DNA of 64,000 nt from Apostichopus japonicus (Eukaryota > Echinodermata > Holothuroidea > Aspidochirotida > Stichopodidae), in assembly GCF_037975245.1 (NCBI RefSeq), contig NC_092570.1, positions 139,501 to 203,500 of the forward strand. The letters are read 5' to 3'. The position numbers and the translations under genes were made by a program. Shown one piece after another: positions 1-64,000 of this stretch. Position 1 is the first letter of the stretch. The number at the start of each line of letters is the position of its first letter. A model generated the notes under the pieces. It ran no database searches. It was not told where the DNA came from and was given only the letters and a program-made list of their open reading frames with translations.

Positions 1-150
1 GAAGACAGTGACTGCAAAGGCTTCTTTTCTAAGACTAAAAATATCTACTAAAATATAATTGTGTGTACTGTACAAGAAAACAACTAATATACCAGACTTT
101 ATTTCTACAACATTTCATGAACTTAAAGCTATGAGCCTAGTTTGGCTTAC

Positions 151-229
151 ATCACATCCTTCCAAGGTTTTCTTGAGCACAGCAACAATCTCATCTTGAT
201 AGGCTACATCATCAATTGTCTTTGGACGG
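151..229 (-). CDS. RFC4: Replication factor C subunit 4, coding exon 2 (gene continues off the left edge)
   Basis: RFC4 is a small AAA+ subunit of the RFC clamp loader that opens PCNA rings onto primed DNA in the nucleus. On the minus strand this 79-nt exon sits between an acceptor (TTATTTCTCAG) and a donor (GTAAGCC). It completes a tyrosine codon begun in exon 1, then reads [20 protein letters not shown] and on to LEGCD. This is the family's conserved stretch just before the Walker A loop, which must lie in the next exon, outside the window. The phase join with the exon at 3262-3374 (two bases plus one) is exact. RFC2 and RFC5 have similar N-termini, but the MDAFLKG start and the WVEKYRPK motif fit RFC4 best. 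Confidence 0.9.
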
Positions 230-572
230 CTGAGAAATAAAAAATAAAGTTACAAAGATTAGGCTGGTGATAACTGTATTAGGACTCTTGATTTGTAGCT
301 GAAAGTTGTTGAATTCCCCAAAGAACATTAAAAGTAACCTTTTTTTATTGTGCAGTCCGACTCAAGGATGCCAGTAAGGCTTACACACCAGTAAAAACAT
401 TTTGAAGTTTTTACCATGTTTCACTCCCTAATCTTCAACTAAGAGACTCCAATTGCAATGTATTACAAACCCACACAAAACCTACTGGTCAACATACAGC
501 GTCAATTGTTACAAAAATAAAAAGCAAATTCATATTTAGCATTTATTCACATAAACTGGCCACTAATAAAGT

Positions 573-727
573 AATATGGCCAGGCGCGTAGCCAGGAATT
601 TGCCAAGGGAGGGGCGAAACTGTAGATATCGGCATTGCAAACTATCTAAAAAAAAATTTCAAAATATGCTCAAGGGGGGGGCTGCCCCCTTCGCCCCCCC
701 CCCCTTGGCTACGTGCCTGAATATGGC
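573..727. mobile_element. 139-bp hAT-type MITE with perfect 8-bp target duplication
   Basis: The element spans 581-719. Its left end is CAGGCGCGTAGCCAGG and its right end reads CCTTGGCTACGTGCCTG, a slightly imperfect inverted repeat. It is flanked on both sides by AATATGGC (573-580 and 720-727). Short ends starting CAG plus an 8-bp duplication are the hAT signature. It carries no coding capacity and lies in RFC4 intron 1. G and C homopolymer runs fill its middle. Confidence 0.85.
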
Positions 728-1400
728 TAGTAAAGTCACAGAAAGGAAGTTACTCTGCCCACTTATTTGTTGAGTTGAGAGGGTGTTGAATACCATACAG
801 TAGTTTGCATTATGTAATGTTCAGTCCAGCATATTTGGTAACCAGTCTACGGGAAAATTTCCCGCTTCAGAATTGATAATGCATGAAAAAGGATAGTTAA
901 GTGTTATGACAACTTTATTTAGCAACTTGCTCTTCCTTACATTTCATCATTTAGTCTATCCACGGCCACAGATCCGACAAAGGCAACAAGGAAAAGTTAA
1001 AATTGACATTAGTTTTACAAAAAAAGTAAAATGGCGGTAAATATAGACGCAACAATAGCTAACTTTGATGTAACAGGTGACGTTACAAGGCTACAAGCTT
1101 AGGCTAGGCCCGAGGTGGTCCAGATGGACATGTGCATTCCAGTACTACAAACACATCATGTTTCAGATCCTTAAGAAGCACAGTAAATTAAGCAAAATTT
1201 TTACGAATACTTCTAGCATTGGTAAAGACCATCTTCAGCTTATCCCTGAAACTATGTACCTTAGCATGCCTTCCGAATCTGATGTTAGAACTATGACTAT
1301 CACTTCCCTTGCTTTCAAAATGCCTTTAATCGTCTCCACTAAAAACATAATCCTTATCCAAATTTATGCCTGCCCTCATCGCCCCCCCCCCCCGGGTGTT

Positions 1401-2966
1401 ACTAAAACGAATGACAATTGCGTTACACGTAACGAATGACAGTATGTTGTACACACTAAAAAATTGCGTTAACTAAAACGAATGACAGTAATGACAGCAC
1501 AGACATTTGCTTCAACTGGATATCCCAGTTCAGACTCCGTGGGTATCTAGATCTAGTATAGTACGGACAAGATAAAAACGCACCTTACAGCAAGCGAAAT
1601 TGTAAGTGTGATTTTAAAAAGTAAATTTAACGTCATTTTCCCGATATTAATTGTTAGAAACTAACAATACTATAATCTTGAAACGGCTTCAGCTATCTTT
1701 CTATATAAATCTACAGAGGTAAAAAGCACAGCACTCAAGCGCATTCTCACACAAATCTTTCCTGTGGTTTCTATCCGTAAATTACACCAAAACCCTACAA
1801 CCACGTAACATGCGATTTTCCTCAAATCATTTTTGCGCAGAAAACCAATAAACCCATTTACTCCATTCCGTTATTCATTCTATCTCTTCTCACATTCGTT
1901 GTCATTCGTTGTCATTCGCTGTCATTCGCTGTCATTCGCTGTCATTCGCTGTCATTCGCAAATGATAAGGCCACGAGAATGAAAGTTATAGATTTGCGTC
2001 CACCGCCCGCATGCCTGAAAAGCTACCGCACGAAAATTTTCATTATTTCCAAAAATTTCATTATTACAAAAAATTTCATTACAAAAAAAAAACAACTTTC
2101 CAAATCGCGCACAGCGGAAAGACGATCTATTTATCACGTAAATGCAGCTATGAAAACAGTATCATCGCTTTGCCAGTGTCCCGGCGTCATCGGGGTCACA
2201 GGTCAAATCGCTCCAACCGCACATCGGATTCTCGCAATGTCTCCACGCGCACGCGTGCGTTGATACCATGCATTGTTCTCGTGGAACGAAACGTAAGAAA
2301 TCCTTTCAATCTTTTATACTTACCTATAGTTTCAAGACTCGAATTGTTGAAATAAAAGGGCTAAACTATAACAAAGTTTATTGACATTGCATACGATGTA
2401 CAAATATTGATGGATGGCATGATCAGAATGTGAAATTTTACGATTCACTGGTTGATGTTCGGCGGTGTTTTTGATCGTCTCCATTGTAATGCTAAAGTAT
2501 AGGATAACAAGCAGTCGATCTAGGCCTAGCCTACGTACGTACGTACGTACGGAGTCAGACTGTTCCAGGTCAATGCACTGTAGTGACCAAGTCATGTAGG
2601 CTTTCATTGTCACTGTGTACATCATGTTGCAGACAGGAGCCCGGTTCCATTTAAACATTTTTATAAATTCTATGCATCCCCATCCAGCTAGCCTAGTACT
2701 AGTAGCAGTTGTGTTTCAAAGCCAGGGTTTTATTCTTCCCTACTGTGATAGCAAACATGGCATTTTGAAGTCGTTTATATACCACTTGCGTGAATGGTTT
2801 ATGTAGATAGCTACGCATGCGCAGTTGTAAATAATGAATAATGAAAAAAAGCCTCATGTGTTTTCAAAAAAGTCCGGACACAAATCTATAACTTTCATTC
2901 TCGTGGCCTAATTTACCCTGTACAAAGTCAATTGTCATTCGGTCATTCGCTGTCATTCGTTTTAGT
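1401..2966. mobile_element. Nested inverted-repeat element in RFC4 intron 1
   Basis: The left side carries ACTAAAACGAATGACA (1401-1416); the reverse complement TGTCATTCGTTTTAGT lies at 2951-2966. Further GTCATTCG units occur just inside or alongside (about 1430-1500, 1895-1960, 2936-2950), in opposite orientations on the two sides. This looks like a non-autonomous transposon with subterminal repeats, into or around which the element at 1968-2909 is placed. No transposase reading frame is recognisable. Confidence 0.5.
1968..2909. mobile_element. 942-bp element with ~36-bp terminal inverted repeats
   Basis: The left end begins AGGCCACGAGAATGAAAGTT and continues to GATTTGCGTCC. The right end is its reverse complement (…GGACACAAATC…CTCGTGGCCT) with one or two mismatches over about 36 bp. 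The interior holds only short open frames with no recognisable motif, so it is probably non-autonomous. A clean target duplication is not visible. Confidence 0.65.
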
Positions 2967-3261
2967 TTGTCCCCCCCCCCCAATTCAGTTTAAGTTTTAC
3001 TCATAGCTGTTCAACTAGAGTACTTCACCATCCTACCAAACAACGAGGCCCCAGTATTAGCAAAGTTAGGACTTGGGAACCTACGTTAGCCTTAACTGAG
3101 GTAGGCTTCCTATATCTTCCTTAGTCCAACTTCTAGCCTAATTTAGGCCCTCACTGTTACTGTAAAGTGTTACTGTTGAGCTAGATCTGTTGACTGAAGT
3201 TAAGTTAACCCATCCAAGTTAGAACAGAGATTGCGAAGACACAAAATATTTAGCAACTTAC

Positions 3262-3374
3262 TACTTCTCCACCCATGGCGTATTTGTTTTTCTTCCAGAT
3301 GAAGGTTTTGTCCCTAGTCTGTCCTCCGTAGATTCCTTCGAAGCAAGCTTGCCTCCTTTTAGAAACGCATCCAT
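3262..3374 (-). CDS. RFC4: Replication factor C subunit 4, first coding exon
   Basis: The minus-strand ATG at 3374-3372 opens 37 codons plus two bases, ending at a consensus donor (TA/GTAAGT). The protein starts MDAFLKGGKL, passes through a Lys/Ser/Thr-rich leader and ends TPWVEKY. The family's WVEKYRP box is therefore divided by the intron: the tyrosine codon is TA+C across the junction with exon 2. The first in-frame ATG matches the usual short RFC4 leader length, so I chose it. The joined product shows 64 residues in this window; the ATPase core, sensor motifs and C-terminal collar are missing because the gene runs off the left edge. The 3 kb intron contains transposon insertions only. Confidence 0.9.
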
Positions 3375-3741
3375 GTTTGTTCTTAATCCTACGTAAATTA
3401 ATATGGCCTTATATAGGCTAGGCCTAGTTTGTTGTTAATTATTATATGTCGCTTGTCAGGCCTGTCTGACGTTAGGATACGTCTAGCCGTGTTCTTAATT
3501 CAACTAAAAGTAAAACACTAGCCTACTTTGTACTATGCCAAAGGCTAGCTTGTTCACTGTAGAACAACTAACCCTAAAACTTTCTAAGGGCTAATTTCGT
3601 CTATGTGGGCATGCAGCCATTGAGGTGCCTACGATTCTGCAAAGGTTAGACCGAATTTAATCACTTTTCCTATTGCAACCGTAGGCTACAGAACGTGTGC
3701 CGATGCCCGGTAGTAACTAGCAGCAAAGAATGAATACTTCG

Positions 3742-3753
3742 TTTCGCGCCAAA
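3742..3753 (-). promoter_or_regulatory. Perfect E2F-type site upstream of RFC4
   Basis: On the minus strand the sequence reads TTTGGCGCGAAA, which fits the classical E2F consensus over all 12 bases. It lies 368 bp upstream of the RFC4 start codon, in the gene's own upstream region. RFC subunits are known E2F/S-phase targets in animals. That the site is used here is inference. Confidence 0.6.
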
Positions 3754-4880
3754 TCTTTCGCAAGAATACCAAACCAGAAGTGAGGTAATGACGAGCACGT
3801 AGTCAAGGGTCAAAACGTTTTGAAGAAAACTCCCTGTGACCTTTCAGGTAGCATACGCCCATTAGAAGCCCCATTGACTTACACACTAAATCAAGAAAAT
3901 AATGTGGTCTAGAAGTCTAGAAGTTCTCACTAGCTAAACGCTACCCATCACCGGATAGCTGACGAGTTGGCCTTTCATGGCATCATCAATTTCCAGTATC
4001 ATGACCGCGCAGATTTTTTGCTATCAGAGCCAGAAGTTTTCGCCACTTGTAAACAAACCTCTTCACTTAGTAGTAAACAATTTTCGTACTCTGCTCCTGG
4101 GAAGCCTAAAGGTGTCTAAAATTGCCTCAATTGACCCAAATTTTTCACCACGTGTACTTCCATTCATGCTCTTAAACATGCAAGCCACAAACAGCTAGAT
4201 CATGATTGATAACAGGTTTAAAAAGATGTTCTCTTGCTGTTTTTTTTTTTGGGGGGGGGGGGCACTTTTCCTGAAGGAAAACAATCGAGCGGATGGATAT
4301 AGACTCTAATAGGAGTATGCCACCTTCATCAGGGAAATATTGCTGGATTGGGAGATATCATAGTCGTATCTAACAGCTATCATTTTGTAAAGGTGGGATT
4401 TCATAATGCCACTAGGATCTGAAAACTCTTAGTCACGTCTTTAGTCTTCATCAGTTACATTCAGCATATGCAAAACCCATCTCCGTCACAGAAAGTATGC
4501 ACTTGAATTAAAAAAAGAAGGAACAATTGAAACACACTCTGGCATGCTGTCATATTTAGATATGATGAAGTCTTCCACCCTGTCTGTGAAGAAACATAAA
4601 ATCTGTGATATCTGCGCACAGATGCAGCAGGACATTCAAGTTGGCGTAATTCATGGTTCCTTAGATGGTAACATTATATTCATAATCGCCCCCCCCCCCT
4701 CTAGTGAAACCGCTGGACGCCCTGAAACTGTCATCATGGTTTGTGTAAAGCATGTGTACACGCCAAATTTGTATCGGGTTAACACTGACGTGGAAAGCAA
4801 AGAAAATATGGTTTTGAAGGCCGGATACCACGAAGCTAGAGTCCGTAGCTCACAGGACTTGCATTTGGCTGCAAGGTAAC
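3754..4880. other. No gene recognised
   Basis: The stretch upstream of RFC4 contains an unmatched T/G homopolymer (about 4240-4262) and short open frames without family resemblance or plausible splice partners. I see nothing else to support. Confidence 0.5.
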
Positions 4881-4883
4881 TGA

Positions 4884-5040
4884 TTATAATAATAATAATA
4901 ATCAGCAGTTATTTTACGACCACAAATGTGGGGGAAACCCGCAAGGACTTTTGGCTTACAACTCACACGTCGGGTGGCTTCCAATTTAACATATTAACTC
5001 AAATTTGGAATCCAATTCGACTCCCGGTGAAGTCAACAAA
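4884..5040 (-). mobile_element. 3' fragment of a tRNA-derived SINE
   Basis: A short (AAT)n tract is followed by sequence nearly identical to the body of the SINE at 23972-24335, sharing the stretches CGACCACAAATGTGGG and TTACAACT…ACACGTCGGG. Read on the minus strand, the (ATT)n is the 3' tail. The tRNA-like head is absent, as expected for a 5'-truncated copy. Confidence 0.7.
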
Positions 5041-6686
5041 GTGTTTGCTCTTTAAAAATTTGCTTATACATAGATGGAAACATCTTTTGCACTAATGGTC
5101 TTTTCAAAGTAAGCTTAAGGTTGCATGATTGTCAGGCGCGTATCCAGGATTTTCTAACCCGGGGGGCGCGAATTACTATCTAAGCGGAGCGCCACCATCG
5201 GTTGGCGCGCAGCGTACAAGAAAATTTCTGGTTTTGATACCACCCAGATCACCGGAAATGGTACTTCTCGGCCTTGAAAATGACCAACCAGATGTACACT
5301 TTTTGCCTGAGAACCAAGTATTTCCCAATAGTTTTTGTTTCCATCCATAACCTTTTTGCAGATTGTCACCAGTCACAAATCATGTTCGACCTCATCACAT
5401 GACCTGTGGATCATTGCTTTTGTAGGTGATTCTACGTCGCAGCCCACAATATCCGTCTGCCTCTCCACTTTTCAAGGTTTTAAGCCCAGTATTTGTTCAG
5501 AATTTGAAAAATCACATCCTCGTGAATAAACTCACTTCAAAACATACCCTTAATGGCGCACAAAATTTCATCTATGGACAACCAATATAGAAAAACCTCC
5601 ATCAACCCCTAACAGACCGGTCAAAATTGCACAGCTCCCAACTATTGAGAAGGCAAATGCTGGTCCATGCCACGAATCGCCGTCCTGGGGGAGGGGTGTA
5701 AGGGGAGGGGGTGTCCCCCTCCCCTTTTGATTTTTTTTTTTGAATCCTGGTGATGCCTACATGTAAAATGGTGGAACTTAGAAAGGCTTTTGTCACCCAA
5801 AATTTTCTGAGAAATATGCATATTTTTGTGTGAAAATTGAATTGTAGGTGATAATTCATTCTTTCCCGTGGCATGAAAATGTTCGCTGCTCGCCCCAATG
5901 AAAAGAATTATAGGCTAATTTGTGTTTCAAATGATGCTGTAAATGAGGTTTTATACTCTATTATGCTAATTGCTAAAGAAATGATTGTTGCTAAGTCAAA
6001 ATTTAATGCAATTTTTTCTATGTATACTTGACAATTACAATGTGGGTTTTTCGGAAGCTTACGCGGATCAGCGGGTTTGGGTGTTAGAATGCGGGTCCAA
6101 CCCGCGAATTGCAGGTCAGTTGGGAGCTCTGAAATTGCATGAGTAGAGGGAAGTGTGATGAAGAATGATGGTCGGAAATTTTCGAAAATTCAGACACAGT
6201 TAATTTATTGGTGTACAAATATTAAAACTTCTCATAACGGCTATTATAAAACTTGGTTGAAGGAAATGAAAATATAGCAGATATTTCCTTCAACCGAACA
6301 CTACACACATAGGCGTAGGAGACGGGGGGTGCAGTCCCTAATTCGCCATGACTAATGTAAAAGATAGTTTTGACATATTTGGACCTCCATGCTTTTTCTC
6401 TATCTACGTAAGACATTTGGTTGTTTACATTAGCATCCCGCGGTATACTGCGCAACTTTGACGGACCGTACGGTGTACGATGGCATGCGATGTAGGCCTA
6501 ATAACCGATGCTTGCTTATATGATGTTGATATTAACATGTTGAACGCGCGCGGAGCGCGCGAAAAATTTGGGTTTTTTCGGGCAAGTCGGACAGTTTTGA
6601 GGCTGTTCATCCCAACGAGGTAAATGAATCTGGAGAAACTATCACACAGTAAATACGCGCGTACGCGCGTACCATGTATGGAGGGT

Positions 6687-7214
6687 CATGTGATGTGTTC
6701 CAGGGTGGTACTAATATACTACTCTCCCTATAACGCATGATGATTTCACCCAACTAATACGTAAATGTGTTTGCGTGCTAAGAGCAGCAGACGACACCCG
6801 TTACCTAGCAATAACCGTGCCTGTAGCCTAACGTGATAGCTATATTCCCGTCGAGCAGCATTAGGCTCTGTTCCATGGAGAATTCCGTGGTTGCACTGAA
6901 CTAAACATTTCCCCACATTTCCCATTTCTACATTCACTTATAGCGTGTAGTAATAACGTTAGGCCATATGAGACAAAGCTTGCCCCTAGAGCTGTATTAA
7001 TAAATAAGATTATGTAGAAAGCCTGCCTTCATTCAAGAGAATAAGGTTGAACGTTAGCATATTAGCACTATTTCGTAGGCCTGAAGTACCAGTACCTTCT
7101 TATGCCGTTAGTTCCCCTGTCCGAACCGACCAATCTTTCACGAAGTCACTTACACTGTTCTCGAATTGCTACAGAGAAATATCAGTATAGTACCACCCTG
7201 GAACACATCACATG
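6687..7214. mobile_element. 520-bp MITE inserted in the left foldback arm
   Basis: The element 6691-7210 begins TGATGTGTTCCAGGGTGGTA and ends with the reverse complement, TACCACCCTGGAACACATCA. It is flanked by CATG on both sides (6687-6690, 7211-7214). The right foldback arm reads continuously through the corresponding place (around 10235-10245), so it is the uninserted state, apart from two extra bases. No coding capacity was seen. Confidence 0.78.
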
Positions 7215-7239
7215 TATGGAACGCCAAAAGGACCACAGG

Positions 7240-7545
7240 TGGCGCTACTACTCTAAACAGGAGGTGCTACTACCCTAAACAGGAGGTGCTACTACCCTAA
7301 ACTGGGGTGCTACTACTCCTATTAGGAGGTGCTACTACTCTAAACAGGAGGTGCTACTACTCTAAACAGGAGATGCTACTACTCTAAACAGGAGGTGCTA
7401 CTACTCCTTAGTGACGATGCTACTGTAAAAAGGAGGCGCTACTACTCTAAATAGGCGATGCTGCTACTACTACAGGCGGCGATGCTACTGTAAATTAGTG
7501 GCGCTACTACCCTAAACGGAAGGTGCTACTACCCTGTAACCAGGG
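7240..7545 (+). repeat. Subterminal ~22-bp tandem repeats, left foldback arm
   Basis: About a dozen degenerate copies of GGTGCTACTACTCTAAACAG with variants (GATGCTACTGTAAA, GGCGCTACTACCCTAAAC). The same block is present in inverted orientation in the right arm at 9956-10216. Repeated subterminal motifs are typical transposase-binding sites in foldback, hAT and Mutator elements; that role here is inference. Confidence 0.8.
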
Positions 7546-9594
7546 CGTGTTTCCAAGGCGTGTTTCCAAAACAATATGTATAGAGGGGGTTATCATGAAG
7601 GTCAACCTCCACGCCGCGTGTGGTTATTGCGTAATCAAACCACATTATTCTTAACAAAGCTATTATTCCCCACAGGAAACTCTCGCGAGGTCGATCAGCG
7701 GTTAAACTCCCTTAAATATAGAAAGAAACTGCAGAGTGAAGTTTCTGTCGCTGATACACATTTATTGACATGAAAGGGGATACTAATTTATATGCACTGA
7801 TCTTTAAGGAATGCCATATACCAATTTAAAAAAAAGGAGGTGAAGGGAAGGGTAATCAACTTGAAAAAGCAAGCTATCCTTATACTGATTGTGTAAAAAA
7901 TATGTAAATGTTCTAAGTGCATATACTGAGTAATAATCCTGGTTTATTTACTGTTGGCATATTGTGTCTCTCTCTCTCTGCTTTGACAAATTGCTAAAAG
8001 TTTCCATGTGACAGCCTCGAAGAGTTAATCGGCCACAAATAGACCCACAAAGTAGTTAATGTGTTTTTAGGGACGTACGGGTTTGCGACAAGGAAGGTTA
8101 GTGTCATCTCTATGTGACAACATATACCAAATTGATTGCTCGGTGACCTCAATGTAGTTGTTATTATTATTCAAAGAAACCTGTCATCGGTTGAACCGTG
8201 GAAGTATTGATCAGACTTCCATGGTAGAACCATGCAATGAGTTACGCATCAATTCCTTGGTAAAAATAAAGTTTTTTGTGTCAACCCATTATTGTTACTC
8301 ATTATGGCGCGGTTGCAAACATGTCCGTAAGGAAAAGGTGTATCACCATGTAAACATTAGTATGATTTATTTTGTGTTGGGGGATGGGGGTTCTTTACTC
8401 CGTGACTCTTGTTTCAGGTTTAAATATGTGCATGAGCCATTAACTAAAATAAGTATATGAAAGACTGTCATACTTAAAAGTTTTGTATTGTCTCATTTAG
8501 TGTATCTATATACTGTCATCCTGTTTGGACAGGGAGCTCTGCAAGTAACAGCTCATTGGTTTCACCACGCCAAGTTTATTACGTTCCTCAAAGACAGTCT
8601 ACCCTACAAGATTGTATGGGTTAGGTAAATTGTAATCATGGTAACTCAGGCATTAAACTTCAAGAAACGTTATAGCCTACCCACGCCCCAGTCACGGACA
8701 CATAATTCCAAAGGTGGGGACTAAATTCCAATCGCTCTCCCCGAATGATTTGTTGAGGTATAGACCTTAAAATGAAGACGGGCTGTGACTATGGGTTTCA
8801 TGAATGTATATTTTTCTGCGGAGTGCTCTCGGAAGAAGTTTACACAGTTCAGGCTTCAAATGTATGTTTAGCCTAAATCAAATTAGGTAAATAATTAGGT
8901 TTATATATACACATGGTTGTGTATGTTAAAACTTTAAATTTTGAAGAAACAAAATTCAAAAATTGTTGTTTGTTTTCACGGTTTCCCCGAAAGCCTCCCC
9001 CCCCCACCCCGACGACTAAAACGTTACCCTTCGGACAGACCATGGAGGTATGGTCCCCTGCCCCCTCTCCTTTCATACGCCATTGATCAGCCCTTAAATG
9101 GTATTCTACGCCGAAATAGTCATTCACTTTCTGATAATAATTTGAAGAGGGCGAACCAAGGAGAGAACATACTTCTTATTAATACGTAATAAAGAATAAT
9201 TAGTTACTATTGTAAAAATAATATAAATACATAATGCACTTGTGATCCAGCCTCTGAAAAGATCATGCTAGGATCGAAACGTCAGGCCCATTTACTTTGA
9301 CATTAGTTACTATTGTATACTTCCGAATACAGCCCCGCCCCATCATTAAGATACATGATAGAACATATTTCGTTCGATCAATCGGGAAACCTTTGCCTCT
9401 TTGGATTGAAAACGATGCATTTTTGCACAACTCTGATAGTTGAACTATGAGATATGCGATTAATATATTACTAGATGTGATTGTACAATTGGTTGATTCT
9501 TACTACACGGTTATTTAGCATATACTATCTAGAATTAACTGTCCTGAGCCTGTTTGAGTTACATTTAAGGAAAATAAAATATCAATGACCACTA

Positions 9595-9748
9595 AGTTCG
9601 GCATTCAAATCTTTCTTTCGTAGGTGCAAATGGCGACGTCTCCTCTTAGTCGTTGTTACAGTCTTATGTCCAACATTTCAGCCATTTGTTGATTTGTAAA
9701 ACCCATCTCTACGTATTCGCGTATCTTCTCGTCCACGTTGAACGACAT
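9595..9748 (-). pseudogene. Trace of a transposase/integrase-type N-terminal helix-turn-helix
   Basis: On the minus strand an ATG at 9748-9746 opens MSFNVDEKIREYVEMGFTNQ, then QMAEMLDI before a stop. A frameshift allows continuation as a basic segment (TTTKRRRRHLHLRKKDL). A 'YVEMGFTNQQMAEML' helix followed by a basic 'LH(L)RRK' strand resembles the N-terminal HTH of integrase-like proteins encoded by animal DNA transposons. It lies inside the foldback element, so it may be the last remnant of its transposase. No catalytic core is present. Confidence 0.35.
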
Positions 9749-9955
9749 TCTTTGTAATTATAATATGGATTCTTTTTCTTGTAAACTGTTTGAATTTGCC
9801 CACAAGTTAATATCGAAACTAACGTTTCATATGGTAGTAACCGTTGATACTCTCAATCTGTACAGACATGTATATGTAGGAAAACTGAAGAGTGACCATC
9901 GTTGACCCCGTGTGCATATTGTTTTGGAAACACGCCTTGGAAACACGCCTTGGTT

Positions 9956-10216
9956 ACAGGGCAGTAGCACCTTCCGTTTAGGGTAGTAGCGCCACTAATT
10001 TACAGTAGCATCGCCGCCTGTAGTAGTAGCAGCATCGCCTATTTAGAGTAGTAGCGCCTCCTTTTTACAGTAGCATCGTCACTAAGGAGTAGTAGCACCT
10101 CCTGTTTAGAGTAGTAGCACCTCCTAATAGGAGTAGTAGCACCCCCTGTTTAGGGTAGTAGCACCTCCTGTTTAGGGTAGTAGCACCTCCTGTTTAGAGT
10201 AGTAGCACCTCCTGTG
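9956..10216 (-). repeat. Subterminal ~22-bp tandem repeats, right foldback arm
   Basis: Inverted counterpart of the block at 7240-7545, with units such as GTAGTAGCACCTCCTGTTTA. The order of unit variants mirrors the left arm (GCGCC, GATGC, GGCGGC forms). This argues that the arms were copied from each other or inherited as a unit rather than amplified independently. Confidence 0.8.
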
Positions 10217-11193
10217 GTCCTTTTGGCGTTCCATACACATGACCCTCCATACATGGTACGCGCGCACCCAATTGACATGAATCCTCCAGATTCATTTACC
10301 TCGTTGGTTCATCCTGGAACGCCATTTTCATGCTCACTGATATGATGTGATATCTGCTGTTTGCTTTACAAATTCGAAGAGGCGCGTAGCGAGGAATTTG
10401 CCAAGGAAGAGGCGATGCCTATAGGCAAAGTATCTACGCGTTGCGCCACCATAAGTTGGCGCGAAGCGTACAAGAAAAGTTTGGCCGAAAATCCCTACCA
10501 GAACGCTGGAAATGGCACTACCCAGGACCATTTGTTGGCCCGAAGCGTCCAAGCAAATTTTGGCCGAAAATGCCTCCCAGATCGCTGGAAATGACACTTC
10601 CCAGGCCTTGTAAGTTGCATCTGAGCACTTTCAATTTTGAAATTACTAGCAATATCATTAAAAAAATATGCTGAAGGGGGGGGCGGTCGCCCCCTTCCCG
10701 AAATGCGTCATGTTCCCCGACGACACGGTCGAGTTCGAGACCAGCCACAGTTGGTTTCATAGCACAATTCTACAATTGTTTATGGCGTATATACACACAC
10801 ACGCGTTATGGTAGACCATATATAATATATATATATAGATCATGAGTGAGAGAGGAAAAATGGAAACGTCAAAAATGGAGTTGCCGGTGTAACGGGTAGG
10901 GTGAGGCATACGCCCCTTCCGAAATCCTTGATCCGTCACTAGCTACCCTGTGTATATAATAGGGATCAGCGCTGTAATGATGTCACTGTTCCTCTTTCTC
11001 TTCCCGGTGTCTAGGCGTTTTCCTTTTCTCACTCTTTTTTCCTTTTTCTCTCCTTCTTCTTTTTCTTTTCCCTTCCTTCCTCTCCTTTTCCTCTTTTTTC
11101 CCCTCTTTTTTTTTTCTTCTCTTTTTTTCTGTCTTTTTTTTCTTACCCGGGGGGCGCGCGCCCCCAACGCCCCCCCCCCTGGATACGCACCTG

Positions 11194-12027
11194 ATTGTAG
11201 TATTACTATCGTGTACAGAGGTTGCTGGCTACATTCTGTATTTGGCAACAATAACAACTTGTCAGAAGAACGGCATCACATTCAACTGTTAAATCTTTTG
11301 ATTAAAATAACCATCATGGAGTAGTTTTAACCATATATACGGTTCTTGTATATTAAATAAATCAAATTAAGTAATTGAAATACTCGAAAAGTACCCGTAC
11401 TTAGGAGGACCACTCGGAATATAATAGTTGCTGTACTCAAACACTGGTATTCGGTACGCGGATAAAACAGTACTCGGACCTGTTACTCGGATCCTCGGGT
11501 ACACGGATAAAGGTATATAACTACAAGACAGTTTCACTGAAACTACTCGAGTTCATTTGCAATCGTGTAGACATTACCTATACAATCGCATATTTCATTT
11601 GTTACATTTAGGCCCTATTGTACACGCTTGTCACAAGAAGATTTTTAGTATAAAGTTTATCCGTATAGCCTCCTACCCATTCATTTCAAGTACTCACACG
11701 CAAAAAGATTTCGGTGTAATAATAAGGCTGAAAAACTGATATGTCAATGACATGCAATTATCTCAATGCAAACTGGGCTTGTCTAGTCAAACACGTGGAG
11801 CTTTAGTATAGGAATACATTGAGCCAAATACACAGTACGTTCACAGATGCAATTACCTACTCAAGTTACACCAGGGAGTTGTTATGGAAACAACTCCCTG
11901 GTTACACCATAAATAAAGATGATATCGTTCTGCAGTGACGCCTACTATAAGCATGGAGCTATAAGCCGGTGAGCTGCTACTCTAACGAGGAGCAGCTCCC
12001 TGCTATAAGGTTTTGTTTTACTGTAGC

Positions 12028-12030
<3 letters not shown>
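11194..12030. other. No gene recognised
   Basis: Region between the hAT-like copy and the (TA)n tract. It contains a short inverted repeat (CAGGGAGTTGTT / AACAACTCCCTG, 11871-11900) able to form a hairpin, and nothing that looks like coding sequence. Confidence 0.5.

Positions 12031-12061
<31 letters not shown>
12029..12061. repeat. (TA)n microsatellite
   Basis: About 16 uninterrupted TA dinucleotides. Confidence 0.95.
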
Positions 12062-12065
<4 letters not shown>

Positions 12066-12194
12066 CAGGGGATTAACAATTACGGTATTCAAGCTCAAAT
12101 CATGCATTCCACTGTGCTCGTGTTCATTTTCAATTATTCGCCCGCCTTGTCAGGTGACTACACGTGATGTATCATCACCGAAATCGGGAATCGG

Positions 12195-13325
12195 AATATG
12201 TTAATGAGCTTAATCGATGATACGTCGATTTAAATAGGTATATATGTCAATTTGAGTTGCTAGAAACTGGTATAAGTCCACGGAAATTGACTTCTACAGA
12301 TTTAATTCGACATTAAGCTGGTAGATGTCGATCTAAATTGACATATACCGATTTAGTTTACATATCATCGATTTAAGCTGGTATATGTCGATTTCATCTT
12401 GTATAAGTAGAATTAAATTGGTAAAAATACCGATTTAATTTGACATATCATCGATTTAAACTGATATATGTCGATTTAAATTGAAATTTACCGATTTATT
12501 TTACTTATCATCGATTTAAATTGGTATATGTCGATTTAAATCGATGATATGTCGAATTAAACTGGTACATATGGATTTAAAACAGTATATGTCGATTCCC
12601 CACGATTCGGGACTGATGGCCCGCCATGGAGGGTATGCTCCCACTTGTTGTAGTAGATTAATACTTGAGAGAGAATAATCTAGGTTACGGTAAGCGAGTA
12701 TCTGTTCGCTTTTCCCACGAAAAGGGTGAATTGTTGCTATAGCAACGTTAAAATAAAGAGTTGTGACTGTATACCCTTTGTTAACAAATGATGCTTGATA
12801 GCCGCGTCATGGGTTAATGACGTCATGACCAGATGTATAGATACAGTTTTTGTTTGGCGATAAACCTGTAAATTTCAAGTTCCTAAAGGCTACCATTTCG
12901 AAATAAGCCATAACTTTGATTACGTCTAACAATGGGCAAAATGAATGTCATGGAAGCAAAACGGAATCACACTACATTCAGTGGCTCCATGTCATTCATT
13001 TTTGGTTTCGATGATAATCGTAACCTATGCATTCATGCAGGCGGAGAGTGTATGTGTGTGCGTGTGATCGTGTGTGATTGGGTGTGTGTTAAATTCGACA
13101 TATCATCGATTTAAGCTGGAATATGTCGATTTAAATCGATGATATGTCGAATTAAACTGGTATATGTCGATTTAAATCGATGATATGTAGAATTAAACTG
13201 GTATATGTCGATTTAAATTGGTAGAAGTCAATTTAAGCTGCTGGAAACTGGTATAAGTCGAAGGAAATTGGTATATGTTTATTTATGTATATTTTAATCG
13301 GTATAAGTCGATTCCCCACGATTTG
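12195..13325. repeat. Degenerate TCGATTTAAAT palindromic repeat blocks
   Basis: Two blocks (about 12195-12600 and 13090-13325) contain many degenerate units of ATATGTCGATTTAAATTGG type in both orientations, often joined as palindromes such as TCGATTTAAATCGA. Both blocks end with the direct repeat GTCGATTCCCCACGATT followed by GGGACTG or GAGACTG (12591 and 13307 areas). Related units recur at 26630-26770 and 27085-27135. A degenerate transposon with internal palindromic repeats is the likeliest explanation. Confidence 0.6.
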
Positions 13326-13395
13326 AGACTGCTTGCTGATCTGTTGTATAGAATACAATATCAATAGAACACTTTGATAATCTCATAACCCCTAT

Positions 13396-13756
13396 TGTAC
13401 GGAAGCTTAAAAGTAACATCAACATAAGAAAACTTTGCCCTAATAAGTCAACATTATTCTGTGATTTATTTAGATAACAAAATAATATTTTATAAAAATC
13501 AGAAAAATGTTGGATTGCTCAGTTGCTTTAACTGAGAAATTGAACATATTGCTGCAAAATGTTTAATTGACAACTTATCAGATCTCGTCAATTGTTCACT
13601 TCATTCCAACTGAGCAATTGACAATTTTCTGCAAAATGTTTAATTGACAACTAATCATATCTCGTCAATTCTTGTTATCTAAACAATTTACTGAAAAATG
13701 TCAACTTATGGGGAAAAGTTTATCTTATGTTGATGGCACTTTTAAGCTTCCGTACA
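13396..13756. mobile_element. 361-bp MITE with long terminal inverted repeats
   Basis: The left end is TGTACGGAAGCTTAAAAGT followed by AACATCAACATAAG; the right end is CTTATGTTGATGGCACTTTT followed by AAGCTTCCGTACA. The inverted repeat is about 45 bp with few mismatches. The interior contains a partial tandem duplication (AATTGACAACT…CTCGTCAATT twice, about 13566-13670). No reading frame. Confidence 0.75.
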
Positions 13757-13918
13757 CTGCTGATTTGTTATTGATTTACTTTTCAGTGTAAAAGATTCAA
13801 TGTCATATCTCGGATATCGGGGGGTCGGATGGGGGGGGGGGGATTCGCTCGTGGAAATCAGTCTAGAAGTAATATGAAGACGGATATCAGGCTTCAGCTT
13901 CAAGGGGCTTTTCGTAGT

Positions 13919-14036
13919 CTTTCTGGGGGTTGTCTTCTTTCTGGGGGTTGTCTTCTTTCTGGGGGTTGTCTTCTTGCTGGGGGTTGTCTTCTTTCTGGGG
14001 GTTGTCTTCTTTCTGGGGTTGTCTTTTTGTCGGGTG
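13919..14036 (+). repeat. 18-bp minisatellite
   Basis: Six to seven copies of CTTTCTGGGGGTTGTCTT. The unit length is a multiple of three, so open frames cross it on both strands; I do not regard these as genes. Confidence 0.85.
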
Positions 14037-14733
14037 TTATCGTTTAAGGTCGCTGGGAAGCCTGCGATCCAGTTATCTGTATTTGTCGTTATAACATTTT
14101 TTTTCATGGGTGAAGAAGAGTGATGTATTTTTCGCTTTGATTCGGATTTGGTGTTGACATTTGTTTTATTTTCCCAGTGCCGTTCAGCCGATTGCGGGGG
14201 GGGGGGGGCATAAGAATCACGTTACTTCGCGATTTCTTTAGGAAATTAGTTATGTAGCTATTAGAAATGTAACGAATGAGAGGTTACGAAGGGAACCAAA
14301 GACTGAGGAATAACTTGGACTTGTGACTCATGTCCAGTCTATAGGCACCGTCGGCTGTATATTATGATCGCATGAAATGCATTACTATTTAATCTACATA
14401 AATTGTATAAACCAACAGCGTCCCTATATGTAAACTACATATTAAAGCATCTGTTAAAATCTACATACCGGTATCGATTTAAAAAACAGGCCACAATTAT
14501 AAATTACAAAATGGTAAGATTGCATGAATGATTCCTTTGTTTGATTTTGAAAAGAGGTGAATTGTAGTATAGAAATGATATGTGCATTCAGTGGAACAAT
14601 ATTTAACCTGGTTATGGATCAATAGATTTGAGTTATATATTTTCTCAATTAATTCCAGTGTATAATTAATTAGTGCTCCCACGGCTCCAAACAGTTGGGA
14701 GCCATTTTGGAATTGTGGTCTACTTCAAATTCT

Positions 14734-14852
14734 GGTTAATCGCGGCGTGTTTCAAGTCAAACAGTTGACTATTTACTCCTGCACGAAAAGGATTCAGGTT
14801 AATCGCGGCGTTTGTCAAGTAAAACAGTCGACTATTACTCCTGCACGAAAAG
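14734..14852 (+). repeat. 63-bp tandem duplication upstream of the lectin-like gene
   Basis: Two copies (14734 and 14797 starts) share GGTTAATCGCGGCGT, then CAAGT(C/A)AAACAGT(T/C)GACTATT, then ACTCCTGCACGAAAAGG. The second copy ends about 250 bp before the ATG at 15099, so the duplication sits in the probable promoter or 5' leader of that gene. Confidence 0.75.
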
Positions 14853-15098
14853 GTGAGAATGTAGGCTGTCTTTGTCAAATTGATTTCAACAACCTTTTGT
14901 TGACATTACTAGCCAATATCAATACATTATCAAATATTATTTTGAAAACTTTGCCAACACAATCAATATAATTTACAGGTAGTTCGACATTTTGCATACA
15001 GGTGTATTCAAAGCTTGGCACCAACTGGTCTGGTTAAAAAGAACGGCTACTCAAGTAAAGAAGCTTAAGGGCATCCACTGGGCCGTCATTTGGGCAAC

Positions 15099-15153
15099 AT
15101 GGCTACCTTATCGGTGATCATCAAGTTCATCCTGTTGGCGGTTGGTATACAGG
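15099..15153 (+). CDS. Secreted Ig-like/C-type lectin/EGF protein, exon 1: signal peptide
   Basis: I reconstructed this eight-exon gene from splice sites, reading phase and domain order. Exons are 15099-15153, 17065-17373, 20162-20431, 25543-25692, 26360-26488, 28649-28768, 31158-31304 and 31966-32066; together 1281 nt and 426 residues. Exon 1 encodes MATLSVIIKFILLAVGIQ, a short hydrophobic signal peptide, and ends one base into a codon at GTGAGT. The product should be secreted: there is no transmembrane segment and a stop follows the last EGF module. The domain set recalls Tie-type receptor ectodomains (Ig plus EGF) with a lectin domain inserted, but no kinase is present. All seven introns are phase 1. 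Binding partner and role are unknown; innate recognition or angiopoietin-type signalling are guesses. Confidence 0.75.
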
Positions 15154-15514
15154 GTGAGTGGTTATTCAAGATCTCAGTGATATTTTTAAAGCGACTTTAA
15201 CGGAAGGTTATAGATTTTAACAAGTGGGCACAATAAAATCCAATGTGTTTGAATTTCAGTCTACCAGTGCTACGCTAGGTTGCATATATATGTAGCTGAA
15301 AGTCTATGAGCGAGTTTTACGGAATCGAACTCAGTCCGACTTAACCTTTCTAAATAATAATAATACTGATAATAATAATGGACATTTATAATTCGCCAGT
15401 ACCCGTCAAAAAAGACGTTCATGGCGCAGTGACACAAACAGTGCGACAGCAAAACAAAAAACAATAAACAAAGTACAAGACAAAAATGCAAGCAAAAATG
15501 GGCAACAGTGGACA

Positions 15515-16300
15515 ATTAATTAAACAGTTTTCATCAGATGAGTCTTGAGAGAGCGTTTAAAAGAAGCAAGAGATGGACTGTGTTTTACATGTTCCGGAAG
15601 ACTGTTCCACGGAAATGGGGCAGCAGCAGCAAAAGCTCTTTTGCCCCATGATCGATTTGAGCGATTTTCACACAGAAGTAATTTATTGTGTGATCTCATG
15701 AAATTGCGATTTGCGTGATATGGTTGCAGAAGTTCTGACAAGTAGAATGGCGAAGTTCTAACAAAAAATATTGGGATATATTCAAACTTAAAATTTATAT
15801 TTTAAATATCATTCGGTCTTTGATCGGGAGCCAGTGTAATTCTCTCAAATATGGTACCCAGATTCCGCACTTTTGTTGAGGTAGTTATGTTTGTGGTACC
15901 AATACGAAGGTGAGGAATTTTTACCTTTTCACGCTGCTGTCTTGATCCAAAAACAATGAATTCAGATTTGCCATCGTTTAATTTTAAGAAATTTTGCGTC
16001 ATCCAAAGTCCAATGTCATCAATGCATGATTCTAGGCGACGCAGTGTGTTAGTGGCCTCAACTTGATTTGGACTGAACGGAATGTAAAATTGTGAGTCAT
16101 CTGCATAGAAATGATATTGTACATCGTAGTTCTGAATATTTTGTCCGAGTGGGCCAGTGTATAAGGAAACAGCAACGGCCCAAGGACAGATCCCTGGGGT
16201 ACACCACCTTGGTTGGAGCTGAGCAATGATAATTAATTTTAACATATTGTGATCTGTCTGTGAGATATGATTGAAACCATTTCGAAAACTGTCTTATCAA
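15515..16300 (-). pseudogene. LINE (CR1/L2/jockey-type) reverse transcriptase remnant
   Basis: Minus-strand pieces in order: GVPQGSVLGPLLF (RT motif before the active site), then FYADDSQFYI (the YADD catalytic motif) with CIDDIGLWMTQNFLKLNDGK, then the C-terminal tail with GKRAFAAAAPFPWNSLPEHV and SFKRSLKTHL. These are classic non-LTR retrotransposon landmarks. Frameshifts separate them, so it is dead. It lies in intron 1 of the lectin-like gene, antisense to it. Confidence 0.88.
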
Positions 16301-16539
16301 AACTTCTCAGTCATTCGTTGCTCTTACTTTAGTTTACTTGAGTTTATTTTTTACTTTTATTGTTTTACATTGTAGTGTTATAATAGTACAACGTTAGTCC
16401 CTACTCTCTCTTGAATATTAACGTTTCGTTGATTTATTTATAAAACACTCAGATAATGTCATACACACACGTTCATTCACAAACAATACTGTCGATAATC
16501 AGTAGAAGAAAAATATGAAACCCTGCAACTTTGTTGTTT

Positions 16540-16830
16540 CATACCAAAAACACCTGCAAGTTGGTTGTTTCATACCTAACCACCTGCACCTTAGTTGTTT
16601 GATACCTAAACACCTGCACCTTGGTTGTTTGATACCTAAACACCTGCAAATTGGTTGTTTGATACCTAAATACCTGCAACTTGGTTGTTTGATACCTAAA
16701 CACCTGCAACTTGGTTGTTTGATACCTAAACACCTGCAACTTGGTTGTTTGATACCTAAGCGCCTGCAACTTGGTTGTTTGATACCTAAATACCTGCAAA
16801 TTGGTTGTTTGATACCTAAACGCCTGTTAT
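16540..16830 (+). repeat. 30-bp minisatellite
   Basis: About ten copies of the unit ACCTGCAACTTGGTTGTTTG followed by ATACCTAAAC. Because 30 is divisible by three and the unit lacks stops in several frames, open frames cross it on both strands. Confidence 0.92.
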
Positions 16831-17064
16831 TGTTTTTAAATGTACGCCGGAGTGCGGGAAATAGAGATAACAAGTTTTGCCTCAAAATACAAATTCTTAA
16901 ATAAATTACTGACCAGACCGTAATCGAAAGAACACTTTTTTTCGGGGTTCATGGGGTGAGGGTTTCGGTTGGGGAGTGGGTGGAATGGGTGACAATGTAC
17001 TAAACTTCTGCTTAATATCCATATGAAATCTTGATTTGACCTAACCCTTTTTCTAATTCCATAG

Positions 17065-17373
17065 CGTCGAAATTTTTTATTGTCACCAACAAAGCTGAAC
17101 TGGGACGCCATGCCGACCTACTCTTTATGTATGCAGTAACTTCTGACCCCACCGCACTAGGGACCATTAAAACATACAAGTCAGATGGCAAGTTTACAGT
17201 CAACGTGCAGAGTCAAAATCTCGTCAGAGCCAGGGATGATCTTCAATTCGGATGCTATCTGACTATTCGCTCTGGTGACAAACACCGCGGTAATCGGTAC
17301 GGTGTGTACCGGTGGACTGCCACGATTGGCGGTGCTGAAACGAGGATTAATTCCTTTGTGAAGCCTATAACAT
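17065..17373 (+). CDS. Lectin-like gene exon 2: unassigned extracellular domain
   Basis: Acceptor TTCTAATTCCATAG, donor GTAAGT after ACA T. The exon gives 103 residues, from ASKFFIVTNKAELGRH to INSFVKPIT, that complete the codon from exon 1 in phase. The segment looks all-beta (alternating hydrophobics, YGVYRWTATIGG near the end) and has a single cysteine (FGCYLTIRSG). Domain size and phase-1 borders match an Ig-like module, but the canonical two cysteines are absent and I cannot assign a family with confidence. Confidence 0.75.
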
Positions 17374-18002
17374 GTAAGTCACCGCAATAATTGAAAGCGA
17401 TGTGGTTCTGTATAACACTTATACATCCAGACAGAGTCCCGCCCAACACCACCCAACACCCAAAATAGAAATTCCAAGCAGTTTGCTTGAGAGAAAACAG
17501 TTTCTTCATGCACATTCCACCTCCTCCAATATATACAAAGAAATGAATTCCAGAAATAAAGCTATACAAGTATGACAATTCACTTCAAATATTTAAAAGA
17601 CGTTTATTATTTATTCAAAGCAAATTATATTTTATAATACTGTGCAGTAAAATCTAGTTGCACATTTTATTGATAGAAAGTTGTTTCGTATAGATGGACA
17701 AGTTCCGCTACACTCCTGAGTCCCAAACTGTACACTGATCAAGAGAGAGCAAGCATCCGTTTTCTATAATGAATAAGAAACCAGAGAGTATCAACAGACT
17801 CTTGACCATCATATCATCCAACGAAATGTATTTAATGAAGCAGCACCACCTTACCAGGAAGCACTCAAGAAGAGTACATACAACTATACCACATGAAATA
17901 TAATCCACCACTCCACAATAATAACAACCAAAGCAGAAAACGTAACAGAAAACGCCACATCACATGTTTAACCCACCATACAGCGACAATGTAGCATCAC
18001 AG

Positions 18003-18284
18003 CTTGGGAAGAAGTTCTTTAGTTTACTAGATAAATGTTTTCCACCTGGCACCACAAAAACATTGAACCACAACACCACCAAGATTACCAGCAGTTGTAT
18101 ATTCCCAACGTACACTAGATTAGCTCGCCCATAACAAATCTATTCTGAACATTGTACATCCCGCACAAGGCACACCAAACTGCAACTGCCGAAAAAGCAA
18201 ACCATGTCCTCTTGAAGGAAACTACCTATCATCCGGAGTAATATACCAAGTTATAGTAACAAGACGGGACATGTGCGTTAATCC
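18003..18284 (+). pseudogene. Penelope-like (GIY-YIG type) retroelement fragment
   Basis: Two overlapping frames encode FFSLLDKCFPPGTTKTLNHN, TTKITSSC and, after a frameshift, HNKSIL…NCNCRKSKPCPLEGNYLSSG followed by VIYQVIV. The order 'LIDKHFP…NRNTVKVSYSCMPN…HN…CNCR-x-K-x-x-CPL-x-G…VYQA-x-V' is the linker into the GIY-YIG nuclease of Penelope-like elements. Frame break and missing ends mark it as a relic. It sits in intron 2 of the lectin-like gene. Confidence 0.6.
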
Positions 18285-19112
18285 TGGGGGGGGGGGGGTG
18301 ACGGGGGACACGCCCCCACATTTCGATGGGTGGAGGACACACTATCAAATTCCCCCCCCCCCCCCACACACACACACATTTGTAAAAAGAGTAGTGTCGT
18401 GGCTCTGTTTGGTTAGGGCTTACACATCTCAGGAATCATAGAAATGTATTCTCGTAGATCTAGAAAAACATTTAAACTAACACAGTCCCATTGGAAGTGT
18501 CACGGGGGCATTACAAGTCATTGGTGGTTTAACATGCTGGTGTATGACGACTTTTGGCCAAATTTGCGCTAAGATCACTATACGAACTCGGATCTGGACT
18601 GTCCCTAATTAGTTAGTTATTTAAATTATTAATAATGGCGTATGGGGAAATGCACCATTTTGTGGTATGACTCCCAGGACGGCAAGTCGATAAACTCACA
18701 TGCAGTCGCGGCGGATAGCTTCCTTCGTCTATATGTCCGGGACATTTTGGAACATCTTTCTTATAGGCCTATATCTGAGGCCCTGGGGTCATTCCTTGAC
18801 CGACTTGGTGCAATATAATGTGTCCATTTCGAAGTAAATTTATTCACAGATTGTTAGTTGTCATGGGTTCGAACAAATTAGGGGATTCTATCCTGAAACA
18901 TAAGGCAAAATGGGGCTGGGGTTTCCAGTTCGCCGCATCATTTGTCAACTTGTACTGGGTTCTAATGTTCATATCAATTGGAATCACTAATAAAAGAAAT
19001 AATGCACCCAAAATTAAGGCCGAATGAAATTTATTGCATATTTCCTGAGTGACGAATTTGTAACTTTCTCCCGAAATCACGCAACTAGATGGTATTGACA
19101 TCTGAAATTTTC

Positions 19113-19165
19113 TTGCTACGCTGCGCGCCAACCGATGGTGGCGCTCCGCTTAGATAGTACTTACG
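19113..19165 (-). repeat. Solo copy of the transposon hairpin module
   Basis: The minus strand reads ACTATCTAAGCGGAGCGCCA then CCATCGGTTGGCGCGCAGCG. This is the module found inside the hAT-like elements, here without recognisable transposon ends. Confidence 0.7.
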
Positions 19166-19430
19166 GCCGGAGTACTCGAATCGATTACGTCCCCCTTACG
19201 TTTCAAATCGGATTGACCCCCTGAGACAGGATAATCAATTCTAAGCCAATATTTACATTAATTGATAGCAATGTACCATACGCCCTGACATGGAGAACCC
19301 ATGCACACAATAAACAATACTTGACAGCTAGTACAACTTGCCAGTGGTTGTAGGCACAGAAGAAAGCACCTGTTAAGTAACTTTAGATAAACTTTACTCA
19401 CCGATCTTTTGTTCCTTTTTATCCACACAT

Positions 19431-19917
19431 CCAGCTTTACTTAATCCACACATCCAGCTTTACTTAATCCACACATCTAGCTTAACTTAATCCACACATC
19501 CAGCTTAACTAAATCCACACATCCAGCTTTACTTAATCCATACATCCAGCTTAACTTAATCCACACATCCAGCTTTACTTAATCCACACATCCAGCTTAA
19601 CTTAATCCACACATCCAGCTTAACTTAATCCACACATCCAGCTTAACTAAATCCATACATCCAGCTTAACTTAATCCAACATCCAGCTTAACTTAATCCA
19701 CACATCCAGCTTAACTAAATCCATACATCCAGCTTAACTTAATCCAACATCCAGCTTAACTTAATCCACACATCCAGCTTTACTTAATCCACACATCTAG
19801 CTTAACTTAATCCACACATCTAGCTTAACTTAATCCACACATCCAGCTTAACTTAATCCACACATCCAGCTTAACTAAATCCATTCATCCAGCTTAACTT
19901 AATCCATACATCCAGCT
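19431..19917 (+). repeat. 22/23-bp minisatellite
   Basis: About 21 copies of AATCCACACATCCAGCTTAA plus CTT, with CTTTACTT, CATACATCC and one-base-short variants. It lies 245 bp before the acceptor of exon 3 of the lectin-like gene. Confidence 0.93.
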
Positions 19918-20161
19918 TGTGGCTTCATGTGGCTGGTAGCACGGTTACAGTATTTAACTTCTCAAGCTAAGTGAATATTTATCCTTGAAAGACGCTGGAT
20001 TCGGTTCAAATATAACCTCATATTAAAAGAAGATTATATCATTTTGAAAATCGCTTTCATAATTATGAACAATCTGAAAGTCCCTTACCTGTTTCTGTAC
20101 GTAACAGCCTAATTACCAAAATTATAACCTCATCTTCGCGTTCTATTCCTGTACTTTACAG

Positions 20162-20431
20162 CTCAATTAGCAACGGACGGTGTCTACACCATTGTAGTAT
20201 ACCCTGACACTACGGATCCAGCCAAACTCGAAAACCCACTAACCTTTGGTGTAAAGCCGTTTGGATCAAAGACGAAGATCAAATGGAAGAAAGGAAAAGC
20301 GAGACTAAGCAATACTGGGCCAACCTTGACATTAACAAACGTTAAAGGCAGTGCAGGTGTTTATGAAATCTACAGGAGGATGGAACGACGAGCAAGAGGC
20401 TGGGCAGTAAATATTGAGATCATAGTTTCAG
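20162..20431 (+). CDS. Lectin-like gene exon 3: cysteine-free Ig-like domain
   Basis: Acceptor TACTTTACAG, donor GTAAGT. Ninety residues follow in phase. Ig hallmarks are visible: a C-strand tryptophan (KIKWKKGK) and an F-strand-like run, TLTLTNVKGSAGVYEIYRR. In ordinary I-set domains that run ends D-x-G-x-Y-x-C; here it is A-G-V-Y-E, and the partner B-strand cysteine is missing too. The exon ends with a typical G-strand (WAVNIEIIVS). A cysteine-free Ig fold is unusual but known in extracellular proteins. Confidence 0.75.
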
Positions 20432-21189
20432 GTAAGTTTGTTGGCTGTTGCACGCAATGTTTGGACATGTTCTGATAGTACAGAAATGACGTGTGGCGCA
20501 AAGTAGGACAAAATGGAGAAGAGGGCAAAGTGTGGTAGGGCGGTAACGAAAATTGCAATCTACTGTGTATAGTATGTATGTATCGTGATCGATTTTACAG
20601 CTGTGTAAGTATGCTGCAGACAATTTATGACATGATTGGTGAGGTACATCTGTCTCTAAATAGGGAAGGTAACAAAACTGACATGGTTGCACAAAGCTTT
20701 TCGCAATAAACTGTAAAGTTATCTTTTTTCTATTTGTCACGTTTACACGGGTGCACAAATGTCAGTTATAGGCCTTCATATTATATTCACAGTATATGTA
20801 ATTGATTGTTCACAAATTGATATTGAGTATTCAAACATGAATAATTTATGACAGGCTAATTATAATAGAGTCTATTGAACTTAGTGAAACCACACCAGTG
20901 CTACGCCATTCATGAATTTAAAGAGAATCTTCATATATCACGTTCTACCAAGCTTTATACGTATGTAATAAATTAAGATTGGAAAACGGGAAATTATAAA
21001 CATTTTGAAGTTTTTTATCATTACAAGAATGGGATTAGACCGAAGGACAGTAAGACAAGAAGTCCTGTGTTCTTAACGAAATGAACTATTTAGCCCTTAG
21101 GTGAAGCGGTGATACATAGCAATTCAACACAGAAAACGCTCCAACTTTGTCGAAGAAATGACCAAGCTCAGATATACAATCACGGGGTT

Positions 21190-21345
21190 CAGGCGCGGCG
21201 GAACGGAAAAATTATTGGGGGGGGGGCTAATGTGTGGAGACTATCTAAGCGGAGCGCCACCATCGGTTGGCGCGGAGCGTACAAGAAAATTTTGGGTTTT
21301 TTCAAACCCCCAGATGGCCGGAAACGGCACTTCCCGAGTGTTTTA
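21190..21345 (+). mobile_element. MITE fragment with hairpin module
   Basis: Begins CAGGCGCGGCGGAACGG, runs through a G tract and the module ACTATCTAAGCGGAGCGCCA…TTGGCGCGGAGCGTACAAGA, and fades after GGCACTTCCCG. The right terminal repeat is not found. Confidence 0.6.
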
Positions 21346-21500
21346 TGCTGCGAATACCTGGCCCTAAAATATGGGTCTCAAGCCTGCAATTTCTCAGATT
21401 GCACGTAAAGTCTGTAAAAACATTGTAATTTGTATATTCGATCGTGTTTTAAGAGAGTAGCTATTACTCGTAGTGTACTCGCAAAGACGTTTTTGAGTGT

Positions 21501-21924
21501 AGTAACGGCAGTGGCGGAGCTAGGGGTATTGGCCGGGGGGGGGTAGCAAGAATGGTCTGTAGGGGCGCTTTCGACACTATCTAAGCGGAGCGCCACCACA
21601 GGTTGGCGCGGAGCGTACAGAAAATTGTTGTAAAAAGATACTCCCGAGATTGCAGGAAATGACCCTTTCCGGGGCCTTGCTAATTTGCAGATAAACGGAG
21701 AATAAATAGGTGTCGTCGCCATTTTGTCGGAAATTACACCGACAGAATATGACAAATGTTAATAGGTATATGAGAGCGCAATAAAATAGTCAAAAATCGC
21801 GAATAAGTAAAAAGTAGTGAAAAGCTGAAAAGGGCGCCAGCAGTCCATTTGAGTCCGTCAGGGGGGGGGGGGGCATCCGCCCCTGACTGTATATATGGAC
21901 GCTCGATCCACCACTAAGTAAGGG
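21501..21924. mobile_element. 408-bp hAT-type MITE with near-perfect 8-bp target duplication
   Basis: The element is about 21509-21916. It starts CAGTGGCGGAGC and ends GATCCACCACTA, an imperfect inverted repeat. It is flanked by AGTAACGG and AGTAAGGG (7 of 8 match). It carries the ACTATCTAAGCGGAGCGCCA module. A close relative lies at about 22935-23232. Confidence 0.7.
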
Positions 21925-22109
21925 GGTGTTGGAGAACTGGCTGAAATGAGGCAAGTCATTGGCCTAAGACGAAGTTGTGTTACGCTACCGGTACTCACAC
22001 TCACTGCTTCCACTTTTCACGGGACGTGAAGACGCGGTTGGGGTGACAATGTGGTCTATAGCCAAGGGACGGGCCGCGGGTCCCCAGCAATTACTAAAAT
22101 GATTACACC

Positions 22110-22279
22110 TATAGAGTATACATGTGCATCGGACAGATCGACAAGTATGCATTGAAAAATGGGCAGATGTACGTTTCGGAGCCTTGGTAAATATTGGGGG
22201 GGCTTATCATGCATTTGCCCCCTCAACTTTTTTATTGGGGGGGCTGAGCCCCCCAAGCCCCCCCGGTTCCGCCGCCACT
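22110..22279 (-). mobile_element. hAT-type MITE fragment
   Basis: Read on the minus strand it starts CAGTGGCGGCGGAACCGGGG, followed by a G/C-rich palindrome around GGGGGGCTGAGCCCCCC. The other end is not identified. Confidence 0.5.
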
Positions 22280-22934
22280 GACGGGGTTACATTCACGTTC
22301 AAGTTAACGTTAAACTGCAATGAGTTTTTCCACGTTTAGAAAGGGTGTTGTAGTACTAAACACTAAGGGATATGTTCAACCAATTTTCACTGGCTTGGAA
22401 TCCGTCAGAATTAATAACTCAATCCATAGAAGAAACCTAAACAAAACAGACAGTCGCAATTTTTTTAGGCAAAACAACTTTTCTATTGCCAATTAAGTGC
22501 ATGGATTTCAGCTCAAATATATGCATACAATACGGCCTCCGCAATGTAGCATAGGGCAAATTATGAGTGACATTCTGTTTTCCGAGCGTGGTGCGCACCG
22601 ATCAGCGTTTAAGAATTGTTATGCCTTTTAAGATAACAATGCATCAGGAGCCGCATACGATTATAGAGGGAAATATACGGTAGGTTTAGACTTTACTGTA
22701 TCACGCATTGTAAAGCATTGCAAATCTTTGTTGGTTGATAGTACTTATCACGCTTTGTATGTAGACTATCATGTTCGTCATCACACCTCCCCCTCACCTT
22801 CACTGCGGGGCTCGTTTGCGCATACACATGTTTGTTATGCCGGACATTCTTCATTTGTACCTTATGCATAATTTTTTATCATGGATAGGCTATGTAGCAG
22901 ACTTGCAAAGTACGAGACCAAGAATGATAAGTAC

Positions 22935-23232
22935 GAGTATCTGTGGTATGAGGGGTATTGGTCAGAAGGGGCGAGAATGGTCTGTAGGGGCGCTTTCGAC
23001 ACTATCTAAGCGGAGCGCCACCACAGGTTGGCGCGGAGCGTACAGAATTTTTTGAGTAAAGATACCAACAAAATGTGACAAATGCCATTAGGTATTTGAG
23101 AGCGCAATAAAAAGTCAATAATCGCGAATAAGTCAAAAGTGGTAAAAAGCTGAAAAGGGCGCCAGCAGTCCATTTGAGTCCGTCGGGGGGGGGGGGCATC
23201 CGCCCCATCTGACTATATGGACGCTCCGCCAC
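22935..23232. mobile_element. MITE related to the one at 21509-21916
   Basis: Shares GAATGGTCTGTAGGGGCGCT, the hairpin module, GCGCCAGCAGTCCATTTGAG and the end GGACGCTCCGCCACTTA with the neighbour 1.4 kb away, with an internal deletion relative to it. Confidence 0.65.
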
Positions 23233-23971
23233 TTATCTGTGGAGTTCCTTTGGGTATGAGCACGAGTTCAAGTCTGTTTGCGCTAGTACCGTATGTTAAC
23301 TTGCAAGAATGTTTGAGCTAGATTTCACCGAGTACAAAACGACAATGAAAAGTAATAAAGGCAATATGACATGATACGAGTACGGACTGACTCTGCTATA
23401 TCATGATGAGCCTATAGTGTTATGCACTATTTCAGACTCCCCATCTTTAACGGTCGTTTATTAGGTCGTTCTATATTCCAACTTATCCACCTTCGTCATC
23501 TTGGCGACCCGTCCAGTGTCTGATGTTCTTGATCTTATCAAGAGTGATTAGTTTCAAAATGGTGAAATATTTTGAAACTTTTGAATTACTTCATTTTCAA
23601 GACTTTTCTATCTTCCTTCAGCACAATTTGCCTTTTCTTCTGAATTTTTAAGCGACCCTAAAAAAGGGTCGCGATTTCCGCGTTGAATCCAATGGTATTA
23701 TATAACAGTTTATAAAGGTCGTTTTATTTTTAACCCTTATTTCTAGAATGTCCGAGAGGGCGATACTCCGCGCAGTCAAATAGTCCATGTAGTTCGTCGT
23801 GCCCAATAAGTTGTCGTAACGGAGGAGTCTGTGATACAACTGGTTTTTGCCTATGTCCACCATTTTTCATCGGTACATCATGTCAGTGGCGTAAGTATAT
23901 CGATCCTTTGACTAATTTCGGGCGATATGGGTACACTCGTCTTTTTTCCCACCTTGTACAAAATTCAAAAG

Positions 23972-24039
<68 letters not shown>

Positions 24040-24335
24040 GCAGTTATTTTTACGACGCTTAAGCGACCACAAATGTGGGAGACGCCCGCAAGGTTTATGG
24101 ATTACAACTTACACGTCGGGGTGGCTTCCAATTCAACATTTTAACTCAAATTTGGAATCTTTTCAATTTAGAAAACCATTTCAGATGGGAAAACCGTAGA
24201 TTGCTCTTGGATGAAAAACCCACCTTACTATGGCCCGGCCGGGAATCGAACCTCCCGATTGCTAAGCCTCATTGCTTCAAATGCCACCGCCTTTATCCAC
24301 ACTGCCACAGCACCGCGATAACGTTGTTACGCCAT
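23972..24335 (-). mobile_element. Full-length tRNA-derived SINE with (ATT)n tail
   Basis: On the minus strand the head resembles a tRNA, including box-B-like GGTTCGATTCC (about 24236-24246). The body follows with CCACATTTGTGGTCGCTTAA and ends in a (ATT)n tail (23972-24039 on the plus strand). The fragment at 4884-5040 is the same family. Confidence 0.72.
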
Positions 24336-24793
24336 TTCTTTTTGTGAGGGTTATGCTCCCAGACCCTCTTGTATATTGGCAGTCGGCTTTAACGATCACA
24401 ATGCCACGCCCCTCCTTTGTAAGATCCTGGAATCACGTGAATATATTTCCAGATACAGAACAGTGTATATGGAAGTATATCAACTCTTTTGGATATCTCG
24501 TGTCATGACTGCAGGCTCTGTATTGGGTGACCTTAAAGAGAGACGTTCTTTTCTTCAAATATTCTCCGTCAAACTAATCATCTTAGGAATATTCAAATGA
24601 GTCAAGATTGAAAGTTAAGTCGCTTGCCGCAACGAAAGATTATTCCTTAACCTGGGTTGTAACGAATGACACCATTTGGAGATCGGTTCAGCGTGTTGCT
24701 AACGGTAATTTGTACTTCAGTGTGAGCAGATTCTACAAATTCCCTTAGTCGAGCATGTCACGACACAAGTAGCTATAAACACAACCAGTTTAC

Positions 24794-25177
24794 CAGTGAC
24801 GTGCACATGGGGCGGGTGCCAAGCACCCCATCGTCAGTCGGGAGGGTGGAGACGGGTTGACTCGGGTGATATTTACATTCAGTCGGAGAGATTAAGACAA
24901 CTGCTACAAGTGTAAACCCTCCTTCTCAAACTCACAAAAAGGGTATTTATTAGCAATACCTAATTCATAGTCTAAATATGCCTCAGATGCACTATTAGAC
25001 AAACTTACATGGCAGTCGGCTTCAACAGCCCTATAAGGTCGCACCCGTTCTTTATGATACCCTAGATTTTCCTCTGGCCCAACCATAAAAGGTATGTTTA
25101 TTTCTAAATCAGTCGGAGGCGGGATTCTGAATTAGCCATGCACTCTCCCGACCTTTCAAATCCTGTGCACGCCACTG
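24794..25177. mobile_element. Probable hAT-type element
   Basis: Ends CAGTGACGTGCACA (24794) and TGTGCACGCCACTG (25177) are an inverted pair with one mismatch. The interior holds related inverted stretches (AGTCGGGAGGG and CACTCTCCCGACC). Clean target duplications are not visible. Confidence 0.55.
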
Positions 25178-25432
25178 ATGTTCGCCTATAGATTATCTTT
25201 CTTTTTTTTTTGCAACTTATATTTGTTGCACTTTTGATTCATGACGTGAATATTGCAAATCTTCTCTGCGCGAAACGTCTTCTCAAAACAATCAATACAT
25301 ACAATATTTTACAAATATAATAAACATAACATTATTGCTTTCTTCTTGTTCTTTACTTTTCAAAACAAAGTTTCATATTTTTAACGGCAGATGTGACTGA
25401 TGTGTCAAAATATTTCGGAGAAGAACGAACAT

Positions 25433-25548
25433 TAATTTGCATATTATGTCAATGTTACTCTCCTCTATTAATATTAAACAGCTAACATTTTTTTAATTTG
25501 CATATTATGTCAATGTTACTCTCCTCTATTAATATTAAACAGCTAACG
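25433..25548 (+). repeat. 55-bp tandem duplication of a splice acceptor
   Basis: Two near-identical copies (25433-25487 and 25494-25548) of a pyrimidine-rich stretch ending TTAATATTAAACAGCTAAC. Both contain the acceptor AG (25480-25481 and 25541-25542). Only the second gives an open frame into the lectin exon. Confidence 0.85.
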
Positions 25549-25692
25549 TTTGGACAAATCGCCCAAACACTAGAGACTTCTACTATATCAATCCGTTTGC
25601 CTTGACCTGGTCCGATGCACGCGCAGACTGCATAGCGATGGGTGGAGATTTGGCCACTATCACCAGTCAAAACGAAAACAGTTTCATCGTCG
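25543..25692 (+). CDS. Lectin-like gene exon 4: C-type lectin domain, N-terminal third
   Basis: Acceptor ATTAAACAG, donor GTAAGA. It encodes the first half of a C-type lectin fold: FYYINPF, then LTWSDARADCIAMGGDLATI and TSQNENSFIV, the classic W-x-x-A-x-x-x-C…G-G-x-L-A-x-I pattern. The cysteine is the first partner of the outer disulfide. The acceptor lies in the second copy of a 55-bp tandem duplication (25433-25487 and 25494-25548). Splicing to the upstream copy would add 61 nt and reach a stop. Confidence 0.88.
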
Positions 25693-26359
25693 GTAAGAAA
25701 ATATTCCCGTCTAAAGGCAATGAAGTGAATGTCAGTTGAGCATTAACCTATATGGAAAACCATTACGATGTGTCCCTATTGCTTTTTCTTTTGGGAAGGA
25801 AAAGGTATGACTTAAAATGCACCATTTGATGTCGTAACGTCTGCTTTTAGTGGGGGGGGGGGGCCCGGGAGGACCATGATCATCCTGATGGGAATCGGCT
25901 TGAAAGACTGCAGGCAATGACAGGCTGCTTTTTTCCAAACCCTACATTCGTCACTGGCCCGTTGATTCCATAATGGTTCACGCTCTTACATACATCAGTC
26001 GGGGGAAATTTTCAAGCTTGACCCTACCTTTGAAATACTGAGCATGTCGCTGCTCAACCTGTCTGGATGTCGGGAGGAGCGATGGGAGTGAGGGACTGAC
26101 AAAGGAGAGCAACTTCTTTTCTCTATGGAGCAAATATGGTAACTCAGTCTCGGTTTGAATAATTTTGTGACCCAGATATTTTACGTCACCGAACACTTAT
26201 CCCTACCCTTCTTCAGACACGTTACACGATAATGAGAACCAGTGTCTTAATTGAAATCAACATAAAAAGATACTTTCAGACTCATCAGACACGTTTCACA
26301 CGATAATGATTAAAACTTGCCATCGGTTTTCTCCCTGCATGTTATGACTTCTCGTTAAG

Positions 26360-26488
26360 GTCTTCTGGACAATTGGGCTGATGTATCTTCGTCACTTTTA
26401 ATATTCATTGGACTCAGTTACAATCCAAGTGAAACCAGTTTTCAGTGGGTTAGCGGTGAAGCACTATCCTATACCAACTGGTTGTCAG
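26360..26488 (+). CDS. Lectin-like gene exon 5: C-type lectin domain, central part
   Basis: Acceptor CTTCTCGTTAAG, donor GTAAGT. Residues GLLDNWADVSSS lead into LLIFIGLSYNPSETSFQWVS and then GEALSYTNWLS. FIGL is the family's WIGL motif with W to F, and F-x-W-V-S-G-E-x-L-x-Y-x-N-W is the usual loop-region lead-in. After NW, calcium-binding lectins have an E-P-N or Q-P-D motif; here the next exon starts GPVN, so the calcium and sugar ligands are missing. Confidence 0.88.
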
Positions 26489-28648
26489 GTAAGTATCAAC
26501 TTATATATAAGGTGGGCGGCGTTATAGACAAGAAAGAAAATAAATCACATATTTCGTAAAGAAGATTGCAGTGGTTTCTCGTGCTCCCATTGGATGAAAT
26601 CGACGCCTAGTGTGCCATGAGTCCTGAAATCAATATATGTCAAATTAAATGACAAATGCCGGTTTCTCGTGCTCTCATTGGACACTAGTGTCACATGTTG
26701 TTTTCTAGCGCTCTGGTTGGAAGAAATCGACATAATTTGAAAAAAATCGAGATATGTCGAAGTAAATTGTCACATGTCGCTTTTCGTGCCATGATTAAGT
26801 TATATACGCACATTCATAGGCCTCAGAATCCAAGCAGTTGAAATGAGAATACTTAAACGTTATGTTGACAACGTTGTTTTCATAACGATATGCATAAATG
26901 CAAACATTTGAATCCCAGACCATGGAAGAACTAGCAAAAATGACCAACAGTATCTTTATATGCATTTTAATTGGTTGTTTAAGTATTTCTATCTTTGCAG
27001 GCTTAGGATGCCTTATCCGGAAATCATTACTCTTGGCAATGCCAATATACTCTTATATAGCTAGGCTTGAATCGTCATTAACATATGTACTGAAACTGAC
27101 ACATGTCGATTTAATTCGACATATGTCGATTTCAGGACTTATGGCACGTTAGGCGCACCATAGACGGAAGACCTCCAAACCTTGCAGATCATGGGATAAC
27201 ATTTCTAGTTCGGTGTACCTTGCATAGCTGCGTGCACCATGATACCACCACTGTCCGCATGAGGAAATAACAGCTAATAAATGTTTGTCTACAAAATTTC
27301 CATATCTGCAAGACCTGTTGCAAAAATTGCCCCAAAAGCTATCAGTTAACAATACACAAAATTAGCTCCCTATCATTACGAATGCAGGTAAATGTAGGTC
27401 ATTACAATCAATGATATCAACATTTAGCTTGTTGTGGATCTCAACAATATTTTAAAGGTGATTAACTACAGAAACATTAAGAGCGTTCAAATATTTCTTT
27501 CTTTCTTCCTTTTTTGTCTGTGAGAGTCAAAAATTCTGCCTAAAGTCATCATGTTTAAGTGTTGCAAAATCCGCACTAGCCTGATAGCGCATGGCTGTTG
27601 TCATTAACATTATTATAGGTAATTTTGATCCCCCCCACCCAACCAAAAGTGCCTGAAATCAGATAATGGTCACAGATGTTCAGATTTTCAGTAAGCAATA
27701 GTATTGCAACCCATTGCATTTTACCTGAGCGCTCAGAAACTTTAATATCTCACTGAACACTTCTCAAAATTCTGGGGTGGGGAGGCAGGGGTAGGAGCGG
27801 GGGGGGCACTGGGGAGCGTCCCTCACTTTTTCCAAAATAGCAAAATGTGCCCTACTGGCAAATAAAATGTGCCCCTTTGATGAAGAACTGTCTTTTGGAT
27901 ATCCTAAGCCTTTGTTAATTTTAATATTTTATTTGAATTATTTACTTCTAGTCTGTGCATTCTATTTTTAAAATGACATCCCATATCTTTTTGTAGCAAC
28001 CTCAATAAATAGTATTGATAGCATACTAACACATCATATATGTTTAAGTAATATGGCTGGTGTGTATATCAGTTTATAGCATATATAACGAGTGGTGGAT
28101 GTGGAATGAGAAAGTGCCCCTCTGATGTTGCGCCCCCACACTTTGTGGAAGCTTCCTACCCCCCGGGGGAAGGAAGGGGGTCTTGGGTGGCGTGGGGAAA
28201 TTCTACTAATTCGACGATGAAAAAGGAAAACTTACTACATTACTACATGTTAACACACACATAATGTATTATATGAATGGCCTAATATATGATGGCTTTA
28301 GCGAACTCATTTTTCGAGCATGACAAAAAGGGTTCAATTTCAGTGAACTTGGTATTTTATGCAAAATTTTCCTCTGGCATAAAAAAATCCAGCCGAAACG
28401 AAAAGAAGAAGGGGGGGGGTGGTTAATTATAGTTGACCATTGTTTTCACGTAAGTAAACATAGCCCAAATCCTCCAATTGCCCCTTAGTGATGACAACTT
28501 ATGAAACAGCAATACCAATTCATATAGTAACTTTTGCAGCCCATGCTTGTTGTATATGGAAGTTACATGAAAGTTTTAACGAGTGTATTTTCCTATATTT
28601 AATGATCTACAGATGAATTCTTTCCATCCATTATCTTATATTTCAAAG
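26489..28648 (+). other. Intron 5 of the lectin-like gene
   Basis: Contains TCGATTTAAAT-type units (26630-26770, 27085-27135, including a perfect ATTCGACATATGTCGA palindrome-like stretch). There is no exon with splice sites and compatible phase, and no other gene. Confidence 0.6.
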
Positions 28649-28768
28649 GTCCAGTGAACGCACGACCTCGGGTAGCTATTTTTTCAAGTGGCGTTAATAT
28701 AGGTAAATGGTTCAACGCCGCGGACGCCTTAAGCTTGCCTTATATCTGCGAGGCGCAAAATGTCGATG
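28649..28768 (+). CDS. Lectin-like gene exon 6: C-type lectin domain, C-terminal part
   Basis: Acceptor TTTCAAAG, donor GTAAGT. Residues run PVNARPRVAIFSSG, NIGKWFNAADALSLPYICEA, QNVD. The terminal YICEA supplies the second cysteine of the outer disulfide. The inner disulfide is gone: the 'E-D-C' position reads PRV and the 'W-N-D-x-x-C' position reads WFNAADAL. Both inner cysteines are missing together, which argues for a stable loss rather than sequence decay. Confidence 0.87.
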
Positions 28769-28846
28769 GTAAGTATTAAAAATGATGGTTCTACATCATA
28801 TCACATCACATCAAGTCACATCACACCAAGTCACGTCACGTCACAT

Positions 28847-30543
28847 CATTTCATTTTCATTTCATTTCATTTATTTCGTCTATACATAAGAACAATAGAA
28901 CAAAGTGGTATAGTATAAACAGGACACTAGAAAAACAATAGTAGTTTATCGAGCTAGCGACCAAAAATAACCACAAAAAAAAAACAAAGAAAGAAGGTAA
29001 CAATTAAGAGTAGAGATAAATAAATAAGGGGTTAATCAACGGTTTAGTGTGCGTTACTCACAGGATTAATGCACGATCGGGGGATAATGCAAGCGATGCA
29101 CGAGGGCGGAGCCCGAGTGCATCCAGCGATAGCATTAACACCCGGAGTGCATTAATCATGTGAGTAACGCACGCTAGACCGTTGATTAACCCCGTTCATT
29201 CATATACTACCATTTGTGGAGGGGAAAAATCATAAAACAAAACATTTTTGGTTACATATAACCAAAGATTTATTAAAGTGATGCCCCGTAATTTTGCCGT
29301 GCGTTACTCACAGGATTAACCACACGGTCAGCTGACCTGAATGGACCAATAGGATTTAGGAATCTTTACTAAGTATGAATGAACATGAGATAATCAATAC
29401 TCAGTCAGGGAAGTTTTCAATTAGGTGGGCTTAGTTTCGCTCAAACGTTACATAAGATTTAACAGTTTTTATATCATTTGGAAGCACTTTCCAGGTTTTA
29501 TAGCAGTAGTTGTTCAAGAGTAATTTACCGTGTTTCGAGTGATGTCTGCTAACAGAAAAATGGGTATTATTCCTCGTACTGTTACGAACATACGCGGGAT
29601 TACAGGGATTAACAATATCACTAAAGACACGGGGAGAATATTGTTGATATACTTATAAATAAAAGAACACATCTTGAGAACATGAATGTCGCTGACCTTA
29701 AGAATACCAAGGTCTTTGTGCAAAGTACTGGTAGGATAACGTCGATGTTTAAAAGTAATGGTTTTTTACATTCTATTTTGGAGGATTTGTAGAGGCTTAA
29801 GTATGGTAGCTTTAGCCATGCCATAAATTTCAGCACCGTAAGAAATCTTAGAACAAACCAGTGAATAGTAAAGCTGAATAGCTACAGAGGGAGTGAGCGA
29901 ATCCCTGAGGCGATAGAAAATGCCATTACAAAGGTCATCAATATGTTGCTTGAATGACAATTTATCATCAATCATAAGGCCAAGATAATTGACGCAATCT
30001 GTTTTACAAATATTAGTATTATTCAATACAAAATGCTTTGGACACGAATGAGAAACATTATCTTTGGCATGAAAAATAGTAAAGTTAGCTTTCCCAAGAT
30101 GCAAGGTAAGTCTGTTCGCATCAAACCATTTTTTGAGACTGCTTAACGTTGATTGTGCTTTAAGCACGATATTGGTACAGTTTTTGTCGTGGACAAAAAC
30201 GTTTGTGTCATCAGCAAAAAGTCTTAAGGATTCGTCAGGTACAACATTTTTAATATCGTTTACATAGATTAAGAATAACAGCGGTCCTAAAACAGATCCC
30301 TGTGGCACACCGATATTAACATTGGAACACGTAGAATAAGTACTGTTAACATACATCAATTGCTTCCTGTTAGATAAGTAACTATGCATAACATCGAAAG
30401 CTTTACCTCGAATACTGTATAACTTGGCAAGGAGAATTTTGTGGTCGACAGTGTCAAAGGCTTTCTTGAGATCTAGATAAAGACCCAACACATTCTCACC
30501 ATTATCTAGATAAATACGAATACAATTTGTAGTCTCTAAAAGG
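28847..30543 (-). pseudogene. Jockey/CR1-type LINE, 3' half with (AAATG)n tail
   Basis: The longest frame (minus, 30543 to 29766) encodes LGLYLDLKKAFDTVDHKILL, then IGVPQGSVLGPLLFLIYVND, then the catalytic LRLFADDTNVFV and the downstream NYLGLMIDDKLSFKQHI. These are RT palm motifs in order. C-terminal pieces follow at 29500-29800 in shifted frames. The 3' end shows (AAATG)n-like repeats (28847-28880). It is 5'-truncated, antisense in intron 6 of the lectin-like gene, and flanked on both sides by CATCAAGTCACATCA simple repeats (28796-28845, 30546-30650), so it probably landed inside that repeat. A hairpin element (29028-29385) interrupts its 3' part. Confidence 0.9.
29028..29385. mobile_element. 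Hairpin MITE inserted in the LINE
   Basis: GGGGTTAATCAACGGT…GTGCGTTACTCACAGGATTA at 29028-29070 is mirrored by TAATCATGTGAGTAACGCAC…CGTTGATTAACCCC at 29151-29193. A second half has ends GTTCATTCATA and TATGAATGAAC (29194-29204, 29374-29384) and repeats GCGTTACTCACAGGATTAA. The LINE sequence resumes after it. Confidence 0.65.
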
Positions 30544-30724
30544 GCATGACATCAAGTCACATCATGTGACATCACATCCTATCACAACACATCAAGTAAC
30601 ATCATTTCACAGCACATCAAGTAATATCAAATTACATCAAATCTCATGGGATTTAATTCAGGTGTAAAGGATTGTCCATGCTTCTGGTACCCTATAGCAT
30701 TTAGCGACTTCAGTTTTACCAAGG

Positions 30725-30900
30725 GACGGAACACTATAGAGGTCATTATCGGAAGTTGCAGAAAGCTTCCACTAGATTAATTGTTCATAAGAATTTCTTT
30801 TCACATAGAGTTGTTATCGAATGAAATAATTGACTGAGTCAGTTGGCCTTTCTAAAAGTGCCAATGATTTAACGTTAGTTAGATGTTTTTTGTTAGATTT
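30725..30900 (+). pseudogene. LINE C-terminal fragment
   Basis: Plus strand encodes RGHYRKLQKASTRLIVHKNF, FSHRVVIE, then stops where the family has 'WN-x-LP'. This is the conserved C-terminal end of CR1-type reverse transcriptases. It explains why the apparent open frame at 30661-30780 is not an exon of the lectin-like gene. Confidence 0.7.
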
Positions 30901-31157
30901 GAGGTTCCTGTTTTCAGTGCTTCTTCATACGGTCCTTGATGGGGACTTTACGTCCCTCCTGATCCTTTTCTTTCTACTTAACAAAAGCAAACGAAAATAA
31001 GATTTCACATCACACCACGTTATAGTTTCTTTCCAATGAGCAAAAAATAATTAAGAAATGTGTTGTCATGTTATTCCAACACCGTACACGCTAAGTCTAC
31101 AACTCGCCTGTCCCTTCAGACCACCGTAGCAACATCCGGGTTTTACCTTTCTCATAG

Positions 31158-31304
31158 ATCCTTACTTCATTGATGGGGACAACAAAATTACATGCAGCGA
31201 CTTGCCCTGGGGGAACCATGATTGTAAAGGCTACCATTTCTGCTTTGGCGATCTTTATGGTTGTAGTTGTGCCAGCGGTTGGCATGGCAACGCTTGCGAT
31301 AAAA
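31158..31304 (+). CDS. Lectin-like gene exon 7: first EGF-like module
   Basis: Acceptor TTTCTCATAG, donor GTAAGT after AAA A. Forty-nine residues, from DPYFIDGDNKITCSDL to SGWHGNACDK, carry six cysteines in EGF spacing, with C-x-C-A-S-G-W-H-G-N-A-C at the end. It joins exon 6 directly in phase 1 (NVD then D). Confidence 0.85.
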
Positions 31305-31965
31305 GTAAGTATATTTATGTGATTTACTAAAACTATAAATATATCAAAATACTCGGACTGAAGGTACAAAATCCCAAATCTCAGTCTGAATTCAAGATGG
31401 CATAACTATTGACAACTTGTCCTTTATTTATCAATTTATCATTCTAATTATCGATTTTCAAACTTATCGCATTCTGTCGATTAGTAGGCCTTTACAAATT
31501 AAACTCCATTTAGGGAATAACGTATTTTCTTCAAAATCATGAAAGTGACATATTTTTTCCCCGCTGTAGCCATGGCTCTGCATATAAACTCTCTTACTGC
31601 CTGGCTCCTCAAATAACTCAGGACAGGTTTCTGTGTCTTTGATCCAACATTCATAGCTAATTTTAAATCTAGCCTAAGGCCTGTCTATTTTTATATAGCT
31701 TTTGTTGATTACTTGTAATATCTTTGTACAGCGCAGTTGATTTTTTTTTGCATTACTGGCGCTTTATAAGTGGTCTACTATACTATATTCCTTTAATATT
31801 GCGTGTAGTTAATAATGAAATCACAGAGGTACATCGGTTGAGAACTTTTTGTTCAGAACGATTAAAGTCGTTAAGTATAAGCCGATAATTGAGTCACAAA
31901 GTTAAAAATACTAATGCAGAAAGATAAAGATGGAACGTTCTTTCTAATTAACTTTTCGTTTACAG

Positions 31966-32066
31966 AGTGCAGAAAGGGATTTTATGGCCCAGGATGTGCT
32001 CTGAGTTGTATTACAGACAGCGGTTGTTCGGGAAAAGATTGTGATCGCTTCTCTGGACGCTGTTGA
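31966..32066 (+). CDS. Lectin-like gene exon 8: second EGF-like module and stop
   Basis: Acceptor TTCGTTTACAG. It completes a lysine codon and reads KCRKGFYGPGCALSCITDSG and on to CDRFSGRC, then TGA. Six cysteines with G-F-Y-G-P-G-C resemble the laminin-type/Tie-type EGF repeats. The stop directly after the last cysteine implies a secreted protein. A possible polyadenylation signal, ATTAAA, lies at 32106-32111. Confidence 0.85.
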
Positions 32067-32460
32067 TCTTCGGTAACCTTAATATTGTCTCTACTACGAC
32101 AGGATATTAAATTTTCAACTGAATTCAAGTCGTTTAATGTATTTGTTGTTGTTGCATGAGACGTATAAGAGGCTTTTTGATCAGGGGCAATTTTGTTACT
32201 GGCTTGGAAGAGAATGGGCCACAAAAAGGAAGGCCCTAGGGGCGGGGGGGGGGAGGGGTTCAGTGGGCGAAGCTCCTGGAAGCTGCCAGCATCATTTTCA
32301 GATAGTTTATACTCTTTTATCAATTTTCAAGAACCAAAATATATGTCAGAAAGAGAAATTACTCTAAAAGCCATTTTGGGGGCAACTTATTTGATGTTTT
32401 AATCCAGCGTGCTAAATATATGTTATACCATATATCATAAGCAATATAACAAGTTACACA

Positions 32461-32466
32461 CACACA

Positions 32467-32539
<73 letters not shown>
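32461..32539. repeat. (TA)n microsatellite abutting a transposon
   Basis: About 35 TA units directly preceding the transposon end at 32540. (TA)n resumes on the other side at 33983, so the element inserted in a TA tract. Confidence 0.95.
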
Positions 32540-32542
<3 letters not shown>

Positions 32543-33979
32543 TGGCGTATCCAGGATTTTCTAACCAGGGGGGCGCGAATTACTATTTAAGCGGAGCGCC
32601 ACCATCGGTTGGCGCGCAGCGTACAAGAAAATTTCTGGTTTTGATACCACCCAGATCACCGGAAATGACACTTCTCGGGCTTGAAAATGACCAACCAGAT
32701 GTACACTTTTGCCTGAGAACCAAGCATTTCCCAATAGTTTTTGTTCCCATCCATAACCTTTTTGAAGATTTTCACCAGTCACACATCATGTTCAACCTCA
32801 TCCCATCTCCTGTGGATCATTGCTTTTTGTAGGTGATTCTACGTGGCGGCCCACAATACCCGACAGCCCCACTTTTGAAGGTTTTAAGCCCATTTTTCGT
32901 TCAGAATTTCAAAATTCACATTTCTCGTGATTAAACTCACTTCAAAACATACCCATAATGTTGCAAAAATTTCATCTATGGACAACCAATATAGAAAAAC
33001 CTCCTTGAACCCCTAACAGACTGGTCAAAATTGCAAAAGCGCTCGAAAATGTTGGTTATATTTTTCGGGCAAGTCGTTACAGCTCCCCAAATCAAATTGG
33101 GCTCCTTCGCCTATGACTACACACATAGACAGTTTTTGAGGCTGTTCATCCTGAAACGCCATTTTCATGCTCACTGATATGATGTGATATCTTCTGTTGG
33201 CTTTACAAATTCGAACAGACGCGTAGCGAATAATTTGCCAAGGGAGGGGCGAAGCCTGTAGGCGAACTATCTAAGCGTAGCGCCACCACGAGTTGGCGCG
33301 AAGCGTACAAGAAAATTTTGGCCGAAAATGCCTCCCAGATCGCTGGAAATGACACTTCCCACGCCTTGTAAGTTGCATCTAAGCATTTTCTATTTCGAAT
33401 TTACTAGCGATATCATAAAAAATATATGCTCGGGGGGGGGGGGGCGGCGGTCGCCCCATTCCCGAAATGCGTCATGTTCCCCGACGACCCGGTCGAGTTC
33501 GAGACCAGCCACAGTTGGTTTCATAGCACAATAATGTTTAAGGCGTCCATACACACACACGCGTTATGATAGACCATATATAGTATATATATATAGATAC
33601 ATTAGTGAGAGAGGAGAAATGGAAACGTCAAAAATGGAGTTGTCGGTGTAAGGGGTAGGCTGAGGCGCACGCCCCTTCAGAAATCCTCGATCCGTCACTG
33701 GCTGCCCGGCCATGTGTATATAATAGGGTTCAGCGCTGTAATGATGTCACTGTTCCGCTATCTCTTCCCGGTGTCTTGACGTTTATCTTCTACTCCCTCC
33801 TTTTCTCCTTTTTCTCTCTTTCTTCTCTTTCTTTTCCCTTCCTTTCTCTCCTCCTCCTCTTTTTCCCCCCTCTTTTTTCCTTTTTTCCCCCTCTTTTTTC
33901 CTTTTTTCTTCTCTTTTTTTTCTCTCCTCTTTTTCTTACCCGGGGGCGCGCGCCCCCAACGTCCCCCCTGGATACGCGC

Positions 33980-33982
<3 letters not shown>
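32540..33982. mobile_element. hAT-like non-autonomous transposon, copy 2
   Basis: Ends CAGTGGCGTATCCAGG and CCTGGATACGCGCCTG. It is the 1443-bp version of the family at 5133-11193 and 39794-41739, internally deleted (the region equivalent to 5640-6540 is mostly gone). It contains an unoccupied foldback target site GTTCATCC at 33144-33151, and a pyrimidine-rich tract near the right end. Confidence 0.85.
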
Positions 33983-34052
<70 letters not shown>

Positions 34053-34071
34053 TATATAGTATCTCTTTCGA
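33983..34071. repeat. (TA)n microsatellite
   Basis: Interrupted TA repeats with occasional TG, between the hAT-like copy and the SINE. Confidence 0.93.
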
Positions 34072-34369
34072 GTATCTCTATATAGTATCTCTTTCGAGAT
34101 CCGGCTTTAGGAATCACAAATGATTTTCGAGCTGGTTAGCATCATGTTTGATCTCTAGAGTAAGTCAAAATATGTCACCAAAAACAGAACTAGTATTGTT
34201 CGATACAAGTGACAAACGCCTACAGTGGAATTGCGATCTTCCTTACCGTTTTCGAACCTCTGGACATACAATCAGCGTCCATAGCCTAGTGGTTAGGGTG
34301 TCCGCGTACAGAGCGGAAGGCCCGTGGTTCGAATCCCGGTGGAGGCTGAAAGTTTTTTCACTGTTCTGG

Positions 34370-34437
<68 letters not shown>
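34072..34437 (+). mobile_element. tRNA-derived SINE ending in (TA)n, plus orientation
   Basis: Contains a tRNA-like segment TAGCCTAGTGGTTAGGGTGT…GTGGTTCGAATCCCGGTGG (box A and box B) at about 34288-34345, then a short tail and (TA)n (34372-34437). A copy in opposite orientation lies at 39330-39640 and shares the leader ACTAGTATTGTTCGATAC. The T-stem is mispaired, so this is a SINE and not a functional tRNA gene. Confidence 0.7.
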
Positions 34438-34440
<3 letters not shown>

Positions 34441-34910
34441 GGGGCTGAGGGGATACTTAATTCTAGGCCGTTAACATACCAATCAGCATCGGTAAATGAT
34501 TTGGTACCATTGACGCCAATTCATTTTTATATGGTCAAATGGGAGGAAAGTTTCTAGTGAAGAGGTTATAGACAGTAATCAGTATAACATTAGATAAAGA
34601 TGGCGAAGAGTACAGGAACTTATATGAAACACTTTTAGATTAGATGGATATCAGAGTGGTTACCAACGTTAAATCCTAGAAAAAAGTGGAGAGAGAAAAA
34701 ACGTGACTTTAAGGTAAATGATATTGTTTTACTAAGGGATTCCTGTAGGTTTAATGTGAGGGGACAGTGGCCATTAGGAAGAGTACTAGAGGTTTTCCCT
34801 GGAGCAGATGGTCATGTAAGAGTTGTGAAGATTTAAACTGCCGACGGTGGTTATTTGAGAAACATTACAAAGATTTGTCATGTGGAAATCCTAGTTTAAG
34901 TTAAGTTTAT
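34438..34910 (+). pseudogene. BEL/Pao retrotransposon, 3' end of pol
   Basis: Encodes AEGILNSRPLTYQSASVNDL and PLTPIHF, then in shifted frames RKKWREKKRDFKVNDIVLLR, RGQWPLGRVLEVFPGADGHV and ITKICHVEIL. These are the C-terminal integrase landmarks of BEL/Pao elements. Stops and frameshifts show it is dead. An LTR follows at 35258-35597. Confidence 0.82.
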
Positions 34911-35257
34911 ATGGTAAAGTAAATTTTACTTAGAAGCTGTTATAAATTCCCTTCAGACTGTACACAGTCCAAGATCTATTGCATTTGTATCAGTGAATTT
35001 TGGTATATGAACATACCGTATAAGCATACATGTATAATTTATGAAAAGTGTTTCCATGTGTTTGTGTTGAATGTAGACAGAGAGTGTTACATATAAGTTC
35101 AATATTATGTGATATAAATACTCCAAAAAGTATCTTACATATATTTGCAGTAATGAAGAAAGATTCTTGATGTTATAAAAGGTTAATGTATGAGTAAAAA
35201 GTATTAAATTTGTTTTGTTTTTATACTTGAGGTAGAGTACCTCAAGGAAGGGGAGAA

Positions 35258-35596
35258 TGTTCTAGAGAGTAAAGCAGTCTAACAATTTTGCACCTGCTAT
35301 GTTATGTAATAGGCAAATGCTTTCAAGTGCCATCTATTGTTTGCACAACCATTGTTTTTGTTATGTAAATTAGCATGTATTGTATTGAGATACAAAATAG
35401 TGTGTTTTTAGAGACAGTGGTCAGTTGTAAACTGTTCTTCAGAGAGAAAGGTTGAGTGAGAAATAAGTATAAGACAGAACACAACTTGTAAAAGACTGAG
35501 AAAAAGAGAGAGATAGATAGAGAGATGAGCAACGAAAAATAAAAAGAGAACAGGCAATTTTCCTTTTGAGTTTAATTTTCACTATGGCTGGTGAAC

Positions 35597-35597
<1 letters not shown>
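35258..35597 (+). mobile_element. 3' LTR of the BEL/Pao remnant
   Basis: A purine-rich tract (AAGGAAGGGGAGAA) directly precedes TGTTCTAGAGAG, and the segment ends GGTGAACA before a (TA)n tract. The 340-bp TG…CA unit, its polypurine tract and its position after pol fit a 3' LTR. The matching 5' LTR is not in the window. Confidence 0.65.

Positions 35598-35680
<83 letters not shown>
35598..35680. repeat. (TA)n microsatellite
   Basis: About 40 TA units directly after the LTR end. Confidence 0.95.
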
Positions 35681-35681
<1 letters not shown>

Positions 35682-35898
35682 AATAAGTAATACACCCTTA
35701 ATGGCAGTTTTTTCCCTCCGTTTATTCAGATTGCATATAATATTTACAGTGATTCTTAAGTAACAGATACAATGATTCGCATATTTACAATTATAGTTCA
35801 CCTACTCCTTGCAGTGTTCTGACAGAAAACAGACACAACTAATAACCGGAGCCGATGACAAGCATATAATATGGGTATATGGATAACAAATCGTTTAA

Positions 35899-38148
35899 AC
35901 ATTACTGGAATAGACCTTGGCATGGAGCAAAAGCTTGTAGCAAGTCAGGGAAGTTAACATTACTGGAATAGACCTCGGCATGGAGCAAAAGCTTGTAGCA
36001 AGTCAGGGAAGTTAACATTACTGGAATAGACCTTGGCATGGAGCAAAAGCTTGTAGCAAGTCAGAGAAGTTAACATTACTGGAATAGACCTTGGCATGGA
36101 GCAAAAGCTTGTAGCAAGTCAGGGAAGTTAACATTACTGGAATAGACCTCGGCATGGAGCAAAAGCTTGTAGCAAGTCAGGGAAGTTAACATTACTGGAA
36201 TAGACCTTGGCATGGAGCAAAAGATGGAGCAAGTCAGAGAAGTTAACATTACTGGAATAGACCTCGGCATGGAGCAAAAGATGGAGCAAGTCAGGGAAGT
36301 TAACATTACTGGAATAGACCTTGGCATGGAGCAAAAGCTTGTAGCAAGTCAGGGAAGTTAACATTACTGGAATAGACCTCGGCATGGAGCAAAAGCTTGT
36401 AGCAAGTCAGGGAAGTTAACATTACTGGAATAGACCTTGGCATGGAGCAAAAGATGGAGCAAGTCAGAGAAGTTAACATTACTGGAATAGACCTCGGCAT
36501 GGAGCAAAAGATGGAGCAAGTCAGGGAAGTTAACATTACTGGAATAGACCTTGGCATGGAGCAAAAGCTTGTAGCAAGTCAGGGAAGTTAACATTACTGG
36601 AATAGACCTTGGCATGGAGCAAAAGATGGAGCAAGTCAGGGAAGTTAACATTACTGGAATAGACCTCGGCATGGAGCAAAAGATGGAGCAAGTCAGGGAA
36701 GTTAACATTACTGGAATAGACCTCGGCATGGAGCAAAAGCTTGTAGCAAGTCAGAGAAGTTAACATTACTGGAATAGACCTTGGCATGGAGCAAAAGATG
36801 GAGCAAGTCAGGGAAGTTAACATTACTGGAATAGACCTCGGCATGGAGCAAAAGATGGAGCAAGTCAGGGAAGTTAACATTACTGGAATAGACCTCGGCA
36901 TGGAGCAAAAGCTTGTAGCAAGTCAGAGAAGTTAACATTACTGGAATAGACCTTGGCATGGAGCAAAAGCTTGTAGCAAGTCAGAGAAGTTAACATTACT
37001 GGAATAGACCTTGGCATGGAGCAAAAGCTTGTAGCAAGTCAGAGAAGTTAACATTACTGGAATAGACCTTGGCATGGAGCAAAAGATGGAGCAAGTCAGG
37101 GAAGTTAACATTACTGGAATAGACCTTGGCATGGAGCAAAAGCTTGTAGCAAGTCAGAGAAGTTAACATTACTGGAATAGACCTTGGCATGGAGCAAAAG
37201 CTTGTAGCAAGTCAGAGAAGTTAACATTACTGGAATAGACCTTGGCATGGAGCAAAAGATGGAGCAAGTCAGGGAAGTTAACATTACTGGAATAGACCTC
37301 GGCATGGAGCAAAAGCTTGTAGCAAGTCAGGGAAGTTAACATTACTGGAATAGACCTCGGCATGGAGCAAAAGATGGAGCAAGTCAGGGAAGTTAACATT
37401 ACTGGAATAGACCTTGGCATGGAGCAAAAGCTTGTAGCAAGTCAGAGAAGTTAACATTACTGGAATAGACCTCGGCATGGAGCAAAAGATGGAGCAAGTC
37501 AGGGAAGTTAACATTACTGGAATAGACCTCGGCATGGAGCAAAAGCTTGTAGCAAGTCAGGGAAGTTAACATTACTGGAATAGACCTTGGCATGGAGCAA
37601 AAGATGGAGCAAGTCAGGGAAGTTAACATTACTGGAATAGACCTTGGCATGGAGCAAAAGCTTGTAGCAAGTCAGGGAAGTTAACATTACTGGAATAGAC
37701 CTTGGCATGGAGCAAAAGCTTGTAGCAAGTCAGGGAAGTTAACATTACTGGAATAGACCTCGGCATGGAGCAAAAGCTTGTAGCAAGTCAGAGAAGTTAA
37801 CATTACTGGAATAGACCTTGGCATGGAGCAAAAGATGGAGCAAGTCAGGGAAGTTAACATTACTGGAATAGACCTCGGCATGGAGCAAAAGCTTGTAGCA
37901 AGTCAGGGAAGTTAACATTACTGGAATAGACCTTGGCATGGAGCAAAAGCTTGTAGCAAGTCAGAGAAGTTAACATTACTGGAATAGACCTTGGCATGGA
38001 GCAAAAGATGGAGCAAGTCAGGGAAGTTAACATTACTGGAATAGACCTCGGCATGGAGCAAAAGCTTGTAGCAAGTCAGAGAAGTTAACATTACTGGAAT
38101 AGACCTTGGCATGGAGCAAAAGCTTGTAGCAAGTCAGGGAAGTTAACA
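35899..38148. repeat. 57/58-bp minisatellite, 39 units, with higher-order structure
   Basis: Unit: ACATTACTGGAATAGACCTT, GGCATGGAGCAAAAGCTTGT, AGCAAGTCAGGGAAGTTA. Three sites vary almost as binary characters: AAAAGCTTGTAGC (58 bp) or AAAAGATGGAGC (57 bp); CCTTGG or CCTCGG; CAGGGAAG or CAGAGAAG. I count 39 units. Four-unit blocks repeat exactly (units 4-7 equal 8-11, period 230 bp), and later three-unit blocks (period 173 bp) dominate. Open minus-strand frames (peptide MPRSIPVMLTSLTC) are by-products of the unit length. Confidence 0.95.
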
Positions 38149-38759
38149 CGGTTTCTCCTAGATCTAGACAATCTCAAATTATTAAAACGTTCGATACTAA
38201 TTGCAAACTTGAACTTAAAGAAAAACCCATTTATATCTGGTACGCGACTATTGAGTCTGCAATCATATATATAATACTTCATGTGCAGATAAGAAAATTG
38301 TATGGGTGTATAGCGCCTGTACCCCAGCCCCCAAAAAAGTCTTGTTTTGAGAAGAAGAATTGTTTCTCTAGAAAACGCATTTCTACGTCGAAAATAAAAG
38401 AAGCGGTGAAGCAACACTCCCAAAAGAGGTGTTCGAAGCTTTCCACTTTGACGTTACAAAAAGAGCATAAACTAGAATCTACTTTACCCAGGTAAGGTAA
38501 AGAGGTACCAAGGTAAGGAGTTTATTGGCTGCAGTGATTCTAGGTAAGAACTTAAATTGGAAATACTGTACCTTAGCTTCTGACACAGTGAACCGAGGCA
38601 TGCTAAAGATGCGAATCCAGTCACTGTCTGTTAGCTCCCTAAAACTTATATTCCATTTTCTTTAAGGCAGTTGGGACATTAGAAATATTACGTTAGTGAT
38701 ATTTGTAAGTTAATTGAGAAATAGAGGTCGCCCGTATTACATTGTTGTACCAGTCAATA

Positions 38760-39060
38760 TTAACATTGGAAGAGTCGTTTCTTTGGCAACCTGACCATCT
38801 CCACTCCTTCGGGATACAACTGATTAAAACACCCAGTAAATAGCAAATAATCTATATGGAATTTAGCTTTAAAGCGATCGCACGTTAGAGGCTTACCCGC
38901 GTTGTCAAAGAGATCACTTACGAACTTAACATTTTTATCAAACAAATGACCAAACATTATAATACTGTTGTTAATGCGAATGAATGAGTTGTTCCAGATC
39001 ATTTGGTTGCCAAAACATTTCTTTGGGGGCTAAAGGAAATTTCGCACCAGGCACAAACAA
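38760..39060 (-). pseudogene. L1/Tx1-like LINE fragment
   Basis: Minus-strand frame MIWNNSFIRINNSIIMFGHL, FDKNVKFVSDLFDNAGKPLT and FKAKFHIDYLLFTG matches the pattern 'WNN-x-x-I-x-I…GI-x-x-V-x-DL-x-x-x-G…F…F-x-Y' that follows the RT domain in L1/Tx1-type elements. No catalytic part is retained. Confidence 0.55.
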
Positions 39061-39157
39061 TTTGCCTCACAAAAGAAGTTTTTATATTGATTACAGCGTT
39101 CTTAGAACAGTTAATGACAGTTATTCAAAGCCAATTTATACGCTTTAACACACTAGT

Positions 39158-39295
39158 AGAACCACTGTGGTCGAGTGATACAGACTTCAGTTCGTAACAC
39201 AAAGATCCGGGGTTCGATTCCTACCTTCGCTCGAAGCCTCGATGAGTCCCAAAAAGGACGAAACCGGTCGTGAAGTGGAATTTTTCTGGTGTGTT
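39158..39295 (+). mobile_element. Second type of tRNA-derived SINE
   Basis: A tRNA-like head with GTGGTCGAGTGATACAG (box-A-like) and GGGGTTCGATTCCTACC (box B) is followed by GATGAGTCCCAAAAAGGACG AAACCGGTCG, a hairpin-forming body typical of metazoan SINEs. Confidence 0.6.
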
Positions 39296-39329
39296 ATTCT
39301 TTATTGATTTACTATATATATATATATAT

Positions 39330-39640
39330 ATATATATACAATTACAGAAACTCCAGAACATGAAGAAACTTCCAGCCTCCACCGAGATTCGAATCCGGGC
39401 CTCCCGTTTTATATGCGGACACCCTAACCACTAGGCTATGGGCGTTGATTGTATGTCAAGAGGTTCGAAACTGGTAAGGAAGGTCGTAATTCCACAGAAT
39501 TAAGGCGTTTTCACCTGTATCGAACAATACTAGTTCTGTTTTGGTGACATATTTGCATTACTCTAGAGATCAAACATGATTCTAACCAAATCGAGATCAT
39601 TTGAGATTCCTAAAGCCGGATCTCGAAAGAGATACTTTGA
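39330..39640 (-). mobile_element. tRNA-derived SINE, inverted copy of the one at 34072-34437
   Basis: Carries the reverse complement of the tRNA-like head (CCACCGAGATTCGAATCCGG…CACTAGGCTATGG) and of the leader with GTATCGAACAATACTAGTTC. It ends in GCCGGATCTCGAAAGAGATAC, shared with 34090-34110. Confidence 0.7.
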
Positions 39641-39665
39641 ACAGACTTTTATATATAAATATATG

Positions 39666-39707
<42 letters not shown>

Positions 39708-39793
39708 AATATATATAATTATATATATGTAATTATATATATATATATATATCACATATAATGGTGGCCAATATTCACAAAGAGTTCTCTATG

Positions 39794-41739
39794 CAGGGGC
39801 GTATCCAGGATTTTCTAACCCGGGGGGCGCGAATTACTATCTAAGCGGAGCGCCATCATCGGTTGGCGCGCAGCGTACTAGAAAATTTCTGGTTTTGATA
39901 CCCCCTAGATCACCGGAAATGGCACTTCTCGGGCTTGAAAATGACCAACCAGATGTATACTTTTGCCTGAGAACCAAGTATTTCCCAATAGTTTTTGTTC
40001 CCATCCAGAACCTTTTTGAAGATTTTCACCAGTCACACATCATGTTCGACCTCATCGCATGTCCTGTGAATCATTGCTTTTGTAGGTGATTCTACGTGGC
40101 GGCCCACAATACCCGACAGCCCCACTTTTGAAGGTTTTCAACCCATTATTTGTTCCGAATTATAAATTCATTTAAAAAAATACCCATAATGTTGCAAAAA
40201 ATGTCATCCATGGACAACCAATATAGAAAAACCTCCTTGAACCCCTAACAGACCGGTCAAAATTACACCAGTAAGAATTTTGGTCAGGAAATTTTCGAAA
40301 ATAATTTATTGGTGTAGAAATATTAAACCCTCTTATAACGGCTATTATAAATCTTGGTTGAAGGAAATGAAAAAATAGCAGATATTTCCGAAACCGAACA
40401 CTACACACATAGGCGTAGGAGGCGGGGCTCCTACTGAAAGAAAAATAAATTGCAATGATGTAGCTAAAGGAAATGAATCTCCTTGATAATTAAAATAAAG
40501 TTCTAAGCTTGGCCGACTAATTCGCCATTACCATGGAGGTAAAAACAGACCATTACTAATGTAAAAGCATGGAGGTAAAAACAGATGGTAAAACAGAGAA
40601 TTTGACATAATTTGACCTCCATGCTTTTACTACATCTACATAAGACATTTCGTTGTTTACATTAGTATCCCGCGGTATACTGCGCAATTTCCACGGACCG
40701 TACGGTACACGATGGCATGCGATGTAATCACCGATGCTTGCTTATATGATATTGACTTTAACATGTTGAACGCGCGCGGAGCGCGGCGAAAAATTTAGGT
40801 TATATTTTTCGGGCAAGTCGTTACAGCCACCAAATCAAATTGGGTTCCTATGACTACACACATCGACAGTTTTGAGGCTGTTCATCCTGGAACCGCCATT
40901 TTCATGCTCACTGATATGATGTCATATCTGCTGTTTGCTTTACATATTCGAACAGGCGCGTAGCGAATAATTAGCCAAGGGAGGGGCGAAGCCTGTAGGC
41001 AAACTATCTAAGCGTAGCGCCACCACGAGTTGGCGCGAAGCGTACAAGAAAATTTTGGCCGAAACTGCCTCCCAGATCGCTGGAAATGGCACTTCCCAGG
41101 ACCATGGGTTGGCGCGAAGCGTACAAGAAAATTTTGGCCGAAAATGCCTCCCAGATCGCTGAAAATGACACTTCCCATGCCTTGTGAGTTGCATCTAAGC
41201 ATTTTCTATTTTGAAATTACTAGCGATATCATAATAAAAAAAAAATACTCGGGGGGGGGGGCGTTCGTCCCCTTCCCGAAATGCGTCATGTTCCCCGACG
41301 ACTCGGTCGAGTCCGAGACCAGCCACAGTTGGTTTCATAGCACAAATGTTTAAGGCGTCCACACACGCGTTATGAGAGACCATATATAGTATATATATAT
41401 AGATACATTAGTGAGAGAGGAAAAATGGAAACGTCAAAAATGGAGTTGTCGGTGTAAGGGGAAGGGTGAGGCGCACGCCCCTTCCGAAATCCTCGATCCG
41501 TCACTGGCTACCCTGTGTATATAATAGGGATCAGCGCTGTTATTATGTCACTGTTCCCCTTTGTCTTCCCTTGGCGTTTTTTTCTTTTACTCCCTCCTTT
41601 TCTCCTTTTTCTTCTTTTTCTTTTCCCTTCCTTCCCCTCCTCCTCCTCTTTTCCCCCCTCTTTTTCCCCTTTTCTTTTTTTCTCCTCTTTTTCTTACCCG
41701 GGGGGCGCGCGCCCCCAACGCCCCCTGGATACGCGCCTG
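39794..41739. mobile_element. hAT-like non-autonomous transposon, copy 3
   Basis: Ends CAGGGGCGTATCCAGG and CCTGGATACGCGCCTG, 1946 bp. It aligns throughout with copy 1 minus the foldback. It has an unoccupied GTTCATCC at 40880-40887. Two tandem copies of the hairpin module with GGCGCGAAGCGTACAAGAAA lie at 41033-41130. No transposase. Confidence 0.85.
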
Positions 41740-43984
41740 CTAGTATGCCAAGGCAGAGCTAGAATATCACATAATATACTTAACTAAACTACCATCATAC
41801 TGCTACTCGGAGTTTCACGGGTACGGCTCGCGCACCGATCATCAGGCAACTGGACAACACAGGCTATCTCGGCTTCAGGCGTGTGTGTTTACGGTTGCCA
41901 TGGCGACAGTGCGATAACAGCTCTGTTCTTTTGTTGATGCATCTGTCCTTCGATTGTATTATGGCCAGCTTCTCTTCCATGCATATATTGCATGATCCTG
42001 ATTCGCGATGGTGTGTGTCGGATTGCTTCAATATGTTCCATTCAATAGTGTAATCTCTCGCCTTACTTTTCAGTGCTCAGATATGTTTGGATAGTTCTGT
42101 CTCCTTTTCATATTTTTTGTTGCGAAACGACTTCGTGTGGTTGCGTTACCTAGATTTAAAGTAGAACGATAGTGACAGAAAAAAAATCTCTCATTTTCAT
42201 ATATAATGTAGTTTATATGTTACCAAGTAACATATTTTTTTAATTTTCCAAATAGCACACCGGAAAGTTATAAAAAACGGAATTAAAACATCGTTTTTTC
42301 GCCTCCGTAATTTAGGAATTTTCATACACTGCAACGACCTTGAACAGCCCTCAGGTCAGTGAATGACGTCACTGTGATGATCTTTTCTTGTTGTGAACTG
42401 TTCAGTACGAAGCTGTGCGTTGCATTTCGTGTCAGCATAACTGTTATTTTCCGGCGTAATGTTCAAGACAAATAGATAATGAATTTATCATAGTGTTTCT
42501 TGATTTCTTCACCACGTGTTTACAAGTTTTTTTTTACGAAATTTGCGGCGATTTCGCAACGATTTCCCAACATCTGAATAGGTAACTCGCAAGCTGACCC
42601 AAAGTAACGTAAATCTCAAGAACACGTTTTTGGCGGGTTTTATACAGAGTGATGTATGAATGTGCTCACTTACCAGTCAAACTGGCACAATAACAATAGT
42701 GATGATAGTCTCAAACGTAGATTAGTATAACATCCGAAAGAAAATCCAAAGTTCTAAACAAAGTAGATTCGCTTGTATGCACTAGGCCTACTGTAAAACA
42801 TAAACGTTCCTTGTTCCGTGCGTCATTAAATCCAACAGAAAGGTTCATTGAGCTTGAAATACAACCGCATTTGAACTCAATCGAGTAGTTAGTCTAGCTC
42901 GAACAGTTTTCTCACTACATGCAATGCCTATTGCGTTTATTCACATGTATGCCTCGTGGTTTGGGCTTCAGGAGGAATCGTATTCTAGCCCAACTTCACG
43001 TAGGTCCGCAAACGGTACTTTCACACTGTGCAAACATAAGTGACAGTGTGCGCTACCGTAAGTAATACACGATGTTTTGTTTCGCTCGAGCATACACACA
43101 TTTCCTATTCGTATTACATTTAAAGTGGTTTGGAGGGTATGGACACATCTCTGCCCCAAAAAACTCTGCCTAAGCGACGTCCATGCCCCAATTGAAATTT
43201 GCACGTGGATTCTCTCCTCACATATAGTCATTAGGTTGTTCACGTCTGACATGTCTTCCAGTTCCAACACTTACTGTTGCATTTATCGGGATATATATAA
43301 ATAATGCGGCATAAAAGCATCAATCTTTCAAACTTTTATTACTTTAGTGACCTTGCCACACGCAAATTTCAATTGGGCCCGAGAATCATCTTCTGTGAAG
43401 TGGGCAGAACAAACTTTCACATTCTTGCCATGAGAAACTCATGGTGCGATGAAGTCTTTCCTGGTTCTCCTCACAAATCGTATCCAGAGTTTCCGATATC
43501 TCTCACTACTTTTTCCGCTTGGAAAATTGAAAAAAAAAACTTATTGTAGAGTCCACATTCGTTCTGTTGCATCCCCCTACAACGCAATTTCTTGGATTTT
43601 GCTAGTGGTTTACGTTGCTTGTCGAGTCCAATATAGAGTAGGTTGCAACTAAACTTACACACTAAGTGCACACTGCTGAAGTACACTCACGTTGTTATCA
43701 TCATAATGACGTCACATGTCACTGTAGATCACGTGATCATCATATCGCTTTTCGCGAAAAGCCCAATTTTTGTTTAAAAAATCAACGAGTTTAGGAATTT
43801 TTTTTAAGCCTTTCCCAACATCGGATTGACTTGAATTTTCACATGTGTAAAATGGAAACCAACTAGAATACTCTTGAATAAAATCGTATTTTTTCGTCGA
43901 TGGTGAAAAATCACTATCGTTCATCTTTACAATCACCCCGGTGAGCCCAACGTATGACCGCGAGTCGGAACCGGAAGTCGTTTC
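41740..43984. other. No gene recognised
   Basis: Open frames here lack family resemblance. A perfect palindrome GCTTTTCGCGAAAAGC lies at about 43747-43762. The stretch could hold a promoter or non-coding transcript, but nothing in the sequence shows it. Confidence 0.5.
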
Positions 43985-44886
43985 AGAGCTAAAGATGAGG
44001 TACAGTAGGTGACTGCACCTCATTCTGAGCTATGGATGTGGTTCAGTAGGTGACTGCACCTCATTCTGAGCTATGGATGAGGTACAGTTGGTAAATGCAC
44101 CCCATTCTGAGCTATGGATGAGGAGGTACAGTAGGTGACTGCACCTCATTCTGAGCTATGGATGAGGTACAGTAGGTAAATGCACCCCATTCTGAGCAAT
44201 GGATGAGGAGGTACAGTTGGTGACTGCACCTCATTCTGAGCTATGGATGAGGAGGTACAGTAGGTGACTGCACCCCATTCTGAGCTATGGATGAGGTACA
44301 GTAGGTAAATGCACCCCATTCAGAGCTATGGATGAGGAGGTACCATAGGTAAATGCACCTCATTCTGAGCTATGGATGAGGAGGTACAGTAGGTGAATGC
44401 ACCCCATTCTGATCTATGGATGAGGAGGTACAGTAGGTGACTGCACCTCATTCTGAGCTATGGATGAGGTACAGTAGGTAAATGCACCCCATTCTGAGCT
44501 ATGGATGAGGTACAGTAGGTAAATGCACCCCATTCTGAGGTATGGATGAGGTACAGTAGGTAAACGCACCTCATTCTGAGCTATGGATGAGGTACAGTAG
44601 GTAAATTCACCCCATTCTGAGCTATGGATGAGGTACAGTAGGTAAATGCACCCCATTCTGAGCTATGGATGAGGTACAGTAGGTAAACGCACCTCATTCT
44701 GAGCTATGGATGAGGTACAGTAGGTAAATTCACCCCATTCTGAGCTATGGATGAGGTACAGTAGGTAAATGCACCCCATTCTGAGCTATGGATGAGGAGG
44801 TACAGTAGGTGACTGCACCTCATTCTGAGCTATGGATGAGGAGGTACAGTAGGTAAATGCATTCCATTCTGAGCTATGGATGAGGA
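43985..44886. repeat. 41/44-bp minisatellite
   Basis: About 21 copies of GAGCTATGGATGAGGTACAG, TAGGTAAATGCACCCCATTCT. Units differ by an extra GAG (GATGAGGAGGTAC), by GTGACTGCACCTCATT versus GTAAATGCACCCCATT, and by point changes. Confidence 0.93.
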
Positions 44887-46551
44887 TTGAACTTAGAGAT
44901 GGTGGGGCTAGACTTGGGTGGGGGCAATCTTGAGTGACAATGGGACTTTGATTTAATGGGACAAATCACAAAATAGTTACCTGGAATTTCACTGCTGAAG
45001 GGTCCCCTGTGCTTTCCGTACCGCACATTTTTTATTTCAATGTTTTTCCAATGAATCAAACTTTCATATTACAGCAATTTCAACAGAAAGGAACATTAGA
45101 AAGAAACTTCCAATGAAAAATGTGACAAACGTATTTTCCATCAGCCATTTCATTTCCACAAGTCAGTCAATAGTGGCAATGTTTATTTATGTCATCATTA
45201 CTGTTAACCTTTATCTCTTGAGCATTTCACGATTCGATTTGAATCAAATTCAGGGAGATAAATAGTTTCTCTGAAGCTCAAGAGAGCATAGACGTGCTTA
45301 TAAATGAATGACACAAGGAAACCACTCTGCATACAAATCAGAGACCAAAGAGAGAGGGCAGCAGAGAGAAAACCCACCTTCCTAATATTCATTTTGTGAC
45401 AGTTCTCAAATGGTAAATGAAAATAAATAAATTGATGGTAGTATTAACCTTGACAGATGAAGAGAAGGTTATGTGTGTCAACTGTTAAGACAAGAAATAT
45501 CCTGCAACTCCTTTTCATCCACCAAAGTCACAGCAAGGATGAGGACTCATGCAGAAATTTCATACAGATTCAAACATTAAATCTGTTATGTTGTACTGAG
45601 CAGTTTGTCAATCTGCAAGTAAATGAACAATGGGAAAAGTGATTTGGAAATTATCAATAACGAAAAATAAGCAACGTTTCCAGTTTGTCACTCATATAAC
45701 TAAGAACAGCCAACAGTTGCAATCACAAAGTTCTGATGGTTGCATTGAGTGATATCGAACTAAAGGCAAATATTATTTCACCAAAACATAAAAATATAAA
45801 ATGTCTTTAAAAGTAGCCGTCAAAGAGAGACAGAAAATGACACAAATTTGTTATCAGAAAAGGAGTCTATAGATGTATAAAATTGAATATATAGCTTAAA
45901 TATGACAGAAATTGTGTCCATAAGGTTCCAATTGTTTTTAGCTCATAAATGTCAAATACCTTAACCCACATAGAGAGTGACTTTATTTTACTCACAAAGG
46001 CGATCACCACACCCTTGCACGAATTTCAACAAAAGCTTGATGTGGAACTTATTTGCTTTTAGCTTTTTTGAACCTAAGTAAATTTGACATGCTCAAACAA
46101 AAGGGTATTGTCTTCAGCAGGGAGTATCTACATACCAAGTATGAAGTTCAATCAAGCAACTTACCTTTAGACAACCATGGCAAAGTTTCGGTCACTATGT
46201 GCATGCTTGTTTTGGGGTCATTTTACTTACTTTCTTTTCCAATATGTGGAAAGTTCATGAGGAATATTTTAGCTTAAGAGGAGGATGTTCTACTGTACTG
46301 ATGGTAGTAAATTTCACATCCAAAAGTTGCTCACTACACCAGACATACCACACGGCCAAAAAAAAGTGTCTCTAATTTATGTAAAAGTGAAACTCATATT
46401 GGGTTACCATCCAGTTAGGTCAGTGTTTTAAATGTTATACTTTTAAATCATGCTTTAAAGCATTCATACTGACAGTACAGTATGGAGGTTAGGAACTGTT
46501 CATACTGTCAGTACGAGTGCTAGCACTGGAAAATTGTGCTGCTGGGGTTAA
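44887..46551. other. No gene recognised
   Basis: AT-rich sequence between the minisatellite and the 3' end of the zinc finger gene; I see no coding exon or repeat. Confidence 0.5.
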
Positions 46552-46557
46552 TTTATT
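46552..46557 (-). terminator. Polyadenylation signal of the zinc finger gene (candidate)
   Basis: AATAAA on the minus strand, about 137 nt beyond the stop codon at 46696-46694. Confidence 0.5.
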
Positions 46558-46693
46558 TGTATGTTTACTATTCATGATTTTCATATTCATTTCCTTTCCA
46601 ACCTCAAGCAAAAATGGAAATAGAAAAAGTAATTGTGAATGTTCAAATATGGTATATCTTTTTCACAATTCATCTAATACCAGAAATTTCAGA

Positions 46694-46762
46694 TTAAACG
46701 TCTCCATTATAGCTGGTGTCTGTGACTGATGAACTGAGAGGCTGACTAAGTCCAATACTCTC
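46694..46762 (-). CDS. C2H2 zinc finger protein, last coding exon
   Basis: Acceptor TTCTCCATTGTTGCAG, then ESIGLSQPLSSSVTDTSYNG DV and TAA. The phase-0 join with the exon at 47721-47831 is exact. Serine/threonine-rich tail without a known motif. Confidence 0.75.
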   Translation of the reverse strand, partial: ESIGLSQPLSSSVTDTSYNGDV

Positions 46763-47720
46763 CTGCAACAATGGAGAAAAGAACCATTTCAAAGCTCTCA
46801 CCTGCAAAATTTTGTATGGGAAAGTTTAAACTACTCAAACCCAATTTCCCTTCCCTCTCAATCAACTCCCACCCCCCCCCCCCAACACCACCAGTCCCTT
46901 CTCCACGATATTGGCACTTTTGTCTTAGGAGATATTTTTTGTTGCACTTAGTAATAGCCTTATGTATATCATTATAACATGCTATCATTTCTTTGTCATT
47001 TATTGCAGAACTTGTTAATCTAAAAATCTTAGACTTCTAAAGGAACTACTCTACTAACATAAACTGCTACAGTCTTTCTTCAGTCAAGCACACAATGTTG
47101 CATATCTTCTCTTGATCTGACAGTGTTAATTTGACCATTTCAAGTCACCTATTCATCTCCCACCCTATAACTTCACCTACAGGTCACTTTAAGATAAAGT
47201 TGATAAACACATGGCAAATACACTTGTTTAACAACAAAGAGAACAGTGCAGCTTGATTGAAAAACAAAAGTGAAAGGGAGAGTTTTGTGAAACTTTCATA
47301 GTTGAAAGATATTTAATCACTTGAATGTAAGTAATTAAATTATGGAAATGATCTGTGGAAATTTAAGTAATTGACTGAACACCATATATGGCTTAAATAG
47401 TTATACCATGGTCTGCAGACATCCAAAATTGATGGCAAGATGACCAAGCAGTCAGCAATCTATAAGGCCATCAATATTTGCCCACAAATATTAAAGAAGG
47501 TTTAACACTGGTTACTGAGACTCAAATTTCAACAAGTAGGTTTACTTTCACCCTCAATGCATTTTTTTCTTTTGAGGATAATTGATTGTATAATCTGACA
47601 TACCCTACTGTCTGGGAATAATTTGGAGGGTTCAATCATCCGGTACTTTTGAGAACTTTTTAAAGAGCAATATTATTTGTGGCCATACTGATGACTATTA
47701 ACCAGGGAATGTCCACTTAC

Positions 47721-47831
47721 CTGGATTATTTCAAGGGATAAAGGAATTGAGTCTGGTATAAGCTCAGACTGACTGGTAACAACAGGGATTGATGCTAACG
47801 ATATAACAGTCACATCACTTCCATCCGTGGT
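47721..47831 (-). CDS. C2H2 zinc finger protein, coding exon 3
   Basis: Acceptor TTTTTCTCATTCAG, donor GTAAGT. The 111-nt exon encodes TTDGSDVTVISLASIPVVTS and SELIPDSIPLSLEIIQ. It is phase 0 at both ends and has the hydrophobic/acidic composition of a possible transactivation or interaction segment. No known domain. Confidence 0.8.
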
Positions 47832-49183
47832 CTGAATGAGAAAAAGAAAAAATGTGAATATATGATTTGATACAGTACATAGCTAAGAGCTTAACACTCT
47901 ACCATCACCTTCATCTGTGGCTATCATAGAATAAGAAATATCCTGAAATGGATTTTGGGAAGCATTCGACATGATATTAAACAACATATATAGATTAAAG
48001 GAGATACAAGTCCAAGCAAAAAGAAAAAAATTATGAAGGTCAAACTTAAAACAATCATATATATAAATGAGATTGAAAGTTACTTAAACAGTTTCGACAC
48101 TCTGCAAATGAAGTCTGATCAGTAAAGAGACAAGAATGGCTGAAACAAATCAGAATAATTGAAATATTTGGTGGAGAGTAAAATGGGACTAAAGGCAACA
48201 TTTTACTGCTCACTAAACTTCAAAGAAGAGAAGTAACTAGCATTGGCTTTTTATTTTTATTTACAAAATATGAAGTACAGTACAATTCAACTGTAGTTTA
48301 CCATATCTCCACAGTCAAATGACTCCATGGTTCATATTAATATCTTTATTGGATATTTTTTTTAAGTCTCTTGTAATTTAATTTAGGTATGAAATGTCTG
48401 GTTATTTAATTTCTCCTCAAGTTGTTTTCTTATACATTTTTTATTACATTAATTGCCAGTTTTGTAATGAGTCGTATATTGAGTCAGTAATTTTCAAAAA
48501 GTGAAGTGACTCCAACACTTTCCTGACATTTAAGTGAGAAACAGTATGGTGTTTGCAGTGTTATGTCTCTGGTACACTAATAAACACACCCTAAATTTGC
48601 CATTATATTGTTATCTTCATGTCAGAGTTCTTGATGTCAGGACTGCAGATGACAGTACATTACCAAATAAACTCTGTCTGCAACTTGGCCAAAACAACTA
48701 CAGTATATTAAAAACTTCAACAATGGCCTGCAACACTACCTAAACTTATTATTATTTGCATAATTAACTCTGAGCTGAAGATGTTACTGCAATGACATGG
48801 TTAGTTTAGCTGATTTACAAACTGAGAGCACTGATTTGGTAAGACAAAATACTTGAAAGCAATCGTACAAAACATTTCATTCAATAATAACACGCAAGGG
48901 AGACCTAGGTCAGAACCTGGAGAATCTTATCCTGGGCTTCCTTTGGAAGTCTCCATTTTGCTGTAAGTATTTTATGAAACTGAGAAGACACAATTCCTTA
49001 TCCCACATTTAACCAAACAACTCTAATGGACCCTGGCCCAAGGGCAATAGTGTAGCCCCCTTAATCTTAACCCCTCTTCTCTATCTCTCTTTTCTGGTCT
49101 GGTCTGGTGTGATAAGAATAGAACTAAAGAATGATGTACAATTAGCTTTTTCAACTACACTTTTCAACTACAATTTATTTTAC

Positions 49184-49641
49184 CTTTAAAGGCCCAGCAT
49201 GCCACGGCATCTCATCTGTGATTACTTCTACATTACATTCAACTTCTTGGTCCAGTTTGCCTTTCTCAGTGAGCAAGCTATGTGTTGCTATGACATCTGA
49301 TATCTGTTGCAACTCTACCTCAGTTGCCATGGTTACTGCAGGTACACAGTCTATGACCTGCAAGTCATCAATGGGAAAGTCTCTTGGTTCATTGTTGGAT
49401 TGCAAAGTCACTCCAGTTTGCAAAGAAACAGTGCTTGTGGTGGCACAGTCCTCAGCCATACCACTAACTTTACCAGTTTTGTGAGTCTTTAAGTGGGCTC
49501 TCATGCGAGCCTTCCAGGCCGTCTTAAAGAAACATAGATTGCACCTCATTCGAGTGCTTGAATGCTTCGCTGCGTGCGCTAGGAGATGTTGCTTGTTGGC
49601 AGTCTTGTAATTACACATTGAGCATGAAAATGGCTTTATAC
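49184..49641 (-). CDS. C2H2 zinc finger protein, coding exon 2: fingers 12-13 and acidic linker
   Basis: Acceptor CATTTTCCTAG, completing the glycine codon of a TGIKP linker across the junction. Two fingers follow (FSCSMCNYKTANKQHLLAHA and MRCNLCFFKTAWKARMRAHL), each C-x2-C-x12-H-x3-4-H. A long acidic stretch without fingers comes next, ending GPLK at a donor GTAAAA. Ignoring that donor gives only two more codons, VK, before a stop, so an alternative short isoform is possible. Confidence 0.88.
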
Positions 49642-49674
49642 CTAGGAAAATGAATGGTGATAATACAATTGAAT

Positions 49675-49742
49675 TGGCCAAGAGATGTTGCTTAGTGGAC
49701 ATCTGGTCATCGCAAATTAAACATGAAACTGGCTTCATAAAT
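49675..49742 (-). pseudogene. Decayed duplicate of zinc finger exon 2 start
   Basis: Directly upstream (in transcript sense) of exon 2 lies a second acceptor-like stretch (TTTTCCTGTGTAG) and a copy of finger 12: MKPVSCLICDDQMSTKQHLLANS against IKPFSCSMCNYKTANKQHLL. The two stand 100 bp apart. In the copy the first zinc-binding histidine is asparagine, the end of the finger is missing, and two extra bases after the acceptor put it out of phase, so splicing into it from exon 1 reaches a stop at the third codon. Confidence 0.75.
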
Positions 49743-50106
49743 CTACACAGGAAAATAAGTACATTTTACAGCCAGATTCAGCAAATAACTTGACCCTGTT
49801 TGGGAGCAAATCAGTAAAGCACACTATTTAGTGAGCTACTGTAAATAGGGCAATGCATTTAAAAGTAATGAAAGGAGATGATCATATAGGGACAAATGGA
49901 TGGGTTGGTCTGCAATGAGCAAGAATAACAAACCACAGCAATCTGGACGAATAGCACTTTCTGTCAGCGTTCCAATGAATTCTCACTCATTGGCAGAGTA
50001 CACTCTTACCATCTCTTACTCTTGAACATCTCTTGATAATTTTCTTTTGGGAAAGGGGGGGGGGAGGGGGCTACCCTTAAAACATACATAATAGAAATAT
50101 ACATAC

Positions 50107-51235
50107 CTGTGTGTTTTGCTATATGGACACGCATTTGTGACATATTGATTGCTGAATAATCACAGTGACCACACTTGTATGGTTTTATATCTGAATGTTT
50201 TGCCAAATGCCGCTTTAGACTGTTCTTGTAGGCTGTTTGATAACCACAGATGTCACATTTAAAAGATTTCTCAGGCATCTTCCTATCTGGCTGATGCCTG
50301 TCCAGATGTCGCTTGAGGCTGAATCGCAGAGTTGTGGTGAATGAGCACAGGTTACATTTGTAGGACTTCTCTGTCCCAGATAAATGCTTGGCTTCATGCA
50401 AAAGCAAGTGGTATCGGAATCCAGTGGAGTATGTGCAATTACCACATTTAAATTTATTTTCTGATGGATGGCTTAGCACATGAGACTCCAAATTTTGCTG
50501 ATTCTTGGTTCTGTAGTTGCAGTCCGGCATTGTGCAGTCGTACATTTTTGGTTCGGACAGATTGTGTCTCTTTATGTGTGACCTAAGGCTTTGCTTGTAA
50601 TATGTCTGAAATGAACAATGCTGGCAAATGAAGGGCTTTTGAGATCTGTGTCGTGTTTCATGAGTTGCCAAATCTTGCTTTCGTGCACACGAATAAGAAC
50701 ACTCACTGCAACTGTAAGGACGTAATTTGGTATGTTTCGAATCCACATGATGCACAAGACTAGATTTATAAATGGTACTAAAGTCGCAAAGGTCACATTT
50801 GAATGGCTTCTTGGTATGATGTTTGCATATATGTCTGCTAAGACCCTGTTTGTATGGCGTTTGATAGTCACATTTATCGCATCTATGGACTTCGCATTCC
50901 TCTAAGTCATTTATGTTAGCATGTTTCTTTAAATGGGTGCGCAAGTTATGCTTGTGTGGTGTGGAATAATCGCAGTCAGGACACTTGAATCCTTTTTGGG
51001 TCATTTCACTGTGGGATATGTTGTGAATCTTCATTTGATATTCCTTTCTGGTTTTGAAAGCACACTTGTGACATTGAAAGGTGACCATGTTTTCCTCCGA
51101 CGAAATAAACGCAGAGTTATTTTCCTTGCTGACAACAATGCTATTTTGGCGTGCCTTTTCCTCTTCTGAAACGATGGTGTTGCCAACATGCACTTCTGCC
51201 TTGGCTAAGTCTGTGGTTGGACTGTGACCTTCCAT
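50107..51235 (-). CDS. Poly-C2H2 zinc finger protein, first coding exon: fingers 1-11
   Basis: A probable nuclear DNA-binding regulator. The ATG at 51235-51233 opens MEGHSPTTDLAKAEVHVGN, about 55 residues without fingers, then eleven C2H2 fingers to the donor at 50106 (CACACAG/GTATGT). The finger style is the (Y/F)-K-C-x-x-C-x-(Y/F)-x-T type with many hydroxylated residues between the cysteines and histidines. Finger 7 is irregular, C-x4-C (YDCTMPDCNYRTKNQQ), and a longer linker (PDRKMPEK) precedes finger 10. With 49184-49641, 47721-47831 and 46694-46762 the protein has 588 residues and 13 fingers. The style recalls ZFP64/REST-like multi-finger proteins, but I cannot assign an ortholog. Confidence 0.92.
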
Positions 51236-53064
51236 ACGGAGGTGCTACTCCCCCAAAGTCCTTTTGAGAGGGGCTAAAACATATATGAAGAGTAGTAGTT
51301 TCAGTTTTCTTGTTTCCAACAATAGGAATTAACTGATGGCATTAGCTCCAAATCAGAGTGTATCCTGATGGCCATTTGCTTGATGTGTTTTGTATGTTCT
51401 GTGAAGAAAGTAAAAAAAAGTATCAGTCATTTGTGAAACCTCACGTGATTACAGAAAATCATCATTATGTATGAAAATATTGTGAAGACAAGTTTTCAAA
51501 AATTACTAAATGCAGAATAACATAAAAAGTGAATATCACAAAACATGGATCCAGTACAGGTTAAATGATATTCTTTGGGAAAACATTCATGAAAATTTAA
51601 AACTTGTTTTTATACTAGGCACGCTCAAGCCTATTTGTATTATACTGTATATCTCAAGAGGAAGAACTTTGGGTCACAAACTTAGCTGATTCAGTTAAGG
51701 GGTAATGTTCCTTCATAATTGGATCTTATGACTTAACTCACAATACGTTTGGCCCAAACCAGCTGCCTGGCATATTTTATAGGCCAGTTCTTGAGGACAG
51801 ACCTACAGAATCTTCATAACTTTTAACTTTGTCTAATTTGTGTTTTCAGGAAATCTAGGCCCGCCCCTCCCCTCCCACGGAAAGCTCTGCCTCCTTGTCA
51901 GCTTCTAACATTCCATACCAACTGTTCTGCCACAAACTGAGGGCCTAGCAATGCTCATGTTGCCAAAGGCTGTAATTTGAGCCCCAGAGTAAGCAATTTT
52001 AAACCGCAACATGCACTTTAGTTTAGCCTTCTTCGTTGCATAGTAATATGTACTCAATAGCGCAGCTAGTGTACAAACTGCTTGTGGAATGCATTTAAGT
52101 CACCCTGCAGACTCATTCTTGTCAGGCATGGGTACAGTAGTATTAAAGGCATGACTAAACAGAACACTATACTGTAGCTTTTAGTGAATAAACAGACTAA
52201 AGCAAGGCAGACATAAGAAAATATTTAAAACCAGTTCCACCTATTTAATAGTTAGGAGAACCGACATTGAAAAAACAGGATGATGAGAATAAACATGAAG
52301 GCAATGAGATTGAGATGTCCATATCACACACACAGAGGCAAGTGAAGAAAATGCAGAGACAACCCAAGTGAGTAAATTGTACAAGTTGTACTTACTGGCA
52401 ATGTTGAATGCATGGAAGCAAGCGTAGTACAACTGAACTGAAGTTCAAACCAGACTGAAATGAAGATAATTAACCAATTGATCAGAGGAGTAGAAAATGG
52501 GATTGTACTGTATGTTTCCTTGCCACCAAGCTTATAGCAATGACTCAAGCATAATTAGGAAATGCCACAGGTGGTGGATAGCTGTTCCTGTGACGAACAT
52601 GAAAAAGGCAAAAGAGAAAGTCAGGAGCCATAAAGGTTCCGCATGGCATACTGTAGGTGCGTACAACTACAGTGGAGAAGGAACTTCAAATATCTGAATA
52701 TCATTAAAAGCAGGTTGAGGAACAGGCTGGCAGAAAACAATTTAAGGCATTTAATGATAATCATAATAGAGGGGCCACAAACGTACTCTTATTTGCAAGA
52801 ATATGGTTCAAACAGAAGAAATAATCCACCCCCTACAGGTACATCTGAGAAGGGATCAATACCCTTCTACCCCTTCACAGAAACCCTGATACCAATTAAC
52901 TGTGTAACCCCCCGGTATCTTACCTGCACCTCATCAGAAAACCCTCAAACACCTCTGAAATTATAATCAATTGTCAAATGTAACTTGTTGTGGCTCTCAG
53001 TCCCACTTGTGAATTGCCTCTTCAATCGGAATTAATTTGTGATTTTTCTTTTTTACAAAAAGTG
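51236..53064. other. Upstream region of the zinc finger gene; no further coding exon seen
   Basis: A possible 5'-UTR acceptor (minus strand CTTTCTTCACAG) lies at about 51399-51410. The transcription start was not located. Confidence 0.4.
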
Positions 53065-53100
53065 GTACTAGGCCTAGCTGGCCTAGGCCTAGCCTAGTAC
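53065..53100. other. 36-bp imperfect palindrome rich in GGCCTAG
   Basis: GTACTAGGCCTAGC, TGGCCTAGGCCTAGCCTAGT AC. The ends are inverted copies (GTACTAGGC / GCCTAGTAC) and the core is made of CTAGGCC units. Function unknown. Confidence 0.6.
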
Positions 53101-54057
53101 TTGAAGAAAACTTGCCACAATTCACATTTCTCTATGTAACCGAACCTGGCTTGTCCGGAACACTTGAAAAAGATTGCCAAAGTTACATTTGGTCACTACC
53201 GTGATCAAGCCTTCGATGCACTGCATACAAATTATAATCAAACACATTCACAAAATATACGGCCTACCGTTAGTATTTCTAGTAAGGCCTAGCCAAGGCC
53301 TAATGCCATGCCTTCTGACGACTAATGTACATACCGAGGTACGTTATCACAGTACAGCAATACAGAAGCTCCCCTAACTATAACTTATCGAACCTGTAAT
53401 CTTGGATCAAACATTACGTTAATTTCAATCGTCGAAGGAACATTTTTACCCTGGTTTCAGGTCCACGCCTTCTTATGTAAGAAAGATTCTATAATTGTTT
53501 TTCTTTACATTAATTCAGTTGCATGTTCTGTAAATTAAATGAATATTGGAACTATACAGGTATCTGAAGGTTGGTTGAACAGTTTTGTAGTGATGGTAGA
53601 AGCGTTAGTAGTAGTTCCACGACTACGGTAAAATGCTTATATTTTGGCAATGTATACTGTAGGCCTAAGTGAGGTGACTATAAACCTAAGCCAAAATGAT
53701 TCTTCAGATTTTTTTTTAATAATATCCTGCTAGTATCAAATGTCTGGGCCCTCCAACTTCGGTACCTTACAAAATAGCCAAATTTTCCAAGTACTAGCCT
53801 ACAGTCAAACATAATTGGTATGATGTAACTTACACTAGTTGTAACTTGTAGGATGGTGACTTCGAAGTTCGGCCACTTAAGACTTAAAACACCCCAAAAC
53901 TAAATCTTCTGGTATAAATCATTTGTAAATATACTTCATATGGTGGGAGAATTTTGTTATAGTACGATACACGGCCAAACTTTCTTTCCTGCAAACTGTT
54001 TTCACGTTGTTTTCCAAGAAGATTCTTCGTGATTGTGGAACTGGTATTTCTTGCTAG

Positions 54058-54335
54058 AGTATTGCGAAGTTCGGACACGCAACCCACAGTGTGGCGCTGG
54101 TGATAAAATTGGTGGCGCAGTTGCTTTTTCAGTAATTATAACAGACTTCATAGATCTTCGTCATTTTATTGACAAATATGTAAGTAATTTCTTGCACACG
54201 GGTCATTTTGGAGAGAAAATAACTGTAGCTTCGTACTTTTTGGTGAAATTTGACTCTTCCTGTAGATTTTCATGGTGAAATCGTGTATTTCTTAAGGGTG
54301 GCCGATCTTCGCAGTATGCCGAACTTCGCAATACT
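54058..54335. mobile_element. Small MITE with 17-bp inverted ends
   Basis: AGTATTGCGAAGTTCGG at 54058-54074 and its exact reverse complement CCGAACTTCGCAATACT at 54319-54335. 278 bp, no coding capacity. Confidence 0.6.
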
Positions 54336-54624
54336 GACTATACTTGAAGCATGGTGGACTCATAATTGACGCACATAGTAAAGGATTTGATCAACGATAT
54401 CAAGGAAATTTCGGAAATTACTCAAAGCCGATCGTGCTAAATATGCCCGGCTGAAAGCAACGTTACCTATACGATTCGTGAAAAATAGTACCGTTACGAC
54501 ACACGTGAACGCTACAGCGTCCGCAAACTTTCAGAGATTTTGTTTATTTCAAGATATTTTTTCCTCTGGAATGAAAAAAAAATAGACACAATACAAATAT
54601 GGAGACAATATAGATTCAGCTTAG

Positions 54625-54726
54625 ATGACCCGGGAAGTGATGTTTCCGGCCATCTGAGGGGCCGTAAGATCCCAAAATTTTCTTGTACGCTTCGCGCCAA
54701 CCCATGGTGGCGCTCCGCTTAGATGG
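54625..54726 (-). repeat. Solo hairpin module fragment
   Basis: The minus strand reads CATCTAAGCGGAGCGCCACC, ATGGGTTGGCGCGAAGCGTA, CAAGAAAATTTTGGG, as inside the hAT-like transposons. Confidence 0.7.
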
Positions 54727-54739
54727 TGTACGTAACCAA

Positions 54740-56080
54740 CAGCACCAGACAATTTTCACCCGCCTAAAAAACATCTGACCTTGGCATCTCTGCAACTGTA
54801 TGCAGTTTTCATATACAGTATGTTGTTCCTCAGAAATGTAATTATTTCAAAGTATTTATTGTTCTGTGCCTACGCAATGTACAATTGAGCAGAATTTGAC
54901 CACAAAATGTCTGCCGTGTCAAGTTCTTTCATACCCTGAAATTGACACATTTGTCGATTTAAGCTAACTATAACTTTTGTGTAAGTTTACATCCAAAAAC
55001 TCTGGATGCTGTTTGCTATGCTCTGAGTCTCTAAGCTCAGACAGGTCAGGTCCTAGATAGTAGTGGTGTCATGTTGAAGTAATTTTGGTTATTTTGAGGG
55101 AGTAAGCTGTCCAAATGCAAAGTATTCATGCAAAACTGGGCCCAGGAGGATGATTAAAGCTTAAAACAAACCCACAAGCATTATCATAGATTCAAACTCA
55201 TGAAATATGTAACTCTGCCTCGTCAAAAGTTTATGTTGCCTTGCAGAGTTGCTAGTAATTGTTGAAGGTGGGTCAATTACGAAGGTGCGTCAATTATGAA
55301 GCCTTTACTATACTAAGTACTGTTTCAGAATGACACATCCCTAGTGTCAGGAGGAAGGGGGGGGGGGACAAGCGTGATCAACTGGTGCAGATTAGCAATT
55401 TTTAAACGGAAAAACATACTTTAAAATATTAATACATTGGTAAGGGTAAGAAGACAAGCAATTTACGCAGAATAACACATTGACATCTGTCTAATATGTT
55501 GGTATGTCGATATACCAGGTATACCTGGCATTTCATTCATACCCATACAGACTTTTAAAATTTTGTCATCAACGAATATATTGTACCCAAAGTACCAGGT
55601 ATATCCAAAACAAACCTTGAACACCCGGTAAAAATAATACCCAATAAAAATACCAACCCAGATAAAACACACAAACTCAAAGGAAATTCCCGCTGCTACT
55701 GTTTACATTCTGCTACTCTCTTTACATTTGAGAATAACATTTCAAAGAAAGGAATACCCCAAAGTTCCCTTTGACAGACCGCTACTTAACAAATTAAAGT
55801 CATTCCCCAGTCACGTTGTAGAATAATACCCACAATTTGCTACGTCTAATTGCTTTAAACCTTCAGTATAGCTCTTTTATAGTTCTTCTCTTACTCACAA
55901 GTACAGTTTAACAGGTTATTTTGGAAGAAGCTGATTCTGAGCAATACTTATATACCTTTTTTTTCTAGTAGTACAGGTTGTACTGTTTTCTACAATATGA
56001 ATACCAATTCTGGGCTCAACCCTCGTTAAACGTTACCTGGTGTGTTTGTTCTTATACTGTTTCTGTGCATAACAAAGAGT
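54740..56080. other. No gene recognised
   Basis: Intergenic sequence between the zinc finger and TAF6 genes. It contains several TACCAGGTATA-type palindromic stretches (about 55510-55610) that recur at 56980-57010. No exon found. Confidence 0.4.
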
Positions 56081-56645
56081 ATATTCATAGTTTCATACCT
56101 ATTTTTATACCGATTCTGGCCATTACATATCTTCATACCTGTTATTATACTGATTGTCCGCATTCATTCCTGGTCTTATGCCGATTCTGGCCATTACATA
56201 TCTTCATACCTGTTCTTATACCGATTCTCCACATTAATACCTGTTATTATACTGATTCTGGACATTACATATCTTCATCTGTTCTTATACCGATTCTGCG
56301 CATTCATAGATGTTATTATACTGATTCCAGATGGGCATTACATATGTTCATACTGTACCTGTTCTTATACCGATTCTCCACATTAATACCTGTTATTATA
56401 CTGATTCTGGACATTACATATCTTCATCTGTTCTTATACCGATTCTGCGCATTCATACCTGTTATGATACTGATTCCAGATGAGCATTACATATGTTCAT
56501 ACCTGTTCTTATACCAATTCTCCGCATTCATACGATCTGTTATTATACTGATTCTGGGCATTAGATATGTTCATACCTGTTCTTATACCGATTCTGCGCA
56601 TGACGACAAGTCTGTTATTATACTGATTCTACGCATTATACTATT
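56081..56645 (+). repeat. Degenerate ~30/60-bp tandem repeat
   Basis: Alternating units of the type CATACCTGTTCTTATACCGA TTCTGCGCATT and CTGTTATTATACTGATTCTG GACATTACATAT. The regular spacing keeps a 225-codon frame open (55978-56655), with a repetitive hydrophobic product; I do not regard it as a gene. Confidence 0.85.
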
Positions 56646-57541
56646 CAAATACTAACCTGTTACAGTAATTCCCGTACCGATTATATGCTACTGTACTGTT
56701 TGTCGTTAGACTGGGCCTAGTAGTGGAATGTACTGAACTGTTCCTTTGCATTGAAATGAAAGACACGTAAAACAACACTGATTTTTCATGCTTTATTTTC
56801 TTTTTAATCAAATGTTTAAATAAGTTGCTGCAAAAGAAAAATATATAAATGGGAAAGTGGTCATCATAAAACTGCACATACATTTGTAGGCTAGAGGCTA
56901 GTCTACTGTAAGTGTCCATAGGGTTCATGCTACTGTAGTGTTTGATAGTACAGTTATGCTGGAAGTAGCGGTTCTGCGAAATGTCTGGTATACCTGGTAA
57001 TACCAGGTATTTGTCAGCGGGTGTATGGGTATCTGTTGTTGCCTATAATACCGACACACCCGACTGTCTATAACTTATAAAGCCTGATCACATAGATCTG
57101 TTTGTTCCCTTATTGATGTATGTACAGTAAACATATCTGTTAATTGCACAATACAGCTTTATTTCTAAGCTGTTGTTTCATACTGTATGTATGTTACAAA
57201 AATATTCTCATAGTCATACTTTCCATAATCTGATGACTAATAATTTAATAATTGAGATGAATGCAATGATCAGATATTTATAAGTTAATAACTAAATGTG
57301 TGAGCTGTTGCATACATGTTTATGTACTCTTTATGTGCAAATCAAACATTTTTATTTGAAGTATTTAACCATCATAAATTATAAAGCAATAAAAGAATAT
57401 ATGATGTGTCCTTGCAGTTGTTGGCTACTAAGATTTTAGATCAAGAGTTGGCCAATTGCTTGCTGCAATAAATTGCAATTTATTAAATTGTTTTAATGTT
57501 TGTAATTTGAGATTATTTTGCAGAAACTTGCAAACAACTCA

Positions 57542-57694
57542 ATGGCTGACCCACAAAAGGAAAGGAAAGCAAGTGTCTTGTCTCACGAGTCTATGAAAGT
57601 AATCGGAGAGACTGTTGGGTTACCTACTCTCCCAGATGAAGCCTCGTATGCACTGGCAGAAGATGCCACATTCAGACTCAAGATGTTGGTTCAG
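57542..57694 (+). CDS. TAF6: TAF6 (TFIID subunit 6), first coding exon: histone fold part 1
   Basis: TAF6 is a core subunit of TFIID; its histone fold pairs with TAF9 and it helps recruit RNA polymerase II. The ATG at 57542 opens MADPQKERKASVLSHESMKV, IGETVGLPTLPDEASYALAE, DATFRLKMLVQ, ending at donor GTGAGG in phase 0. An acceptor (GATTATTTTGCAG, AG at 57522-57523) precedes it, so a 5'-UTR exon lies upstream. The S-H-E-S-M-K-V start and the helix-rich fold match TAF6 better than TAF6L. Seven coding exons are in the window (57542-57694, 58721-58807, 60011-60164, 60417-60473, 60970-61151, 62874-62939, 63411-63590), giving 293 residues; the remaining HEAT-repeat region and stop lie beyond the right edge. 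Confidence 0.95.
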
Positions 57695-58720
57695 GTGAGG
57701 TTAAGGTTATATACCGTAAATCGTGTTTCCATGAGGATTGTTCATCTCTGCAACAAAAATATACAGTTCAGCCAGCAAATTGAATTGTCATAATTTCTAT
57801 TGGTCTTTGTGAAGTAAAAAACATCACTGTTTTTAAAATATATAAAGCAAACTGAAAAAAGTACACATGTACTAATCACTGTACATGACCGTTTCAAAAG
57901 CATGCTATAAGAAAAGCTTTGTAGTAATGTCGTCTACATTTACAACAAATTCTTACATAAATGTAGCAATATATATTACTTTTTGGGGAAATTTCACACA
58001 GACCTGTTTTATAAAGCTTTGAAGATGCCACCACTTACTGTACAGTAGTGTGCATCTTTCTTTAAAATCCAAAGTTTATTTTAAAGAGGGATGTGGGAGG
58101 GGTGGGGGGGGGGCTCCCCTTAGAAGCCTCCTAGTATGCATTGTCTCACCTTTGAACCAAAGTACAGTAATATGGTCACCCTATATGACATTTAATCACC
58201 ATATCTGGTATTGAAGGGATTCAATCATGAATTGAGACAACTCTTTCCTCCTCTCAAACCTGTTCAAACAGCTAAGCAATATATTACTGCACATTATAAT
58301 GAGAATGTCAGTGTAATATTTGGAAGCCTAGTCTAACAACTAACCCACACAACTTAACATACATAACATATACTATTATGTGAGAGGTTTGAAAGCTTTT
58401 TCCCAACAGGTGAAGTACCCACAATCCTTTCTTGTGAATCTTTGAAACTCTAGCCGGGAATAATTTATTGTATAAAGTTTGTGTGTCAGTTTTGAAGCTT
58501 CTGATATTTGTCTACGCTTATAAAATACTACAGTATTGCACTGTGTGAAAACTCTGATCATACATGGTGTACTTGTATAGCAATTTGGCCTTTTGTGGTA
58601 AATATATTATGATATTGTTCCTATTGGATAAGTTATTCTCAGTCTCGGAGGTAAATTGTTGTTATACCGTACTCTCTTGCAATCTCTTCACACAAAGTTC
58701 CCCATATCTATTCATTTCAG

Positions 58721-58807
58721 GAAGCCGTCAAGTTTATGAGGAAGGCCAAGAGGAGAAAACTGTCCACCTCCGATTTTGATAGTTCTCTGCAAGATCAAAA
58801 CATTGAG
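58721..58807 (+). CDS. TAF6: TAF6 coding exon 2: histone fold part 2
   Basis: Acceptor CTATTCATTTCAG, donor GTTTGT. 29 residues: EAVKFMRKAKRRKLSTSDFD and SSLQDQNIE. This contains the basic loop K-R-R-K-L-(S/T)-T-S-D-(F/I)-D that is diagnostic of the TAF6 histone fold. Phase 0 at both ends. Confidence 0.95.
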
Positions 58808-59277
58808 GTTTGTTCATGAACTGTAAACATTACAGGTTCATACAGAAGATTTTAGGATGAGATTTTGATAGATTCTGACCCTTGCTACAGCCATGGAGGT
58901 TCTTTAGGTTTTAACCTTTGGAAAATAGAATGTCTAAACCATTCCAAAATTAAAGAAGAACAATAAGTTTTTAAAGCAGTTGCAAACTTGTATTAAATGG
59001 TAAAGGAGTACATTCAACATCTTGTACCAAAAAGAATGGACATTTGCAAACTTGATACAAATTAATAGAGCTGGCACTTAGTAAATAGTGACTTCCCTTG
59101 TTGTTCCTTAAAGTAAAACATTCAAAGAATTGAAAGAAGTTGACAGCATTAATATACTGTACAGGGAACAGTAGTTCTTGATTTAAACTTGAAAGAATAA
59201 TCCAGAGAGCAATCAAAATGTTTATTGAAGAGCCTCTTTCTTAGTCATTGCAGTATATTTATATCTGAAACATTACA

Positions 59278-59746
59278 TATATATGTACAGTGTCATACCC
59301 ATAATAATTAATGGTGGCTTATAAGAGAAGTAAGAAATACTGCACCTATATGTACAGTGTCATACCCATAATAATTAATGGTGGCTTATAAGAGAAGTAA
59401 GAAATACAGCACCTATATGTACAGTGTCGTACCCATAATAATTAATGGTGGCTTATAAGAGAAGTAAGAAATACTGCACCTAAATGTACAGTGTCGTACC
59501 CATAATAATTGATGGTGGCTTATAAGAGAAGTAAGAAATACAGCACCTACTGTATATGTACAGTGTTATACCCATAATAATTAATGGTGGCTTATAAGAG
59601 AAGTAAGAAATACTGCACCTATATGTACAGTGTCGTACCCATAATAATTGATGGTGGCTTATAAGAGAAGTAAGAAATACAGCACCTACTGTATATGTAC
59701 AGTGTCGTACCCATAATAATTAATGGTGGCTTATAAGAGAAGTAAG
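59278..59746 (+). repeat. ~67-71-bp minisatellite in TAF6 intron 2
   Basis: Seven copies of TATGTACAGTGTCATACCCA, TAATAATTAATGGTGGCTTA, TAAGAGAAGTAAGAAATACT, GCACC. Variants are TGT(C/T)(A/G)TACC and an ACTG insert before TATATG. Confidence 0.93.
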
Positions 59747-60010
59747 GCTTACCCTAGCTGCAGCAGCACACAGTGAACTTACAAGTAGTTTGAGACTCAT
59801 TCATCTTGCTGTACTTTATTGGATTTGTTCCTTATCTGTAAACAAGAGGATGGACAGCAACCAACATTGATTGATTTGAATTTACCAAAATAAGGGTTTG
59901 TTCTGAGAAATCAGAACCCATTGCTTTGGCACAGAAGCATCTTCATAGTGTTCTAAAAGTTTGGAAAAGTTTGCATGCTAAAAAATCTGCCACGGTTATT
60001 TATCTTTTAG

Positions 60011-60164
60011 CCTCTTTATGGGTTAACAGTGCCGGACAAAATTCCTTTTCGTTTTACGAGTGGAGGAGGGAGGGAACTCCATTTTGTTGAGGAGAAAGAG
60101 TTTGACTTGTCAGAGATGATTTCCAGTCCACTTCCGAAAGTACCTCTTGATGTCTCACTGAAAG
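60011..60164 (+). CDS. TAF6: TAF6 coding exon 3
   Basis: Acceptor TTATCTTTTAG, donor GTAAAT. It reads [40 protein letters not shown] and [11 protein letters not shown], the conserved segment C-terminal to the histone fold. One base of the next codon is left for exon 4. Confidence 0.95.
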
Positions 60165-60416
60165 GTAAATCTGCTTTATTGGCAGTTTATTTTATTCAAC
60201 CTAAAGTTGTAACTTCTAAATCAAATCATAGAATGTTTTAGTAACACACTGTCACTCAATACTTAATCATTTCTAATTTCCTAGAATGAATTAAACTACT
60301 TACTTATAAGGTACTCAGTAGGTTTGGTATCAATTGTTGATCCAATCAGAAAAGCTGCTATAAAAATACTTATTATAGTTTCTCCTGTGTACATCCTTTA
60401 CTTGCCAACTTTACAG

Positions 60417-60473
60417 CTCATTGGCTTTGTGTGGAAGGTGTCCAGCCTGCGATACCAGAGAATCCTCCTCCTG
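60417..60473 (+). CDS. TAF6: TAF6 coding exon 4
   Basis: Acceptor CAACTTTACAG, donor GTAAGT. 57 nt, starting inside an alanine codon: AHWLCVEGVQPAIPENPPP. The A-H-W-L…E-G-x-Q-P-A-I-P-E-N-P-P motif is a family signature. Confidence 0.95.
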
Positions 60474-60969
60474 GTAAGTTAAAACTTTCTTCCACAAAAT
60501 GTTTTATATAATACAATGAATAAGCAAAGTTGCAGCTGATTTATAGATGTGCTCCTTACCCCTACTCCCCTTTCCTCGCCCTTCCCTTCCTCCATTTCCT
60601 CCCTTTCCTCACCCACCCTTCCCTCACCCACCCTTCCCTCACCCTTCCCTTACACCAAGAAAGAAGGCTGAACTAGTTGGTACAAAATGATACTGTCCAA
60701 TTGATTTGACAGATAACAATGTCTAGTATTTGTTCAAGTTTGTTGATTTTGATTTTTCCAATTTATTCCCAGCAATGAACAAGGGCAAGATATAGAATGA
60801 ATTGCCTTCGAAATAGTCTTTGGGCAGTGGCTAGACCTGTTTTGCCAAATGATGATAGTGTTTTGACTTTCGTTCAATTTGAAAGCAGATCCTTATGATC
60901 TCACATATGACATCATATCTGTGACCAACTTTTTTGATGTATTTACTTAGTTTATTCTTTTCCTTGTAG

Positions 60970-61151
60970 TCGATCAAGAAAAACAGAAAGTAGAATCTAC
61001 AAAAGCAACCACTCATCAAAAACCTGTTATCAATAACAAAAATGATAAGGAAGGAGAGAAAGATAGGGTGCTGACTCTACTGAATAAAGCTAAAGATGTG
61101 ACAAAGGAAATGAGAAAGGCCAAGGATATTCTCTCCCACGAACTGTCAGTG
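60970..61151 (+). CDS. TAF6: TAF6 coding exon 5: variable lysine-rich linker
   Basis: Acceptor TTTTCCTTGTAG, donor GTGAGA. 61 residues rich in K, D and E (VDQEKQKVESTKATT … KAKDILSHELSV). This is the poorly conserved linker between the N-terminal half and the HEAT domain; the closing HELSV resumes the conserved part. The phase-1 entry and phase-0 exit agree with its neighbours. Confidence 0.9.
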
Positions 61152-61189
61152 GTGAGAAAGAACTCTACTTTCATTCAATGATTGGTTTT

Positions 61190-62672
61190 TGTGTGTTGGA
61201 GGGAGTGTGGATAAGGGGTGCCTGGTTGAATTGAAAGAAGGTTCCTGCAGCTACTATTACTGTGTGTTGGAGGGAGTGTGGATAAGGGGTGCCTGGTGAA
61301 TTGAAAGAAGGTTCCTGCAGCTACTGTGACTGTGTGTTGGAGGGAGTGTGGATATGGGGTGCCTGGTTGAATTGAAAGAAGGTTCCTGCAGCTACTATGA
61401 TTGTGTGTTGGAGGGAGTGTGGATAAGGGGTGCCTGGTTGAAATTGAAAGAAGGTTCCTGCAGCTACTATGACTGTGTGTTGGAGGGAGTGTGGATAAGG
61501 GGTGCCTGGTTGAATTGAAAGAAGGTTCCTGCAGCTACTATGATTGTGTGTTGGAGGGAGTGTGGATAAGGGGTGCCTGGTTGAATTGAAAGAAGGTTCC
61601 TGCAGCTACTGTTACTGTGTGTTGGAGGGAGTGTGGATAAGGGGTGCCTGGTTGAATTGAAAGAAGGTTCTGCAGCTACTATGACTGTGTGTTGGAGGAA
61701 GTGTGGATAAGGGGTGCCTGGTTGAATTGAAAGAAGGTTCCTGCAGCTACTATGACTGTGTGTTGGAGGGAGTGTGGATAAGGGGTGCCTGGTTGAATTG
61801 AAAGAAGGTTCCTGCAGCTACTATGACTGTGTGTTGGAGGGAGTGTGGATATGGGGTGCCTGGTTGAATTGAAAGAAGGTTCCTGCAGCTACTGTTACTG
61901 TGTGTTGGAGGGAGTGTGGATAAGGGGTGCCTGGTTGAATTGAAAGAAGGTTCCTGCAGCTACTATGACTGTGTGTTGGAGGGAGTGTGGATAAGGGGTG
62001 CCTGGTGAATTGAAAGAAGGTTCCTGCAGCTACTATGATTGTGTGTTGGAGGGAGTGTGGATATGGGGTGCCTGGTTGAATTGAAAGAAGGTTCCTGCAG
62101 CTACTATGACTGTGTGTTGGAGGGAGTGTGGATATGGGGTGCCTGGTTGAAATTGAAAGAAGGTTCCTGCAGCTAATATTACTGTGTGTTGGAGGGAGTG
62201 TGGATATGGGGTGCCTGGTTGAAATTGAAAGAAGGTTCCTGCAGCTACTATGACTGTGTGTTGGAGGAAGTGTGGATAAGGGGTGCCTGGTTGAATTGAA
62301 AGAAGGTTCCTGCAGCTACTATGACTGTGTGTTGGAGGGAGTGTGGATAAGGGGTGCCTGGTTGAATTGAAAGAAGGTTCCTGCAGCTACTATGACTGTG
62401 TGTTGGAGGGAGTGTGGATAAGGGGTGCCTGGTTGAAATTGAAAGAAGGTTCCTGCAGCTACTATGACTGTGTGTTGGAGGGAGTGTGGATAAGGGGTGC
62501 CTGGTTGAATTGAAAGAAGGTTCCTGCAGCTACTATGACTGTGTGTTGGAGGGAGTGTGGATAAGGGGTGCCTGGTTGAAATTGAAAGAAGGTTCCTGCA
62601 GCTAATATTACTGTGTGTTGGAGGGAGTGTGGATAAGGGGAGCCTGGTTGAATTGAAAGGTTCCTGCAGCTT
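61190..62672 (+). repeat. 71-bp minisatellite in TAF6 intron 5
   Basis: About 21 copies of TGTGTGTTGGAGGGAGTGTG, GATAAGGGGTGCCTGGTTGA, ATTGAAAGAAGGTTCCTGCA, GCTACTATGAC. Variants include GATATGG for GATAAGG and TTGAAATTG for TTGAATTG. It accounts for nearly all of the 1.7 kb intron. The last unit is truncated. Confidence 0.95.
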
Positions 62673-62873
62673 ATTACTCAGGGCAAATGTATCCCTGTAA
62701 CCACTGTTAAGGAAGTCATTCTCATAACCATTTTGAAAGTGTTCTTTGTTTGTGTTCCCTTGTAAATAGGAATGATTGTTTTCATACATTAAAGTACACT
62801 TATTACTAATTGTTTCCATTGTCAATAAAGAAAATATGACACTTTGTTTGTGTCATCTTGTTTCATTTTGTAG

Positions 62874-62939
62874 GAACAACAGCTGTACTATAAAGAAATT
62901 ACAGAGGCTTGTGTTGGATCATCAGAGCCAAAGAGAGCT
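62874..62939 (+). CDS. TAF6: TAF6 coding exon 6: start of HEAT-repeat domain
   Basis: Acceptor TTTCATTTTGTAG, donor GTAAGT. 22 residues, EQQLYYKEITEACVGSSEPK RA, the conserved first helix of the TAF6 C-terminal domain. Confidence 0.95.
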
Positions 62940-63410
62940 GTAAGTGCTGTTTATATTGAAATCATTGCTTCATCTCCTGTGTAGCATAGAAATCCTCTAC
63001 CTCCCCCCCTCCCTCCCCAACCCACCTCCATTACAAAGCTGGTTCATTAGCCACAGCTGGAAGCCGTAACTTTCTGTTTCACAAAGTTACATTGTTCCAT
63101 GAACTTTAATCTGCAAGGCATGAGAACTTATATAGGTCAGTCTGGACCCTTCTCACTCTGAAGAGGAGAGGTCAACCATCTTCTTCTCCTCAGGTGATGC
63201 ATCATTTTCAAAAATTTGGTAAAATTTGTTTAGATTCACAAGTGTTAAACTTAAGGATACAGTATACTTGTTGTAACAAGGAACTCTGGTTTCCAGAACC
63301 CAACTTTGTTTGATAAAATTTCGTATCCAAACTTTCTTTCTGACACTTTTCTGAATTTGAAGAGAGGACTGAGGTTAAAAAACATTTCACATTTTTTGCT
63401 CTTTCCTCAG

Positions 63411-63590
63411 CAAGCTCTACAAAGCCTGGCATCCGATTCTGGACTCTACCAGATGTTACCACGGTTTAGTTCATTCATCTGTGAGGGGGTCAGAGTGAAT
63501 GTTGTTCAGAGCAACCTGGCCCTTCTCATCTACCTCATGAGAATGGTCAAGGCCCTTATGGATAACCCTACTCTATATCTAGAAAAATAT
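63411..63590 (+). CDS. TAF6: TAF6 coding exon 7 (gene continues off the right edge)
   Basis: Acceptor CTCTTTCCTCAG, donor GTGAGT. 60 residues: [60 protein letters not shown]. This is the most conserved part of the HEAT-repeat domain. Phase 0; the next exon is outside the window, and 63591-64000 is intron with no exon seen. Confidence 0.95.
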
Positions 63591-64000
63591 GTGAGTCCAC
63601 TTTATAGCCTAAGATGAACTTGGGTTGCATGCATCAGCATACATCATATGCAGTCTTATGACAGTTAGCTTATATACAGCCTTTCATGTTTCAGCATTTC
63701 TTGTCTACTATAGACTGTGTATTAGAGTTACTTTCAAGAATTTGTATGTTTAATGTCCAGTAGCTGCACACTAAAAAATTCTGGAGATTTTAAAAAAAAA
63801 AATTGGAGAGAAGTGCTCAAAACTTGGAGATCTTAAAAATCCAAAGAAGTACATTGTTTCAATGAAACAACTCCTTGTAACTCTCCTTTACATTTATGAT
63901 TTTAACATATCTGATGAAGATGCACAAAACCATGAGTCTTGCCATTAAACCATCAGAGCATGAAACAATGAGTCTTGCCACCAACAGAGCATAAAACCAT

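Follow-up and report, generated by a model that had tools for sequence, protein, structure and literature searches.

A single gene is predicted on the forward strand of the window (the whole 64,000-nucleotide stretch of Apostichopus japonicus DNA that was analysed), at 15099..32066. The corrected model contains nine exons and eight phase-1 introns, all of them GT-AG, with an open frame of 1425 nt and a 474-residue product. The predicted order is a hydrophobic N-terminus, two Ig-like modules, EGF1, a C-type lectin-like domain spread over three exons, EGF2, and an EGF3 shortened by the stop codon. The original prediction had the same start (15099) and stop (32066), and both hold, but it gave eight exons, seven phase-1 introns and 426 residues. 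Its exons do join to exactly such a product; the EGF exon at 23747-23890 was missed. Both EGF modules had also been placed after the lectin domain, while the order is Ig-Ig-EGF-CTLD-EGF-EGF', with one EGF before and two after. The observation itself is partly confirmed. The features are as follows.

15099..15153, + strand: exon 1, start codon and signal-peptide-like hydrophobic N-terminus; ends in phase 1
17065..17373, + strand: exon 2, Ig-like module 1 in the place of Tie Ig1 and with a single cysteine, Cys82
20162..20431, + strand: exon 3, Ig-like module 2 at the position of Tie Ig2
23747..23890, + strand: exon 4, EGF1 with eight cysteines; symmetric phase-1 exon
25432..25547, + strand: two exact 55-bp copies (25432-25486 and 25493-25547), which give exon 5 a second acceptor
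25543..25692, + strand: exon 5, lectin-like domain, part 1
26360..26488, + strand: exon 6, lectin-like domain, part 2
28649..28768, + strand: exon 7, lectin-like domain, part 3; without a WND motif
31158..31304, + strand: exon 8, Tie-type EGF2 with six cysteines, without Cys1 and Cys3 of Tie2 EGF2
31966..32066, + strand: exon 9, Tie-type EGF3; TGA after the sixth cysteine
32106..32111, + strand: ATTAAA, possible polyadenylation signal, 40 bases 3' of the stop

Splice sites were ranked with approximate scoring matrices. On these the donors score among the best 0.1-5.8% of the window's GTs and the acceptors among the best 0.4-10.4% of its AGs; the acceptors of exons 5, 6 and 7 are the weakest. 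If splicing used the upstream copy of the exon 5 acceptor, the frame would reach a stop codon 21 residues on. The N-terminus is the sole strongly hydrophobic stretch of the predicted product, as judged by hydrophobicity. Retroelement fragments are located in introns 1 and 7. The downstream neighbours are a zinc-finger reading frame on the opposite strand and then TAF6.

The lectin assignment of the original prediction is borne out: Pfam Lectin_C matches residues 280-387 of the joined protein (E 7.4e-13; 49.6 bits, cut-off 22.6). The usual sugar-binding motifs of C-type lectins are EPN/QPD and WND. By sequence reading, neither an EPN or QPD motif, nor a WND motif, nor a second disulfide is present in this domain; PVN and WFN stand near the expected sites and there are only two cysteines. 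The domain shares the Lectin_C profile and PDB matches with the C-type lectin-like domains of the mannose-receptor group, but differs from them in its two cysteines, its lack of sugar-binding motifs and its Tie-type neighbours.

Querying the genome with this domain gave 24 matches at E<=0.1 (52 of 52 candidates scored), three of which are the gene itself. The best of the other 21 has E 2.8e-4 and 34% identity, and none exceeds 42%, which disfavours a recent capture of the domain from a close copy. The nearest of the 21 to a Tie-like cluster lies 0.43 Mb away, on contig C1. Among the matches listed by a family-model lectin search the nearest is about 0.10 Mb away (C1, 2.30 vs 2.40 Mb); 150 of 392 candidates were scored there, and absence from that list is suggestive at most. 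The distance table covers 77 of 90 exon matches (the gene's own eight and five lectin-only matches were dropped) and some of the lectin and kinase matches, with near-duplicates dropped and loci clustered roughly, at six kb.

The EGF modules carry the relationship to Tie. In a PDB search with exons 8-9 (177,635 sequences, E<=0.01) EGF2-EGF3 matched only Tie2, at E 6.9e-14, the Tie2 matches being three distinct sequences. The end of Ig2 together with EGF1 is collinear with Tie2 (E 0.0014). EGF1 alone is matched better by WIF1 (6.9e-7) than by Tie2 (E 0.0014), and EGF1-EGF2 of one paralogue fits Notch a little more closely than Tie2 (1e-5 vs 1.9e-5). The Tie N-terminal block Ig1-Ig2-EGF1-EGF2-EGF3 is found, although its Ig part is positional and its EGF3 incomplete. 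Neither a third Ig module, nor FN3 repeats, nor a membrane span was found: the stop falls inside EGF3 and the product has no second strongly hydrophobic stretch (a Pfam scan of the downstream DNA would miss lone FN3 or membrane exons). The gene is therefore best read as a predicted Tie ectodomain in which a lectin-like domain separates the EGF1 and EGF2 equivalents. This upholds the original prediction of one all-phase-1 gene resembling a Tie ectodomain with a lectin insert and without anchor or kinase. Its interpretation is partly supported; nothing in the analysis speaks for the ligand role that it also listed.

The two Ig-like modules of the original prediction stand by their positions relative to Tie2 and are weak on sequence alone. 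No Pfam Ig family was detected in three joined proteins. Exon 2 has zero PDB matches at E<=10 and exon 3 has two, both at chance level. Single-sequence AlphaFold gave poor models (pLDDT 60 for exon 3, 53 for exon 2). A profile of exon 3 from seven sequences found 11 PDB matches, of which the best was the phage protein Hoc (E 0.025); one Dscam accounted for eight more, all isoforms (about 1), and plasmepsin entries for the last two (1.4-1.5). The matched Hoc and Dscam regions are presumably Ig domains. The Ig label of exons 2-3, drawn mainly from their position, is a weak one. Cys82 of exon 2 is a single cysteine with no obvious partner.

Roughly 40 loci in the A. japonicus genome contain short, kinase-less Tie-like genes, on contigs C16, C12, C3, C21, C1, C2 and C11. 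These have Ig1, Ig2, EGF1, EGF2 and EGF3-type exons in common with the lectin-bearing gene, as well as a six-cysteine EGF2 and an early EGF3 stop. The diverged counterparts of exons 2, 3, 4, 8 and 9, found in the same order elsewhere in the genome, argue that the predicted gene is more than a chance arrangement. Like the family, it lacks Cys1 and Cys3 in EGF2, the six cysteines of which are invariant across 11 aligned sequences, and its EGF3 stops early. In all eight EGF3-type exons read the frame ends 4-14 residues past a common DRF.G/NRF.G motif; here it ends 2 residues past it, and unlike in the other truncated genes six cysteines are kept in EGF3. At two of these eight (L036 and L041) truncation is uncertain because possible splice donors precede the stop. 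Against the nearest of the family members compared, the EGF modules of the lectin-bearing gene show 34-69% identity. In a small tree it branches outside the other truncated genes with a support of 83, in an alignment of 16 rows (14 of the 17 two-EGF loci, without L034, L045 and L046) with a small number of sites and an outgroup on a very long branch. Ten comparisons of near-identical paralogue exons held too few differences for a selection test.

EGF1 does not directly adjoin EGF2 in this gene, as three lectin exons intervene. The gaps between EGF1 and EGF2 elsewhere were searched with a profile of eight lectin domains from the same genome, because the gene's own lectin domain as a query misses diverged ones. 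No lectin insert was detected in any of the 17 paralogue loci or in the gap of the true Tie gene (E-values: positive control 1.8e-7, lectin-bearing gene 5.6e-4, best paralogue gap 6.4). Eleven of the 17 paralogue gaps are no longer than 555 bp and six span 656-1221 bp. Among the members read, the lectin-bearing gene is the only one with a lectin insert. No Tie-like exons were found in the 50 kb before or the 40 kb after the window, where tblastn gave only three chance-level matches, and this speaks against a tandem array at the locus.

A probable true Tie gene is located on contig C2. Its EGF1-EGF2 segment matches Tie2 from end to end (E 1.4e-25), and the same strand carries kinase exons 20 kb further downstream; we infer that the two sets form one gene. 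Its identity as Tie is suggested by five kinase exon matches (48-74% identity) and the EGF match, rather than by a tree, and the best E-values of the human-kinase search went to other kinases. The list of kinase matches in the genome covers 139 scored candidates of 1266, and absence from it is suggestive at most. The C2 gene and the lectin-bearing gene both have Tie-type EGF1 and EGF2. Unlike the latter, the C2 gene has kinase exons, an eight-cysteine EGF2 and no lectin exon between EGF1 and EGF2.

Several other accounts of the gene structure were weighed. The Tie homology would fit an ectodomain that continues into membrane and kinase exons. No kinase match was found on the + strand from 32067 to the window end (64000), while the same scan detects the kinase exons of the genome's Tie gene. 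Together with the stop, the ATTAAA and the opposite-strand zinc-finger frame and TAF6 that come next, this makes a full receptor very improbable. Somewhat less remote, though still improbable, is a decaying or unexpressed Tie copy with exons open by chance. Its truncated EGF3, the odd cysteine, the weak acceptors of exons 5-7 and the retroelement fragments would suit a pseudogene. Yet 1425 nt have stayed open across nine GT-AG exons despite the low EGF identity to the nearest members, the EGF2 cysteines were lost as a would-be pair, and diverged paralogues are similarly truncated. It is also unlikely, if marginally less so, that two genes or alternative forms are involved. With every intron in phase 1, skipping of exons 5-7 would keep the frame, and a 341-residue Tie-like form would then be the main product; paralogues without such exons and the weakest acceptors falling at exons 5-7 are consistent with this. 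Against this, the lectin block was seen to have neither a start nor a signal peptide nor a stop to itself, and its open ends are in a phase that fits exons 4 and 8.

The preferred reading, to which a probability of about 0.55 is given, is that the gene encodes a soluble Tie ectodomain that would bind fibrinogen-domain proteins as a decoy or recognition molecule. The predicted precursor (about 52 kDa), derived from a Tie receptor ectodomain, would be secreted and released into the body fluid. Its Ig2-like module may still bind a fibrinogen-like domain, as Tie2 Ig2 binds those of angiopoietins 1 and 2 (PMC8560823). Lacking both kinase and anchor, the protein could sequester angiopoietin-like or other fibrinogen-related proteins as a soluble trap, or serve them as a cofactor. 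The contribution of the lectin-like domain is probably a second surface, independent of calcium, for protein binding or spacing. Fibrinogen domains are very numerous in the genome (at least 169 matches among the 150 candidates scored out of 2728 first-look ones). Neither exon 2 nor exon 3 alone gives a significant structural match, so that conservation of the ligand surface is conjectural.

The Tie2/TEK ectodomain (angiopoietin-1 receptor) and its shed form sTie2 have the same order Ig1-Ig2-EGF1-EGF2-EGF3, and sTie2 is likewise soluble. The sea cucumber gene differs from Tie2/TEK in its lectin-like domain between EGF1 and EGF2, its truncated EGF3, and the fact that no Ig3, FN3, membrane or kinase part was found. 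Its soluble form would be encoded by the gene, whereas sTie2 is a product of proteolysis according to PMC5473842. The same paper states that soluble Tie2 binds angiopoietin and blocks it weakly as a monomer and strongly as a dimer. That the monomer is a poor trap (PMC5473842) goes against the trap reading. Cys82, which lacks an obvious partner, could permit dimerisation, and it is as a dimer that soluble Tie2 traps effectively.

A doubtful but more serious competitor is that the secreted Tie-like family, the lectin-bearing gene included, serves immune recognition, binding microbes or damaged cells directly and modulating neither Tie nor fibrinogen-domain signalling; the lectin-like domain would be the recognition part. 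The family is multicopy, clustered and diverged. In PMC11244903, a transcript annotated as TIE1 ranks with mucins and ficolin among the leading genes of a holothurian coelomocyte cluster, but this annotation may denote the kinase receptor. Sea urchin Tie1/2 (SpTie1/2) is reported in coelomocytes, as known here from a citation and a table entry (PMC12113024). Direct recognition also fits poorly with a lectin-like domain that lacks the EPN/QPD and WND motifs and a second disulfide.

In the literature searched, subscription papers and supplementary tables being outside its scope, neither a Tie-like protein with a lectin domain nor a secreted Tie family in echinoderms was found. As a soluble, Tie-derived candidate regulator, the gene would show how the ectodomain of a receptor became a soluble family with genes to itself, and it would be one case of a whole lectin-like domain placed between two EGF modules via phase-1 introns. 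Its uninserted relatives and the true receptor persist in the same genome for comparison. The 2017 A. japonicus genome paper reportedly describes an expansion of 'tyrosine-protein kinase receptor'. It is possible, and no more than tentatively proposed, that the Tie-ectodomain family and the fibrinogen-related proteins (Tie2 binds the fibrinogen fold), both expanded, form a network of soluble ligand binders in the body fluid for immunity or regeneration with the lectin-bearing gene as one member, and that the 2017 expansion is then partly non-kinase. If so, the published kinase-receptor expansion needs a second look. Should its members bind fibrinogen-related proteins, the family would amount to a novel type of soluble regulator, and this in animals noted for their immunity and organ regeneration.

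All eight exons of the original prediction for the lectin-bearing gene (window 15099-32066, + strand) were found, and they join to exactly 426 residues, but one exon had been overlooked. This exon (23747-23890) is phase 1 at both ends and encodes an EGF module with eight cysteines. The corrected gene therefore comprises nine exons separated by eight phase-1 introns and encodes 474 residues. Every intron is GT-AG. Scored with approximate matrices against every such dinucleotide in the window, the donors are within the top 0.1-5.8% of GTs and the acceptors within the top 0.4-10.4% of AGs; exons 5, 6 and 7 have the weakest acceptors. The stop codon (32064-32066) is followed by ATTAAA 40 bases further 3', and readthrough past it gives the EGF module no end. 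The N-terminus is the sole strongly hydrophobic stretch, and the product is predicted from sequence to be secreted. Reverse transcriptase fragments lie on the - strand inside intron 7 (29769-30551) and inside intron 1 (15805-16293, scoring under the Pfam cut-off).

Exons 5-7 match Pfam Lectin_C (E 7.4e-13), and their nearest PDB chains include mannose-receptor-type proteins. For exons 8-9, Tie2 is the only PDB match at E<=0.01 among 177,635 sequences (three distinct Tie2 sequences; best 6.9e-14). The end of exon 3 and exon 4 are collinear with the Tie2 Ig2-EGF1 junction (0.0014), while exon 4 is matched better by WIF1 repeats (6.9e-7) than by Tie2. Because exons 8-9 match Tie2 and the end of exon 3 with exon 4 is collinear with it, the gene is read in the Tie2 order Ig1-Ig2-EGF1-EGF2-EGF3, differing from Tie2 in the lectin block that separates EGF1 from EGF2. 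Support for this reading is poorest at the Ig-like modules. At E<=10 exon 2 has no PDB match and exon 3 has two, both chance-level; no Ig family was found in Pfam. AlphaFold run without an alignment gave a pLDDT of 53 for exon 2 and 60 for exon 3. A profile of seven exon-3 relatives returned 11 matches: Hoc is the best (0.025), eight are isoforms of a single Dscam with values near 1, and the remaining two, at 1.4-1.5, are plasmepsin entries.

Three-frame translations of the + strand, beginning at 32067 and running to the end of the window with stops written as X, were compared with Pfam. The sole matches were DUF5641 (about 34.6-34.9 kb) and TAF6 (from 57.5 kb), with no kinase among them, in keeping with the kinase-less protein originally proposed; as a positive control, the same kind of scan detects the kinase exons of the Tie gene on contig C2 in all three frames. 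Such a scan is insensitive to single lectin exons (exon 5: E 0.012) and would overlook lone FN3 or membrane exons. Tie-like exons are absent within 50 kb before and 40 kb after the window. Features flanking the gene are:

57506-63614, + strand, TAF6 gene exons (TAF histone-fold, TAF6_C), 3' of the lectin-bearing gene
50009-51244, - strand, C2H2 zinc-finger reading frame, with weaker fingers at 49178-49765, - strand

The same region holds a tRNA-Cys gene (34274-34348, +), a weak tRNA match (39374-39443, -) and an array of tandem repeats, each about 58 bp long (about 35900-38100, judged from repeated reading frames). A short recurrent repeat, GGAGCGCCACCA then TTGGCGCG, was noticed on visual inspection of introns and flanks (about 21250, 21585, 23010, 32590 and 33280).

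Tie-like kinase sequences were located elsewhere in the genome with the human TEK kinase domain, a search whose best E-values go to other kinases:

C2:2537857-2541397, - strand, Tie-like kinase exons, five exons, 48-74% identity to human TEK kinase
C2:2484227-2487504, + strand, Tie-like kinase exons, four exons, 43-72% identity to human TEK kinase

The two sets, on opposite strands, are separated by about 50 kb. An EGF1 and an EGF2 with eight cysteines, 0.9 kb from each other, lie 20 kb upstream of the first set; joined, they match Tie2 along their full length (1.4e-25), the next protein being far behind (9.8e-10).

Searching the genome (671,581,487 bases, 35 contigs; the window is C10:139501-203500) with the 474-residue protein gave at least 90 exon matches. 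Among the 90 listed, 8 are the gene itself, 5 are lectin-only and the 77 others form 39 clusters (six-kb gap). Three clusters match EGF1 only (C2 2.56, 27.66 and 27.69 Mb), and a neighbouring pair on C16 (5.61 and 5.63 Mb) probably represents a single gene. Of the 35 that remain, 29 have matches of both the Ig2 type and the EGF2 type when this search and the next are counted together. With a C16 paralogue as the query, at least five more clusters came to light (C1 2.28, 2.30 and 4.07 Mb; C22 7.94 Mb; C16 10.37 Mb), along with a few fragments matching Ig1 only. Roughly 40 loci, fragments included, is a fair figure for the family among the matches listed. Apart from the clusters at the C2 Tie gene, the cluster at C12 27.37 Mb alone has a kinase match within 100 kb among the matches listed (18 kb away, other strand). 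All eight EGF3-type exons examined start in phase 1, and their frames stop 4-14 residues past a common DRF.G or NRF.G motif (2 residues in the lectin-bearing gene); possible splice donors precede the stop in two (paralogue loci L036 and L041). When the exons of one C16 gene were inspected individually, Ig1, Ig2 and EGF2 proved to have phase-1 boundaries, and EGF1 and EGF3 phase-1 starts. No Pfam domain turned up in six frames in the central 4.2 kb of the interval that separates this gene from its convergent neighbour. A weak Ig1-like match (C16:13248608-13248841, -) lies within a 1792-residue open frame.

The lectin insert is peculiar to this locus among those compared. EGF1 and EGF2 are separated by 255-1221 bp in the 17 paralogue loci with both, and a lectin profile made from eight such domains in the genome (positive control 1.8e-7; lectin-bearing gene 5.6e-4) found no lectin domain in any of the 17 gaps (best 6.4) or in that of the Tie gene. 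Used alone as a query, the lectin-like domain finds 21 genomic matches (E<=0.1) beyond its own gene; their identity reaches 42% at most, and the one closest to a Tie-like cluster lies 0.43 Mb away. In a small EGF1-EGF2 tree (16 pairs, rooted on the Tie gene by a very long outgroup branch) the lectin-bearing gene falls outside the other truncated genes with a support of 83. The domain may have been inserted in an old side branch, or it may have been lost in the remaining family.

The product has 23 cysteines. EGF1 accounts for eight, EGF2 for six (counterparts of Tie EGF2 Cys1 and Cys3 are absent), EGF3 for six, its frame ending past the last of them, the lectin-like domain for two and exon 2 for one, Cys82. 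Laminin-type EGF modules pair 1-3, 2-4, 5-6 and 7-8; under this pairing the losses take out whole pairs, so Cys82 is left without an obvious partner. Calcium-dependent sugar binding uses EPN/QPD and WND motifs. The lectin-like domain has neither, and ordinary sugar binding is therefore unlikely.

The Tie2 matches, the Lectin_C match and the downstream scan support the proposed kinase-less Tie-type ectodomain carrying a lectin insert. Identity as a Tie receptor was rejected, since a kinase part, on the + strand up to the window end, and a membrane part, in the product, were looked for and not found. Judged by its sequence, the gene is a lectin-carrying member of a truncated Tie-derived family.

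Tie2 binds angiopoietins 1 and 2 through contact of its Ig2 with their fibrinogen-like domains (PMC8560823), and soluble Tie2 binds angiopoietin, blocking weakly as a monomer and well as a dimer (PMC5473842). Fibrinogen domains are unusually numerous in the sea cucumber genome (at least 169 matches, 150 of 2728 candidates scored); their exons show a very large expansion, mostly on C9 among the matches listed. The 2017 genome paper names fibrinogen-related proteins as the family with the greatest expansion, and 'tyrosine-protein kinase receptor' as also expanded (PMC5638244). The latter could be truncated Tie-like genes, true kinases or both. Multicopy kinase-domain clusters occur, among the matches listed, at C17 13.2-13.6, C18 8.7-14.3, C19 8.8-9.1 and C21 13.3-13.5 Mb, and are a possible source of that reported expansion. 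The top genes of a holothurian coelomocyte cluster include a transcript with the annotation TIE1 (PMC11244903). Going beyond a secreted Tie-like protein, we infer that the product would act as a soluble binder of fibrinogen-domain proteins, in which the lectin-like domain may serve as an extra binding or spacing part.
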